Positions 1 to 64,000 are shown, numbered from the stretch's first letter. The stretch is 64,000 bases of DNA from Bacteroidales bacterium (GCA_015060445.1 SUYL01000042.1:29594-93593); one strand, 5' to 3'. Notes: generated from the sequence alone by a model not told the origin. Program-made: numbers and translations.

Positions 1-23
1 CTAACAAATAAAAGCATTGCATT

Positions 24-866
24 ATGTTGTCGCCAAAATTGCAGATAGAAGATGTCCACAATACCCTTGTAGAGGGATTGCGCAAGTTCGTACATTCATG
101 TGGGGCATCAAAGGTATGCCTGGGACTGTCGGGAGGAATAGATTCTGCCGTAGTTGCAGCATTGGCCGTTGAGGCTCTTGGAAAAGAAAATGTGCATGGA
201 TTCCTTATGCCAAGTGAATTTTCAACTGTACACTCGGTGCAGGATGCTGTGGATCTTGCAGACAATCTTGAGATGAGTTATGACATTGTACCCATAGGAA
301 AGATATGGAACAAGTTCATGAAGGAACTCTCTCCTGTCTTTGGTCCCGACAACAAATGGAATGTTGCTGAAGAGAACCTTCAGGCCAGGATAAGGGGAAC
401 CCTCCTTATGGCCTATTCCAATAAATTCGGGGCACTGCTCCTCAATACATCAAACAAGAGTGAGTTGAGCACCGGATACGGCACATTATATGGAGATCTT
501 GCAGGAGCCGCAATGGTAATTGCAGATCTCTATAAATGTGAAGTATATGAACTGGCAAATTACATAAACCGCAACGGTGTTGTAATTCCGGTTTCAACCA
601 TTACAAAAGCCCCTTCTGCAGAGTTGAGGGAAGGGCAGAAAGATACCGACTCGCTCCCCGACTACCCTGTACTGGACGCCATCCTCTATGCAATGCAGGA
701 AGAAGGCAAGACTCCTGAGGAGGTAATTGCACAGGGGGCAGACAAACAAATTGTTGAGAAAATTGTAAGATTGAAAAGAGGTGCATCCTTTAAGGCCGCA
801 CAGATTCCGCCTATATTCAATATAAGCGAAAAGCCGCTTGGCCTCAAGGAGAAATGGTTATTATAA
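24..866 (+). CDS. nadE: NH3-dependent NAD+ synthetase
   Basis: SGGIDSAVVAALA P-loop pyrophosphatase motif, TSNKSELSTGYGTLYGDLAGA, LKRGASFKAAQIPP. Confidence 0.95.
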   Translation: MLSPKLQIEDVHNTLVEGLRKFVHSCGASKVCLGLSGGIDSAVVAALAVEALGKENVHGFLMPSEFSTVHSVQDAVDLADNLEMSYDIVPIGKIWNKFMKELSPVFGPDNKWNVAEENLQARIRGTLLMAYSNKFGALLLNTSNKSELSTGYGTLYGDLAGAAMVIADLYKCEVYELANYINRNGVVIPVSTITKAPSAELREGQKDTDSLPDYPVLDAILYAMQEEGKTPEEVIAQGADKQIVEKIVRLKRGASFKAAQIPPIFNISEKPLGLKEKWLL

Positions 867-1105
867 TGAAACTGCTTTTATTTACAATTTTTCTGGTGGG
901 GCTCTGTGTAATAGGGCTCTGCTTCAACATCATCTTCAGGAAAGACGGAAAATTCCCCGAGACTGAGATTGAAAACAATAGGGAGATGCGCAAACGGGGT
1001 ATCCAGTGCGCAAAAATGGAAGAGAAGAAACTTTGGGGAAAGAAAAACAGAAAAAATAGTGGAGAGTGCAATTCAGACTGCGGAAGTTGCGGTCTGGGAT
1101 GCTAA
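866..1105 (+). CDS. small membrane-anchored Cys-rich protein (possibly NqrM/DUF539-like); internal ATG at 866 preferred over 854
   Basis: N-terminal TM segment, basic middle, C-terminal [12 protein letters not shown]; overlaps the nadE stop. Confidence 0.6.
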
Positions 1106-1119
1106 AATTGGAGAATAAT

Positions 1120-2433
1120 ATGGGAATTGTAGCAATTGTAGGAAGGCCTAATGTAGGCAAATCAACCCTTTTCAACAGGCTTGTAGGTATGAGGCAGGCC
1201 ATTGTTGATGAAACTGCCGGTGTAACCAGAGACCGCCATTACGGAAAGAGCGAATGGTGCGGCAAAGAGTTCTCTGTTGTAGATACAGGCGGATATACCA
1301 GCAACTCAGATGACATTTTTGAGGGGGAAATCCGCAAACAGGTATCTCTGGCCATTGAAGAGGCAGACGTAATCCTCTTCATGTGCGAGGTTGCAACAGG
1401 CATTACAGACTACGATTCCGAAATTGCTTCAATTCTGCGCCGCTGCAAGAAACCTGTAATCCTTGCCGTAAACAAGGTTGACACAGGAGACAAGATGTAC
1501 GGTGCATACGAGTTCAACGCCCTTGGCCTTGGAGAGCCATTCTGCATTGCTGCGGCAAGCGGCGGCGGAACCGGTGACCTATTGGACAAAATCTGCGAAC
1601 TCCTTCCCGACGACAACAATGTTGTAATTGACCACGAGGATGAGAGCATCCCAAGGATTACAATTGTCGGGAAGCCGAATGTGGGAAAATCCTCAATGAC
1701 AAATGCCCTCCTTGGCGAGGAGAGGAATATTGTAACCAATATTGCAGGAACCACCAGGGATTCAATTGCAACCAGATACAACAAGTTCGGATATGATTTC
1801 ATGCTGGTTGATACTGCAGGACTCAGGAAAAAGACCAAAGTAAAGGAAGACCTTGAGTTCTACTCAGTAATGCGTGCAATACGTTCAATTGAGAACTCAG
1901 ATGTATGTATCCTGATGATAGATGCCCAGGCCGGAGTTGAGGCCCAAGACATGGCAATCTACAATCTCATACAGAAAAACAAGAAAGGTGTTGTAATAGT
2001 TGTAAACAAATGGGATACCATTGAGAAAGACAACAACACCATGAAGAAGTTCAAGGAGGATATCCTTAACAGGATTGCTCCATTTACAGATGTTCCAATC
2101 ATCTTTACATCCGTAATAAACAAGCAGAGGATATTTGATGTACTCAAGGCCGCTACAGAGGTTTATGAGAACTACTCACGCAAGATCCCTACATCACAAC
2201 TCAATGAGGCAATGCTTCCGGAAATTGAGAACTACCCTCCACCTGCATGGAAAGGAAAATATATAAAGATAAAGTATATTACACAGTTGCCAAGCCCAAG
2301 CCCTTCATTTGCGTTCTTCTGTAACCTCCCTCAGTACATAAGGGACCCTTACAAACGCTTTTTGGAGAACAGGCTCCGCGAGCACTTCAACTTTAACGGA
2401 GTTCCTGTGCAGATATTCTTGAGACAAAAATAG
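1120..2433 (+). CDS. der: ribosome biogenesis GTPase Der (EngA), start at the internal ATG 1120
   Basis: Two G domains: GRPNVGKST...NKVD and GKPNVGKSS...NKWD; KH-like C-terminus. Confidence 0.97.
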
Positions 2434-5400
2434 GGAGCGTAAACGAGAAGCATGCTCCTCCAAGTTCCGAGCGGTGGTAAGATATCTTGCCGCCGCTTTG
2501 TTCTATAATGTTGCGGCATATTGCAAGACCAAGACCTGTTCCGCTGCTCTTGGTTGTAAAGTTTGGCTTGAACAGTTTGTTCACATCCTCTTCCTTTACA
2601 CCAGGGCCGTTATCATCTATGGCAACAACATATTGCCCGGCCTCCTCTTTGAGCGTAATGCGGATATACCCCCCCTTATCCTCCAAAGCCTGTATTGCAT
2701 TTGAGACAAGATTTACCAGCACACGGATAATCTGCCCCTTGCGTACCTGTACCATACATTCCCTGTGGCAGTAATCATACGCCATCCTTATATTCTCCCT
2801 GGTATCAAAGAAAACCCGCTGGTCATTTATAAGTTCAGCAAGATCCAGCACAGTTGTCTCCTCGTAGTAGAACTTTGCAAAACTCGAGAACTCCGATGCT
2901 GTATTGGAAAGTATCTCTATCTGCTCCAGTATAGAGGTTGCCACCTCTTCAAACTTCTCCTCCCAGCCATCTATTCCACGCTGTTTGAGCCTTATAAGGT
3001 GCTGTATGCTCAAGCGCATAGGGGTAAGGGGATTCTTTATCTCATGGGCAATCTGCCGCGCCATCTCGCTCCATGCCTGTTCCCTCTCTGTCTGGGCAAG
3101 GCGTTGGGTACTTGCCTGAAGGTCATCCACCATTTTGTTGTATGCTCCCACAAGTTCCCCCAGTTCATCCTTGTTCCTGTAATTGATATGCTCTGTCTTC
3201 TTGGAAACATCTATGAGTTTCATTTTACGGCCAATCTCGGCCAATGGCTCCGACAACTGGTTTGCAAGGGCAGTACCGCCAAAAATTGCAGCAAGGAGGA
3301 GCAATATATATACATTTATAATTGCAGCAAGGATAGATGACACATCCCCCACAATGTAGGAACCTTTAGAGAAATACGGAATATTTGCAATGGCTACAAG
3401 AGTACCCTGGGCATTGTATATTGGGGCATAAAGGGAAGAGTAATTGAGTTCTCCCAATTTCTCGTTTGTAATCACCTGCATCCTGTTCTCATAAACCAAC
3501 TGATGGTATGCCTGAGGGTTTATCCTTGAGGCCAGCAGATAGCGGTCGAACAGTTCCGGCTGTGTAGAACGTATCATACGCCCGTGAGGGTCGTACAGGT
3601 TAATTGTGGTTTGGGTATTCTTGGCCAGCATCTCAAGCGACTGGTATACACTGGAGGTATTTATCTGCCTGTAACTCTCCGCATACTTGCACAAATCTGT
3701 AAGGGTTATCTGCACGGTCTGCAGCATCTCCTCCATCATGGCATGGTTGGTATCCCTGTAATAGTTGAGGCAGAACCACACACTGCCAAATCCCATACAT
3801 ATAAGGGAAACCACCAGAGAAACTGTAATAAGGTATGTAATCTTTCTCCTGAATGAATTCTTTGGCAACTTTATCCTCATGCTCCTCCTTCTCCCCAGAC
3901 GCCTTCCACGTATGAAGATTGAGGCAATAGCACTATAGAAGAGCATCAGGTAAGAGAAAGAGACCAGATAATGGAAAACGCTCCTCCTCTCCCTTGTAAT
4001 TATAATAATGTTGTCGTTGTCGGCCCTTGTAACAAAATGGAGATGGTCCTCCTCCTTCACAACTGAAAAGCCATGCGCATAATTGTCGGGATTACAAACC
4101 ATTGGATATACATATGCACCTTTATATATAACCAGACGGTTGTCAATATATTTTGCGTACGAGTACTCCTCCGGCATGTTTACGTTGTCTGAAGGCTTGT
4201 AGTCGAACAATACCGCCGTATGCCCCATCACATCCTTGGTATAGCGCGACTCAAACTCAAGATACATGGTAATTGGACCGGAAACCGCATTGGAATAGGT
4301 AAGGACACCCAAATAACTCACCCTGCCGTTATAATTGTTGAGGAAGAAGAAATTTGACCCTTCAGAAAGGGGCACTCCCGACAACAACAGATCCTGGTAA
4401 TACGCAGAACAATCCACCATCTGCTGCCACTTGCTGTCGAGCAGCATGTCATTAGGGCGGCAGATTGTAATGTTTATCTCATATTTCTGGCTCACCCCTT
4501 TAAGGTACAACTCCTCCATCCTGTTCTGGATGAGACCGTACCTCTCCTGTGGCAACCCCAGCATTGCCCCCACAATAGGGTCCCTGGACAACTTGGCCTC
4601 AATTGACCTCAACTGGAGTTCCAGGCTAATATCCCTCTCCACTGCAAGTTTGTTTGCCCACACCTTGCTGCCGTCTGTCTCCTTCCCAAATCCCAGGTTG
4701 CTCACTATAATTATAGTATAAAGCGATATTGCACAAATGTACCCCATAAGCCACTTGGACTTGAGCAATGAAAACCTACTGACAAACGGGAGCAATGGTA
4801 CAAGCAACTGCAGCGAGAAGAGCAATGCCGTAAAAAGGAGGGCAAAAGAGGCATAGGCCAAAACCGAATACTCATTCAACAACTGTATCCTGTACAACTC
4901 AAGCACAATGCCGGAGTTGCTTATTACAGACCTGAACACATAATTGATGTACAGCACAAGCAGCACAGGCACCACCGCCAGGAAGAATACAATGAACCTC
5001 CTCTTCCATACCCCCCACTGCTTATACTGAAGCACTATCCTCTTCCTCAGCAGATAAATGCCAAGTACCAGCAAGGATACATAAAGGTTATTGAGCAGGA
5101 AATTGCCGAACGATGAAAAAAGCCCCGTATCTGCATACAGGTTAGGTGAAAAAAGTTCTGAATTGAACCTCAGCGACACTGCCAGGCCAAAGCACATTAT
5201 CCTTATTACAGTAAGCCCAATACAATATATTATAAATGCCTTAAAATTGCGCCTGTTAAAATAGAACGAATAGAGCGCAGCACAAAAGAGCATCATTGAG
5301 AGCCATCTCAGGGAAACTGCAGTCCCCCCCTCAACCAGTGCAAAATCATTGTTTACAGAGAAAAGGACACCACCGTCGAGCCCCCGTACAACATCACCCT

Positions 5401-6037
5401 CATCAAATGTTACCGGAGCAATGTCCATCTTCCTCCTAACCCCAAGATTTGGGTTTATCTTGCTGGCCAGGACCGTATTGTTTGAGAGATATTCTGTTTT
5501 AATGAGCAAGCCTGAGATAATCTTCACCTCCCCCCTTCTGTACACCTTTACAACATACCACGCAGAACCCAGATTCACATACTGCTCCTGCTCTGTAAGA
5601 TATGCCAGCGGAGCATTGAAAAGGCTCCTGCTGTTGAGATGGTTTATCCTGTGCCACAAGGTAAGCACATCCACCTCATCATTGGCAACAGGGAACTGGT
5701 TTACCCAAGACTGCAACGTATCCGCATTATAGCGGTACAGCACCATATCTTCCGGAAAATCCTCAAAAGCAAGCCACTGCTGCACCGGAACCTCAAACGC
5801 CCGGGCAACATAATCCCTCAGAATCTGCTGCCTCTCCTGAATCCTCCTCTCCAGCCTTGCAATATCCTTGTCCAACTCTTCTCCCGACGGAACCACAATA
5901 TATGAGAACACGGCAAGCAACAGTGCCAATGTCAACAGCACAGCACTTCTCTGCCTGAGAAGGAATGCCGCGACCTTTGAAAGGCACTGCACAAACCTGG
6001 AAAAAATCCTCTCCGCTCCCAATATAAAATCACTCAT
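2393..6037 (-). CDS. large multi-TM HAMP sensor histidine kinase, NtrB/NtrY-like
   Basis: [21 protein letters not shown]-box, [11 protein letters not shown]-box, DDNGPGV and TGLGLAI G-boxes; multiple hydrophobic N-terminal segments. Confidence 0.9.
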
Positions 6038-6503
6038 GATGATACGGTTCCCCTTTCATTATTGTAAACGCCCTGTAAAGTTGTTCCAAAAATATAACCC
6101 TCACAATCTGGTGTGAAAAGGTCATCCTGGAGAGGGAAATCTTGCCGTTAGCCCTCTCATAAACCCTCTTTGAGAAGCCATACGCCCCTCCAATGACAAA
6201 AACAATATCCTTCCCCTCATAATTCATCTTCTTCTGCAGATGTGACGCCCACTCCAGAGAAGAATATGTGCTTCCCCTCTCATCCAGCAAAATTACATCA
6301 TCTGTATTCCTAATATTCTTGAGAATAAGTTCCCCCTCCTTCTCCTTAATCTGCTCATGGCTCAAGGCCTGAACATTTTTAAGTTCGGGAATCTCCACTC
6401 GGGCATAGTTCACATAATGCCCCAGACGCTTCTCATAAATGGCAATACCCTCACTCACAAAAGGGAAAGCAGTCTTGCCAACCAGCAATAATGTAATCTT
6501 CAT
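6030..6503 (-). CDS. rlmH: 23S rRNA (pseudouridine1915-N3)-methyltransferase RlmH; start at MKITLLLVGKT
   Basis: [44 protein letters not shown]. Confidence 0.97.
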   Translation of the reverse strand: MKITLLLVGKTAFPFVSEGIAIYEKRLGHYVNYARVEIPELKNVQALSHEQIKEKEGELILKNIRNTDDVILLDERGSTYSSLEWASHLQKKMNYEGKDIVFVIGGAYGFSKRVYERANGKISLSRMTFSHQIVRVIFLEQLYRAFTIMKGEPYHHE

Positions 6504-6581
6504 ACAAACAAAAGTAGGAATATGGCTTGTTTTTTGCAAGTTTAATGCCGTTATTTGCACAATAAAATACCCCTTATAAAA

Positions 6582-6974
6582 ATGAAAAGGACAATACTGC
6601 TTCTTGCAATTGCAATACTATCATTAAACTGCTCATTTGCCCAAAAACAGGCAGACGTATTTGTACCCATAGGAAAATACATACAATTGGGAGATGCAGA
6701 AAAACTCTCTGCATGGTTTGCCGGCAATCTGGAACTTGACATTCTGGGCTCAGTAAGCGCCTGCAGCAAAGTTCAGGCAACCCAGATAATGAAGGATTTC
6801 TTTGTAAACTACACCCCAAAATCCTTCTCAATAGTACACAAAAGCGGCAAAGCCCCTTTAACCTACGCCATAGGGAGCCTTAGCGCCGGCGGCGAAAAAT
6901 TCAGAATCACCCTCTTTGTAATGACCGAGGAGAAGGGCAACCAGATACAACAACTGCGAATAGAGAGAGAATAG
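6582..6974 (+). CDS. DUF4783-like secreted protein
   Basis: Signal peptide MKRTILLLAIAILSLNCSFAQ; QADVFVPIGKYIQLGDAEKLSAWFAGNLEL; ATG at 6582. Confidence 0.7.
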   Translation: MKRTILLLAIAILSLNCSFAQKQADVFVPIGKYIQLGDAEKLSAWFAGNLELDILGSVSACSKVQATQIMKDFFVNYTPKSFSIVHKSGKAPLTYAIGSLSAGGEKFRITLFVMTEEKGNQIQQLRIERE

Positions 6975-7011
6975 CCACCGGGCACCGCGGCGGCTTACGG
7001 AGGCTTGCGGA

Positions 7012-7291
7012 GGCACCTTGCATCCACGCTGGAAGGCCATTTTGTGGACAGGCTGCTGCATTTTCCTTCGGCATCCACAAAAGATACCCAATCTGTGGAC
7101 AAAACTCACCTCCTGGCACCTTGCGTCCACGCCAGGCACCCTCTGCGTGGACAGGCGGCTGCATTTTTCCTTCGGCATCCACAAAAGATACCCATTCTGT
7201 GGACAAAAGTCACCTCCCGGCACCTTTCGTCCACACCAGGCACCCCCTGCGTGGACAGACGACTGCATTTTTCCTCTGCGTCCGCAAAAAT
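7012..7291. repeat. tandem array of ~104-bp GC-rich repeats (2 full copies plus 1 partial)
   Basis: Units at 7012-7114, 7115-7218 and 7219-~7291 share ggcacctt.cgtccac...gtggacagg..gctgcatttt.ccttcggcatccacaaaagatacccattctgtggacaaaagtcacctcc. Confidence 0.9.
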
Positions 7292-7308
7292 GTAAAAACA
7301 GACAATAA

Positions 7309-7347
7309 TTGAACAGAAAAGGAATAATTATTTCTTTTATTATTCAA
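7309..7347. promoter_or_regulatory. imperfect 39-bp palindrome upstream of abiEi (candidate autoregulatory operator)
   Basis: TTGAACAGAAAAGGAATAATTATTTCTTTTATTATTCAA, centred on AATAATTATT. Confidence 0.5.
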
Positions 7348-7367
7348 AATATCACTACCTTTATACC

Positions 7368-7994
7368 ATGAATAAGCAATTACAAGAAATAGGAATTATA
7401 CCAATTACAACTTCAATTATTGAATCGTTATATCCAGCACTCAAGTCAGCGGATAAGAAGGTTGTCTGGCTTGAGAAGAATGGATATATTATAAGGTTGA
7501 AGAGAGGGCTCTATGTTGTGAATCCCGAATATTCTGGAAAAATGCTTTCAAGTGAACTGATTGCAAATCATCTTTATGCTCCTTCTTATATCTCCATGTC
7601 TACAGCGTTGAGGTACTACGGCTTGATTCCTGAGGCTGTATATACGCATCAGTCAATGACGGTAAAGCATTCCAGAAGTTTTCAAACTCCTATAGGAATT
7701 TACAACTATAAGTACATTGACAGAGAAGCATTCCCTGTAGGAGTAAGAAGTATACATATGGGCGAATATGCATTCCTGATTGCATCACCCGAAAAGGCTT
7801 TGTGCGACCTGATTGCAAACTCTTCCAAGGTCAATCTGCGATTTTTGAAGGATGTAGAAAACTATCTTAAGCATGACATCCGAATGGATATGGATGAATT
7901 CTATAAGTTTGACGCAACTATTTTTGAAGAGTATATAAAGGTAGGCAAGAAGGCCGATTCCATTGCAACTGTACTAAAGTTTTTGAGACGATGA
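7368..7994 (+). CDS. abiEi: type IV TA system AbiEi-family antitoxin
   Basis: N-terminal wHTH (VVWLEKNGYIIRLKRGLYVVNPEY), YISMSTALRYYGLIPE, EKALCDLIA; 4-nt overlap with the downstream AbiEii. Confidence 0.85.
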   Translation: MNKQLQEIGIIPITTSIIESLYPALKSADKKVVWLEKNGYIIRLKRGLYVVNPEYSGKMLSSELIANHLYAPSYISMSTALRYYGLIPEAVYTHQSMTVKHSRSFQTPIGIYNYKYIDREAFPVGVRSIHMGEYAFLIASPEKALCDLIANSSKVNLRFLKDVENYLKHDIRMDMDEFYKFDATIFEEYIKVGKKADSIATVLKFLRR

Positions 7995-8821
7995 AAAATG
8001 AAATATACAGCAGCATGTTGTCACGCTATGACCTGACAACAGAACAGAATAAGCGGAATGCTATATTTGAAGTAAACCAACAGGTGATTCTTGCAGGTTT
8101 GTATAGTGGTGGATTTTTTGAATCGGCTGCATTCTATGGTGGTACTTGTCTGAGAATCTTTCACGGGTTGCAACGTTTCAGTGAAGATATGGATTTTTCT
8201 CTACTGGCACAGGATAATGCATTTGACTTCAGCAAGTATTTTCAACCTATTGTTGATGCATTCGCATTGGTGGGGCGTGAAGTTGAAATCAAGAAAAAAG
8301 ATAAAAAGAACTTCGATAAGGTTGAGTCTGCCTTCCTTAAGGACAATACCGATGTATATGATGTAATGTTTCAAACAGAGAAGTCTATAAAAATCAAGAT
8401 TGAGGTTGACACTTGCCCTCCTCTGAATTTCAGGACAGAGCAGAAACTTTTGTTGCAACCCAATTCATTTATGACCCGCTGCTTCACTCTGCCTGATTTG
8501 TTTGCCGGCAAGATACACGCCCTGGTGTATCGTGCGTGGAAAAACAGAGTTAAGGGACGCGACTGGTATGACTTTGAGTGGTATGTACGTCATAATGTGC
8601 CGCTTGATTTTGCACATTTGGCCGAGCGTTGCCGTCAATTCAATGACGAAGAGGTTACACCAGAATCATTCAAAGAAAAACTCATGGAGCGTCTTGCAAC
8701 AGCAGACATCAAACAGGTGAAAGCGGATGTCCTGCCATTCGTACGCAATCCCAGGGAATTAGATATCTGGTCAAACGATTATTTCGTACAGTTGGCAGGA
8801 ATGGTTAATTTGTCAACTTGA
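7991..8821 (+). CDS. abiEii: nucleotidyltransferase AbiEii/AbiGii-family toxin
   Basis: FYGGTCLRIFHGLQRFSEDMDFSL nucleotidyltransferase motif; KIHALVYRAWKNRVKGRDWYDFEWYV. Confidence 0.92.
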   Translation: MKNEIYSSMLSRYDLTTEQNKRNAIFEVNQQVILAGLYSGGFFESAAFYGGTCLRIFHGLQRFSEDMDFSLLAQDNAFDFSKYFQPIVDAFALVGREVEIKKKDKKNFDKVESAFLKDNTDVYDVMFQTEKSIKIKIEVDTCPPLNFRTEQKLLLQPNSFMTRCFTLPDLFAGKIHALVYRAWKNRVKGRDWYDFEWYVRHNVPLDFAHLAERCRQFNDEEVTPESFKEKLMERLATADIKQVKADVLPFVRNPRELDIWSNDYFVQLAGMVNLST

Positions 8822-8866
8822 TAATTAGCAATAAATCCGGTTCTCATCGGCTAGGAGGAATGGAGG

Positions 8867-8942
8867 GGACAGGCGGCTGCATTTTCCTTCGGCGTCCACA
8901 AAAGATACCCATTCTGTGGACAAAAGTCACCTTCCGGCACCT
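8867..8942. repeat. additional partial copy of the ~104-bp repeat on the far side of the abiE cassette
   Basis: ggacaggcggctgcattttccttcggcgtccacaaaagatacccattctgtggacaaaagtcacc, nearly identical to 7153-7213. Confidence 0.9.
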
Positions 8943-8971
8943 CATATATAAACAGGCAACAATACATAAGA

Positions 8972-9000
8972 GAACCCCGAAAGCAGAACTCCCGGGGTTC
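8972..9000. terminator. hairpin GAACCCCG/CGGGGTTC, possible terminator between convergent genes
   Basis: 8-bp perfect stem, 13-nt loop; no strong T-tract. Confidence 0.4.
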
Positions 9001-9175
9001 GTAAGAACAGTTAAAAATCCAAACTAACTGCACTACAAGAGTAAAACTCTTTCTATATTACCATGTATTTTCTTTAAGCATTTGCGCATACAATAATCAC
9101 CCTAAACAAATGAAGTAAAACTACCACCTATAATTCCAGCAGGATGAAACTGGTCCACGCATTAACTTAGAAACC

Positions 9176-12136
9176 TTAATCAAGTTTAGTAATTTGAACT
9201 CCATTTTCTATTGTAAGCCAAGACCAGTCTTTTGTCCATGAACTATAACTCTGAGTCTTAACGCCTTTATCAAATGTTCCTCCTGAAATTTTGGCTTTCA
9301 TATTTGAAACATCAGTACTGAAATTCAAAAGACGCACATTTGCTGTAACACCTTCTGTTGTAGTAAATTCTCCACCGGTAATATTCAATACTCCATAACC
9401 TGCCTGATTGCTGCTCGGATTCTGGAAAGAAACCCTATTGATTATCTTTCCACCTGAAATAGTAACGGTTGTTGCCAATGTTGTGCTATTGCAGAACATG
9501 CGGATACAATCATAGTTGTCACTCTTTACAGTACCGCCTTCAATATTGGTAGTTGAGCCTTTATATACATCAATAGCATGAGGATAGCCATAATTCATAA
9601 CATTATCACTTGATGTATTCTCAATTGTACCGGATTTCAAAGTAAGAACACCTTCATTGCGAATGGTGTTGGATGCGTAATTATTATCCGCACTGTATTC
9701 TGTAATATCCTTGTAACTGATCTTTCCATTACCATTAGGGTCACTGTCTTTGATAACAAGTGTACCTTTATTTGCAATCATTGCGTAAGTGCCAGTCTGA
9801 GCTTTCTCCTGGCTGATGGTTTTACCGTTCAAATCCAAATTGAGAGTAACCCCTTCTGGAATTTCCAGAGTTTCTTCAAGTGTAACATCACCCTGTAATT
9901 CAACATCCATCTTCTCATTGCTGCCCATATAATACAGCGAGTAAAAACTATGGAAAACACCACCTGTAACAGTTATTTTTTCTCCTGCATCAGGAGAATC
10001 AGAATAACTGAACACGCTATATTCACCTTTGATTGTACCTCCAGATACTTTTACTGCGCCGCTCTTCATACCTCCTGTTACAGCGCCATTGAGTGCGACA
10101 TTACCATCCAAAATACCGCCTGTAATTTCAATGCTTACATTCTCACCGCTTTGGCCATTTGAATACACATAAATAGCCAAATTATATGTCTCTTCATTGG
10201 ATTTCAACTCACCACCGGCAATTTTCAAGTTCATCTCAGGAGCTGATGAGGCATCACTTCCTGGAAGTTGCATCTGAATGGCACGTGTACCTTCAATATA
10301 ACCATCATTGACAATCATATTATTTGCTCCTGAGCCAAAATTTGCCATACGTACAGCATGCCCGGTAACATTAAGTACTTTACCGCCATCCATGGTAAAC
10401 GAAGCTCCCGCTCCTGTATTTACCGCATATGAAGCATGAGACATTGCAGCTGTAGTATTCTCAACTATACCACTCTGAAGAAGCAATATTCCATTATTGA
10501 AAATAGTATAATTACCCTTGCCATAACTTGTGTCTGGAGTACCGGTATAAGAATAAGTTATTTTACCATTTGTGCCCGAATCCTTAATTGTCAAGGAACC
10601 ATTGTTGGTAATCATGGCATCTCCTGCAGTTGCAGAGGTATATGAAAGTGCATTCCCGTTCAAATCCAAAACTACTTCAACATCTGCTGGAATTTTTAGA
10701 GGTGATGTAAGTGCCAAATTTGACACCAGTTTCATTTCACCGCCTTTTGCAACAACCTTCCTCAACTCTCCCTCATCAGCGCTTATCACTGTTACATTAG
10801 TATTATTCCTAACCTCATCAGCAATTGTACCGCCGTTGTCAATAATTGTTACTGATGTTACATCTGTTGCATCGGTACCAAATTCTATCCCGTTCAATGT
10901 TGCTCCAGCATTTACTTTTATGTTACCTTTTTTGACAGTTACTTTTGTTGCAGTAATTCCACTGCCAAGGACCAATGTATGATCTGCAGTGGTTGCGGTT
11001 ATGTTCGCATATGTTGCATCACCGATCACCTCTACAGTTGACTTAGGTAGATTAACAACTAATGTCCTGGTTGTTAAACCATCAGCATTGTTAGCAGCAA
11101 TATTCACATTACCGGCTACTTCAGCACCGCTTGCTTGAGAAACAGATATATTTTCTGTTGTAGATGAAAATGTAATAGTTACCTCCTTATCTTCACTTGT
11201 GGCTGGAAGCTCAACTTCATTCAAAATATCATCAACTGCAATATTTACATCTTCTGTTCCGCTACCAGTAATAGCATTAGTCAATGCATCCTGAGTGCTT
11301 ACAGATTGTACAGCTACTGTTGTATAGTAATAATTGCTTCTTGCAGCGGTCAATGCTTTAGGGGCAACGAGAACAAGAGGTTCTACTGATGTTCCCTTTG
11401 CAGATACTTTAAGGTCTGCGTATGATCCAGGAAGGATTGGGAAATAAACAGTCTGGTTTTCACTGGTACCTGTAAAGGTTACAGTATTTGGATTGGTATT
11501 TTCATCTGTTAATGCAGCAACTGGCAAACCGTTATTGTCAAATGTAATTGTGTAGTTTCCCGACAATTTTGCTGTTGCTGATGAGAGTTCAACTGAGGTG
11601 TATCCGGTTGGGATATTGCTTGCAGTCACTTTTACCAATGCGGCAGCATTCTTGAACACAATTCTATCTCCATTTCCAACATATGCCATTGGAGTACCGG
11701 TCTTTATCATCTGCGCTGAGAAAACATATGAGGCATCCATTGTCAAGCCTGAGATTGTCTTTGTAGCCTCAACGTATGTTGCCTCCTGAGTATATGGATA
11801 TACCGCAGCAAGGAGGGTAGCACCGGTTACATCTGTATTATTATCAGCCTTAACAAAGATTCCTGTAGTTGTACCTGCACCATCATCACACACATATTTT
11901 ACATTCTTAACCTCATCGCCTATTTTATAAAATACAGAAATTGGGTCATAACTTTGCCATACCACATTCATAACATCGCCAGTTCCAGACTGCAACTGGG
12001 CTTTGGTATCACCTGCAACTTCTATGGTTGCCACTAATGTATCTGGGGAATTTAAAATTCCCACATTCTCCTCTTTTTCGCATCCTGCCAACACAAGAAG
12101 GAAAAGAGAAACTATTGCAAAAAATAATCTCTTCAT
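9176..12136 (-). CDS. fimbrillin-like lipoprotein with C-terminal duplicated beta-helix-type domains
   Basis: Lipobox LLVLAGC; fimbrillin-like N-terminus; repeated LKIPADVEVVLDLNGNALSY..NNGSLTIKDS and LEIPEGVTLNLDLNGKTISQ..NKGTLVIKDS modules. Confidence 0.75.
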   Translation of the reverse strand: MKRLFFAIVSLFLLVLAGCEKEENVGILNSPDTLVATIEVAGDTKAQLQSGTGDVMNVVWQSYDPISVFYKIGDEVKNVKYVCDDGAGTTTGIFVKADNNTDVTGATLLAAVYPYTQEATYVEATKTISGLTMDASYVFSAQMIKTGTPMAYVGNGDRIVFKNAAALVKVTASNIPTGYTSVELSSATAKLSGNYTITFDNNGLPVAALTDENTNPNTVTFTGTSENQTVYFPILPGSYADLKVSAKGTSVEPLVLVAPKALTAARSNYYYTTVAVQSVSTQDALTNAITGSGTEDVNIAVDDILNEVELPATSEDKEVTITFSSTTENISVSQASGAEVAGNVNIAANNADGLTTRTLVVNLPKSTVEVIGDATYANITATTADHTLVLGSGITATKVTVKKGNIKVNAGATLNGIEFGTDATDVTSVTIIDNGGTIADEVRNNTNVTVISADEGELRKVVAKGGEMKLVSNLALTSPLKIPADVEVVLDLNGNALSYTSATAGDAMITNNGSLTIKDSGTNGKITYSYTGTPDTSYGKGNYTIFNNGILLLQSGIVENTTAAMSHASYAVNTGAGASFTMDGGKVLNVTGHAVRMANFGSGANNMIVNDGYIEGTRAIQMQLPGSDASSAPEMNLKIAGGELKSNEETYNLAIYVYSNGQSGENVSIEITGGILDGNVALNGAVTGGMKSGAVKVSGGTIKGEYSVFSYSDSPDAGEKITVTGGVFHSFYSLYYMGSNEKMDVELQGDVTLEETLEIPEGVTLNLDLNGKTISQEKAQTGTYAMIANKGTLVIKDSDPNGNGKISYKDITEYSADNNYASNTIRNEGVLTLKSGTIENTSSDNVMNYGYPHAIDVYKGSTTNIEGGTVKSDNYDCIRMFCNSTTLATTVTISGGKIINRVSFQNPSSNQAGYGVLNITGGEFTTTEGVTANVRLLNFSTDVSNMKAKISGGTFDKGVKTQSYSSWTKDWSWLTIENGVQITKLD

Positions 12137-12183
12137 AATTAAATAATTAAACGGTTAACACAAATGATTGTAAAGGAAGGCTG

Positions 12184-12300
12184 TTACCATTGGTTAGGGT
12201 TATACCCTTCTGTATCACCGCTGGTTGCAAATCCTTTTTCTACTTCAACCTCCATAAATTCAATTTGAGGAGATTCGTACTTCAAATCTTCTGTCTTCAT
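12184..12300 (-). CDS. unannotated 38-aa peptide MKTEDLKYESPQIEFMEVEVEKGFATSGDTEGYNPNQW
   Basis: Manual translation of the reverse strand; below the 60-aa ORF cutoff; preceded by a TAATTTTG -7 box; followed within 50 nt by the fimbrillin-like lipoprotein; resembles short KYESPxIExxEVEVEKGFAxS peptides common in Bacteroidales. Confidence 0.75.
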   Translation of the reverse strand: MKTEDLKYESPQIEFMEVEVEKGFATSGDTEGYNPNQW

Positions 12301-12343
12301 AATTTTATAGTTTTTGTTTGTTTGGATGATTTTGCTTTGTGGG

Positions 12344-12351
12344 CAAAATTA
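12344..12351 (-). promoter_or_regulatory. -7 element TAATTTTG for the peptide/fimbrillin-like operon
   Basis: Match to the Bacteroidota TAnnTTTG consensus ~44 nt before the peptide ATG. Confidence 0.5.
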
Positions 12352-12415
12352 TCTCTTTATAGGGAGGAGGCCCCTATGGGTGTGTAGCCAATGTTTATAC
12401 ATGTAGCGGGATTGG

Positions 12416-12661
12416 CTACATGTCGCCGGCGTTGCGAAGTTGTTGTGAATAAACAGAAAAGAAGTCGTAATTGAGGATTTTGGAGATGCGTTCCAACTCG
12501 TGTGTGTCTATGGAGCGTTTGGAGAGTATTTTGTACACATTGGTCCTGTGGCAAGACAATTGCCCGGCAAACCATAATACACTCTTTCCCTGCAGTTGAA
12601 GTTGCTCCTTTATGAGTTTCCCAATGTGCATTTTCTTCCAATGCACCGGAAGATTCCCCAT
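12416..12661 (-). CDS. small XRE-like helix-turn-helix protein
   Basis: HIGKLIKEQLQLQGKSVLWFAGQLSCHRTNVYKILSKRSIDTHELERISKILNYDFFSVY. Confidence 0.75.
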   Translation of the reverse strand: MGNLPVHWKKMHIGKLIKEQLQLQGKSVLWFAGQLSCHRTNVYKILSKRSIDTHELERISKILNYDFFSVYSQQLRNAGDM

Positions 12662-12682
12662 CCGGCATTTATTCAGTTATAA

Positions 12683-13004
12683 ACAAAAAAGACGTGGGAA
12701 TCTGTTTTGCTTATTCTGTAACCCGGGCTCTAGCATTGCCCCTTAGAAAGAATAAGCAACGCCAGTCAGCCCACGCCTGAGTGATATATAAACACACCAC
12801 AAAGAACTTTGTGCAAATCTGCAGAACTGCCATTAATGCACAATATTCCCTATGAGTGACAATAAATCACACAACGCAGACGCTTTTATTGCAGTCATCT
12901 CTTTCTAAGTTGAATTTGCTAGATTCGGATTACAGAGACTAACGCAAAAAACGTCTTCAAAAAAAATATTTGCTCCCGCCACCCTTTTAAGGGCCAACTG
13001 GAGT
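12683..13004 (-). ncRNA. candidate ~320-nt structured non-coding RNA
   Basis: Promoter -33 TTG (13036-13038) / 19 nt / -7 TAAATTTG (13009-13016); several extended stems; terminal hairpin CGTGGG..CCCACG followed by TCTTTTTTG; no credible ORF. Confidence 0.6.
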
Positions 13005-13008
13005 TCAA

Positions 13009-13040
13009 CAAATTTAATCAGTATTTATGAGATTGCAAAA
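13009..13040 (-). promoter_or_regulatory. Bacteroidota-type promoter for the candidate ncRNA
   Basis: Minus strand GCAAAATTTTGC.. -33 and TAAATTTG -7, 19-nt spacing. Confidence 0.55.
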
Positions 13041-13067
13041 TTTTCGCCTGATTTACAGGAGAAATGG

Positions 13068-13958
13068 TCATTTGAAATACTTCTCAATCTGGGAGAGTGG
13101 AAGGTCTTTAACGAGGATCCGTTTTTTTGAATCCAGGAGGTAGAATACCGGAAGGTTCCTCAGGTCATAGATGTTTTCAGAGATGAGTTTCATTCCGTTG
13201 TCACATCCGTTTGTCCAGCCCTGGGGTGTCTCTTTTATGAATTCACGCCATACAGGGGAATCGTCCTGTGTGTATATTGCAAGGAGTGTGAGTGCGCCGG
13301 TTTCCAATGCCCTGTTTATTGCAGTTGAGGTTTTCAGGGCCTCTATTATTCCCTGACATGAGCGACAGTTGGGGTTGTAGAAGAAGAGAAGGGTGTATGG
13401 AGATTCCACCCCGTGCATGCGGACCCCGGTATTGTCGGGAAGAAAATATGTAAAATCTGCTGCCACGCTCCCCTCCGGGTTAAGGGAGAGGAGATGGGCA
13501 TCCTGCATTGCATTGTAACGGGTTATCTCATCCAGTGCATTCTCCTTAAGGTACTCTGCTGCGCAAATGTAGAGATCATGGTTGCGCAGGGGGGAGTCAT
13601 AGTTTACAAGGTATTTGCGGAGCAATCCGGCCATATGGTTCTGCATTGCGGCGTTGGCAGATGCCTTTGCAAGGAAATCCTCAAGATACGGGGCACTTTT
13701 TGCCAGAGGGAGGCGGGAGAGGAGGTCTGCGTAATTTACAAGCGCCATTTCACATGCACGCTCAGGAATTTCCAGGAACAGGGTGTCCGAGAAATTGAAG
13801 TTGGCCCAATAGTTCCCCACCACATAGTTGAACCTCCCCTCTACTGTCCTTATTGTGTCGGGGACAGAAGGGAGCCTGAACTGCTGCTGGCCGCCATTTT
13901 GGGAGTAGCAGGTTGACCAGGCTGTAAGGAGCAATATTGCAAATATGAGCCGTTTCAT
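13068..13958 (-). CDS. DUF5106-like protein with thioredoxin-fold C-terminus
   Basis: TLLFFYNPNCRSCQGIIEAL; NLPVFYLLDSKKRILVKDLPL; signal peptide. Confidence 0.75.
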   Translation of the reverse strand: MKRLIFAILLLTAWSTCYSQNGGQQQFRLPSVPDTIRTVEGRFNYVVGNYWANFNFSDTLFLEIPERACEMALVNYADLLSRLPLAKSAPYLEDFLAKASANAAMQNHMAGLLRKYLVNYDSPLRNHDLYICAAEYLKENALDEITRYNAMQDAHLLSLNPEGSVAADFTYFLPDNTGVRMHGVESPYTLLFFYNPNCRSCQGIIEALKTSTAINRALETGALTLLAIYTQDDSPVWREFIKETPQGWTNGCDNGMKLISENIYDLRNLPVFYLLDSKKRILVKDLPLSQIEKYFK

Positions 13959-14108
13959 ACCTTATATCTTTGCAAATTTAAACAATTGCCGGCAAAAAAT
14001 AAAGCTGCCATCTTCCGACAGCAGCTTTCGCATGAAAACCTAATGTAAAATTATCTCCCGATAATTTGCGTCTAACCTATAAAAGTATTCTATTTTCTCT
14101 ATTGAGTC

Positions 14109-16880
14109 CTAGTTGTCCTTTACACAGCGCAAGTAATAGTTGCTGTGGTTTACTGTATTGTTGTTTATATTGTTTATGTCTGTTACAAGCACACACATGA
14201 ACGGGTTGTAGTTGTGTATTGCATAACCTCCAACTGTGTATCCAAGAGGATGATATGGATAACCGGTCTGGTTTGGTGCAAATGATGAGCGGGTCATTGA
14301 GAGTACCTCATCATTGTGGTAGTCTGTGTCATTCACCTTTGAGAGCATAAGGATCAACTCTTTCTGTGAAGGGATTCTGTAACCATCAGGACAACCGTAA
14401 TCTCCATCCTTGCCGCTGTTTATGATATTAGTCCAAGTGTACTGGCCGTTCCTCAAGTCTGAAGGTCTGGTAAGTTCATCATTAATTGTAAATGATGCAT
14501 ACGGCTTGTTCTGCTCCTCACGCTCTGTATGTCTGGTAAGCATCTCTGTCCTGTAACTGCGCAATGCATTTGAATTGAGGCCGCTGAGTTCCACTACATA
14601 TTTGCCACCCTCCTGTTTTACTGTTGCATAGTCAACCTGAAGCACATCATTCTGCGATGCTATATATTTGCTCTGGTCTGCAGGAGACTCCACGTTAAGG
14701 TTCCTCAAACAGCGTACAGCATGTTTTCTGTTGTTGCTGAAACGCCCTCCGTGCTCATGGTATGGAGATACTGCTGCACCCTCCTCTGCCCAGAATATCT
14801 GTCCTTTTGAGTTGCTGAAGTAGTGGGTTACCACTGGGGTTGTAGGGTAAGTGTAAAGGTGTGCATTCTGGTTTATACCTGCATTTCCAATCCACAGGTC
14901 CTGATACTGGTTTACAGATGCCAAGTACCATTTCATCTCGTTTACATCAAACTCACCGTCACCGTCAGCATCCCTGTTTCTGCTCATACATGCAAGGTAT
15001 GCCTTCCTGTACTCACCTGCGGTTGTCTGAGGATCCCAGTCCCAGTTCCAGGTTGTAATGTCACTCCAGTCTGCCCTCTGGTTGCCGTTATTGTAAACCT
15101 CGGCAATCATGTTCCTTCTGCCGTCATTATTGAATGAAGCAAAATTGGCTGTTGAGTTGCTCCTGTCTGTATTGTCTGAATTTATACCGTAGTTGGGCTG
15201 GATGTTATCAGTCTCATTGAACCACTCTGTTCCCCACGCACTTGCCAAAGAGCCGTCGGTCTTGAAGATGGTCTGGATAGATTTCTGGCGGATAATGTAT
15301 GTTCCCTCAGTAAGGCTGCTGCCGTTTCCTGCCTTGGTGTCGCAAAGGATGAGCATCTCTCGGTTATCTGTATTCACCCATTTGTGCCACTCAGTTGCCT
15401 TATCCTCATAGTAGTACTCATTTACATAACAACTTACCACTATCTGGTCATTGTTGTCAAACAGGTCCAAAGTTTCTGCATTCTGCAAATTCTCCATCAG
15501 TTCCCCCACAGACAACAGGCTGCTGCTGTTGTCACCTGGGTAAGCAACTGTCTGCTGTGAATATACCCCCTGACGTTTTCCGTTTATCACAAACTTAACC
15601 CAATCTGAATCCACACCTGTCTGGTAACCGTTTGTATAAGGAGATTTCACTTTATAAGTAATCTCGCTCTTGCTCTCAAGATCTGCCTTGTTGAAAGTAA
15701 GGATACCGCTTGCATAGTGTGCGTCAAGATCAATCACCTTACCACCGTTCAGGTAAATTACATCACCATCCTCAACACTGCTTTTCTCCTCATCAGAAAC
15801 AACCTCCAGAACTATATCATCAACACCGTTTACAGTAATTGAGTAGATGTATTTTGTATTGCGCCTCACGTTATAGTCGTTCAAATTTCCGTTTACATAT
15901 CCAAGAGGAATGTAATATGTAACCTGTGCCTCTGCATTCTCCTTGCCTGTATAATTATCCTTGTCAAAATCTTTGTAGTGGTCTGCCTTGCCAGAGTAGG
16001 TACCCTTTATAACCACGTAAGCAGAAGAGGCATTTGCCATATCCATACGGTCTCTGTATGCTGCAACATTTGCAGAAGGCTGTTTCCTGTTCTCCATAGG
16101 ATAGAAGAAGATGCTGTCCTTGAAACTGTCGTATGTAAGCATCTCGGTATTGAAGTAGGTACCGTTTGCAACATCAGAAGCCTGCTCAAACAAGTTTGAA
16201 CTCTTAGGGAGATTGCATACCTGGAAATGGGTTGGGGTAAAATCTACACCTTCGCCGCCCTTAATGCTGAACACCACTGTAGCCTGTACCCTTACCAACT
16301 CTATCACTCCCTGAAGGGTGCCGCCGGTTCTTGGGATGTTAACTGAACCATCACCTGCATCATTTGAAGCAGCAACATATTTTCCGCTCATAAGGAACCT
16401 TCCCTCAGTAATTCCCTCAAACTCCTGGCACATGTCAACAGTTGCCTTAAGGAAACTCTCCCTCCCCTTTCTTGCCTGAGCCTTCAGAATCTCTGTAAGA
16501 TCTGTATTGTTGTCATTGAACAATGAAGAATTGGTATTTGCTACTGCGTAGATATATTTCTTTCCGCTCTCAATGCTTGCAATGTCAACTTTGTCTGTTC
16601 CCTGGTTATGGTTGTACATCTGCTCATGCTCCAGATGGAACGAGCCGTCTGCGTTGAACACAACTACAAGCAGGTTGGAAACATACTCAAGATAATCCTC
16701 ATAACTCTCACCGGCCTTTGTCTGTACAAGATCCATCCCAGGGATACCCAGTTTCAATGATATGCTTGTCTCAACTCCCGGCTCATACCGGTTCTCCCTA
16801 TTCACCTCCATATCCTCTCCGGTACACGAAAGCAAAAAGGTTCCGGCCAACAATACCAATATATATCTTAACTCTCTCAT
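14109..16880 (-). CDS. DUF4906-like fimbrial tip/accessory lipoprotein of the Mfa-type pilus locus
   Basis: Lipobox TFLLSC; fimbrillin-like N-terminus; C-terminal AYLACMSRNRDADGDGEFDVNEMKWYLASVNQYQDLWIG..HAVRCLRNL. Confidence 0.7.
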   Translation of the reverse strand: MRELRYILVLLAGTFLLSCTGEDMEVNRENRYEPGVETSISLKLGIPGMDLVQTKAGESYEDYLEYVSNLLVVVFNADGSFHLEHEQMYNHNQGTDKVDIASIESGKKYIYAVANTNSSLFNDNNTDLTEILKAQARKGRESFLKATVDMCQEFEGITEGRFLMSGKYVAASNDAGDGSVNIPRTGGTLQGVIELVRVQATVVFSIKGGEGVDFTPTHFQVCNLPKSSNLFEQASDVANGTYFNTEMLTYDSFKDSIFFYPMENRKQPSANVAAYRDRMDMANASSAYVVIKGTYSGKADHYKDFDKDNYTGKENAEAQVTYYIPLGYVNGNLNDYNVRRNTKYIYSITVNGVDDIVLEVVSDEEKSSVEDGDVIYLNGGKVIDLDAHYASGILTFNKADLESKSEITYKVKSPYTNGYQTGVDSDWVKFVINGKRQGVYSQQTVAYPGDNSSSLLSVGELMENLQNAETLDLFDNNDQIVVSCYVNEYYYEDKATEWHKWVNTDNREMLILCDTKAGNGSSLTEGTYIIRQKSIQTIFKTDGSLASAWGTEWFNETDNIQPNYGINSDNTDRSNSTANFASFNNDGRRNMIAEVYNNGNQRADWSDITTWNWDWDPQTTAGEYRKAYLACMSRNRDADGDGEFDVNEMKWYLASVNQYQDLWIGNAGINQNAHLYTYPTTPVVTHYFSNSKGQIFWAEEGAAVSPYHEHGGRFSNNRKHAVRCLRNLNVESPADQSKYIASQNDVLQVDYATVKQEGGKYVVELSGLNSNALRSYRTEMLTRHTEREEQNKPYASFTINDELTRPSDLRNGQYTWTNIINSGKDGDYGCPDGYRIPSQKELILMLSKVNDTDYHNDEVLSMTRSSFAPNQTGYPYHPLGYTVGGYAIHNYNPFMCVLVTDINNINNNTVNHSNYYLRCVKDN

Positions 16881-16927
16881 ATTATCGAATAATTTTATCA
16901 GGTTTCATTTATGTTTCATGCGTCTGG

Positions 16928-17983
16928 CTAATTAAAGCCCAAGTTTATTCTGTGTATGTCGTAATAGTCAACTACATCGTAAATGAGGGAAACATTTGTT
17001 TCAACTCCGCTCACTTTTGAAATATTGAAGATATACGAGTGGTTTCTTGTTACATCAAACGGCACACCGTTTTCATCTTTAAAGTTTATAACACCAATTC
17101 CTGCTGCACCGTCATAAGTATAGTGTACCTCAACTGTTATTGGAGAGAGCCCCTCCGCACTGTTGTCCTGCTCAACCACATAAATTGCATCTGAGAACGC
17201 TGTTGTTACATTCAGGTTGCTGTACTGGGCGTCTGAAGTCCTGTTTGCTGCACCTGCAGGAATATATGGAGCCTCGTACTGTACTGCTATGTCACTGCTC
17301 AACGGCGACTGCGACACGCAAAATCCTTTATCCAAAGAATTCTTTACAACTACCTTGTTTATTACAAAACCCTCTATCCCCTTCTTCTCATTCACCCAAA
17401 TGTTAATCTTTGCAAGGGCCTTGTACATGTTGCATGAAAGGGTAACATTTCCATCTACAGGAGCACCAATTTCAACCTCTCCCCACATAGGAATGCTTCT
17501 TCCCGACAAATCCCAGTTACCTGTGCTGTACGCAAAAACTGCACTGTCATAAATGTTCTGAATATTCTGCCCCTTGAAACTGTTGAGCCAGGTAGAGACA
17601 TCTGCTGAGCCGCTCATCTGCTGCTGGTTTATATTGGCCATAAGGACAAGTCTTGAACCTGCTGCCGGTCTTGTAATGGTACCTTTGTATAAGGTCTTCT
17701 CTGTATTCTGCACCAACAGTTCATCTACAAGGTACTGGAACCTGCCGTTCCTGTCAACCAACAATATATACAGGTCATTTATATTATTCTGGCCTCCGGT
17801 GGTATAATCCAAAGTTTCATTGCTGTTGTCAACATCCTTTGTATATGCCGTTCCCGACACCTGCAATGAAAGCCTTACATCAATCATACCGTCCACACCC
17901 CCCACTGCATCATCTTTGGAACAGGACACGAGGATCATACAGCCAACCACCATCATCAATATGTATGATAACAATCTTTTCAT
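16928..17983 (-). CDS. fimbrial tip/accessory lipoprotein (fimbrillin-like)
   Basis: Lipobox MILVSC; NINDLYILLVDRNGRF; position in the pilus operon. Confidence 0.7.
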   Translation of the reverse strand: MKRLLSYILMMVVGCMILVSCSKDDAVGGVDGMIDVRLSLQVSGTAYTKDVDNSNETLDYTTGGQNNINDLYILLVDRNGRFQYLVDELLVQNTEKTLYKGTITRPAAGSRLVLMANINQQQMSGSADVSTWLNSFKGQNIQNIYDSAVFAYSTGNWDLSGRSIPMWGEVEIGAPVDGNVTLSCNMYKALAKINIWVNEKKGIEGFVINKVVVKNSLDKGFCVSQSPLSSDIAVQYEAPYIPAGAANRTSDAQYSNLNVTTAFSDAIYVVEQDNSAEGLSPITVEVHYTYDGAAGIGVINFKDENGVPFDVTRNHSYIFNISKVSGVETNVSLIYDVVDYYDIHRINLGFN

Positions 17984-18002
17984 AATTCTGCTGTATTTCC
18001 CG

Positions 18003-19049
18003 TTAGAAACTCATATCGTCAAATCTCACAATCCACTCATTAATTATAATCTGAGAATCAATCCATTTCATATTCTCGTCGAGGAAGAAGGTCATCTTGT
18101 ACTCATCCTGTCTGTCGAGATACTCCTGGTCATCCATATCATACTGGCCCTGAAGTTTTGCCAAAAGGAACATCTTGATTACCGGAATACGGAGAACTGT
18201 CTCATTTGTAGCCTTGTTCCTTATTGAAAGGATTGCATTCTGGTTCTCAACCAGTCTGCCCACTGTAAGTTCGGCTGTTGCAAAACTTATGTTTGAAAAC
18301 TCCCCGGATTTTGTCTCAGAAGGCTCAACAACATTACCCGACTCATGATGGTATGAATAGTAAGTAAGTTGCTCATCCTCAAGAAGGGTATTGTCATAGT
18401 CCATGTATCCGTTATTGTCGGTGATGGTAAACTCAAGATCCTCCGCAGGGATTCTTACACCGTCCATCTGGTGAAGGATGATCTTCACTGTATTTGTATT
18501 TTTAACCAAAGGAACAACTATCTCCTGGTTAATGGCTGCTCTGGTAGTGAAATTCTGGCTCTCTACCTGACCATGGAACAAAGAGGTAAGTTTGGTATTT
18601 ATTATACCGCCCTGGCCGTCAGACTTGGCATAAACCCTGTCCATTCTGCACTTGAGGTCCTCAATGCTCGCACCGGTTGTAACCAAAGGAACAGAGAAAG
18701 AATCATCATTATTCAAACCTGCCCATGCAATAAGATGATAGTTGCCCGGATCCATGTCCACATCCATTGCATACCCCTCCTGCTTCAGTACATCACCCTC
18801 CTCGGTTTTCTGATACACCAATTTTCCATCATTGTCAAATGCATATAGCGTAACTGATTTAACCTCGTTAGCAAATGCATCTGCATACTTCATATTATAG
18901 TCGTACTTGAACTTTACGCTGTAATTTACTGAACAGTCTACCTCCTTTTCATCAAGGATGGCGTCGCAAGATACTAATGAACTCCCCAACAGCAATGCTG
19001 CAACTAGACTGAAAGAGTATCGTTTAACAAAATTTATATTGGTTTTCAT
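18003..19049 (-). CDS. mfa2-like: FimB/Mfa2-family fimbrial anchor lipoprotein
   Basis: Lipobox SSLVSC; VKSVTLYAFDNDGKLVYQKTEEG; DPGNYHLIAWAGL. Confidence 0.82.
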   Translation of the reverse strand: MKTNINFVKRYSFSLVAALLLGSSLVSCDAILDEKEVDCSVNYSVKFKYDYNMKYADAFANEVKSVTLYAFDNDGKLVYQKTEEGDVLKQEGYAMDVDMDPGNYHLIAWAGLNNDDSFSVPLVTTGASIEDLKCRMDRVYAKSDGQGGIINTKLTSLFHGQVESQNFTTRAAINQEIVVPLVKNTNTVKIILHQMDGVRIPAEDLEFTITDNNGYMDYDNTLLEDEQLTYYSYHHESGNVVEPSETKSGEFSNISFATAELTVGRLVENQNAILSIRNKATNETVLRIPVIKMFLLAKLQGQYDMDDQEYLDRQDEYKMTFFLDENMKWIDSQIIINEWIVRFDDMSF

Positions 19050-19135
19050 GCTGCTTTCTTTGTTTATCCGGTTATTTTATCTGTAAGTTTTTTGAAGGAG
19101 GGAGGGAGATCCCTCCCCCAATTAACTGTAAATTA

Positions 19136-20989
19136 TTAGAACTCTACGTTTGTGAATCTTACAATCCAAGGAAGTATTTTTGCCTCAAGTGTAAGATAGA
19201 TGCTCTCATCACCACCCTCAATTGCATTCTCCAATTCAGGCATATCCAACTCTGAGAAACCAAACTTCTCAACGCTGCTTACTGCAATTGAATATACATT
19301 GTTACGCATCTTAATGAACTCGTTAGGACCTGCTGTATCTGCCTTGCCGTCGTCAAAGTGTTTGATCTGTGCTGCGTAGTAACAGTATCCGTTCTCATAT
19401 ACAGAGATTCCCAAACCTTTAAGATCATCTGCATCAATTGTTCCGTCTGCATACTGCTGGGTTGTCCAGTTTCCAGGAAGTCCCTCTACTGCGCTGAACA
19501 GAACCTCAAGATCCTTGTAGTATGAATCCTCATATTTGAACAGGGTTACAGGGTTGCCTGAAGCATCTTTAATCTGGCCTTTGAACACTACGCTGGTAGT
19601 CTTGTCCATTGTCTGGTTTGCTGCTGTAACGCCATTCTCAAAAATGTATCCCAAAAGGCCGCCAACTGTTGTAGCCTCAGTTGCATTTGATACAGCACCG
19701 TGGTCTGTTGTAGGAAGGGCTGCAAATGGAAGGGTTGCAACTGCATTCTTGTAAGAAGTCCAAGGGTTTGCAAAGTATGAAGTTCCGTCAAAGTCTCCCT
19801 CTGCATTCTTGTATGATGAATTAGGGTCAAACAGGAATGATGTATTTCCAATTGTTCCAAAAGGTGATCCGTTCTGTGCTCCTGTATGGCGTACATAATA
19901 TGTAGCATTGTTCAGGTTTACAAGGGCATACTCCAACAACTGTACATTATACTCAACTGTACCGCTCTCTGTCATGTTCTTCACACCTGTATAGATTGGG
20001 TAGAAACCCTCAACTGATGCCAACTGGGTATCCTCTACCATAAGTTTTGCAACTGTCTCAACACCGCCAATGTATCCGGTATAAGAAGAAGTGCTGGTGA
20101 AATATTTTGTAGTGCCGTCAATTACTGCAACGTAAATTGATCTTCTCTCGTTAATGTTCTTCTCGTTTGTGGTTGCTGCTGCAAAACCTGAAGAGTAATA
20201 TTTGTATGAATCTGTTGCAGACTGGTAAACCCAACCACCCTCTGTCTGGATAGTATAAGTGTATTTGTCGGCTGTAACTTTATAAGTATTGTTCTCTGCT
20301 GTCTGGCGGTAAGTTGCTTTTGCAAGAACTCTCTCAATGTTTATTGCATTTGCAGGTTTAGCAGGATTCTGCTTGTTGTTTGATGCAGTTACGTTTACTG
20401 TAACCTCACTCTGGTTTGCCATCATGAAATAATCTGCATTCTCACCCATAAGGCCACTAACCTGTCCGCTGTATGTACCGTTAAGGATCTCATCGTAAAT
20501 GGCCTTTGCTGCTGAAGAGTTTGAAGCGCTCTTCTGCTCCAATGCTGCAGGTGGGTTGGCAACTACCATTATTTTATAAAGACCTGTAGAATTTACAAGG
20601 AAACTCTCAGATGGAGTATAACTGCCGTCTGAATTTTTCTGGATTCCTACAGACTGGCTCTCGCCAACTGAATAAACCCTTACAAGACCGTCACCGCCGG
20701 TTGTCTCATCATTGGTGTTGTAGAAGGCCAACAAAATTTTAGAAACTGCATTCTCACCATCTGTTCCAACATGTGAGTGGCCGCTGTCGTTTGCATCACC
20801 GTGGGGATCTCCAGAAGAGTCACCGTCAATTGAACGTGTAGAATTCACTCCCGATACTATATCAAAAGTAAGGTAAGCCTCAGCCCTCTCTGCAGTAGGC
20901 TGGTCGATAGTGGTTGCCAAATCATCTTTTGAGCAAGAAACGGCAAGAAGTCCTGCCAATACGATAGTTAAAAAGAATCTGGTTTTCAT
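19136..20989 (-). CDS. mfa1-like: Mfa1-family major fimbrillin
   Basis: Lipobox AVSC; ENAVSKILLAFYNTND; C-terminal MRNNVYSIAVSSVEKFGFSELDMPE..LEAKILPWIVRFTNVEF. Confidence 0.88.
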   Translation of the reverse strand: MKTRFFLTIVLAGLLAVSCSKDDLATTIDQPTAERAEAYLTFDIVSGVNSTRSIDGDSSGDPHGDANDSGHSHVGTDGENAVSKILLAFYNTNDETTGGDGLVRVYSVGESQSVGIQKNSDGSYTPSESFLVNSTGLYKIMVVANPPAALEQKSASNSSAAKAIYDEILNGTYSGQVSGLMGENADYFMMANQSEVTVNVTASNNKQNPAKPANAINIERVLAKATYRQTAENNTYKVTADKYTYTIQTEGGWVYQSATDSYKYYSSGFAAATTNEKNINERRSIYVAVIDGTTKYFTSTSSYTGYIGGVETVAKLMVEDTQLASVEGFYPIYTGVKNMTESGTVEYNVQLLEYALVNLNNATYYVRHTGAQNGSPFGTIGNTSFLFDPNSSYKNAEGDFDGTSYFANPWTSYKNAVATLPFAALPTTDHGAVSNATEATTVGGLLGYIFENGVTAANQTMDKTTSVVFKGQIKDASGNPVTLFKYEDSYYKDLEVLFSAVEGLPGNWTTQQYADGTIDADDLKGLGISVYENGYCYYAAQIKHFDDGKADTAGPNEFIKMRNNVYSIAVSSVEKFGFSELDMPELENAIEGGDESIYLTLEAKILPWIVRFTNVEF

Positions 20990-21182
20990 GTCACTTATTT
21001 TTTAAATGTTGTTGTTATTGTTTTTCCTGCTGCAAAGGAAATCCAATGTGAACAACATCTTAAATGGCATTTTTTTCAAAAATCATAGCCATTTTAATAA
21101 GCGGCAAAAAAGACTAAAACAGAGGGGTAGAGAGGGGCATTTTGAATGATTAAGCAACCATTTTGACTAATTTGCCACACCA

Positions 21183-22415
21183 TCATTTTACCGGAAGGGT
21201 AAACCAGAAACATGATCCCTCTCCAGGTTTTGAATCTACACCAATCTCCCCACCAAGTTCTTCAACTATTCTTTTACAGATATGCAAGCCAAGCCCCCAT
21301 CCGTTTATATCTTTATTCAATTTTACAAGGCGATTGAAAATCCTCACCCTGTCTTTTTCCTCTATACCTATACCTGTATCCTTAACACATATCTTTATAA
21401 AATTTGTTGGGAGCATCTCATACCATAATCTTATCTCACCTGAATTTGTGAATTTGAATGCATTGTTAATAAGGTTTGATATTACCTGCTGCACCCTGTG
21501 AACATCTGTGACAATAGTGCATTCGGGCAAAGTTTGGTCCAAGTGCAGTTCCACACCATTAGGGAACCTCAATCTTGAAAGGAGAACTATATCCCTGCAA
21601 ACGGCATTTATATCTGTAGGGGCCTCCTTATACTCCATTGTTCCTGATTCTATCTTTGACAAGTCAAGCAATTCGGCAACAATTCTGGCAAGCCATTCAG
21701 AATTCCTCTTCACAATTGAGTAGAACTCCTTACGGTCCTCATAGTCATCTGTCTGTATCAGAAGTTCAGAAAAACTCACAATAGAGTTCAGAGGGGTTCT
21801 TATCTCATGGTTCACATTTGCAATAAATGAACTGATGAGCATATTCAGTTCTTCTGCCTTCTCCTTGGCTGCAATAAGTTCCTCCCTTTTCTTCTCATCT
21901 GCCTGCCGGCTCAACCTCAACTGTATGCTCAGGCTCAGGATTCCTGCAACCTGTGTAAACCATTGCAGGGCAATCTCATCAAGAGAATCATAATCCTTTA
22001 CAAAGTCAATGCCCACATATCCCCAAATTGCTCCGTTTATAAGGAGAGGCTCAACCAGTATGGATTTTATATTCTGTTCCTTCAGAATTTCATACTCGCT
22101 GCTTGCCTGAGGAGGGAGATCCTCAAGTTTGTGTACTATAATAGGATTGTCAGATATTATCTGCTCATTCCACCATGGTGTTGCATCAAAAGGGACACCC
22201 TGAAGTTGGTCTATCTCTGCAAGAGAACTATTTGACACAACTTCATATATGCAGTTCTGCACATTGCACGAATAATCATAAGAGAAGATGAAAGCCCTGT
22301 CGCCTTCCAATTTCTCCATTGCCTCAAGAAGGATATCATTTATACCTTCATCCAAATTCTTTGAATGGAGCAAATGCGACATTATCCTGTAAAAATCTTT
22401 CTGACGTCTGTACAT
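21183..22415 (-). CDS. GAF-domain sensor histidine kinase
   Basis: NVNHEIRTPLNSIVSFSELL, NLINNAFKFTNSG, DTGIGIEEKD, WGLGLHICKRIVEELGG. Confidence 0.92.
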   Translation of the reverse strand: MYRRQKDFYRIMSHLLHSKNLDEGINDILLEAMEKLEGDRAFIFSYDYSCNVQNCIYEVVSNSSLAEIDQLQGVPFDATPWWNEQIISDNPIIVHKLEDLPPQASSEYEILKEQNIKSILVEPLLINGAIWGYVGIDFVKDYDSLDEIALQWFTQVAGILSLSIQLRLSRQADEKKREELIAAKEKAEELNMLISSFIANVNHEIRTPLNSIVSFSELLIQTDDYEDRKEFYSIVKRNSEWLARIVAELLDLSKIESGTMEYKEAPTDINAVCRDIVLLSRLRFPNGVELHLDQTLPECTIVTDVHRVQQVISNLINNAFKFTNSGEIRLWYEMLPTNFIKICVKDTGIGIEEKDRVRIFNRLVKLNKDINGWGLGLHICKRIVEELGGEIGVDSKPGEGSCFWFTLPVK

Positions 22416-22516
22416 ATACTATATAATTAGGTATGGATGTAAAAATACAAAAAAATGGGCTACCTATAACACCTAAATATTATAGATAGCCCGAGTGTTG
22501 AAGTGAAAACTGGTAT

Positions 22517-23968
22517 TTATTTGCCAAATACCTCAAAATCCTTACGCTTCTTGGCAACTTCCTCCAGGTTTGCCGCAGCCTCCTTTATCCCTTTCTCCTG
22601 AGCCCTCTTGAAGTAACTCTCCGCTGCATCCAAATCGCCCTGCAAGAGTTTCAGCACACCGTAGTTATTAAGTGTTGCACCCTCATCCTGAGATGCTTTC
22701 TGCAAGAAACGTACAGCCCCGTTGAGATTTCCCTGTTCCAGTTCTATGGCGGCAGCATTGATGTTTGCTGTAGGATCAGTAGGGAACATCCTTACTGCCA
22801 CGTCAAATACCTCTTTGAACTCAGCACTTCCATGCGGATAGGTCTGGGCTACAAGATACATCTCCTGCAGGCTCAACTGCTGCGGACGCTCTTTTATTAT
22901 CCGTTTTGCCTCCTCAAGGTCAAATGCACGTACAGTGTAGAATACCAGGTAGTCCGAGTGTCTCAAACCAGGATAAACATCTCTATACAATTTTGCATAA
23001 GCCTCCGGAAAACGGGTCTTCAGTTCGGTCTCCTTAGCGTCCTCTTTTCCGGAAACCACACTGTTTATGATGTCAAGGATTGCATCCCTGTCTGCCAAAT
23101 CTGATTTCTCCACATAACTCTTCAATCCGGCCCAATCCTCAGGGGTACTGGTTACCTTAAAGATATCCTCAGGGAAATCATACTCCCCCATAACATATTT
23201 CTTAAGAGCCTCTGCCCTACCCTGGGCCAATCTTGCATTGTTCTTGTATCCACCCTCAGGTGATGCATAACCGTCTATATGTATGCCGGTTATCTTCACA
23301 TTCTCATCCTCCTTCACCACATCAATGGTACGTTTGATCTCCCTCAACTCGTCGGGATTACGGCGGTACTCAGGATAGATGGTTATCTTGTTTACAGGGA
23401 AATCGAGGTATGCCCTGCCCTGCTCCGTACGGTTCTTTATCTGCTCTACCTGCGGCTCAACAAACACTACAAGAGGCTTTACAGTGTATCTCTCCAGGTA
23501 TGCACTTGTAACATACTGGTTACCTTCATCCTCCTTGCAGTCTGCACACCCCTTTATCTCACTTGCCAGTTCAAGGTCTGCACCATGCATCCATTTCTGG
23601 TAATCTGTTCTGGTTGTGTAGTTTATTGTCTGGTTGCTCCCTTTCTCCCTGCGCACTACAGAGTATGCATTCTGCGGCACATCATTGGAACGCTCATGTA
23701 TAATTGCCCTGTTGCGTCCATACACAAGGACCTCGGGAAGAGTAATCACATGGGTGCCTGTGCTGTCCTTCAATACAGGGGTTATGGTAAGTACATTGTT
23801 TGTATTTATCTCCAGATTGCCCGGAACTGTAATGTCCATTGTAACTACAACCTGCCTGTTCTCATCTATAAGTATAGACTGGTTGCCTACAAGCAGTTTG
23901 CCGTTCTGAGCGGCAGCAGTGCCTGTAATGAATATTGATGCCAATAATATATATCGTAAAAGTCTCAT
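22517..23968 (-). CDS. DUF3868 / OmpA-like C-terminal protein of the fimbrial locus
   Basis: ITGIHIDGYASPEGGYKNNARLAQGRAEALKKYV OmpA-like segment; TPR-like C-terminus; adjacent to DUF3575. Confidence 0.85.
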   Translation of the reverse strand: MRLLRYILLASIFITGTAAAQNGKLLVGNQSILIDENRQVVVTMDITVPGNLEINTNNVLTITPVLKDSTGTHVITLPEVLVYGRNRAIIHERSNDVPQNAYSVVRREKGSNQTINYTTRTDYQKWMHGADLELASEIKGCADCKEDEGNQYVTSAYLERYTVKPLVVFVEPQVEQIKNRTEQGRAYLDFPVNKITIYPEYRRNPDELREIKRTIDVVKEDENVKITGIHIDGYASPEGGYKNNARLAQGRAEALKKYVMGEYDFPEDIFKVTSTPEDWAGLKSYVEKSDLADRDAILDIINSVVSGKEDAKETELKTRFPEAYAKLYRDVYPGLRHSDYLVFYTVRAFDLEEAKRIIKERPQQLSLQEMYLVAQTYPHGSAEFKEVFDVAVRMFPTDPTANINAAAIELEQGNLNGAVRFLQKASQDEGATLNNYGVLKLLQGDLDAAESYFKRAQEKGIKEAAANLEEVAKKRKDFEVFGK

Positions 23969-23986
23969 AATTTCAATGTTTTTAAA

Positions 23987-24580
23987 TTAGAATACATAAA
24001 TCAAGTTGATTGCAGCCTTGGTAGGTCCAAAATAGTGGTCTTTGCCATCCGGCAGTTTATCGCCACAATCCTCACATTCATACTTCTCCCAATCTATATA
24101 TGCATATCCCAGGCCCAGGTTAAGACCAAGATTCCAATGTTTTCCCAGAATCCACTGATGGCCCCAACTTACACCACCACCGTAAAAGTTACCTTTATAA
24201 CGGTAACGGCCCAGATCATCAAGCGGAGAAAACGGGAGGTCTATACCTGTAGTCTTAAAGACACCACCCATAAGATGTACACCAAAGAAATGTCCGTTGA
24301 ACTTGTCACAAAGCCAATAGCGCAACTCTGGGGCAACCATGCCCAGTTTGAGCATCTTGTCACCCACACCGTTCTCTGTTGACTTGTAACTCCATGGATT
24401 GAAATAGAGTGGAACATCAATTGTCCACTTAGGTGCTATGCCTACTTCCACTCCAACATTGGGGATGAGCAGCGCATCCATAGGCACATTAGTTTTTAAT
24501 GCTACTTGTCCGAAAAGGCATGTAGAGGCAAATAAACCTAACGCCATTAAAAAGAATTTTCTTAACAACATAATTTTCAC
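23987..24580 (-). CDS. DUF3575 outer-membrane-type protein
   Basis: LKTNVPMDALLIPNVGVEVGIAPKWTIDVPLYFNPW..ELRYWLCDKFNGHFFGVHLMGG. Confidence 0.88.
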   Translation of the reverse strand: MKIMLLRKFFLMALGLFASTCLFGQVALKTNVPMDALLIPNVGVEVGIAPKWTIDVPLYFNPWSYKSTENGVGDKMLKLGMVAPELRYWLCDKFNGHFFGVHLMGGVFKTTGIDLPFSPLDDLGRYRYKGNFYGGGVSWGHQWILGKHWNLGLNLGLGYAYIDWEKYECEDCGDKLPDGKDHYFGPTKAAINLIYVF

Positions 24581-24753
24581 TCCTTCAAAATTTAAATGTT
24601 TGTCAATTGCTTTAAGTTTTCATGTGTTGCAAAAGTACCGCAATAAGAACTATGGGAAGATTGGTAATTCCATCTTTATTAAGAGGTAATTTTTCCAGAG
24701 TGAATTTTGAACGATACAGGCTCAAAAAATGTTCTTTAGGCAGGAGATTTTAC

Positions 24754-24829
24754 CCTATATATATATATAGGTGTAACCCCCGAGTGAATGATACACCTAT
24801 CATTCTGATTATGAGGGGTATATCATTCA
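24754..24829. promoter_or_regulatory. cluster of inverted/direct repeats in the divergent intergenic region (candidate operators)
   Basis: 18-bp palindrome CCTATATATATATATAGG (24754-24771); ATAGGTGTA/TACACCTAT (24767-24775/24792-24800); TGAATGATA/TATCATTCA (24785-24793/24821-24829) with another TATCATTC at 24798-24805. Confidence 0.65.
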
Positions 24830-24862
24830 TTAAACAGTGGTATTTTAATCAATCGTATGCAA

Positions 24863-24928
24863 TTTGGTCATAACATCTGCATTTTGTTCATAAAAAATTT
24901 GGAGGGTTGAATTAAATACATACCTTTG
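24863..24928 (+). promoter_or_regulatory. direct repeats TTTGgTCATAA/TTTGtTCATAA followed by a -33/-7 promoter
   Basis: Repeats at 24863-24873 and 24883-24893 (20-bp period), -33 TTTGG at 24898-24902, -7 TACCTTTG at 24921-24928. Confidence 0.6.
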
Positions 24929-24986
24929 CACCAGGTGTTAAGTGGAAAATCATTCAAAACAGTAAAATTTTTAAAAACCTTTGAAT

Positions 24987-25586
24987 ATGAAAACAAGACA
25001 TTTTTTATTGGCCGCACTACTTATTATGGCATTGACATCATGCTCTGCTGAATTAATCAGCCCTGCTGAAGATATGCCCGCCAAAAGTGTTCTTGAGACA
25101 GAATACAACGCCCTTAAAATATCTTCAGTTGACGCACAGACCGCTTCACTACCTGCAATTTCAATGACAGAGGCTGAAAACATACTCAAATCTTTGCGCT
25201 CACACAAGAATGCAAAAGAGGAATTTCAGGTAAGCACACATAATGAAGGTGATGCACATCTTTGGGATCTGCTTATGAAACAGACTATAGACAACAAGTA
25301 TATATTTACCATCCAACTGCACCTTACATCATACGATGACGGTTCTCTGTTCTATAACGGATATGACACTGAGTGTTCATCAAAAATTATTGCCTGGAAA
25401 GTTGGAGGTTTCAGTTTTGAGTCTGACAAGACAGATTCTGATGTCTTCAAATTCAAATCTGCAAGCAACCTTTTCTTCAAGATTGCCTCCGATTCAGGAG
25501 AACCTGCATATTATAAGGTAAATGTTGCAATCCAAGGCAATTACCATTCAGATACACAGACATCAAACTATACATATACTTTGTAA
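24987..25586 (+). CDS. hypothetical lipoprotein
   Basis: MKTRHFLLAALLIMALTSCSAE lipobox; ATG at 24987; no recognised domain. Confidence 0.75.
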   Translation: MKTRHFLLAALLIMALTSCSAELISPAEDMPAKSVLETEYNALKISSVDAQTASLPAISMTEAENILKSLRSHKNAKEEFQVSTHNEGDAHLWDLLMKQTIDNKYIFTIQLHLTSYDDGSLFYNGYDTECSSKIIAWKVGGFSFESDKTDSDVFKFKSASNLFFKIASDSGEPAYYKVNVAIQGNYHSDTQTSNYTYTL

Positions 25587-25646
25587 AAATCTAAAGTCAT
25601 TATTCAACTAAAAAGATTATCTTTGTTGCAATAATGCAATTGCCTA

Positions 25647-28600
25647 ATGAAAAAATTATCCCTGCTCATTGCATTAATAATATGCAATGAGTTTTTTGCT
25701 TTCGGTTTTTTCAACCAGCCCAAATACAAACTGTACAACAAATCAGACGGGCTCAACAACAATACCGTTTCTGCCATATTCCAGGACAGGGAAGGCTATT
25801 TGTGGCTCGGAACCGACATTGGATTAACCAGGAGCGACGGAGTGAATTTCCGCCACTACCCCTTCAGCGAAGCCGGCGGAAGTTTCATTACAAAAATCTA
25901 CCAGTTGAAGGACTCACTCCTGTGGTGCTGGTCCAACAGTTACATAGCCCCCGTATGCTTTGACTCATTCCATGGGAAGGATATTCCAATTGAAGGTCCC
26001 GACGAATCTTACCTGCAGTCACTCAAAGACTTCTGCATTCTGGACAACAAACTCTATGCACTGCAGGGGTCAAAACTTGTGCATCTCCCGGTTGAATACA
26101 AGGAGGCATCCATAGTATTGCAAGCAGAAGAGATACCTTTTGACAAAGAGATAAAGAGGGTTTTCTGCGGCAACAATTCACTGTACCTGCTCCACAAGGA
26201 TGAACTGGTAATATTCAATCCGCAGACTGGGAGCAGGAAGGCAATTTCAATTGCATCTTTAGGCATAACCGCAAGCGGCCAGGTGAGCCATATAAAGGCA
26301 TTTGGAGATTACCTTTTCTTATATGGCGCCGCAATAATGCCGGTATGCTATAATCTGGAATCAGGAAAGAGTGTGGCTCTTGAAACTTCAGACCCACTTG
26401 TAGATATCCAGCAGGTAGACGGGAAGAGATTCATTTACGCAACCTGGAATTCCATATCGGTTCTCACTTTCAGCAGTGAAGACTATACTGCTGCGCAACA
26501 GGATTCATTTGGGCTGTTTGACAATCTGGCCCCATATGCCAGAATATTCAGAAACAGCATCAACGAACTCTACTACGACCAAAGGAACCAGGTTCTGTGG
26601 GTAGGCATTACAGGAAGGGGACTCATGAAGATATCATTCAGGGGAGAGAGGCTAAAATATATAGAGATCCCTTCCAATATAAAGTCTGTAAACGGCCTTA
26701 CCCAGGATATGGGTGGGTATATATGGATAAGTACAGATACCAAAGGTGTATTCCGCAGTACAACCAGCCAGTTGTCTTCCAAGATGCATTTTGAGCAATG
26801 GCCGGAAGCAAAAAACGGGAGGTATGTCCAATACCTGGATCAATTTGGGGGGCTGTGGTTTGGAGACAGTTATGGAAATGTAATTCAACTCAACACCAAC
26901 ACCGGCAAGAAGAATTCCCTCAAGATTGAATGTCCTGCAGAAGAGGGGACAATAACCGCAGAGAATATAAATGCTTTATACCTCAACTCCCGCAACGACC
27001 TGTGGGTTGCAGCAGACAACGGATTGTTCATTTTTGATATGAGCACCAGGAAACTGCTGGCGTATATGCCAAACAGCAGCAAAACGGGCAACATAACCGC
27101 AATATGCCAGGACGGAGGTGGGACCATGTGGCTTGGAACCGAAAGGGGTGTACACATGGCTGTGCGTGAAGGCAATACTGTAAATCTTACTTCCGGATTT
27201 GAAAATAGCGAGAATGTTGCCGCCAACAAGGTCCTTGCCCTGTATGTAAACAATTTCAACCAGTTGTATGCATCATACGAAGACAAGACAATACATATAG
27301 ATGCCAAAAGCAAGGAGGTTGTTGAGGCCCTCATGCTCCACCGCGACTACTCAAGCGGACATATCCGCTGTATCACGGATGACGGCAGCGGGTGTACCTG
27401 GCTTGGCACCGCTTCAGGGGTTGTAATGGTAAACAACGGCACCCTTGAATCATACCTTTACGAACTTGCAGAGAGTTTCATTGAGGTACACAGACTCAAG
27501 GATGGGGAACTTCTATGGGCAACCTCAAACGGACTTGTATATTTCCGTCCCGACGAAATAAAGCATTGGGTTGGCAACAGGGAACTCACAATATCAGATC
27601 TGGAAATCAACTACAGGACATTGGGTGATGACACCCCACGCACATTCAACAAGCAGTTGCAGTTCAAGCACAACGAGAACAACCTGCATATATATGTGAG
27701 CGACATGAGGTTTGGTGCCAGCCGCAGCAAAATTGAATACCGTCTCCTCCCTGTTGAACAGGAGTGGAAATCTACATACGGCAACTGCATTGAACTCAAG
27801 AACCTCAAACAGGGAAAATACACCCTTGAATTGAGGAATCCGCACATCACAGAACAGGAGCCCCCTGTAACCCAAATGAAATTTGTTGTAAAGCCGTTAT
27901 GGATTTTCAGTTTCTGGGGAATCTTCATATCTGCCGCAACACTTTTAGCCATATTGGTTCTCAGTTACATATTTGTTCTGTTAAGATTGCGCAACAGGAA
28001 GAATCTCTCCGCTATGGAGAGCAGGCTGCTCATTAAAATAGACGAACAGAACCAGAGAGAAGAGAGGGCACTGCTGCGCAGCAGGCTCAGACATGAGATT
28101 ATACAGCAACTCAGGACCCCAATTTCTCTGATAATTGCCCCACTAAAGGAGATAACACAAAATGTATCCCTAAGTGAAGATGTAAAGTTGAAATCCAACA
28201 TAGCACTTCTCAACAGTGTTATTGTACAGGAGATCTGTACCCGTCTGGAAGATCTGTTCCTGTTGGAAAAGGATGAAATCTACAAGGTTGCCCCTTACGA
28301 AATAAGCAAGATTTCAAACTCTACAGTATCACCATTGAGGGAGATTATCAATACCAGTACGGTAAAGGTATATTTCGACAAGGACAGACGTTCCGAGAAA
28401 ATCCTGTGGGTTGACCGTACCCGCATAAGTTTCCTTCTCAGGAGCCTTCTTGTACACACTCTCCAGTATCTTGAGTATTCGGGCGAGATGTGGCTCGACC
28501 TCAAAGAGGAGACAGTAAACGGTACCCACTTCTGCATTTTTGTAATAAAGACCAGAAAGATAGCGAAAATACAGAAAGACCGCACCTTCAGTCTCTGCAA

Positions 28601-29672
28601 TGACTATGACGAGGCCATAAACCAGAAACTTCTTGGATGGCAATTGCTCCAATACGTAGCAACAATGCACAAGGGTGATGTAATCTTTAAGGAGAGCGTG
28701 GAAAACGGGCTGGAAGTTTCACTGCATCTTCCTTTCCTTACAAAAGAGGACTGGAAAGATAAAGAAAATGTACAGATAGTTGAGCCAATTATTGCAGAAA
28801 ACGAGCAGGAAGCCCTTGCAAGCATCATTGTTAATGAGTCCTCTGTAGATTTGAACATGGAGGAAGATGGTGATGACCTTCAGCAGGGCAAAATAAAACT
28901 GCTTGTAATAGAAGATAACCCTGATATAAGGCTCTATATGAAAGTTATGTTCGGCAAACAATACAACGTACTGTTTGCCGAGAACGGGGTGGAAGGACTG
29001 AAGATTGCAACAGAGGAGATTCCTAACCTCATCCTCACAGATGTTATGATGCCTGTTATGGACGGATATGAAGTGCTCCGTATCATTAAGGAGAATGCCA
29101 CCACATGCCATATTCCGGTAGTGCTTCTCACTGCGCTTACAGGTGAAGAGGATATAATAAAGGGATTTGACCTTGGTGCAGATGACTACATAACCAAACC
29201 GTTCAATCCTGAAATCCTGAGAGCCAAAGTAAGGCAGTTGGTTAAGGGAAGGGGTGAACTCAAGCAGATATATTCAAAACGGCTCACATCAACCAGTGAA
29301 TCATTGGATGAAATTGAGAGCCATAAAGCAGAGGAAGATCCGCTGATAATTAAAATAAACGAACTGGTTATTGCAAATATCCAAAACCCGGACTTTAATG
29401 TAAAGGAACTTGCCAGCATGCTTTTCATGAGCCAGCCTACCCTTTACAGGAAAGTTAAACAGATAACAGGATTCACCATTATTGAGGTGGTGCGTACAGT
29501 ACGTCTCAAACAGGCTGCCCAACTGCTCAAGACCAGAAAATACGGCATCCAGGAGGTGGCGGAACTGGTAGGTTACAATGATGTACCAACATTCCGCAAG
29601 CACTTTGTTGCATTGTACGGCACAACACCATCTTCATTCTCGGCTTCGTCGGGAGGAGAACAGAAGAACTGA
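25647..29672 (+). CDS. hybrid two-component system regulator (beta-propeller/Y_Y_Y sensor, degenerate kinase, REC, AraC HTH)
   Basis: Repeated LWLGTDxGL motifs; REC LVIEDNPDIR..LTDVMMPVMDG..TKPF; C-terminal AraC HTH; kinase motifs degenerate. Confidence 0.92.
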   Translation: MKKLSLLIALIICNEFFAFGFFNQPKYKLYNKSDGLNNNTVSAIFQDREGYLWLGTDIGLTRSDGVNFRHYPFSEAGGSFITKIYQLKDSLLWCWSNSYIAPVCFDSFHGKDIPIEGPDESYLQSLKDFCILDNKLYALQGSKLVHLPVEYKEASIVLQAEEIPFDKEIKRVFCGNNSLYLLHKDELVIFNPQTGSRKAISIASLGITASGQVSHIKAFGDYLFLYGAAIMPVCYNLESGKSVALETSDPLVDIQQVDGKRFIYATWNSISVLTFSSEDYTAAQQDSFGLFDNLAPYARIFRNSINELYYDQRNQVLWVGITGRGLMKISFRGERLKYIEIPSNIKSVNGLTQDMGGYIWISTDTKGVFRSTTSQLSSKMHFEQWPEAKNGRYVQYLDQFGGLWFGDSYGNVIQLNTNTGKKNSLKIECPAEEGTITAENINALYLNSRNDLWVAADNGLFIFDMSTRKLLAYMPNSSKTGNITAICQDGGGTMWLGTERGVHMAVREGNTVNLTSGFENSENVAANKVLALYVNNFNQLYASYEDKTIHIDAKSKEVVEALMLHRDYSSGHIRCITDDGSGCTWLGTASGVVMVNNGTLESYLYELAESFIEVHRLKDGELLWATSNGLVYFRPDEIKHWVGNRELTISDLEINYRTLGDDTPRTFNKQLQFKHNENNLHIYVSDMRFGASRSKIEYRLLPVEQEWKSTYGNCIELKNLKQGKYTLELRNPHITEQEPPVTQMKFVVKPLWIFSFWGIFISAATLLAILVLSYIFVLLRLRNRKNLSAMESRLLIKIDEQNQREERALLRSRLRHEIIQQLRTPISLIIAPLKEITQNVSLSEDVKLKSNIALLNSVIVQEICTRLEDLFLLEKDEIYKVAPYEISKISNSTVSPLREIINTSTVKVYFDKDRRSEKILWVDRTRISFLLRSLLVHTLQYLEYSGEMWLDLKEETVNGTHFCIFVIKTRKIAKIQKDRTFSLCNDYDEAINQKLLGWQLLQYVATMHKGDVIFKESVENGLEVSLHLPFLTKEDWKDKENVQIVEPIIAENEQEALASIIVNESSVDLNMEEDGDDLQQGKIKLLVIEDNPDIRLYMKVMFGKQYNVLFAENGVEGLKIATEEIPNLILTDVMMPVMDGYEVLRIIKENATTCHIPVVLLTALTGEEDIIKGFDLGADDYITKPFNPEILRAKVRQLVKGRGELKQIYSKRLTSTSESLDEIESHKAEEDPLIIKINELVIANIQNPDFNVKELASMLFMSQPTLYRKVKQITGFTIIEVVRTVRLKQAAQLLKTRKYGIQEVAELVGYNDVPTFRKHFVALYGTTPSSFSASSGGEQKN

Positions 29673-29712
29673 TTGGCATCCACTGATTTTTTGATAATTG
29701 GGAAGTTGTATT

Positions 29713-29720
29713 TATATTTG
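29713..29720 (+). promoter_or_regulatory. -7 element TATATTTG for efp
   Basis: TAnnTTTG match, upstream TTGAT at 29691, ~19-nt spacing. Confidence 0.5.
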
Positions 29721-29761
29721 CACCGCTAAAAAAAGAAAACAATAATTTATAGACAATTTAT

Positions 29762-30328
29762 ATGGCAACTACTGCAGATTTTAAAAACGGATTGTTCTTC
29801 AACTACAATGGAAAACCTTGTCAGTTGATTTATTTCCAACACGTAAAACCAGGTAAAGGTCCTGCTTTTGTAAAAACCAAATTCAGAAACCTTGAGAACG
29901 GTAAAATTCTTGAGAACACCTTCAGTGCAGGTGAGAAAATTGAGATTATCACTGTAGAGAGAAGACCTTACCAGTTCCTTTACAAAGATGAGACAGGTTT
30001 CAACTTCATGCACAATGAGACTTTTGAGCAGATTCACCTTGAGGAGGATTTCGTAGACAATGCAGACCTTATGAAAGAGGGCCAGTATGTAGAGATGATG
30101 TTCCTTGCAGACGAGGAGAGATGCCTTACTTGCGAACTTCCTCAGTTCGTTGAGTTGGAGGTTACCTACACAGAGCCTGCTGTTAAAGGTGATACCGCTT
30201 CTACTAATGCACAGAAAGAGTGTACCCTTGAGACAGGTGCAAGAATCATGGTTCCTCTGTTCATCAACCAGGGCGAGAAAATCCGCGTAAAAGTTGAGGA
30301 CAGAAGTTACGGTGAGCGTGTAAGATAA
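29762..30328 (+). CDS. efp: translation elongation factor P
   Basis: KNGLFFNYNGKPCQLIYFQHVKPGKGPAFVKTKFRNL; C-terminal GARIMVPLFINQGEKIRVKVEDRSYGERVR. Confidence 0.97.
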   Translation: MATTADFKNGLFFNYNGKPCQLIYFQHVKPGKGPAFVKTKFRNLENGKILENTFSAGEKIEIITVERRPYQFLYKDETGFNFMHNETFEQIHLEEDFVDNADLMKEGQYVEMMFLADEERCLTCELPQFVELEVTYTEPAVKGDTASTNAQKECTLETGARIMVPLFINQGEKIRVKVEDRSYGERVR

Positions 30329-30358
30329 TTTTTATAAGAAATTATTTTTAACTTTATA

Positions 30359-30386
30359 GCCGTTTCCGTGAGGGGACGGCTTTTTT
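30359..30386 (+). terminator. intrinsic terminator after efp
   Basis: GCCGTTTCC GTGA GGGGACGGC followed by TTTTTT. Confidence 0.85.
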
Positions 30387-30414
30387 CATTTGAAACAACA
30401 AACACACCATAATT

Positions 30415-31839
30415 ATGAAAAAACTATTTGCACTATTGGCACTTGCATTTGCAGTTTACGCATGCCAGATGCCACAAATCACAAATGAAAGCATTGAAAC
30501 TGCCATAAAGGAGGGCAACTTTACCCAGGCAGAACAGATGATCAAACTTAAAATTGCAACTGAGGACCTTACCCCTGGCGAAGTATGGGACCTTGACGCA
30601 AAAATCCAGACAATGCACCGTATCCGCAAGGACTTCTCCAAAGTTGATACCACAGTAATGGCATACATAAAGAAGGTTATCCCCAATGTAACCCCTGAGC
30701 AGATTGCAAAATGGGAGGCATCAGGCGCCCTTGAGTGCATGATGATTGACGGAGAAAAAAGATACTTCCGCAACGCCCCAAGAAACCTTTTCAGAATTGA
30801 CGCCGAGGCACAGGCACATTGGGATGTAAACGGAAGGCAGTCAGATGACCTTGATATCTTCCTTTCAAAACACATCCCGTCTGTTGTTGCACAGACCAAG
30901 AAAAATAAAATTGAAAACCTCACAAAACCACAGAAAATGAGGGTAACATACACCCTTGTTGTAAAACCTAACGAGGTACCTGAGGGAGAGACAATAAGAG
31001 TTTGGTTGCCATACCCAAGAGAGAATAAACGCAGTTTCAACGTGAACCTTCTATCCGCATCCCACAAGAACTACATCATTTCTCCCGACGAGTATGACCA
31101 CAAGAGCATCTACATGGAGTCTGTAGCGGTAAAGGACAGCGCAATGAAATTCTGCTACCAGCTTGAACTTGAAACATCAGACCATTGGTTCAACTTTGGC
31201 CCTGAGGATGTAAAACCATATGACACCGAGTCTGAGCTATACAAGGAATATACTGCAGAGCGCAAGACCCACGTAATCTTCAACCCGGAACTTAAACGTA
31301 TAACCGACAGCCTTGTTGCTGGTGAGACAAACCCATACAACAAAGCAATCAGAATTTTCGACTACATTTCCAAAAACTATCCTTGGGCAAGTGCAAGGGA
31401 ATACGCAACATTGGAGAACATTCCTGAATACGTACTCAAGAACAAGCACGGAGACTGTGGCCAGGTTGGACTTACTTTCATTACAATGGCCCGCTATGCA
31501 GGCATCCCTGCAAAATGGCAGAGCGGCTTTATGCTGCATCCTGGTGAGGCAGGCATGCATGACTGGGCTGAGGCTTACTTTGAGGGGATAGGCTGGGTTC
31601 CTGTAGATGTATCATTTGGCCTTGTACCTAATGAAGATGATAATGTATACCATTTCTACATGGGTGGAATTGACGCACACAGATATTATGTAAACGAGGA
31701 TTACTCAGGCACATTCTTCCCTGCAAAGAACCACTTGAGAAGCGAGACCGTAGACTTCCAGCGCGGTGAGGTTGAATGGAGAGGCGAGAACCTTTACTTT
31801 GGCCGCTGGTCTTGGGACATAGAAGTTGAATACCTGTAA
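30415..31839 (+). CDS. transglutaminase-like lipoprotein
   Basis: Lipobox AVYAC; catalytic-type HGDCGQVG, MHDWAEAY, GWVPVDVS. Confidence 0.85.
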   Translation: MKKLFALLALAFAVYACQMPQITNESIETAIKEGNFTQAEQMIKLKIATEDLTPGEVWDLDAKIQTMHRIRKDFSKVDTTVMAYIKKVIPNVTPEQIAKWEASGALECMMIDGEKRYFRNAPRNLFRIDAEAQAHWDVNGRQSDDLDIFLSKHIPSVVAQTKKNKIENLTKPQKMRVTYTLVVKPNEVPEGETIRVWLPYPRENKRSFNVNLLSASHKNYIISPDEYDHKSIYMESVAVKDSAMKFCYQLELETSDHWFNFGPEDVKPYDTESELYKEYTAERKTHVIFNPELKRITDSLVAGETNPYNKAIRIFDYISKNYPWASAREYATLENIPEYVLKNKHGDCGQVGLTFITMARYAGIPAKWQSGFMLHPGEAGMHDWAEAYFEGIGWVPVDVSFGLVPNEDDNVYHFYMGGIDAHRYYVNEDYSGTFFPAKNHLRSETVDFQRGEVEWRGENLYFGRWSWDIEVEYL

Positions 31840-31888
31840 AAAGCAGAATGCTGAAACAGAAGAGGCTGACCCAAAAGGACTACCCTTC

Positions 31889-31922
31889 ATCGGCGGTGAA
31901 ATACTATTCACCGCCGATTTTG
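31889..31922 (+). terminator. intrinsic terminator
   Basis: Perfect 12-bp stem ATCGGCGGTGAA ATACTA TTCACCGCCGAT then TTTTG. Confidence 0.8.
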
Positions 31923-32062
31923 TTGATATACATTGCATTAGGTTGTTGCGTTGTGAAACGACTTTTTATGCAAAAATGGTTTAAGCGTTGATTTTACCCT
32001 TTTGCGTGTAGTCTTCTATATAGTATAAATTAAGTATAATTAAGATATAATATGCTAAATTC

Positions 32063-32094
32063 TTTGGAGGTCTAAAAAATCGGACATATATTTG
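32063..32094 (+). promoter_or_regulatory. promoter of the DUF4143 ATPase gene
   Basis: -33 TTTGG (32063-32067), -7 TATATTTG (32087-32094). Confidence 0.6.
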
Positions 32095-32137
32095 CATTGC
32101 GTAAAAATAATCAACTCACTGCGTAAAATGTAATATT

Positions 32138-33322
32138 ATGTATAAAAGAGCCGAATATCAGAAAATTAAATCAAGGCTTGAAGAAGAAAGAACGTTTATT
32201 CAGGTTGTAATGGGTGCTCGCCAGATTGGCAAATCAACAGTTGTCAAGCAGGTACTCAAAGATCTGTCACTGCCTTATCAGTTCTACTCTGCGGACAATG
32301 TTCCTGCCACCAATACTGCGTGGATTTCCAATTGTTGGGCAGCGACACGCAGTCTCAAAGAGAATAATGGCTGGGAGAGTGTCATCCTTGTAATTGACGA
32401 GATTCAGAAAATTGCTAATTGGAGTGAAGTTGTAAAAAAAGAGTGGGATGATGACACATTCCACGACCGAAATATTAAGGTATTGCTTCTTGGTAGTAGT
32501 CGTGTACTGCTGGAAAAAGGCTTGTCTGAGTCCTTGGCAGGACGGTTCGAAGAGATTCGCATGAGTCATTGGAGCTATAAGGAGATGAAAGAGTGCTTTG
32601 GCTTCACTGTTGATCAATATATGTTTTACGGAGGCTACCCCGGAGCAGCAACACTGATTGATGATAGTGACCGTTTTGAGCAGTATATCCAGTCAGCGAT
32701 TATCGATGCCACTATAAATAAAGATATCCTTATGGATACTCCAATCAGTAAACCTGCTCTTTTGAAACAAACCTTTGAACTTGGAGCTGCCTACTCCGGA
32801 AACCTGCTATCATTAAATAAAATGTTGGGCTCTTTGCAAGATGCAGGCAACACATCTACATTGGCTGGATACGTTAACCTGCTTAATGAGAGTGGTTTGC
32901 TTTGTGGCCTGCAAAAATATAGTGTTGATATGTCCCGCCGAAGAGCCAGTATTCCAAAGTTCCAAGTATATAACAATGCGTTAAAGATGGTATACAGTCC
33001 TCTTACATTTGAGCAGGCTATTCTTGACCGTAAAGCGTGGGGACATATCTTTGAATCGGGCATTGGAGCATACCTCGTCAGCCAGGCATTTATTCATCGC
33101 TTTGAAGTGTTCTATTGGCGAGAGCGTAATGACGAAGTAGATTTTATACTTCAGAAAAAGGGCTCTATTGTGGCTATTGAGGTAAAGAGCAATGCTGAGA
33201 AAAACACAAACGGCTTAGAGAAATTCAGACAGATGTTTAACCCTAAGGCCTCGTTTATCGTTGGTGATGGCGGTATAGGAGTGGAGGAATTTTTATCAAT
33301 GGATATCAACAAGCTATTTTAG
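32138..33322 (+). CDS. AAA_14/DUF4143-family ATP-binding protein
   Basis: GARQIGKSTVVKQ Walker A, ILVIDEIQKI Walker B, LLGSS, C-terminal VDFILQKKGSIVAIEVKS. Confidence 0.9.
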   Translation: MYKRAEYQKIKSRLEEERTFIQVVMGARQIGKSTVVKQVLKDLSLPYQFYSADNVPATNTAWISNCWAATRSLKENNGWESVILVIDEIQKIANWSEVVKKEWDDDTFHDRNIKVLLLGSSRVLLEKGLSESLAGRFEEIRMSHWSYKEMKECFGFTVDQYMFYGGYPGAATLIDDSDRFEQYIQSAIIDATINKDILMDTPISKPALLKQTFELGAAYSGNLLSLNKMLGSLQDAGNTSTLAGYVNLLNESGLLCGLQKYSVDMSRRRASIPKFQVYNNALKMVYSPLTFEQAILDRKAWGHIFESGIGAYLVSQAFIHRFEVFYWRERNDEVDFILQKKGSIVAIEVKSNAEKNTNGLEKFRQMFNPKASFIVGDGGIGVEEFLSMDINKLF

Positions 33323-33423
33323 CGATAGATATTATGGCTAAATGACGCTGTTTTTATATCTGTTGATTCTATTCAGAAAGAGAGTAATAACATAGAATTT
33401 TCAAATTTTAGAAATCCGAAAAC

Positions 33424-33833
33424 ATGAAATACATAGCCACTGCCCTTTTGGTTTTGATGACCATAACTTTTATTGTATGCGGTATCCTTTGGAGGTAATA
33501 CGCCCGACAATCCGCAGAGCCAAGGTTTATGTACTTCTGTTTACTCCTTTGATACTATTGGTCTCAGTGGGAATGTGTGCCGGTATCGAATATACTACTA
33601 TATACACTTATGCAGACCTATGGCAGCATATCGGAGAGTTTAATGTGTGGTTTCGCCTCTTAACTCTTACGGTAATGCTGTTCTATTGTTTTTCCCTTTT
33701 TCTTGTGCCGTACGACTGGCGCAAGAGCAGTGCAGACAAAAAGTTTATCATGTTCTACTCCTGCGGATTCTGTCTGATTGGATTACTGCATTTCTCCATA
33801 CAGATGTCGGCTTCTTTATATAAGTTTCTATAG
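33424..33833 (+). pseudogene. possible remnant of a membrane-domain regulator gene (two short overlapping hydrophobic ORFs)
   Basis: MKYIATALLVLMTITFIVCGILWR* (33424-33498) followed in another frame by the 118-aa hydrophobic ORF 33477-33833. Confidence 0.3.
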
Positions 33834-34694
33834 ACCTTGCAGATGCTTTGCTACCCCCTCCAATTGCCATTTTGGAGTGGAGGTGGCTCCGCATATACCG
33901 ACAGAATCACCCTCAGTGAACCACTGGGGGTTTATTTGGTCTATAGTCTGAATGTGATATGAACGGGGATTTACAGATTTGCACAAATCGTACAGCACCT
34001 TGCCGTTGGAACTCTCCTTGCCGCTGATGAACACTATTACAGAGTGCTTTTTTGCAAATGCCATAAGGTTTGTGTGCCTTTGTGCCACCTGGCGGCAGAT
34101 GGTGTTGTGAATTTTGAAGTTTTCCAGATTCCCTCCCTGCAATTTTATCCTCTCCCTTATTGCGTCACATACCTCCTCGTACTCCTTGGGGTCTTTTGTG
34201 GTTTGGGAGAATATCTGTATTGGCCGTGTGTAGTCAATCTTATTGAGGCTGGCTATGGAATCAACTACCACAGCATCTCCATTTACCTGTCCTACAAGGC
34301 CGTTTACCTCTGCGTGTCCTATCTTTCCAAAGATTACAATCTGGCTGTTATGCTGTGAATATGCCTCCTTTATCCTGGCCTGAAGTTTTAGCACTACCGG
34401 GCAGGTGCAGTCTATAAGTGAGATATTGCGTTCCTGAGCCAGGGCGTATGTTGCAGGGGGCTCCCCGTGTGCCCTTATGAGTACGGTTGTGTCCGACAAC
34501 TGTTTCATCTGCTCCAGATCTACAACCTGCAACCCTATCTTGTTGAGCCTCTCCAATTCTGAGTTGTTGTGTACAATGGAACCCAGAGAGTACAATGTTG
34601 CACTCTCCTTAAGGCGGAACTCCGCCTTCTCCACAGCCCTGATTACCCCGTAACAGAAGCCCGATTCTGCATCTATCTCAATTGCCAGGCGCAT
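33828..34694 (-). CDS. ispH: 4-hydroxy-3-methylbut-2-enyl diphosphate reductase
   Basis: GFCYGVIRAVEKAE, DCTCPVV, TTKDP, GICGATSTPKWQLEGV. Confidence 0.96.
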   Translation of the reverse strand: MRLAIEIDAESGFCYGVIRAVEKAEFRLKESATLYSLGSIVHNNSELERLNKIGLQVVDLEQMKQLSDTTVLIRAHGEPPATYALAQERNISLIDCTCPVVLKLQARIKEAYSQHNSQIVIFGKIGHAEVNGLVGQVNGDAVVVDSIASLNKIDYTRPIQIFSQTTKDPKEYEEVCDAIRERIKLQGGNLENFKIHNTICRQVAQRHTNLMAFAKKHSVIVFISGKESSNGKVLYDLCKSVNPRSYHIQTIDQINPQWFTEGDSVGICGATSTPKWQLEGVAKHLQGL

Positions 34695-34697
34695 GTT

Positions 34698-35402
34698 CTA
34701 TCTCATTTGAAGTCCGAAACGTTCCAGAAGTATCCTGTCTAGCCAAACAAACTGCTCAGGAATGCTCATATTGCTGTTGTCCAGAAGGATTGCATCATCT
34801 GCCTTGCGCAAAGGAGAAACCTCCCTTGTCTGATCCAGATGGTCGCGTTCCTTCAGGTTCTTGAGCACATCGTCAAAACTCTCCTTACCACCGGCTTCCT
34901 GAATCTCCTTGAACCGTCTCTGGGCCCTTACCTCAACTGCAGCGGTCATGAAAATCTTGAGTTCAGCATTGGGGAATACAGAGGTTCCTATATCCCTGCC
35001 ATCCATTACAACCCCCTTGTCCTGCCCCATACGGCGGAGAATCTTGTCAACATACTCCCTTACAAAAGGCAATGCAGAGATTTTGCTCACCTTGTTTGAG
35101 ATATTTAGTGTCCTTATCTGCTTCTCTACGCAGGCATTGTTGAGCCAGGTCTGCGATTTTCCGTCGGGACCCAACTTGAAAGAGATTACATTTGGCCCAA
35201 GGGTCATCTTCAACCCTGCCTCATCTATCTTTCCCTTGTTATCCATGAATCCGTTGGTGTATGCAAAATAGGTTACTGCACGGTACATTGCACCGGTATC
35301 TACATATACGTATCCCAGCCTTGCCGCTACCTGCTTTGCAAAACTGCTTTTCCCCGTTGAGGAATGGCCGTCAATGGCAATGATAATTTTAGCTTGTTCC
35401 AT
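34698..35402 (-). CDS. cmk: (d)CMP kinase; start at MEQAKIIIAIDGHSSTGKS
   Basis: IDGHSSTGKSSFAK, YVDTGAMYRAVTYFA, VVMDGRDIGTSVFPNAELKIFMTA. Confidence 0.96.
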   Translation of the reverse strand: MEQAKIIIAIDGHSSTGKSSFAKQVAARLGYVYVDTGAMYRAVTYFAYTNGFMDNKGKIDEAGLKMTLGPNVISFKLGPDGKSQTWLNNACVEKQIRTLNISNKVSKISALPFVREYVDKILRRMGQDKGVVMDGRDIGTSVFPNAELKIFMTAAVEVRAQRRFKEIQEAGGKESFDDVLKNLKERDHLDQTREVSPLRKADDAILLDNSNMSIPEQFVWLDRILLERFGLQMR

Positions 35403-35464
35403 AAGGGCAAAAGTACAAAAAAAGTTATCTTTGTGAAACAATGTTACACATATAATAACAATAT

Positions 35465-36421
35465 ATGAGAGTTGCTGTTCTTGATTTGGGCACCAATGTG
35501 TTCAATATGATTTTAAGCGAATTTACCCCCTCAGGGGAATGCAATACTGTAAAGGAGTTCAAATGTGCGGCCAAATTGGGGGCCGGAGGGCTTTCAGACG
35601 GCAAGATTGCCCCCATAGCCTTTGAGACCGCCTGTGCGGCACTTGACAGGATAATGGCAGTGATTGATGAGGCCGGCGGGGCAGACAGGATAATACCGTA
35701 CGCAACCTCTGCGGTACGCGATGCTGCAAATGGCGTGGAATTTGCTGAGTACATGAACCGCAGATACGGGTTTGAGATAAGGATAATCCCCGGGGAGAGG
35801 GAAGCGGAACTGATATTCAAGGGTATAATGGAATCTGTAGGTGATCTCAGAGGCAGCAGCGGCAGGTTCGGCACCGGAGAGAATGCCCTTATGCTGGACA
35901 TTGGAGGGGGAAGCAATGAATTCATAATTACAGACGGGGCAGAAATTCTCTGGAAAAGGAGTTTCCCGATAGGTATGGCCCGCATGAGGGAGAGATTCAA
36001 CTACACAGATCCCATCCCGCAACAGGTGGTGGAGGAGTTTCTACGGTTCAATGACGGTGTGCTGGGGGAACTTTGGGAGATGGTGGAGAAGTTCCGTCCG
36101 GAAATTTTCATAGGATCGTCGGGATCATTTGATACATTCAAGGACCTTATCTTCAACTGCGGCTATAGGGAATTGCCTTCCATTGAGTTGAAAAAGGGAG
36201 ATCTGGAGGAACTCAACCGCAAACTGGTTGTTTCCACAGCACAAGAGAGGCTGCAGATGCCTGGGATGTCGCAGATAAGGGTGGATTATATTGTGCTGGC
36301 ATCCATATTTACACAATATATCCTGGAAAAAGTGAATCCAAGAGTTGTTTACCAGTCTTCCTTCTCGCTTAAGGAGGGTGGCATGAAAGAAGAGTTTGAC
36401 AATTATTTAAAGAGCATATAA
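35465..36421 (+). CDS. ppx: Ppx/GppA-family phosphatase
   Basis: AVLDLGTNVFNM, ATSAVRDAANG, MLDIGGGSNEFI, GSSGSFDTF. Confidence 0.88.
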   Translation: MRVAVLDLGTNVFNMILSEFTPSGECNTVKEFKCAAKLGAGGLSDGKIAPIAFETACAALDRIMAVIDEAGGADRIIPYATSAVRDAANGVEFAEYMNRRYGFEIRIIPGEREAELIFKGIMESVGDLRGSSGRFGTGENALMLDIGGGSNEFIITDGAEILWKRSFPIGMARMRERFNYTDPIPQQVVEEFLRFNDGVLGELWEMVEKFRPEIFIGSSGSFDTFKDLIFNCGYRELPSIELKKGDLEELNRKLVVSTAQERLQMPGMSQIRVDYIVLASIFTQYILEKVNPRVVYQSSFSLKEGGMKEEFDNYLKSI

Positions 36422-37593
36422 TGAAAGTACTTATTGTAGATGATGAGAAAAGCATCCGCTTTGCCCTTAAGGATATCATTGAGTTTGAGGGGCATGAGGT
36501 TGCACTGGCCGCAGACGGAAAAGAGGGGCTTGAGATGGCTTTGGCAAACAATTATGATGTAATTTTCTCAGATATAAAGATGCCCGGCATAGACGGGGTT
36601 GAACTGCTGGAGAAACTTATGGAGAACGGGGTTGAGGCTGCTGTAGTTATGATTTCCGGCCACGGCTCTATAGATACCGCCGTTGACTGCATTAAGAAAG
36701 GGGCATTTGACTTCATTCAGAAACCCCTGGATTTGAACCGCATACTCATTACCCTAAAGAATGCAACAGACAAGACCTCTTTGGTTAAGGAGACCAAAAT
36801 CCTCAAGAAGAAGGTTGAGAAGGTGGCGGGAATACCCCAGATTGTGGGAGAATCCCCTGCAATTGTAAAGATAAAGGAGATGATTGAGAGGGTGGCCCCT
36901 ACAGATGCCCGCGTGCTGGTTACCGGCTCAAACGGTACAGGAAAGGAACTTGTGGCCCGCTGGCTTCATGAGAAGAGCAACCGCAAGAGCATGCCGTTTG
37001 TGGAGGTGAACTGTGCCGCCATTCCCGGGGAACTGATTGAGAGCGAACTGTTCGGCCATGTTAAAGGGTCGTTTACCGGGGCGGTAAAGGACCATAAGGG
37101 AAAATTTGAGCAGGCAGATGGGGGCACGCTGTTCCTGGACGAGATTGGAGACATGAGCCTGAGCGCACAGGCCAAGGTTCTGAGGGTGCTTCAGGAGAAC
37201 AAATTGAGCCGCGTGGGAAGCGACAAGGATATAAATGTTAAGGTTCGCGTAGTTGCTGCAACCAACAAGAACCTGCTGGAGGAGATTGGGAAGGGGAATT
37301 TCAGGGAGGACCTTTACCACAGGTTGAGTGTGATTGTAATACATGTCCCATCTTTGGCAGACCGCAAGGAGGACATTCCGCTCCTTGTAAACCACTTTAT
37401 TGGGCAGATTTGTGCCGAGACCGGCATGCCGGCCAGAGCCATTGATGCTGACGCTGTGGCAGAACTGCAGAAACACGCCTGGACAGGCAATATAAGGGAA
37501 CTGAGGAACGTTACCGAGAGGCTCCTCATTTTAGGAAACCAGACAATAACCAAAGAGGATGTGCAGATGTACGCCTCTCCACTATTCAGATAA
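36421..37593 (+). CDS. NtrX/NtrC-like sigma-54 response regulator lacking a recognisable C-terminal HTH
   Basis: REC (VDDEKSIR..FSDIKMPGIDG..IQKP) plus AAA+ (TGSNGTGKE, GHVKGSFTGA, GGTLFLDEIGDM); ends shortly after the AAA lid. Confidence 0.93.
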   Translation: MKVLIVDDEKSIRFALKDIIEFEGHEVALAADGKEGLEMALANNYDVIFSDIKMPGIDGVELLEKLMENGVEAAVVMISGHGSIDTAVDCIKKGAFDFIQKPLDLNRILITLKNATDKTSLVKETKILKKKVEKVAGIPQIVGESPAIVKIKEMIERVAPTDARVLVTGSNGTGKELVARWLHEKSNRKSMPFVEVNCAAIPGELIESELFGHVKGSFTGAVKDHKGKFEQADGGTLFLDEIGDMSLSAQAKVLRVLQENKLSRVGSDKDINVKVRVVAATNKNLLEEIGKGNFREDLYHRLSVIVIHVPSLADRKEDIPLLVNHFIGQICAETGMPARAIDADAVAELQKHAWTGNIRELRNVTERLLILGNQTITKEDVQMYASPLFR

Positions 37594-37608
37594 AAAAATA
37601 GAAAGATT

Positions 37609-38352
37609 ATGGCAACACAGGTACTTATAAAGACTACATTGGGAGATATAAAAGTTGAACTTTATGACCAGACTCCGCAACATAGGGACAACTTCATAAA
37701 ACTTGTAAAGGAGGGATACTACAACGGTACCCTTTTCCACAGGGTTATAAAGAACTTTATGGTTCAGGGTGGTGACCCCGATTCAAAAGGGGCTCCTGCA
37801 GGGAAATCACTCGGCACAGGTGGCCCCGGCTACACTGTTCCCGCTGAGATAGTTTACCCGCAACTGTTCCACAAGAGAGGTGCCCTTGCTGCAGCAAGGC
37901 AGGGTGATGAAGTGAACCCTCAGAGGAACTCGTCGGGAAGCCAGTTCTACATTGTGTGGGGAGATGTGTATGCCGGCAACAAGTTGGGTCAGATGGAGAA
38001 ACAGATGACAATGATGCTGGAGCAGGAGATCTTCAACCGCCTGGCGGCAGAGCGCAAGGCCCAGATTATGGATTTGCGCCGCAACAGGGACCAGGCCGGC
38101 CTTATGGCACTGCAGGAGGAACTTATAGCCCTTACAAAGGCTGAGGTTAAGGAGAAAGGGGGATTCAAGTTTACAGAGGCTCAGAAAGAGGCTTACAGCA
38201 CCGTAGGAGGCACTCCGCACCTGGATAACCAGTACACCGTATTTGGAGAAGTTGTTGAAGGTCTGAATGTAGTGGAGAAAATCCAGAACTGCGCCACCGC
38301 CCGCGGCGACCGACCTAAAGAAGATATAACCATGACAATGGAGTTGCTGTAG
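37609..38352 (+). CDS. cyclophilin-type peptidyl-prolyl isomerase with internal helical insertion
   Basis: NFIKLVKEGYYNGTLFHRVIKNFMVQGGDP, NSSGSQFYIV, GTPHLDNQYTVFGEVVEG. Confidence 0.93.
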   Translation: MATQVLIKTTLGDIKVELYDQTPQHRDNFIKLVKEGYYNGTLFHRVIKNFMVQGGDPDSKGAPAGKSLGTGGPGYTVPAEIVYPQLFHKRGALAAARQGDEVNPQRNSSGSQFYIVWGDVYAGNKLGQMEKQMTMMLEQEIFNRLAAERKAQIMDLRRNRDQAGLMALQEELIALTKAEVKEKGGFKFTEAQKEAYSTVGGTPHLDNQYTVFGEVVEGLNVVEKIQNCATARGDRPKEDITMTMELL

Positions 38353-38353
38353 G

Positions 38354-38989
38354 CTACTTCTTCCTTATAAGATTCATTCCGTCCCTGAGCGGGATGATGA
38401 CATTTTCTACCCGAGGATCTTCTTTTACAATCTCATTAAACCTGAAGATTCCTTGGGTTTGTGCATCTTGAGGCACGTTGTCCTGATACACTTTCCCATC
38501 CCAAAGGACATTGTCTGCAAGGATATACCCACCCGGGCGCACCATATCAAACACCAAGTCATAGTAGGCTGGATACTCCCTCTTGTTGGCATCTATGAAC
38601 ACCAGGTCATACATTTTTCCCTGCTCCTTAAGGTCTTTCAGAGTCTGTTTGGCGTCTCCAATATGGAGTGTTATTTTATCTGACAGCCCGGCCCTCTCAT
38701 GAGCCTGCAGAATAAGGTCCTCCAACTCATCGTTGAGTTCCAGAGAATCCAGCATACCTCCCTCCTTCAATCCCCTTGCAAGGCAGATTGCAGAGTACCC
38801 CGTAAATGCACCTATTTCCAAAATATTTTTTGGCTGTATCATTCCCGACAGCATCTCCATCAGTTTTCCCTCCACCGGACCGCACAGCATACGGGCATGG
38901 TTGGTGCGCAAATTTGTCTGCTTCTGCAGCCACTGCAATACAGGATCCTGCTCCTGCGAGAAATTGGTAAGGTATGTATTCAGATCCAT
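38354..38989 (-). CDS. class I SAM-dependent O-methyltransferase
   Basis: LEIGAFTGYSAICLARGL, YDLVFIDANKREYPAYYDL, GGYILADNVLWDG. Confidence 0.93.
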   Translation of the reverse strand: MDLNTYLTNFSQEQDPVLQWLQKQTNLRTNHARMLCGPVEGKLMEMLSGMIQPKNILEIGAFTGYSAICLARGLKEGGMLDSLELNDELEDLILQAHERAGLSDKITLHIGDAKQTLKDLKEQGKMYDLVFIDANKREYPAYYDLVFDMVRPGGYILADNVLWDGKVYQDNVPQDAQTQGIFRFNEIVKEDPRVENVIIPLRDGMNLIRKK

Positions 38990-38992
38990 TGC

Positions 38993-40279
38993 CTAATTGT
39001 AGATTAAAGTGTTCATCCTCTCCCAGCAGAGTATCTCCTTTGCAACCTGGTGCAACTGCTGTGCTGTTATAGATTCTATTTTTTCCCTCATCTGCTCAAA
39101 GTTACTTATTTTCCCGTAAACCAGCAGAGATTTTCCCATTGAGAGGCACTGCGCCTCGGCATTGTCCTGGGCAATTGAGAGTTGCCCTATCAACTGCTTC
39201 TTGGCAGCCTTGAGTATCGCCGGGGAGAGTGGCTCCGCAACCAGTTTGTCAAGTTCCTTCTTTATCAGATTGAGACATTTCTGTGTATCTTCCTTGTCGC
39301 ATCCAAAGTAGATGCTGAATATTCCTGTATCAGCATATGGGGTATAAACAGCCTCCACGCTATATACAAGGCCATTTCTCTCCCTCAGAGACATATTGAG
39401 CCTTGAGCCTGAAGCCGGGCCTCCCAGAATGTTTGCCAGGAGCGACAGCGGAATCCTTCTCTCATCGTAAGTATTGTATGCCTCCGCCCCCACAATGCAG
39501 TGTGCCTGATGGCTCTTTTTGGCCACTTCTTTGTGGAATGGAACCCTTCCTCCCCACAAAAACTCCCCACTTCTCCTGTCTGCAACTCCTTCCGCTCCTG
39601 CGGCAACCCCTTTTCCCGCAATTGCCCCCTCTTCCAGTACAACCACCTCAATCTCCCTTCCAAGGTGTTTCCGGGCAGATTTCTTTACCAATGCCGACAC
39701 TTTGGCCGGTGTGGTATCCGCTACAACTGTAAAGGCGGTGTTGTCGGGAATAAAATGTTTCCTGTTGTACTCCTGCATTACGGTGGAATCTATCTTCCTC
39801 AGACTCCTCTTCTCCCCCAGAATCTGCATCTGCAGCGGATGCCCCTCAAAAAGTATCTGCTCAAAATGCTCATATATGCACTCTGCCGGAATATCCTTGT
39901 ATGAGGTTATCTCCTCCAGGATGACATCCCTCTCCTTTTCCAGTTCCTTCTGCGGAAATGTTGAGGTGAATGCAAGTTCCATAAGGAGGTCAACTGCCTT
40001 TGGAAGATCTTCAAACAGGACAGTAGAATGGAGCACCGTCTCCTCCTTTGTGGTATAGGCATTAAGTTCTCCCCCTACCCTTTCCAATGTATTGTTTATG
40101 CTGCTTGCCCTCCGTTTGAGTGTCCCCTTAAAGAACATGTGCTCGGTAAAATGGGCCAGGCCGTTGTATTTGGGCTCCTCATCTCTGGTGCCGCATTTTA
40201 CAGACAACGCACAATAAGCCACAGGGGATGCCACCCGCTTTACAGCAATCCTTAATATATCTGTTTTTGTACTCTCCAT
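38993..40279 (-). CDS. M16-family zinc metallopeptidase
   Basis: GLAHFTEHMFFKGT (HxxEH), LNAYTTKEETVLHSTVL, GSRLNMSLRERNGLVY. Confidence 0.94.
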   Translation of the reverse strand: MESTKTDILRIAVKRVASPVAYCALSVKCGTRDEEPKYNGLAHFTEHMFFKGTLKRRASSINNTLERVGGELNAYTTKEETVLHSTVLFEDLPKAVDLLMELAFTSTFPQKELEKERDVILEEITSYKDIPAECIYEHFEQILFEGHPLQMQILGEKRSLRKIDSTVMQEYNRKHFIPDNTAFTVVADTTPAKVSALVKKSARKHLGREIEVVVLEEGAIAGKGVAAGAEGVADRRSGEFLWGGRVPFHKEVAKKSHQAHCIVGAEAYNTYDERRIPLSLLANILGGPASGSRLNMSLRERNGLVYSVEAVYTPYADTGIFSIYFGCDKEDTQKCLNLIKKELDKLVAEPLSPAILKAAKKQLIGQLSIAQDNAEAQCLSMGKSLLVYGKISNFEQMREKIESITAQQLHQVAKEILCWERMNTLIYN

Positions 40280-40298
40280 TGCTCAATAAAAAACTCTG

Positions 40299-40325
40299 CA
40301 AAATTAGAAAAAATAGTTACTTTTG
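40299..40325. promoter_or_regulatory. face-to-face -7 elements of the divergent M16 peptidase and dnaX genes
   Basis: Minus TAATTTTG (40306-40299) and plus TACTTTTG (40318-40325). Confidence 0.5.
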
Positions 40326-40331
40326 TAGAAT

Positions 40332-42164
40332 ATGGAGAAATTTATAGTTTCGGCACGCAAGTACAGGCCAGCCAATTTTGTTGGCCTTATAGGACAGGAG
40401 AGCATAGCCACCACCCTCAAGAATTCCATAAAGAGGGGGCAGTTGGCCCATGCCTATCTGTTTTGTGGTCCCCGTGGAGTAGGCAAGACCTCAACCGCAA
40501 GAATTTTTGCAAAAACCATCAACTGCATGAACCCCGGGGCAGACCTGGAGCCATGCGGCGAGTGCGAATCATGCATCTCATTTGCACAGGGGCGCTCATA
40601 TTGTATCCATGAACTGGATGCCGCCTCCAACAACTCTGTAGATGACATAAGACTCCTTACAGAGAAGGTAATGATACCGCCACAGGTGGGCAAATACAGC
40701 GTGTACATCATAGACGAGGTGCACATGCTTACAACATCTGCATTCAACGCATTCCTCAAGACACTTGAGGAGCCGCCTGCACATGCCATTTTCATACTTG
40801 CCACCACAGAGAAACATAAAATACTCCCGACAATCCTAAGCCGTTGCCAGACTTACGACTTCAACCGCATTTCAGTTGAAGACATAGTGAAGAACCTCAC
40901 CTCCATAGCAAAACAGGAGGGGATAAAGGCAGACTCGGAATCTTTGCACGTAATTGCCCAGAAGGCAGACGGTGCAATGCGTGATGCCCTCACTCTGTTT
41001 GACCAGTGTGTGGCATTCTGCGGAACGGAGATTGATTATGCTTCAGTAATAAAGAATCTGAACATACTGGATTACGAATACTATTTCAACCTTATAGAGT
41101 GTTCCCTTACAGGGAGTTTCCCAAAATCGCTGCTGCTGTTCGACGAAATTCTGTCCAAAGGGTTCAACGCCCTCTATTTCATAAGCGGATTGAGCACACA
41201 CCTGAGGAATCTCCTTGTATGCAAGGATGCATCAACACTCAAGTTGCTTGACATGGCCCCTACTGTGGCGCAAAGATACAGGGAGCAGAGTGCAAGATGC
41301 TCAGTAAAGTTCCTCTATGAGGCTCTGGGGCACACCACAAAATGCGAAAGCGAATACAGGCAGAGCGGCAACCAGAGGCTGCTGGTTGAATTCCTGCTGG
41401 TGAAACTTGCACAACTGCAGCAGACAGTTGCAGAGGTGGTTCCGGCACAGCAGGCAGCAACTGCTCCGGCACCTGCCCAGCCACAGCAGATTCAGGCGCA
41501 GCAGGCAGCACCACAGCAGCAACCTGCACCACAAGCCCCGGTTCAGCCGGCACCAGTGCCACAGACACAGCCGCAGGAAACTCCACAACAGCCTAAACAG
41601 GAAGCGGCACCGGCTACCGCTCCTTCCCCTGCACCGGCATCAACATCGGCTCCGGCCGCTGCTCCTGCACCGGCCAAGGCTCCTGCACCGGAACCTGCAG
41701 TGAAAAAGAGCGCCGGAGGCATCTCCATAAGCAGTATAATAAAAAAGGCACAGAACACTCCAAAGAGTTCTGCACAGGAGGTTGTTACTGCACATGATCC
41801 TGTTACCAAAGAGAAACTGCAGCAGGCATGGGTAAAAATGGCAGAAAGCCAGAGCCAGTACCCAAGGCTTGCAACTGCCATAAAGCAGACCGCCCCTATC
41901 CTGAAGGAGGATGGCACAACTGTTGTGTTTAAGGTGGGAAACAGCGCCCAGCAGAGTTGGATAGAGAAGAATTCCCTTCCGCAACTTATAGGATTCCTGC
42001 AGAAGGAACTTAAAAACGGAGATATAAACCTGCTGGTAGAGGTAATTGAGGTGGCACAACAGGCTAAGGTCCCCTATACCGCCTACGAGAAGGCAGACCA
42101 GATGAAAAGAAACCATCCCGAAGTGGTGGAACTGACTAAAGATTTGGATTTGGATATACTTTAA
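40332..42164 (+). CDS. dnaX: DNA polymerase III subunit gamma/tau
   Basis: FCGPRGVGKTSTARIFAK, CGECESC, IIDEVHMLTTSAFNAFLKTLEEPP; Ala/Pro/Gln-rich linker; tau C-terminus. Confidence 0.97.
   Translation: MEKFIVSARKYRPANFVGLIGQESIATTLKNSIKRGQLAHAYLFCGPRGVGKTSTARIFAKTINCMNPGADLEPCGECESCISFAQGRSYCIHELDAASNNSVDDIRLLTEKVMIPPQVGKYSVYIIDEVHMLTTSAFNAFLKTLEEPPAHAIFILATTEKHKILPTILSRCQTYDFNRISVEDIVKNLTSIAKQEGIKADSESLHVIAQKADGAMRDALTLFDQCVAFCGTEIDYASVIKNLNILDYEYYFNLIECSLTGSFPKSLLLFDEILSKGFNALYFISGLSTHLRNLLVCKDASTLKLLDMAPTVAQRYREQSARCSVKFLYEALGHTTKCESEYRQSGNQRLLVEFLLVKLAQLQQTVAEVVPAQQAATAPAPAQPQQIQAQQAAPQQQPAPQAPVQPAPVPQTQPQETPQQPKQEAAPATAPSPAPASTSAPAAAPAPAKAPAPEPAVKKSAGGISISSIIKKAQNTPKSSAQEVVTAHDPVTKEKLQQAWVKMAESQSQYPRLATAIKQTAPILKEDGTTVVFKVGNSAQQSWIEKNSLPQLIGFLQKELKNGDINLLVEVIEVAQQAKVPYTAYEKADQMKRNHPEVVELTKDLDLDIL
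41741..41797 (+). promoter_or_regulatory. candidate programmed -1 ribosomal frameshift element in dnaX
   Basis: In-phase A AAA AAG (41741-41747), hairpin CAGAACACTC CAAA GAGTTCTG from 41751, -1 frame stop TGA at 41795-41797. Confidence 0.5.
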
Positions 42165-42173
42165 AGAAGAGAT

Positions 42174-42932
42174 ATGCGACTATATTGTACCAATTTGGTA
42201 AAGAAATACGGCAAACGTACCGTTGTAAAAGGGGTATCGTTTGATTGTAACCAAGGAGAGATTGTAGGTCTGCTGGGCCCTAACGGTGCCGGTAAGACCA
42301 CCAGTTTCTATATGATAACCGGACTCATAAAACCCAATGGCGGACAGATCTTTCTGGATGATGAGGAGATTACTGAACTTCCTATGTACAAACGTTCCCA
42401 GAAAGGTTTGGGATATCTTGCACAGGAGGCATCGGTATTCAGGAAACTGAGCGTAGAAGACAATATCATGTCTGTAATGGAACTGAGTGATCTCACAAAG
42501 GAGCAGAGGAAGGAGAGGCTGGAGAGCCTCATTGCAGAGTTCAGGCTGGAGAAGGTGAGGAAAAGTTACGGAATACAGTTGTCGGGAGGAGAAAGGAGAA
42601 GATGCGAGATTGCCCGTGCACTTGCCATTGACCCCAAGTTCATCCTTCTGGATGAGCCTTTTGCAGGTGTTGACCCAATTGCGGTGGAAGACATCCAGCA
42701 TATCATTGCAAAACTGAAAACCAAAAATATTGGAATCATCATTACAGACCACAATGTGCATGAAACCCTTGCCATCACCGACAGGGCATACCTGCTTTAC
42801 GACGGCAGCATCCTTGAGAGCGGCACACCGGAGCAGTTGGCCAACAACCCTGAGGTAAGGAAGAGATACCTTGGCCAGAACTTTGAGTTGAGGAAGGCCG
42901 TACTGCACAAAAGGGAAGGTGAAGAAATCTAA
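42174..42932 (+). CDS. lptB: LPS export ABC transporter ATP-binding protein
   Basis: GLLGPNGAGKTTSFYMITGL, LSGGERRRCEIARALA, ILLDEPFAGVDPIAVEDIQ. Confidence 0.95.
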   Translation: MRLYCTNLVKKYGKRTVVKGVSFDCNQGEIVGLLGPNGAGKTTSFYMITGLIKPNGGQIFLDDEEITELPMYKRSQKGLGYLAQEASVFRKLSVEDNIMSVMELSDLTKEQRKERLESLIAEFRLEKVRKSYGIQLSGGERRRCEIARALAIDPKFILLDEPFAGVDPIAVEDIQHIIAKLKTKNIGIIITDHNVHETLAITDRAYLLYDGSILESGTPEQLANNPEVRKRYLGQNFELRKAVLHKREGEEI

Positions 42933-42935
42933 AAT

Positions 42936-43943
42936 ATGGGAAATATGAAAAATTATATTTTGGCAGCATTTGCCGCACTGGCACTTATAGGCTGCACATC
43001 CGCAGGCGGAGACAAAGAAAAGATACAGGCATCCATAAGACCGGCATTCCTGCAGCAGGGAGACACTGTAGGGCTTATGATAGTTTCATCACCGGTTACA
43101 GACCGCCCGGGGGAATCGGATACCCTTATAGGTGTTGTGGAGTCGTGGGGAGTTAAGGTAAAATGCGGCAAGAACCTGTTCAAACATGATGCAAAGCCGT
43201 TCAATGTTACAGACAAGGAGAGGGCTGAGGAATTTATGGAGATGATACAGGACCCAAGTATAAAGGCCATAGTGTTCTACCGCGGAGGTTACGGCGCCAT
43301 AAGGACACTTGAATACCTCAATTTTGACATAATAAAGAAAAATCCAAAATGGATTGTAGGGTTCAGCGATGTAACCACTTATCACTTGGTTCTCAACAAA
43401 ATGGGGCTTGAGACAATACATGGTCCAATGCTAAGTTCATTCTGGCAGACAAGACGCCCGGATTCTGCTGCAAACTCTGTTGGAGACGCCCTGTTTGGAA
43501 GGGTTAATGGCTACAAGGTAAAACCTCACCCTTACAACAAGTTTGGAGAGGCAACAGGAAGGATTACCGGAGGAAACATGACACTTATCTCAATTGCAGA
43601 GGGGACTCCATACGATATGGAAGTTGATGACAATACCATAATTTTCATAGAGGAAGTTGGTGAAGGGATGAATGCAGTTGACGGCATGATGCAGCAACTC
43701 AAGAAATCGGGAAAACTGGATAAGGCAAAAGCCATATTGGTAGGAAACTTTACCAGGATAGACGATATTGAAGATCCTTGGGAGGTTACCCCTCAGGATC
43801 TGATAAAAAAATATACAGACGAACTGGACGTACCTGTGGTATTCGGGTTCCCGGCCGGACACGGCCGCCCTCACCTGGCTCTGTTCATGGGCAGGGAGGT
43901 AACAGTAAAAGTTGATGAGAATGGGGCAGAAATAACTTTCTAG
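42936..43943 (+). CDS. LD-carboxypeptidase (peptidase S66) lipoprotein
   Basis: YRGGYGAIR, VGFSDVTTYH, GPML; lipobox LALIGC. Confidence 0.92.
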   Translation: MGNMKNYILAAFAALALIGCTSAGGDKEKIQASIRPAFLQQGDTVGLMIVSSPVTDRPGESDTLIGVVESWGVKVKCGKNLFKHDAKPFNVTDKERAEEFMEMIQDPSIKAIVFYRGGYGAIRTLEYLNFDIIKKNPKWIVGFSDVTTYHLVLNKMGLETIHGPMLSSFWQTRRPDSAANSVGDALFGRVNGYKVKPHPYNKFGEATGRITGGNMTLISIAEGTPYDMEVDDNTIIFIEEVGEGMNAVDGMMQQLKKSGKLDKAKAILVGNFTRIDDIEDPWEVTPQDLIKKYTDELDVPVVFGFPAGHGRPHLALFMGREVTVKVDENGAEITF

Positions 43944-44024
43944 CCCCATTACCTTTTATATGCGGAGCCATAAACATTTCTCTTTGAGGTTTGTTAGTCA
44001 TACAAATCATTAAAAGAAGATGTT

Positions 44025-45101
44025 ATGAAATTGAAATTACCCGCTTTGATGGCAGGTATATGCATTGCGGCACAAGTGCCTTCGTATGCCTGCACCGGAA
44101 TTACCTTAAAAAGCGCAGACGGGGCAACAATTGCAGCCCGTACCATAGAATGGGCTGAAAGCATCATGAATTCACTTTATGTTGTGGTGCCAAGAAATTG
44201 CAGTCTGCAGTCACTTACCCCAACAGGGCAGAACGGCATAAAATTTACCTCAAAATACGGATTTGTGGGATTGGCTGTGGAGCAGAAGGAGTATATGGTG
44301 GAAGGGATAAATGAAATGGGACTCTCTGCCGGCTTGTTCTACTTCCCAAATTATGGGAAATATGTGCCTTATGATCCGGTACAGAATGAGAAATCCCTTG
44401 CAGACTTCCAGTTGGTGGAGTATGTATTGTCACAATGTGCCTCTGTTGACCAGGTTAAGGAGGTTCTTGCCGGTGTGCGTGTAGTAAACCTGGATCCCCG
44501 CTCCTCTACTGTCCACTGGAGGTTTACAGAACCGTCGGGAAGACAGATTGTACTTGAAATTGTGGATGAGCAGATGCATTTCTATGAGAACCCCCTTGGA
44601 GTCCTTACCAATTCTCCCGGATTGCAATGGCATCTTACAAATCTGAACAATTATATAAATCTTGAGCCGGGGACAGTGGCTCAGCACCCTTTTGGCCCGC
44701 TGCAGATGAATAATTTAGGGCACGGAAGCGGCATGTTGGGACTTCCTGGAGACTTTACTCCCCCTTCAAGGTTTGTAAGGGCAGCATTTTTCCAGGTTAC
44801 AGCCCCACAGCAGCCTACAGCAAAAAGGAGCGTAACACAGGCATTCCACATCCTCAACAACTTTGACATTCCATCAGGGAGTGAGGAGCAATTGGGCAAG
44901 ACCCTTGCAGATCTGCCAAGTGCAACACAGTTTACAGTTGCCTCGGATACACAGAACAGGATGTTGTATTACAGAACAATGTACAACAGCAATATCCGCT
45001 GCATAGACCTCAAATCCATTGATTTCAATAAGGTTGCATACCACGCGGAGCCACTGGACAAAACCCATGACCAGCCGGTAGAGATGCTTACAATAAAGTA
45101 A
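44025..45101 (+). CDS. choloylglycine hydrolase / linear amide C-N hydrolase family protein
   Basis: Signal peptide then CTGITLKSADGATIAARTIEW with N-terminal Cys; EYMVEGINEMGLSAGLFYFP; VLTNSPGLQWHLTNLNNY. Confidence 0.9.
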   Translation: MKLKLPALMAGICIAAQVPSYACTGITLKSADGATIAARTIEWAESIMNSLYVVVPRNCSLQSLTPTGQNGIKFTSKYGFVGLAVEQKEYMVEGINEMGLSAGLFYFPNYGKYVPYDPVQNEKSLADFQLVEYVLSQCASVDQVKEVLAGVRVVNLDPRSSTVHWRFTEPSGRQIVLEIVDEQMHFYENPLGVLTNSPGLQWHLTNLNNYINLEPGTVAQHPFGPLQMNNLGHGSGMLGLPGDFTPPSRFVRAAFFQVTAPQQPTAKRSVTQAFHILNNFDIPSGSEEQLGKTLADLPSATQFTVASDTQNRMLYYRTMYNSNIRCIDLKSIDFNKVAYHAEPLDKTHDQPVEMLTIK

Positions 45102-45113
45102 AATAGAAATTGG

Positions 45114-45136
45114 GGGACCTCTCAGGTCCCTTTTTT
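45114..45136 (+). terminator. intrinsic terminator
   Basis: GGGACCT CTC AGGTCCC followed by TTTTTT. Confidence 0.85.
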
Positions 45137-46382
45137 ATTTGAGTATATCCAAGTACCTGTACAAATGCCCCATAGTTCCCAGGCTGTCCATCTGGAACTT
45201 GTAGCGTTCCATCTGGGCCAAGAATGCGGGCATATCCTCCTTTGAGACAGGTTCAACACTCGGACTTTCCATCTTGAGCGGGTCTATAGGCTTGCCGTTC
45301 TTGTAAACCCTGAAATCCAGATGAGGGCCTGTAGATAGGCCTGTACTGCCCACATATCCTATCAATTGGCCTCTGGTTACCCTGCTCCCTTTAACTATCC
45401 CTTTCGCATATCCTCTCAAGTGCATGTATGAGGTTACATAATTCCCCGGATGCTTTATCTTTATGGTGTTTCCGCCACCGCCGGCCCAGCCTCTGTGGGT
45501 TACCACTCCATCACCCAAGGCAACTACCGGAGTTCCGCTCGGTGCCGCATAATCCACTCCGGTATGGGGACGTACTATCTTGAGTACCGGATGCTTTCTG
45601 GCGTATGTGAAACGGGAACTTATTCTTGTAAAGTTCAAAGGGGCCTTGAGGAATGCCTTCTTGAGGCTCTCCCCTTTCCCGTTCCAGAACACGCTGCTGT
45701 TCTCCCCTGCATTGAACCTTATTGCATCGTAAGTTTTCCCGGCATGATTGAACTGCGCATAATATATCTTGCCCAGCCCCATATACTCACCTTCATGCAT
45801 AAGTTCTTCATACATAACCTCAAACCAGTCCCCTTTCTGTAGCCCAAAGAAGTCTATGGTACAGTCATACACATCAGAGAGTCTGAGTGCCATGAGCGGA
45901 GGTATCCCGGCCTGCTGCACGTCGTTCCACAATGAGGTTGAAATTGTGGCCCTGGCCCTTTTGAGTACAGCCTCCACCTCCTTCTCATATATCCTTGCAT
46001 AGAGTGAATCCTTCAATGAGACAACGGCATAGGAAAGATTGTCAAGTTCATAAACGAAAAAGGCCGCCTCCCCAAGGGTATCCTTCTCCACAAGCACTTC
46101 ATACTGGCTACCAAACTTGATTTTCCTCACATCAAACACCCCTTCAGAGGCCTTGAGTATCTTCTGCACCTGATTGGCCCCAACACCAAAATTCTCCATT
46201 ATGGAGCCAAAGAAATCCCCCTTTCCAATCTCCCCCGGCACAACCTCATATTTCTCTATCTCCAGACCGTACTTCAACACGGGAGCCTTCTCCTCCACAT
46301 TATTCTTCCCGACAGTTTTATCACCTGAACCTGAACAACTTGCAAGCAGTATTCCCAACAATGCGCACAATAATAGCCTCAT
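45135..46382 (-). CDS. M23-family peptidoglycan peptidase lipoprotein
   Basis: RPHTGVDYAAPSGTPVVALGDGVVTHRGWAGGGGNTIKIKHPGNYVTSYMHL, TGLSTGPHLDFRVYKNG. Confidence 0.95.
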   Translation of the reverse strand: MRLLLCALLGILLASCSGSGDKTVGKNNVEEKAPVLKYGLEIEKYEVVPGEIGKGDFFGSIMENFGVGANQVQKILKASEGVFDVRKIKFGSQYEVLVEKDTLGEAAFFVYELDNLSYAVVSLKDSLYARIYEKEVEAVLKRARATISTSLWNDVQQAGIPPLMALRLSDVYDCTIDFFGLQKGDWFEVMYEELMHEGEYMGLGKIYYAQFNHAGKTYDAIRFNAGENSSVFWNGKGESLKKAFLKAPLNFTRISSRFTYARKHPVLKIVRPHTGVDYAAPSGTPVVALGDGVVTHRGWAGGGGNTIKIKHPGNYVTSYMHLRGYAKGIVKGSRVTRGQLIGYVGSTGLSTGPHLDFRVYKNGKPIDPLKMESPSVEPVSKEDMPAFLAQMERYKFQMDSLGTMGHLYRYLDILK

Positions 46383-46475
46383 AACAAAAGTGTTTAAAAA
46401 TCCTCAACAATACCGGGTCCAAAAACCCTTCCAGAGTGTAAAGATAAACCCCTTTTTTAAATTGTTGATAAGTTT

Positions 46476-46512
46476 GTGGAAAAATGTGGAAAATTTTGTA
46501 AAAATATGTAAA
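46476..46512 (+). promoter_or_regulatory. MraZ-box-like direct repeats upstream of mraZ
   Basis: GTGGA at 46476 and 46486, GTAAA at 46498 and 46508 (10/12/10-bp spacing). Confidence 0.6.
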
Positions 46513-46520
46513 AAGAATTG

Positions 46521-46528
46521 TAATTTTG
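46521..46528 (+). promoter_or_regulatory. -7 element TAATTTTG of the dcw cluster promoter
   Basis: TAnnTTTG match; TTTTG ~22 bp upstream; mraZ ATG 37 nt downstream. Confidence 0.6.
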
Positions 46529-46565
46529 CATCAACCGTCACTCTACATAAAAGACAGGATATACA

Positions 46566-47012
46566 ATGGCAAAGTTTATAGGTGAATACAGCGTAAAAAT
46601 TGATGACAAAGGGAGAATGATCTTCCCCTCTGCCTTCAAGTCTGTGTTTGCACCGGATGAAAGGCTGGCCCTTGTTGTAAAAAAGGATATGTTCGAGAAC
46701 TGCCTCCAGATGTACACCTACCAGCAATGGGAGGAGGAGTCAAATGAGGTAAGGTCCAAACTCAATTTCTTCAAGAAGGAACATTCCAACTTCTGGCGCG
46801 AGTATATGAGAGACCGGGCGGTTGTTGAGCCAGATGAAAAACTTGGCAGAATTACTATCCCTAAAAAAATACTGGAGAGCATAGGCGCAGAGAAAGAGAT
46901 GATTTTTGTTGGTAACGATCACAAGATTGAAATCTGGACAAAGGAATTGTACAACAAGAAACAGATGGGTTCAGAAGAGTTTGTTGCCTTGGCACAAAGC
47001 ATTCTGGGCTAG
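46566..47012 (+). CDS. mraZ: division/cell wall cluster transcriptional repressor MraZ
   Basis: GEYSVKIDDKGRMIFPSAFK, LGRITIPKKILESIGAEKEMIFVGNDHKIEIW. Confidence 0.96.
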   Translation: MAKFIGEYSVKIDDKGRMIFPSAFKSVFAPDERLALVVKKDMFENCLQMYTYQQWEEESNEVRSKLNFFKKEHSNFWREYMRDRAVVEPDEKLGRITIPKKILESIGAEKEMIFVGNDHKIEIWTKELYNKKQMGSEEFVALAQSILG

Positions 47013-47026
47013 CAAACATAGCACAC

Positions 47027-47947
47027 ATGTCCCAGTATCACACTCCGGTATTGCTCAATGAGAGCGTATCAGCACTGAATATTGAAGAGAATGCCAACGG
47101 CATTTTCATTGATGTCACCTTTGGTGGTGGCGGGCACAGCCGTGAGATACTGCAGAGGCTGGGGCCAAAGGGGAAACTCATTGCCTTTGACCGCGACAGC
47201 GATGCCATAGCAAATGCCCCAAAGGACAAGAGGCTGATTATGGTGCACAACAACTTCAGGTTTATCCACAACTATGTGAGGGCACTTGGATTTGTCGGGA
47301 AGATAGACGGGATACTTGGAGACCTTGGAGTCTCTTCTCACCAGTTTGATACAGGGGAAAGAGGTTTCTCCTTCAGGTTCGACGCCAAACTGGACATGAG
47401 GATGAATACCCTTGGAGGGAAAAGTGCTGCCGATGTGGTAAATACATATACCCAGGAGGAACTTACCCGCATATTCAAGGTTTACGGAGAGTTGGACAAG
47501 CCATGGAAGGCTGCCGAACTTATCTGCAGATGGAGGGAGAACTCCCCTATTGAAACCACAGGAGATTTGAGCAAGGCAGTTGCAAAGATGTACAACAATT
47601 TTAACGAACACAAATTCCTTGCACAACTCTACCAGGCACTGAGAATTGAGGTAAATATGGAGATGAGGGCGCTGGAAGATTTCCTCAACGGAACACTGGC
47701 ATGCCTGAAGCCGCACGGAAGGCTCTCTGTAATAACATACCACTCCCTTGAAGACCGTATGGTAAAGAACTTCATGAAGAGCGGCAACACAGAAGGGAAA
47801 GAGGGAAAGGACTTTTACGGAAGAAGCACCTCCCCATTTACACTGGTGAACAGGAAACCGATACTTCCACCCGAGGAGGAGATAGCATCAAATTCCCGCA
47901 GCAGGAGTGCAAAACTGAGGGTAGCAGAGTATGCTCCCGACAAATGA
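47027..47947 (+). CDS. rsmH: 16S rRNA (cytosine1402-N4)-methyltransferase
   Basis: DVTFGGGGHSREIL, GDLGVSSHQFD, RMNTLGGKSAADVVN, ALRIEVNMEMRAL. Confidence 0.97.
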   Translation: MSQYHTPVLLNESVSALNIEENANGIFIDVTFGGGGHSREILQRLGPKGKLIAFDRDSDAIANAPKDKRLIMVHNNFRFIHNYVRALGFVGKIDGILGDLGVSSHQFDTGERGFSFRFDAKLDMRMNTLGGKSAADVVNTYTQEELTRIFKVYGELDKPWKAAELICRWRENSPIETTGDLSKAVAKMYNNFNEHKFLAQLYQALRIEVNMEMRALEDFLNGTLACLKPHGRLSVITYHSLEDRMVKNFMKSGNTEGKEGKDFYGRSTSPFTLVNRKPILPPEEEIASNSRSRSAKLRVAEYAPDK

Positions 47948-47961
47948 TTTTAAGGTAAAAT

Positions 47962-48309
47962 ATGAGCGGAACAGAAAATAAGCGGAAATTTAATTTTGCA
48001 AGTGATATATTGGGCGGCCAGATTCTATCCAGATTAAAGACGGTTGACCAATATTTCATTATATATCTGTTTTGTCTGGTAATAGCATTCATCTCAATGA
48101 ACCTTAGTGTGGAGAACACACAATTGACAATGAGACGCAACCAGAGGGAACTCAAGAACCTTAAGGCAGACTACACCGCAAAAGCGGCAAGACTGCAATA
48201 TTTGAGCAAGAGGAATGAAGTTGAAATACGCCTGCAGGAGCACGGCTCACTGTTGCAGAAACCGGTTGACCCTGCAAAGGCAGTTAAAATGGCAAGAAAA
48301 TACAATTGA
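47962..48309 (+). CDS. ftsL: FtsL-like division protein
   Basis: Single TM bitopic protein with coiled coil between rsmH and the PBP. Confidence 0.8.
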   Translation: MSGTENKRKFNFASDILGGQILSRLKTVDQYFIIYLFCLVIAFISMNLSVENTQLTMRRNQRELKNLKADYTAKAARLQYLSKRNEVEIRLQEHGSLLQKPVDPAKAVKMARKYN

Positions 48310-50435
48310 TGGAGAGAATTAACGGCATATTCAAGAAGATGGCTTTGATATATAAGCTGTTTGCCCTCATAGCCCTGGCGGTTGTGGGGAAAATTGCCTA
48401 TATGCAGTTCATTGCCCCTACCGACACAACTGCCGTTGATATTGCCTACAGGGAGGAGACAATTGAAGCCATAAGGGGAGACATCATGGCCCGCGACGGC
48501 AGACCTATGGCCACCTCTGTACCTTACTACCAGATAAGGATGGACTGTGTTGTTCCAAATGAAGACACATTCAAGAAATATATAGATGACCTGAGCGTTT
48601 CCCTTGCAGAATTCTTCAAGAACAAGAGTGCAAAAAAATACAAGGAGGAACTTGTAAAGGCCAGAAAAGATGGAAAAAGATACAAGGCCCTTGGCAACAG
48701 GCTTGTGGATTATACAGAACTTGCCCAAATAAAGAAATTCCCCATCCTCAAACTTGGAGCCAACAGGGGAGGTATAATTGTTGAGCAGAAATACAGGAGA
48801 AACAATCCGTACGGAAGGCTTGCATACCGTACAATAGGCTTTATAAACACAGAGGGCGTAGGTGTAGGAATTGAAGGGAGTTGCGACTACTACCTTAAGG
48901 GTACCCCCGGAAAGCAGACCATACAGAAGATGCTCGGAGGAGAGTGGAGGCCTGTTACCGGAGTTGAGGGTGTTGCCCCAAAAGACGGTTACGACATCCT
49001 TACAACAATAGACATTGAGATTCAGGAGGCTGCAGAAAAGGCCCTGAGGGAGCAGTTGGCAAAAGGTATGGGAATTGAAGGAGGTACCGCAATTGTAATG
49101 GAGGTTGCCACCGGAGCAGTAAGGGCAATTGCCAACATGAAAAAGATGGGAGACTCGTATGACGAATCATACAACTACGGAATTGGTGATGCCACAGAGC
49201 CTGGTTCTGTATTCAAACTAATGACACTGGTTTCATTGCTGGAAGACGGATATGTAACCCTTGAGGACCCTATAGACGGCGGAAACGGCAAATGGAGTTA
49301 TGGCGGGCACACCTATTCAGATACACACGCATACGGCATGATGGATGTAAAGACCGCCCTTGCAAAATCCTCCAACGTGGCATTTGCAAAACTTGCGGTA
49401 ACATACTATGAAGGGAAAGAGCAGCAGTATGTAGACAGGCTCAACAGCATGAAGGTTGGAGAGAGGTTCAACCTCGACATCCAGGGAGAGGGACGCGCCT
49501 CAATATACGGCCCATCAGATGCCATGTGGAGCAGATCAAGCCTCTCTTCAATGGCAATTGGCTACGCAACCCTCCTCACACCGCTGCACACCCTTACATT
49601 CTACAACGCAATTGCCAACGACGGCAAGATGATGAAACCGTATTTCATTGAGAACTATCAGGAGAACGGTGAAATTGTAAAGAATTTTGGTCCTCAGGTA
49701 ATGAGCGGTTCTATATGTTCAAAGGAGACCGCAAGGGAGGCAAGAAGAGCCTTGAGGCATGTAGTGGAGATTGGTACAGGAAGATTCATGAACAACAGCA
49801 AGTTCAAGATTGCGGGCAAGACCGGTACATCCAGAATTGCTTTTGGCGGAAAGATAGGATATGAGAAGAACGGTTTCAGAAGATACCAGGCTTCATTTGC
49901 AGGATTCTACCCTGCAGACAACCCCAAATACTCTGCAATTGTAGTACTCTACTCAGGTGAGACAAGGGGAAACTTCTACGGAGGAAGTTGGGCAGGTCCG
50001 GTATTCAAGCAGATTGCAGACCATATCTACTCTACCAGCAGCAACTGGGAACCTGTACTTGACGGGAACAGCAAAAATGTCCCTACACCGGAAGTTGCCG
50101 CAGGAAGGCTGGATGCACAGAGTAAGGTGCTTGCAGAGTTGGGTGTAGAGTTTACAAAAGTGGATATAAATGAGAGAAACATGTCGGGATGGGCAAAATT
50201 CAGCAAGGATACCTCAGGGAATCTTGCTGCCACCAATTTCTCCACAGACAATGACTCTCTTGCAAATGTTGTAAACATGGGACTTAAGGATGCCGTTTAT
50301 CTCCTTGAGAACAGCGGCTACAAGGTACAGTTTGAGGGGTACGGAAAAGTTGTGGCACAGGAACCTGCTCCAGGAAGCAAATTGCCGGAGGGCTCTACAG
50401 TAATTTTAAAATTGAAGGAAAATGGAGATCAGTAG
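48306..50435 (+). CDS. ftsI: penicillin-binding protein FtsI (transpeptidase with C-terminal PASTA)
   Basis: GDIMARDGRPMATS, EPGSVFKLMT, AKSSNVAFAKL, KTGTSRIA; C-terminal PASTA-like VVAQEPAPGSKLPEGSTVIL. Confidence 0.95.
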   Translation: MMERINGIFKKMALIYKLFALIALAVVGKIAYMQFIAPTDTTAVDIAYREETIEAIRGDIMARDGRPMATSVPYYQIRMDCVVPNEDTFKKYIDDLSVSLAEFFKNKSAKKYKEELVKARKDGKRYKALGNRLVDYTELAQIKKFPILKLGANRGGIIVEQKYRRNNPYGRLAYRTIGFINTEGVGVGIEGSCDYYLKGTPGKQTIQKMLGGEWRPVTGVEGVAPKDGYDILTTIDIEIQEAAEKALREQLAKGMGIEGGTAIVMEVATGAVRAIANMKKMGDSYDESYNYGIGDATEPGSVFKLMTLVSLLEDGYVTLEDPIDGGNGKWSYGGHTYSDTHAYGMMDVKTALAKSSNVAFAKLAVTYYEGKEQQYVDRLNSMKVGERFNLDIQGEGRASIYGPSDAMWSRSSLSSMAIGYATLLTPLHTLTFYNAIANDGKMMKPYFIENYQENGEIVKNFGPQVMSGSICSKETAREARRALRHVVEIGTGRFMNNSKFKIAGKTGTSRIAFGGKIGYEKNGFRRYQASFAGFYPADNPKYSAIVVLYSGETRGNFYGGSWAGPVFKQIADHIYSTSSNWEPVLDGNSKNVPTPEVAAGRLDAQSKVLAELGVEFTKVDINERNMSGWAKFSKDTSGNLAATNFSTDNDSLANVVNMGLKDAVYLLENSGYKVQFEGYGKVVAQEPAPGSKLPEGSTVILKLKENGDQ

Positions 50436-51885
50436 AATTTTAAAAGGGGTTGAATTGTGCAGCACCTTCAAAGATGGTGATGTACAGGCAGTAAGTTGTG
50501 ATTCAAGGACCTGTACCCGCGGCTCGCTCTTTGTGGCCGTAAGGGGTGCCGATACTGACGGCCATTCCTATATAGGCAAGGCTATTGAGATGGGTGCCTC
50601 ACATATTGTATGCGAGGAGATTCCACAACAGGTAAAGGATACCGGTGCAGAGTTCATACTGGTTAAGGAGAGCCGCAAGGCTGTTGCCCAAATTGCCTCA
50701 AATTTCTACGGCAACCCTTCAGAGAAACTGAGGGTAGTTGCTGTTACAGGTACAAACGGCAAAACATCCATAGCCACACTGCTGTATAACCTGTTTACAA
50801 AACTGGGATATTGTTGCGGACTCCTCTCCACTATAGCAAACTACGTGGGGGACAGGAGGTACGAGACCCTGAACACAACCCCTGGACCAATGGAACTGAA
50901 CAGGCTCCTGGCCCAGATGGCAGACCAGGGGTGCGAGTTCTGCTTTATGGAGGCAAGTTCCCACGCAATTGACCAGCAAAGGACAGAGGGGATAAAGTTT
51001 GAGGGGGCCATCTTCACAAACCTTACCCACGACCATCTGGATTACCACAAGACATTTGCCAACTACCTTGCCTGCAAGAAGAGACTGTTTGACACCCTTC
51101 CAAAAGATGCCTTTGCCCTTACCAATATAGATGACCGCAACGGTGAGATAATGGTACAGAACACCAAAGCACAGATACATACCTACTCATGCCGCAACTG
51201 GGCAGACTTTAGGGTAAAGATTCTGGAGAAGACAATTGAAGGGATGCTCCTGAACATAAACGGCAAAGAGGTATGGTGCAGATTCATTGGAGTACACAAT
51301 GCCGCCAACCTTACAGCGGTATATGGTGCGGCAATCCTCCTGGGTGCAAAAGAGGAGGAGACAATTACAGCAATGAGCAGCCTCACTTCTGTAGCAGGAA
51401 GGCTGGAGTACTTCAAAGGGGAAGATGACATTATTGCAGCAGTGGATTATGCACATACTCCCGACGCCCTTGAGAATGTCCTCAAAACCCTCAAGGACCT
51501 TGAACCATGCGGAGACCTCATTTGCGTATTCGGGTGCGGAGGCAACAGGGACAAGACCAAAAGGCCGGAGATGGGTGCAATAGCAACCAAATATGCCAAT
51601 AGGGTAATTGTAACCTCAGACAACCCGAGATTTGAGGACCCCAATGAGATAATTGCAGACATAAAAGGCGGCATGGATATAAAAGGGAAGGCAATCTCCC
51701 TCTTTATTCCCGACAGGGTTGAAGCCATACACACCGCAATACTCACAGCCAAACCCGGCTCAATAGTGCTGGTTGCCGGCAAAGGACACGAAGATTACCA
51801 GATCATAGGGGGCGTAAAGCACCACATGGACGATAAAGAAATAATTAAAGAATCATTCCTCATGCAGAAGGAAGCAAAAAACTGA
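50422..51885 (+). CDS. murE: UDP-MurNAc-tripeptide synthetase
   Basis: VTGTNGKTSIATLLYNL, EASSHAIDQQRTEG, VDYAHTPDALENVL, TSDNPRFEDP. Confidence 0.97.
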   Translation: MEISRILKGVELCSTFKDGDVQAVSCDSRTCTRGSLFVAVRGADTDGHSYIGKAIEMGASHIVCEEIPQQVKDTGAEFILVKESRKAVAQIASNFYGNPSEKLRVVAVTGTNGKTSIATLLYNLFTKLGYCCGLLSTIANYVGDRRYETLNTTPGPMELNRLLAQMADQGCEFCFMEASSHAIDQQRTEGIKFEGAIFTNLTHDHLDYHKTFANYLACKKRLFDTLPKDAFALTNIDDRNGEIMVQNTKAQIHTYSCRNWADFRVKILEKTIEGMLLNINGKEVWCRFIGVHNAANLTAVYGAAILLGAKEEETITAMSSLTSVAGRLEYFKGEDDIIAAVDYAHTPDALENVLKTLKDLEPCGDLICVFGCGGNRDKTKRPEMGAIATKYANRVIVTSDNPRFEDPNEIIADIKGGMDIKGKAISLFIPDRVEAIHTAILTAKPGSIVLVAGKGHEDYQIIGGVKHHMDDKEIIKESFLMQKEAKN

Positions 51886-51893
51886 GTTAGAAA

Positions 51894-53084
51894 ATGATAT
51901 ACCATCTGTTCGATTACTTGAGCAAGTCCGGGGTTGATTTTCCCGGAATAGGATTGATGCAATACATCACATTCAGGGCCCTCATTGCCCTAATGACTGC
52001 ATTGCTGGTTGCATTGTATGCCGGCCCAAAAATTATAAAGATGCTCCAGAAGAAGCAGATTGGAGAAGATATAAGGGACCTTGGCCTTGAGGGGCAGATG
52101 CAGAAGAAAGGGACCCCTACCATGGGAGGTATAATAATCATCCTCTCGCTGGTAATTCCGGCCCTGCTGTTCGGGAACCTCACCAACATTTACGTACAGT
52201 TGCTCATAGTAACAGCAATATGGCTTGGACTGATAGGTTTCCTTGACGACTCAATAAAGGTATTCAAGAAGAACAAGGATGGCTTGAGCGGCAAATACAA
52301 GATTATTGGACAGGTTACACTGGGCCTTGTTGTTGGTCTTGCACTTTGCATGAGCGACCAGACAGGGCTGCAGAACACCCTCACTACCATACCGTTCATA
52401 AAGGACAACCAGTTCGATTACGCATGGCTTAGCCCGTTCGGGGGCGAATTTGGGGAGATATTCACAAGAATAATCTACGTGGTGGTTGTAATATTTGTGA
52501 TTACCGCCGTTTCCAACGGCTCCAACCTTACGGACGGAATGGACGGTCTGGCAACAGGAGTGTCGGCCTTCATTGGAATTACAATTGCAATACTTGCATA
52601 TTTGTCGGGAAACACAATATACGCTTCATACCTGGATATAATGTACATTCCACATAGCGGAGAAGTGGTAATCTTCATGTCTGCATTCATTGGGGCACTG
52701 GTGGGATTCCTCTGGTACAACACCTACCCAGCCCAGGTATTCATGGGAGATACGGGAAGTCTCGCACTGGGAGGAATAATTGCAGTATCAGCAATTCTCC
52801 TGAGAAAGGAACTCCTCATTCCGGTAATGTGCGGAATATTCCTTGTGGAGAGCCTCTCTGTAATTATGCAGAGATATTACTTCAAGTATACAAAGAAGAA
52901 ATACGGAGAAGGGAGGAGGATATTCAAGATGAGTCCTCTGCACCACCACTTTCAGAAAGAGGGTATTCCTGCAATAATACAGACCCCACAAAAGGCGCTG
53001 CCTGAGGCCAAAATTGTGGTAAGATTCTGGATTATAACAATTTTGCTTTGTGCAATAACAATAATAACACTTAAAATCAGATAA
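51894..53084 (+). CDS. mraY: phospho-N-acetylmuramoyl-pentapeptide transferase
   Basis: [46 protein letters not shown]. Confidence 0.97.
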
Positions 53085-53086
53085 CA

Positions 53087-54421
53087 ATGCAAAGAGTTGT
53101 TGTTCTTGGCGGAGGAGAGAGCGGTACAGGATCTGCCGTTCTTGCAAAAGTAAAGGGATTTGATGTATTCCTAAGCGACAGCGGAAACCTTAAAGAAGAG
53201 GCAAAGGCACTGTTGCGCAAATGGGACATTGAGTTTGAGGAGGGGGGACACACATTGGAGAAAATTTACAATGCCAATGAAATAGTGAAAAGCCCCGGCA
53301 TACCCGAAACCGCACCCCTTATAGTTGCCGCAAGGGAGAAAGGGATAAGGATAATCTCAGAAATTGAATTTGCAGGGAGATACGATTCTGCAAAGAAGAT
53401 ATGCATCACCGGAAGCAACGGCAAGACAACAACCACATCGCTGATCTACTTCATGCTCAAGAATGCAGGGCTGAATGTGGGACTGGCCGGCAACATAGGG
53501 CAAAGTTACGCATACCAGGTGGCAACCCAGAAATACGACTACTATGTACTTGAGTTGAGCAGTTTCCAGTTGGACGGCATGTATGAGTTCAAGGCAGACA
53601 TTGCAATACTCATGAACATTACTCCCGACCATCTTGACCGCTATGACTTTAAGATGCAGAACTACATAAACTCCAAGTTCCGCATCACCCAGAACATGAA
53701 GGAGGAGGACTGTTTCATATTCTGCCAGGACGACCCTGTAACAATTGGGGAACTTGAAAAGATTGTAACCCGCGCAAAAATGCTCCCATTCACACAAAAG
53801 GGAAAGGTTGAAGAGGGTGCCTTCATTGAGGACGAGAGGGTATGCATAACATTAAACGGAGACGTTGACTACATATATCTGAAGGAACTTGCCCTGCAGG
53901 GGAAACACAATGTATATAACTCAATGGCTGCAGCAATAGCGGCAAAAGCCATAAAGATAGACAAGAAAGTAATAAGGGAGAGCCTCATGACATTCAGCGG
54001 AGTTGAACACCGCATGGAGAAAGTGCTCAAGATAAAGAACGTCCTTTACATAAATGACTCAAAGGCCACCAATGTAGATTCTGCATGGTACGCCCTTGAC
54101 AGCATGACAACCCCTGTAGTATGGATTGCCGGAGGAAAAGACAAGGGGAATGATTATGAACCTTTATACCAACTTGTAAAGGACAAGGTAAGGGTACTTA
54201 TATGCATGGGACTCCACAATGAAAAACTGCATGAGAATTTTGCAGACAAGGTAGATATGATATTTGACGTGCAGTCTGCACAGGATGCCGTTGCAAAGGC
54301 ATACGAAGTGGCACAAAGTGGAGAAACGGTACTTCTCTCGCCATGTTGCGCAAGTTTTGACCTCTTCAAGAGTTACGAAGACAGGGGGAAACAGTTTAAG
54401 GATGCTGTAAGAAATTTATAA
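53087..54421 (+). CDS. murD: UDP-MurNAc-L-alanine--D-glutamate ligase
   Basis: ITGSNGKTTTTSLI, ELSSFQLD, MNITPDHLDRY, NDSKATNVDSAWYAL. Confidence 0.97.
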   Translation: MQRVVVLGGGESGTGSAVLAKVKGFDVFLSDSGNLKEEAKALLRKWDIEFEEGGHTLEKIYNANEIVKSPGIPETAPLIVAAREKGIRIISEIEFAGRYDSAKKICITGSNGKTTTTSLIYFMLKNAGLNVGLAGNIGQSYAYQVATQKYDYYVLELSSFQLDGMYEFKADIAILMNITPDHLDRYDFKMQNYINSKFRITQNMKEEDCFIFCQDDPVTIGELEKIVTRAKMLPFTQKGKVEEGAFIEDERVCITLNGDVDYIYLKELALQGKHNVYNSMAAAIAAKAIKIDKKVIRESLMTFSGVEHRMEKVLKIKNVLYINDSKATNVDSAWYALDSMTTPVVWIAGGKDKGNDYEPLYQLVKDKVRVLICMGLHNEKLHENFADKVDMIFDVQSAQDAVAKAYEVAQSGETVLLSPCCASFDLFKSYEDRGKQFKDAVRNL

Positions 54422-54427
54422 AAGGAT

Positions 54428-55732
54428 ATGGAGAACTTGAAAGTAGATAAAAAGGAGTCTATGCTGAGCAGACTCAATGGAGACAAAGTTATATGGACAG
54501 TGGTATTCCTGCTGTCTCTGATTTCCATTGCCCTTATCTACTCTTCAAGCAGTTCTTTGGCATACAAGGAGAAGACTACAAACTTTGCATTCCTGATAAA
54601 GCAGATACAGTTTGTATTCATGGGGCTTGTGGCACTGTATGTCTGCTACAAAGTTCCGTTGGGATGGTACAGGGGTCTGGCCAACATAGCATTGCTCACC
54701 AGTGTTGTACTGCTGGCCCTAACCCCAATAATAGGAGTTGAGATAAACGGTGCAAAAAGGTGGATAAACCTGGGGTTCACCACTTTCCAGCCTACAGAGA
54801 TGGCCAAGATTGCAATAGTGCTCTACCTGGCCAGGGCCCTGGAGGTCTCCCGGCTGGATACCTTCAAGGAGTTCCTCATAAGGATTATCCTCCCAATAGG
54901 TGTAACCTGTATCCTTATTCTCATAGGAAGTGTATCGGCAGCGCTCTTTGTTGGAATGATATCACTCCTCATGCTTGTTATAGCGGGGGTAAAGTGGAAT
55001 TATATCTTTAAGGCGGGTGGTATAGCGGCTGGTGCCCTGGTGTTCATAATTGTACTACACATGGCAGGGCTTACCCTTTTCTCAAGGCTGGACACAGCAT
55101 TGAGCCGAGTTACAAAGTTTGTCTCCAACAACGAGATATCTAAAGAACTCACCCCGGAAGAGAAACAGAAAGAGGCAGACAAGACATACCAGGCAGATAT
55201 GGCCAAAGTTGCAATATCGTCTGTAGGAATTATAGGGAAAGGGCCGGGCAAAAGTACCCAGCGCTACTTCCTCCCCCACCCTTACTCAGACTACATCTTT
55301 ACAATTATAATTGAGGAGTACGGACTTGCAGGGGGAATAGGTGTTATCCTGCTTTACCTGTGGTTCCTGTTCCGGTGCATAATACTGGTAAAAAACTGCA
55401 CAAAAGTATTTACGGCACTCACTGTTGCAGGATTGGGACTGCTCATAACTGTTCAGGCAACACTGCACATACTGGTGAATGTAGGATACCTCCCTGTAAC
55501 GGGGCATACATTGCCCCTGTTGAGCCTGGGAGGAACCTCATTGGTAATTCTCAGTTGTGCATTTGGAATAATCCTCTCGGTGAGCCGCACAATTGACATA
55601 TCGTCGCAAAAGAAAAGGGAGCAGGAGGCTGCAGCAACAGCAGAGAGTGTAAAACCGGTTGCAGTAACAGCCGGCAATATGGAGGAAGATAAAGAATATG
55701 AAATAATGGGTCCTGGAGACCAGTTCAAATAG
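54428..55732 (+). CDS. ftsW: FtsW/RodA/SpoVE-family glycosyltransferase
   Basis: KRWINLGFTTFQPTEMAKIA, LPHPYSDYIFTIIIEEYGL, GHTLPLLSLGGTS. Confidence 0.96.
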   Translation: MENLKVDKKESMLSRLNGDKVIWTVVFLLSLISIALIYSSSSSLAYKEKTTNFAFLIKQIQFVFMGLVALYVCYKVPLGWYRGLANIALLTSVVLLALTPIIGVEINGAKRWINLGFTTFQPTEMAKIAIVLYLARALEVSRLDTFKEFLIRIILPIGVTCILILIGSVSAALFVGMISLLMLVIAGVKWNYIFKAGGIAAGALVFIIVLHMAGLTLFSRLDTALSRVTKFVSNNEISKELTPEEKQKEADKTYQADMAKVAISSVGIIGKGPGKSTQRYFLPHPYSDYIFTIIIEEYGLAGGIGVILLYLWFLFRCIILVKNCTKVFTALTVAGLGLLITVQATLHILVNVGYLPVTGHTLPLLSLGGTSLVILSCAFGIILSVSRTIDISSQKKREQEAAATAESVKPVAVTAGNMEEDKEYEIMGPGDQFK

Positions 55733-55738
55733 AGAGTT

Positions 55739-56866
55739 ATGGAAAATGAATTGAGAGTAATAATAAGCGGAGGCGGTACAGGGGGACACATTTTCCCTGC
55801 CATATCCATTGCCAATGCCATTAAGGAGGCAAGGCCTGATGCACACATACTTTTTGTAGGGGCTTTGGGCAAAATGGAGATGGAGAAGGTTCCTGCCGCA
55901 GGATATCAGATTAAAGGAATTCCTGCAAGGGGGCTCAAGCGTCCTCTCTACTCATTGTCCAATATTTCCGTTGCACTGGACTACCTCAAATGCAAGAGGA
56001 TTGCAAAGAGGATAATAAGGGAGTTCAGACCAAACCTCATTGTTGGAGTTGGAGGATATGCCAGCGCTGCAATAGTTGGAGCGGGCTCAAAAATGGGTAT
56101 CCCCGTATTGCTTCAGGAGCAGAACTCATTTGCAGGACTGGTAAACCGCAAGAATGCCAAGAATGCCAGCAAAATATGTGTAGCATACGACGGAATGGAG
56201 AGATTCTTCCCCGCAGATAGGATACTCAATACCGGTAACCCCATAAGGAAAGACATCTCAAAGGCCACCCCTGAGCAAAAGGGAGAAGGATACAGATACT
56301 ATAATCTTTCTCCAAACAAAAAGACCGTGTTTGTGGTTGGAGGAAGCCTGGGGTGCCGCACCCTCAACGAGTGCATGCAAAAGGCAGTGGAGGAGAATAC
56401 CCTGTTTACAGAAGAGGGGGAATACCAGGTAATCTGGCAGCACGGCAAAATATACAAAAATGAGGTAGACTCTTTCATGAAAGGGAAAGGGAACTCAAGC
56501 ATATATTTCTCAGACTTTATCCAAAGGATGGATCTGGCATACGCAATTGCAGATGTGGTTGTGAGCAGGGCCGGGGCCGGTACAATTTCTGAATTGTGCG
56601 TAGCGGAAAAATGTACCGTATTTGTCCCTTCTCCTGTAGTGGCAGAAGACCACCAGACCCACAATGCAATGGCCCTTGTAAACAAGGGTGCGGCACTTAT
56701 AGTTAAGGATGCAGATGCACAGGAACAATTGCTTCCATGCATTGCCGGGCTTCTTGAAAACCCTGAGAAGATAAAGGAACTTGAGACCAACATTGCCAAA
56801 CTTGCCAAAAAGGATGCTGCCGCAACAATTGCAGCAGAATGTCTGAAACTTGCATATAGAAGATAA
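55739..56866 (+). CDS. murG: UDP-GlcNAc transferase MurG
   Basis: GGGTGGHIFPAISIA, GVGGYASAAIV, LLQEQNSFAGLVNR, VSRAGAGTISEL. Confidence 0.97.
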   Translation: MENELRVIISGGGTGGHIFPAISIANAIKEARPDAHILFVGALGKMEMEKVPAAGYQIKGIPARGLKRPLYSLSNISVALDYLKCKRIAKRIIREFRPNLIVGVGGYASAAIVGAGSKMGIPVLLQEQNSFAGLVNRKNAKNASKICVAYDGMERFFPADRILNTGNPIRKDISKATPEQKGEGYRYYNLSPNKKTVFVVGGSLGCRTLNECMQKAVEENTLFTEEGEYQVIWQHGKIYKNEVDSFMKGKGNSSIYFSDFIQRMDLAYAIADVVVSRAGAGTISELCVAEKCTVFVPSPVVAEDHQTHNAMALVNKGAALIVKDADAQEQLLPCIAGLLENPEKIKELETNIAKLAKKDAAATIAAECLKLAYRR

Positions 56867-56869
56867 GAG

Positions 56870-58258
56870 ATGAAGAACGTATATTTCATAGGAATTGGAG
56901 GTATAGGAATGAGCGCAATAGCCCGTTACTATAACCACGCCGGCTACCAGGTGAGCGGATACGACCGTACCCCAAGCAAACTCACACAAAAACTTGAGGA
57001 GGAGGGGATACATATCCACTATACCCCACGCACAGATGCAATACCGCAAGATAAGGAGGAGACATTGGTAATATACACCCCGGCCATCCCTAAAGATATG
57101 GAAGAACTGGTTTATGTGCAGGAGAAAGGATACAGACTCATAAAACGCTCAAGGGCTTTGGGAGAGATTGCCTCAACCCAGAAGTGCCTGGGAGTGGCAG
57201 GGACACACGGCAAAACAACTACAAGCACACTGCTTGCCCATTTATATACCCATTCCGGGGAGGGATGCTCCGCATTCCTTGGAGGGATCTCAAAGAATTA
57301 CCACACAAACCTCCTGCTGAGCAAAAACCCGGTACTTGTTGCGGAGGCAGATGAATTTGACCGTTCATTCCTCCAACTTTTTCCCGACGTGGCCATCATC
57401 ACCTCAACTGATGCAGACCACCTGGATATCTACGGAGATGTAAATACTATAAGGGAGGCTTTTGCCGAGTTTGCAGGGCAGATAAAGGAGAACGGCGCAT
57501 TGGTACTGAAGAAGGGGGTTGAAATTGACCTGAGCAATGTAAAGGCAAAAGTTTACAGTTACACCTTTGAAGGGGAAGCGGACTTCTACCCTGCCAACCT
57601 CCAGCCGGTAGAGGGGGGATACTACAGGTTCAACCTTGTTTATCCTGCATATACCACAATTTACGGCACAACTGTTCAGGCCGGCACAATTGAGGGATGT
57701 ACCGTTGGAATTCCAGGCTGGGTAAATGTAGAGAACGGTATTGCTGCGGCTGCCGCCGCCCTCCTTGGAGGCTTGCAGCCGGAGAAGGTAAAAGAGGCCC
57801 TTACCGCATTCCAGGGTGTTGAAAGGAGATTTGACGTACATATAAATACACCTGAGATTGCATACATAGATGATTATGCGCACCACCCTCAGGAACTGGC
57901 CTCAGCCATAACATCGCTAAGGAACATTTTCCCGGGGAGGAAGATTACAGGAATTTTCCAGCCGCACCTCTACACCAGAACCAGAGATTTTGCGCCTGAA
58001 TTTGCCAAGAGTCTGAGCATGCTTGATGAACTTCTGCTGCTGGACATTTATCCTGCAAGGGAACTCCCTATAGAGGGGGTAACCTCGGAGATAATTTTCA
58101 AAGATGTTGCTGCAGAAAAGAAAACACTCCTTAAAAAGGAGGAGGTTCTGGATTTCCTTAAGGGGAAAGAAGATGTGGATGTGCTGGTAACTTTTGGTGC
58201 AGGTGATATTGACAGGCTGATTGTACCTATTGAAAACCTATTGAAAGAGAGAATTTAG
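56870..58258 (+). CDS. murC: UDP-MurNAc-L-alanine ligase
   Basis: GIGGIGMSAIARYY, VAGTHGKTTTSTLLAHL, VAEADEFDRSFLQL, DDYAHHPQELASAI. Confidence 0.97.
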   Translation: MKNVYFIGIGGIGMSAIARYYNHAGYQVSGYDRTPSKLTQKLEEEGIHIHYTPRTDAIPQDKEETLVIYTPAIPKDMEELVYVQEKGYRLIKRSRALGEIASTQKCLGVAGTHGKTTTSTLLAHLYTHSGEGCSAFLGGISKNYHTNLLLSKNPVLVAEADEFDRSFLQLFPDVAIITSTDADHLDIYGDVNTIREAFAEFAGQIKENGALVLKKGVEIDLSNVKAKVYSYTFEGEADFYPANLQPVEGGYYRFNLVYPAYTTIYGTTVQAGTIEGCTVGIPGWVNVENGIAAAAAALLGGLQPEKVKEALTAFQGVERRFDVHINTPEIAYIDDYAHHPQELASAITSLRNIFPGRKITGIFQPHLYTRTRDFAPEFAKSLSMLDELLLLDIYPARELPIEGVTSEIIFKDVAAEKKTLLKKEEVLDFLKGKEDVDVLVTFGAGDIDRLIVPIENLLKERI

Positions 58259-58261
58259 AAG

Positions 58262-59062
58262 ATGTTCAAAAAGATCCTCATATATGCTGCGGTTGCCCTG
58301 ATTTTTGGGGCAATGGGTGCGTATTTCTTCTTTGCACAGAAACTTTACAGCTCAAACACTCCCGGGCGGTTGTGCAAGGAGGTGAAAATATCTTTACTTG
58401 ACAGCGCCCAGAACAGGTTTGTAACCGAGCAGGAGGTACTTGAAATAGTTGACGGCTTTACCGGAAAGAGTGTGGGGAAACCTGTATCCGATATAAACAC
58501 CCACCTTATTGAGAAACTCCTTAACCAGAGGAGTGCAATAAAGGAGTCTCAGGTAAGCATAACCGAAGCAGGAAGACTGCTGATAGAGATTACCCAGCGC
58601 AAGCCTGTACTGAGGATTCAGAGCAGCAACGGGGGATTTTATGTAGATGAGACACAATACATATTCCCGCTGGTACCGTCATTTACATCTTATGTTCCAA
58701 TTGTGAGCGGACACATACCGTTTACCCTCAATGCAGACCACAGGGGAATGGCTCTTGAAGATGACGGCAACTGGATGGGAAAAATCCTTGAACTGGGAAA
58801 CTACTTGAGCAGCGACCCGTTCTGGAACTCACAGATTGAGCAGATATATGTTGATGCACAGGGTGACATAATCCTCTCGCCAAGGGTTGGAAACCACAAG
58901 ATAATATTTGGCGACCTAAAGGACATTGAGACCAAATTCAACAAGTTGTACACTTTTTACAAGAACATTGTACCTGCACAGGGGTGGGACAAATACAGCA
59001 GTGTAAACTTGAAATACAAAGACCAGATCATTTGCAAAATAAACAAGAAAAAGAAAAAATAA
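58262..59062 (+). CDS. ftsQ: FtsQ-like division protein
   Basis: N-terminal TM; FVTEQEVLEIVDGF; RSAIKESQVSI; location between murC and ftsA. Confidence 0.88.
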   Translation: MFKKILIYAAVALIFGAMGAYFFFAQKLYSSNTPGRLCKEVKISLLDSAQNRFVTEQEVLEIVDGFTGKSVGKPVSDINTHLIEKLLNQRSAIKESQVSITEAGRLLIEITQRKPVLRIQSSNGGFYVDETQYIFPLVPSFTSYVPIVSGHIPFTLNADHRGMALEDDGNWMGKILELGNYLSSDPFWNSQIEQIYVDAQGDIILSPRVGNHKIIFGDLKDIETKFNKLYTFYKNIVPAQGWDKYSSVNLKYKDQIICKINKKKKK

Positions 59063-59077
59063 ACAACAGGGGGAGTT

Positions 59078-60421
59078 ATGAGAAAACTGATTGCAGCCAT
59101 AGACTTGGGAACCAGTAAGATAGTCTGTATTGTTGGGGAAAGGACAGAACAGGGGGTAAAGATCATTGCCCTTAATGAAATGCCCTCAAAGGGTATAAAC
59201 AGAGGTGAAGTGATCAATATCCAGTCTGTACTTGACTCCATTAAGCCTACAATAACCGGAGTAGAGAATGCCATAGGAGAAAAAATCAACGATGTGTTTG
59301 TGGGCATTTCGGGGCAGGGTATCCGTTGTGAGCAGCAGACAAACCAGATTACCAGGAGTAATCCCGACGAATACATAACTGCAGCGGAAATTGACAAAAT
59401 TACATTGGGCATGCAGGAGAACTTCTCCCACAACGGGGAAGAGGTACTTCAGGCTATTCCACAGTCATACAACATAGATGACTTTATGGGAATTACCGAG
59501 CCTGTAGGTATGATTGGAAAGCAGATATTCTCAAACTTCAAACTGTTCATAGGCAAGAAAGGCTCCGCTGAACTCAGGAGGAATGCCATTTCCAGAGCAG
59601 GACTCAACATAAAGGGGCTGGTTCTTGGACCTCTTGCATCTGCAAAGGCTGTACTGGATGAGGAGGAGAAGGAGGTTGGCGTGGCACTGCTTGACATTGG
59701 AAGCGGCACTACAGACCTCATAATAATACAGGACAACATAGTGAGGCATGCAGCAGTAATTCCATTTGGCGGCAACAGCATAACTGAGGATGTAAAGCAG
59801 GGATGCGGTGTATCAACCAAAACGGCAGAACGCCTTAAAATAGAGAAAGGATTCTGCATGAGTTCCCTCGCCGACGACAGGAAGATACGTATAAACGGCA
59901 TTGGAGGGCGCGACAACAAAGATATCCCTTACAGCCACCTGGCAGAGATCATTGAATCCCGCGTTGAGGAACTGCTTGAGGCAGCCCTTTATGAGATTGA
60001 AAAATCTGGATACAAGGATAAACTCAATGCCGGACTTGTAATAACAGGAGGTACAGCACAACTCCCTAACCTCACAAGTTTTGCACACCTGATTACAGGA
60101 CTTGAAACAAGGCTGGCATTCCCCGACAAGACATTCTCCGAGGCAGAAGCGTCAATAACCAGGCCTTCCCTCTCCACAGCGGTGGGTCTTGTACTCATTG
60201 GGGCAGAAAAACTTGAGAAAGAAGGAAATGCATACAGCACCACAACCCCAATGGACTACAGCAAGCAGAAGGATGCACCGGCCGCAGAAGTTGTTAAGGA
60301 TGAGGAGAAGAAACAGGAGCCGCAGCAACCTAAAGCACCAAAGAAAAACCCATGGGGAGGATTTAAAGACATATTCAATTCACTCAAATCAGATAACGTA
60401 TTCACAGACAACGAGGCATAG
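59078..60421 (+). CDS. ftsA: cell division protein FtsA
   Basis: AIDLGTSKIVCIVGE, DIGSGTTDLIII, VITGGTAQLPNL; amphipathic C-terminus. Confidence 0.96.
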   Translation: MRKLIAAIDLGTSKIVCIVGERTEQGVKIIALNEMPSKGINRGEVINIQSVLDSIKPTITGVENAIGEKINDVFVGISGQGIRCEQQTNQITRSNPDEYITAAEIDKITLGMQENFSHNGEEVLQAIPQSYNIDDFMGITEPVGMIGKQIFSNFKLFIGKKGSAELRRNAISRAGLNIKGLVLGPLASAKAVLDEEEKEVGVALLDIGSGTTDLIIIQDNIVRHAAVIPFGGNSITEDVKQGCGVSTKTAERLKIEKGFCMSSLADDRKIRINGIGGRDNKDIPYSHLAEIIESRVEELLEAALYEIEKSGYKDKLNAGLVITGGTAQLPNLTSFAHLITGLETRLAFPDKTFSEAEASITRPSLSTAVGLVLIGAEKLEKEGNAYSTTTPMDYSKQKDAPAAEVVKDEEKKQEPQQPKAPKKNPWGGFKDIFNSLKSDNVFTDNEA

Positions 60422-60423
60422 TT

Positions 60424-61680
60424 ATGGAAGATCTTAATTGTTTGGTTCCCGACGGATGGGACATGAGCCAGAGCATCATAAAGGTTATTGGCGTAGGAGG
60501 CGGCGGATGCAACGCGGTATCTGAGATGTACCGCCAGGGCATAAAGGATGTGGAATTTATGGTGTGCAACACCGATATCCAGTCTTTGAAAACAAGTCAG
60601 GTACCCGAGACATTGCGTCTGGGATCAGACCTTACCCGTGGTCTGGGTGCAGGATGTGACCCTGAGAAAGGACGCAAGGCGGCAACTGAATCTATAGAGG
60701 AGATAAGGAAATCATTGTCGGGGAATACGGAGATGGTTTTCATTACTGCCGGTATGGGTGGCGGTACAGGAACCGGTGCAGCCCCTGTAATTGCGCAGGC
60801 TGCAAAGGAGATGGGCAAACTTACCGTTGCCGTAGTTACCCTCCCGTTCAGGGACGAGGGGCACGATTTCATAAGACGTGCGGTAATTGGCATCCGTGAA
60901 CTCAAGAAACATGTTGACAGTCTCCTTATCATTGACAACCAGAAACTCTACAATGTATTTGGGGAACTCACAGTTGCAGATGCTTTCCCAAGGGCAGATG
61001 AAGTGCTGAGCACAGCCGTAAGGAGTATAGCAGACATCATCAACCGTCCCGGTTTCATAAACGTGGATTTTGCAGACGTAAGGATGGTGATGAACAACAG
61101 CGGCATGGCAATAATGGGTATGGGTGAGGCAGAAGGCCCTGACAGGGCGATTGATGCCGTACAGAAAGCCCTCGACTCCCCACTTTTGAACGACTGCGAC
61201 CTCACCACCGCAAAAGGTGTACTGGTGAACATCACCTCAAGCAAAGAGGACGGAGGACTTACCATGGCCGAACTCTCTCAGATTATGGAGGAGGTAAGAA
61301 GTTATACCGGAGGCTCGTTCAACAAATTCAAACGTGGTGTGGTATATGACCCAAGCATAGGAAAGAAGATAAGTGTTACAATTGTAGCCACCGGATTTGA
61401 AATAAACAGTCTGCCACATATTGACATGGATCCGGAAGATGCAAATGTTGACAGGCTGGAAGGGGAGATATGGACAGATGAAAATGATGACACAAATGAC
61501 ACCTCAACTGAGAATGAGGAGACAATGGTATCTGCCCCTAAGGTTCAGGAGTATGTAAGGCCAGAAGGGAAACCGGCACTCATTTTGGGCCCTGGAGACG
61601 ACATCCGCGAACTTGAGAGAGTTCCTGCATATATAAGAAGAAACAAGAAACTTACCGGAATTATAACAGATTTTCAGTAA
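60424..61680 (+). CDS. ftsZ: cell division protein FtsZ
   Basis: GVGGGGCNAVSEMY, GMGGGTGTGAAPVIAQ; conserved C-terminal peptide RVPAYIRRNKKL. Confidence 0.98.
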   Translation: MEDLNCLVPDGWDMSQSIIKVIGVGGGGCNAVSEMYRQGIKDVEFMVCNTDIQSLKTSQVPETLRLGSDLTRGLGAGCDPEKGRKAATESIEEIRKSLSGNTEMVFITAGMGGGTGTGAAPVIAQAAKEMGKLTVAVVTLPFRDEGHDFIRRAVIGIRELKKHVDSLLIIDNQKLYNVFGELTVADAFPRADEVLSTAVRSIADIINRPGFINVDFADVRMVMNNSGMAIMGMGEAEGPDRAIDAVQKALDSPLLNDCDLTTAKGVLVNITSSKEDGGLTMAELSQIMEEVRSYTGGSFNKFKRGVVYDPSIGKKISVTIVATGFEINSLPHIDMDPEDANVDRLEGEIWTDENDDTNDTSTENEETMVSAPKVQEYVRPEGKPALILGPGDDIRELERVPAYIRRNKKLTGIITDFQ

Positions 61681-61710
61681 GTTTGCAGCATAATTAAAAA
61701 ACATACAATT

Positions 61711-63309
61711 ATGAGTGAGAGAAAAAGAAGAGTAAGATTTGCACCAAGCCCTACAGGCCCCCTTCACATGGGTGGTGTGAGGACCGCATTGTACAACTAC
61801 CTCTACGCAAAACAGGCAGGCGGAGACTTCATTATCCGTATTGAGGACACCGACTCACAGAGATTTGTACCTGGTGCAGAAAAATATATAATAGACTCAT
61901 TGAACTGGTGCGGCATTATTCCCGACGAGGGAGTTGATGCACAGGGAAATGTAGTTGAAACCCCATCTGAAAGGCACCCGCATGCCCCTTACAGGCAATC
62001 GCAGCGCAAACCTATCTACAGGCAGTATGCCGAGCAACTGATTGCAAACGGCTACGCATACTACGCGTTTGATTCTGCACAGGAACTGGATGCCAAAAGG
62101 AAAGAGGCCGAGGCTGCAAAACAGAACTTCATCTACAACTATCAGACCCGCAAGGAGATGAAGAACTCCCTCACCCTTCCTGAAGATGAGGTGAAGAGAC
62201 TCCTTGAAACCACCACCAACTGGACAATCCGTTTCAAGAACCCGGAGAATGAAATTGTAAAGATGGATGACCTTATCCGCGGCCACATTGAGATGAACAC
62301 AAACACCCTGGATGACAAAGTGCTGTGGAAAAGGGCAGATGAACTCCCAACATACCACCTTGCAAACATTGTGGATGACCACCTTATGGAGATTACCGAG
62401 GTAATCCGCGGCGAGGAGTGGCTTCCATCACTTCCTTTGCATTATCTGCTTTACAAGGCATTCGGATGGACCGATACCCAACCTCGCTTTGCTCACCTTT
62501 CACTGCTGCTCAAACCGGATGGAAAAGGCAAACTGAGCAAACGCGACGGCGACCGCCTTGGATTCCCTGTATTCCCATTGAGATGGGTAAACGCAGAGGG
62601 AGAGGTAAGCCGCGGCTACAGGGAGGACGGATACTACCCTGAGGCATTTGTAAACTTGCTGGCCCTTCTTGGCTGGAACCCGGGTACAGAACAGGAACTC
62701 TTTACAATGGAGGAACTTGTACAGGCTTTCTCACTTGAGAGAGTAATCAAATCGGGTGCAAGATTCAATGCCGACAAGGCAAAATGGTTCAACCAGGAGT
62801 ACCTGAGAAAACAGACAGACGCACAGTTGGCCCAGCAGTTCGTCCCTATCCTTAAGGAGAAAGGTGTAGAGGTTGAGAAATATCCTGTGGCATTTGTAGA
62901 GCAACTTTGTGGCCTCATTAAGGAAAGGGCCCACTTTGTAGCCGATTTCTGGGATATCTGCAGTTATTTCTTCATTGCCCCTACTGCCTATGCAGAAAAC
63001 GATGTAAAGAAGTTCTGCACCCCTGAAACAATGGAAATAATTGAAAAAGTCAAGACCTTCATTGCCGCAATGGACATTAAGGAGTTTGCCACTGCAGGTG
63101 ACACTCCAAAAGCCGAGTGCGTACACGCAATTGAAGAGAAACTTACAGGATACATCAAAGAAAATGAGTGGAAAATGGGAGCAGTAATGAATACCCTCCG
63201 CCTCTTCTTCGTTGGCCAGGCCAAAGGCTTGGGCATTGCAGACATCATTTACTTTGTTGGAAAAGAAGAAGCCCTACGCCGCATAGAAGCAGGCCAGAAG
63301 GCAGTATAA
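61711..63309 (+). CDS. gltX: glutamyl-tRNA synthetase
   Basis: RFAPSPTGPLHMGGVRTALYNYL (HIGH-type), GKLSKRDGD (KMSKS-type). Confidence 0.98.
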   Translation: MSERKRRVRFAPSPTGPLHMGGVRTALYNYLYAKQAGGDFIIRIEDTDSQRFVPGAEKYIIDSLNWCGIIPDEGVDAQGNVVETPSERHPHAPYRQSQRKPIYRQYAEQLIANGYAYYAFDSAQELDAKRKEAEAAKQNFIYNYQTRKEMKNSLTLPEDEVKRLLETTTNWTIRFKNPENEIVKMDDLIRGHIEMNTNTLDDKVLWKRADELPTYHLANIVDDHLMEITEVIRGEEWLPSLPLHYLLYKAFGWTDTQPRFAHLSLLLKPDGKGKLSKRDGDRLGFPVFPLRWVNAEGEVSRGYREDGYYPEAFVNLLALLGWNPGTEQELFTMEELVQAFSLERVIKSGARFNADKAKWFNQEYLRKQTDAQLAQQFVPILKEKGVEVEKYPVAFVEQLCGLIKERAHFVADFWDICSYFFIAPTAYAENDVKKFCTPETMEIIEKVKTFIAAMDIKEFATAGDTPKAECVHAIEEKLTGYIKENEWKMGAVMNTLRLFFVGQAKGLGIADIIYFVGKEEALRRIEAGQKAV

Positions 63310-63339
63310 CACACACTACTTGAAAAACTATTTGACTTG

Positions 63340-63371
63340 GGGCGGCCCTTCGGGGCTGCCCTAATTTTTAC
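63340..63371 (+). terminator. intrinsic terminator after gltX
   Basis: GGGCGGCCC TTCG GGGCTGCCC (UUCG tetraloop) then TAATTTTTA. Confidence 0.85.
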
Positions 63372-63749
63372 TGCGCTATAAAGCGGTAAAGTTTGATTAT
63401 TTAAGTACCCTTCCTTGTTGTAAATATTCTATCAGAATAACAGGGGGAGGGTACAATGACGTTATTAGAATTCAAGTAAATACAGATTAATTGCTAATAT
63501 TCTTAGTTAGTTCCTAATGGCTTAGTTTTACACATTCATACGATTGTCGAACTTAACGGTTCTACCGAACCAACATTATTTTAATTGGTAAACTTTTTAT
63601 AATCAGTCCGGATTTTTACAGGACAGTAGTGAAGGAATATTATTTATTTGGTTTTGGTGTCGCCTTCCCCTTTTTGATAAAAAACCCAAAAGTTTTATCT
63701 AACTTCTGGGCTAAATTAAGTTTATGGAAACCTATTTGATATTTTACCG

Positions 63750-64000
63750 CTACTCTAAATACTTAGGTTCAAATGAGAATCTTCCATGAATAATTCTATG
63801 AAGTACATTGACAGGGTGATACACATAACCCAAATATGCAGATTTCCATTCTTGCGGCATTTTTCCTTCGTATAAAAACCTGTTATCAAACCTTTCATCA
63901 AAATGCCAAAATGACCACCTATTACAATATTCTCCACGTTTTTCCTTAGGAATCATATCCTCTTCATCAGTTTTAAACTTAATACTACTGGTATCTCCAA
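63750..64000 (-). CDS. C-terminal part of an unknown protein truncated by the window edge
   Basis: Frame stays open to 64000: ..GDTSSIKFKTDEEDMIPKEKRGEYCNRWSFWHFDERFDNRFLYEGKMPQEWKSAYLGYVYHPVNVLHRIIHGRFSFEPKYLE*. Confidence 0.55.
   Translation of the reverse strand, partial: GDTSSIKFKTDEEDMIPKEKRGEYCNRWSFWHFDERFDNRFLYEGKMPQEWKSAYLGYVYHPVNVLHRIIHGRFSFEPKYLE

Follow-up and report, generated by a model that had tools for sequence, protein, structure and literature searches.

Hybrid two-component systems (HTCSs) are almost entirely known as self-phosphorylating glycan sensors. The DNA motifs reconstructed for them consist of direct repeats, spaced 21 bp apart on average (PMC3878776). The prior print record of a kinase-dead member comes down to a single residue in a single protein, BT4236 of Bacteroides thetaiotaomicron, which Gao, Wu and Stock reported to have Gln848 and a CSIP-EK motif (Gao et al. 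2024, PMC11253607). The same authors described changes of the REC-DBD interface that permit phosphate-free DNA binding, and suggested that BT4236 acts in this way (PMC11253607). From a separate source, BT4233-36 are annotated as DUF3868, DUF3575 and response regulator, and are up 2.2-3.3 fold under iron limitation (PMC10434189).

The gene considered here lies at 25647-29672 (+ strand) of the window, that is, the whole 64,000-nucleotide stretch of Bacteroidales DNA that was analysed, and its 1341 codons were translated with none interrupted. The 1341-aa product comprises a signal peptide, a Reg_prop propeller, a Y_Y_Y domain (27717-27890, +; aa 691-748; 22.6 bits, which is under the Pfam cut-off), a transmembrane segment, a degenerate DHp-CA module, a receiver (28902-29234, +; aa 1086-1196) and an AraC-type HTH_18 DNA-binding domain (29409-29642, +; aa 1255-1332). 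Pfam searches (E<=10) matched Reg_prop, Response_reg (1e-24) and HTH_18 (3e-18), so the sensor, receiver and AraC HTH of an HTCS are present in a single chain. The receiver keeps ED, the phospho-acceptor Asp1132 (29040-29042), LLTAL and KPF, together with a CHIP motif (29106-29117), and the HTH is also intact. Scored against HMMs of intact HTCSs, the receiver and HTH reached 144 and 101 bits, the lowest scores in the intact training set being 131 and 94.8 bits.

The kinase module presents a different picture. HisKA and HATPase_c gave no match in this protein, even at E 10, and the DHp and CA models returned 17.6 and 14.6 bits against minima of 62.8 and 81.5 bits in the intact training set. In a MAFFT alignment of ~90 HTCSs, the degenerate DHp (28077-28301, +; aa 811-885) has Gln820 (CAG, 28104-28106) in the column of the phospho-acceptor His, which all HTCSs of that set outside the clade described below retain. 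Across the degenerate CA domain (28302-28751, +; aa 886-1035), the N-box Asn is replaced by His (SLLVH) in the same alignment, and neither DxGxG nor GxGLGL is present, so that the N, G1 and G2 boxes of HATPase_c are all lacking. The original prediction, a pseudokinase module with an intact receiver and AraC HTH, with Gln at the canonical His and the N-box, DxGxG and GxGLGL lost, is thus borne out on each count. Its proposed tests by HMM and by orthologue comparison came out the same way, since all three orthologues from the window's genus carry the same changes, and the pseudokinase reading is strongly supported by low HMM scores, conservation of the changes across the clade and the tree. We consider the protein almost certainly kinase-dead, judging from its sequence, and its DHp-CA module is predicted neither to bind ATP nor to autophosphorylate.

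The clade to which the protein belongs comprises 29 genes in 28 genomes, mainly of Phocaeicola and Bacteroides and including the window's genus, in a wider search that sampled the Bacteroidaceae only partly; named members are Phocaeicola faecalis (L040) and Bacteroides neonati (G859, L190). Of the 39 genomes of the window's genus, 4 have an orthologue, the window's own included; the identity of the other three to the protein studied here is 82%, 76% (C-terminal part only) and 67%. Kinase motifs have decayed in every clade member, the His column being occupied by Q, R, K or E; the sole His at this position is found in G889, a broken gene. DHp scores run from 16.5 to 44.5 bits and CA scores from 1.7 to 65 bits (at least 62.8 and at least 81.5 in the intact training set), while HTH scores match those of intact HTCSs and receiver scores do likewise, three copies excepted. 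On a tree built by a quick method (LG+G4) with the kinase columns left out, the clade and the intact HTCSs form the two sides of a single branch with an SH-aLRT of 100. We found no report of the clade, its pilus regulon or its partner kinase in the literature searched, and a search combining HTCS, fimbriae and Bacteroides gave nothing.

Gene neighbourhood sets the clade apart as well. Directly upstream of the HTCS gene is a conserved neighbour encoding a DUF5033 protein with a lipoprotein-like signal (LTSCS; 24981-25586, +), and divergent from this pair runs a pilus operon on the minus strand. Its first gene encodes a DUF3575 protein (23987-24580) and is followed by genes for a DUF3868/OmpA-TPR protein (22517-23968), a soluble GAF histidine kinase (GAF-HK; 21183-22415), the major fimbrillin (19136-20989), an Mfa2 anchor protein (18003-19049), a second Mfa2-like protein (16928-17983) and a FimA-like minor or tip pilin (14109-16880); a DUF5106-thioredoxin-like protein (13068-13958), often conserved with the cluster, closes it. 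The fimbrillin and Mfa2/FimB anchor genes identify a type V (Fim/Mfa) pilus (Pfam Fimbrillin_C, Mfa2, P_gingi_FimA). This locus had been missed in the original prediction, which did remark that no SusCD pair is visible; neither SusC nor SusD occurs among the neighbours scanned, over ~1 to 33 kb of the window.

Across the clade, DUF5033 adjoins the HTCS gene in 27 of 29 loci, the remaining two being G715, which has an IS21-type element next to its HTCS gene, and the broken G889. A type V pilus operon (DUF3575-DUF3868-fimbrillin-Mfa2) is nearly always divergent from DUF5033-HTCS, and pilus genes are present wherever the contig is long enough, with the exceptions of P. faecalis, which has DUF3575 and DUF3868 only, and the broken G834 copy, where fimbrillin and Mfa2 are found with no recognised DUF3575/DUF3868. 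Five sister HTCSs with intact kinases were examined, and each is divergent from a SusC-type TonB receptor gene. The tree puts the loss of the kinase and the switch of genomic partner at the same point, without giving the order of the two events; a re-wiring of the window protein, away from sugar sensing and towards control of pili, is probable. BT4236 very probably belongs to the same clade, because three Bacteroides members (L193, L194 and L195) share both of its reported features, Gln848 and CSIP-EK, without deviation, and because BT4233-36, as DUF3868, DUF3575 and a response regulator, follow the gene order of these His-less, pilus-linked HTCSs.

A candidate operator half-site, GGTRTATCATTCAT, occurs as direct repeats 20-22 bp apart in 25 of 25 divergent regions examined, which matches the known architecture of HTCS motifs, a direct repeat of ~21 bp (PMC3878776), and the summed self-match of these regions reaches 259 at a lag of 22 (shuffle maxima at most 233). 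In the window, the divergent promoter region (24581-24980), between the DUF3575 and DUF5033 genes, contains four half-sites on the plus strand (24817-24830, 24839-24852, 24859-24871 and 24879-24891; starts 22, 20 and 20 bp apart) and one facing the opposite way (24784-24797, -). A weight matrix made without the loci of the window's genus ranked 24817, 24784 and 24839 as its top three positions in the entire 64 kb.

Just downstream of the four plus-strand half-sites is a putative promoter of DUF5033-HTCS (24898-24928, +; TTTG, 19 bp, TACCTTTG), read by eye, which we take to be of the Bacteroidota type. A second predicted operator, two half-sites 21 bp apart (21142-21176, -; p 0.01), precedes the fimbrillin gene. 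Of 20 loci, 18 have repeats upstream of fimbrillin that score above shuffled sequence at p<=0.01, and one more does so at 0.03; no such repeats were seen upstream of fimbrillin in sister pilus operons that have no HTCS, and the SusC-linked intact HTCS loci (n=5) yielded one weak repeat signal (0.025). With up to two mismatches allowed, the consensus pattern gives 4 matches where 1.8 are expected at this sequence length; the pattern alone is not rare, and the case for the operators therefore rests on two matches that are exact, on where the sites lie, on their repetition and on their conservation, which extends across genera. It is very likely, in our judgement, that the window HTCS regulates the pilus locus via these repeats: bound at the tandem repeats in the divergent promoter and upstream of fimbrillin, it would control the type V pilus operon as well as the operon in which it is itself encoded. 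We infer binding at the predicted sites, as we would the sign of the regulation.

The GAF-HK gene of the pilus operon raises the question of how the receiver is served. All copies of this kinase are catalytically complete by motifs (H, N, G1, G2 and G3 boxes), the window's included, which makes it a candidate for phosphorylation in trans. A full-length GAF-HK is present in 4 of 4 genus genomes with the pseudokinase HTCS versus 0 of 35 without; G759 and G879 have one too, at the equivalent place in the operon. The receivers of these six loci are intact, and their CA domains have the six lowest scores (1.7-16.2 bits), other pseudokinase members scoring at least 23. Five of the six were placed on the tree, where they form a subclade with an SH-aLRT of 99. 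In G000, a MAG that is 87% complete, coordinates place each of the other HisKA-type kinases, except an NtrY-like one, next to a receiver gene, which leaves GAF-HK and the pseudokinase HTCS, ~3 kb apart, as natural partners.

Several points count against this pairing. The kinase-bearing loci are a single lineage, so their association with the lowest CA scores reflects one event only. The pilus operon is inherited as a unit, and other branches of the clade do without the kinase. Another GAF-HK copy, on a 3.2-kb contig, is 97.8% like G016 and may be a contaminant.

The original prediction had left two alternatives, phosphorylation-independent signalling or a receiver phosphorylated by another kinase. 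For the window, we favour the second since an intact, operon-borne GAF-HK co-occurs with the HTCS gene; the first is favoured in one other branch at least, the one in which Glu replaces the receiver Asp. We regard it as an even call whether GAF-HK phosphorylates the window receiver in trans. Our proposal builds on what is read directly from the genomes, namely the loss of kinase motifs, a single clade, locus linkage, conserved repeats and an intact candidate partner kinase. Clade HTCSs would remain membrane sensors and AraC-type DNA-binding regulators that have lost autophosphorylation; in the window subclade, soluble GAF-HK would phosphorylate the intact receiver site, so that periplasmic signals (propeller) and cytoplasmic signals (GAF), whatever is sensed, would be combined. 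Taken as a whole, the account in which a kinase-dead HTCS governs its pilus locus and, in the window subclade, has its receiver phosphorylated in trans by GAF-HK is, on balance, probable.

The most serious alternative is that the whole clade works phosphate-free: a propeller ligand would shift the DHp helices and reposition the receiver and HTH, and GAF-HK would serve another receiver. In some receivers Glu can act as a phosphate mimic, and the receiver Asp has become Glu in three copies (G838 and both in G845), in which other receiver positions are altered too. In most branches of the clade the operon carries no kinase, for which reason we rejected GAF-HK as the partner of the whole clade, and non-canonical REC-DBD motifs allow DNA binding without phosphate, as suggested for BT4236 (PMC11253607). 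Against this, the receiver Asp is kept in 25 of 28 readable members, including those of most kinase-less branches, and the window receiver scores as high as those of intact HTCSs. Of the S/CHIP-DK contact motif, an inhibitory contact that is relieved by phosphate, the window protein has CHIP and Lys1269 of helix 8, though the helix-6 Asp position is Glu1230, with Asp1231 adjoining. We hold a wholly phosphate-free clade to be possible but less likely than the trans reading, though the kinase-less branches and the three Asp-to-Glu receivers mean that the clade may also signal without phosphate. A combined history, in which the HTCS dismantled its own kinase and became a two-input switch with its receiver served by the operon's GAF-HK, while a sister branch gave up receiver phosphorylation (Asp to Glu), can be put forward only tentatively.

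A further possibility is that the dead DHp-CA module does more than connect sensor and receiver: it would dock onto an active kinase, or form a heterodimer with one, and so steer it, as do DivL (PMC4211667) and the ChrS pseudokinase (PMC9491836). The DHp and CA regions have a dN/dS of ~0.07-0.10 among the genus copies, where dS is unsaturated; this is purifying selection, and the degenerate module is therefore maintained. An AlphaFold model of the cytoplasmic part (mean pLDDT 81; pTM 0.52, at which relative domain placement is unreliable) retains a two-helix DHp hairpin, an alpha/beta CA sandwich, the receiver and the HTH. Foldseek matched it to histidine kinases and receivers, and the DHp-CA matches with the best TM-scores include the pseudokinase DivL (4q20). 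Our view of the ATP pocket comes from the sequence and this model, in which model residues 190-210 of the CA part are disordered. Since the module is kept also in branches without a linked kinase, we think a steering role improbable.

Simple decay into a non-functional regulator might be suspected, as every catalytic motif is gone, G834 and G889 are broken and G493 is split by an insertion, but neutral decay is rejected, and very improbable, given low dN/dS in every domain, operators conserved across genera and full-length open frames in most species. In-frame stops in nine Bacteroides copies proved to be an artefact of an alignment that overran the natural stop codon. Equally improbable is a kinase still working via the upstream His816 (RHEII) and a cryptic ATP pocket, for although His816-Glu817 is invariant across the four genus copies, other clade members, G759 and G879 included, have no His816, the N, G1 and G2 boxes are absent, and CA scores in the genus are 1.7-16 bits, with no recognisable ATP-binding domain.

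A conserved clade that has lost its kinase while tied to type V pilus operons provides a series made by nature (intact; His-less; CA-less, with a kinase outside the chain; receiver Asp-to-Glu), in which one can ask how a sensor fused to a regulator functions when it has no phosphotransfer of its own. The clade also supplies a candidate regulator and candidate operators for the pili of gut Bacteroidales, the control of which is poorly known, and BT4236 of B. thetaiotaomicron is a genetically tractable clade member.

Compared with known systems, the window HTCS shares with the canonical PUL HTCS a propeller sensor, Y_Y_Y, transmembrane segment, receiver, AraC HTH and direct-repeat operators of ~21 bp, but is without an autokinase and is linked to a pilus operon rather than to SusC/SusD. 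BT4236 likewise has Gln in place of the phospho-His and a gene order as in the window locus (PMC11253607, PMC10434189), whereas the window branch has also lost a detectable CA domain, has CHIP rather than CSIP, and carries a GAF kinase in its operon. DivL of Caulobacter (PMC4211667) and the ChrS pseudokinase of Corynebacterium (PMC9491836) similarly keep a DHp-CA module without kinase activity; these act on separate partners, while the dead module of the window is fused to a receiver and a DNA-binding domain. Two-component control of type V (Fim/Mfa) pili has a counterpart, likened here by description, in FimS/FimR of Porphyromonas gingivalis (PMC1974823), a classical separate kinase and regulator, unlike the fused chain of the window.

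Because DUF3575 genes are present in 38 of the 39 genomes of the window's genus, and several of them belong to pilus operons with neither an HTCS nor a kinase, the HTCS regulator is an accessory to a pilus operon that is itself common.

The window's own genome (G000) also contains a 3.2-kb contig, G000:C51 (locus L128), that carries part of a DUF3575 gene followed by DUF3868 and GAF-HK genes. This contig is 97.8% identical to the corresponding locus of genome G016 and ~73% identical to those of G006 and G007, and its GAF-HK protein is 74% identical to that of the window; it probably comes from a relative that was binned together with this genome, or else is a second copy of recent origin.

Within the kinase-dead clade, three HTCS copies (L187, L188, and L189, from genomes G838 and G845) have Glu in place of the phospho-acceptor Asp of the receiver, with further receiver positions also changed. 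In genome G493, the HTCS gene is in two pieces (G493:C3:131133 and 173810; L147 and L162) separated by an insertion of ~42 kb. The DUF3868 and fimbrillin genes of this locus, too, have a gene between them, which encodes a PDDEXK_2 transposase.

Elsewhere in the window, a 1214-aa NtrY-like kinase with HAMP, HisKA, and HATPase_c domains (2393-6037, minus strand) and a sigma-54 activator (36421-37593) may be partners. An AbiEii-type toxin gene (7368-8821, plus strand) is directly preceded on its 5' side by a 208-aa gene, and the two possibly form an AbiE-like pair.
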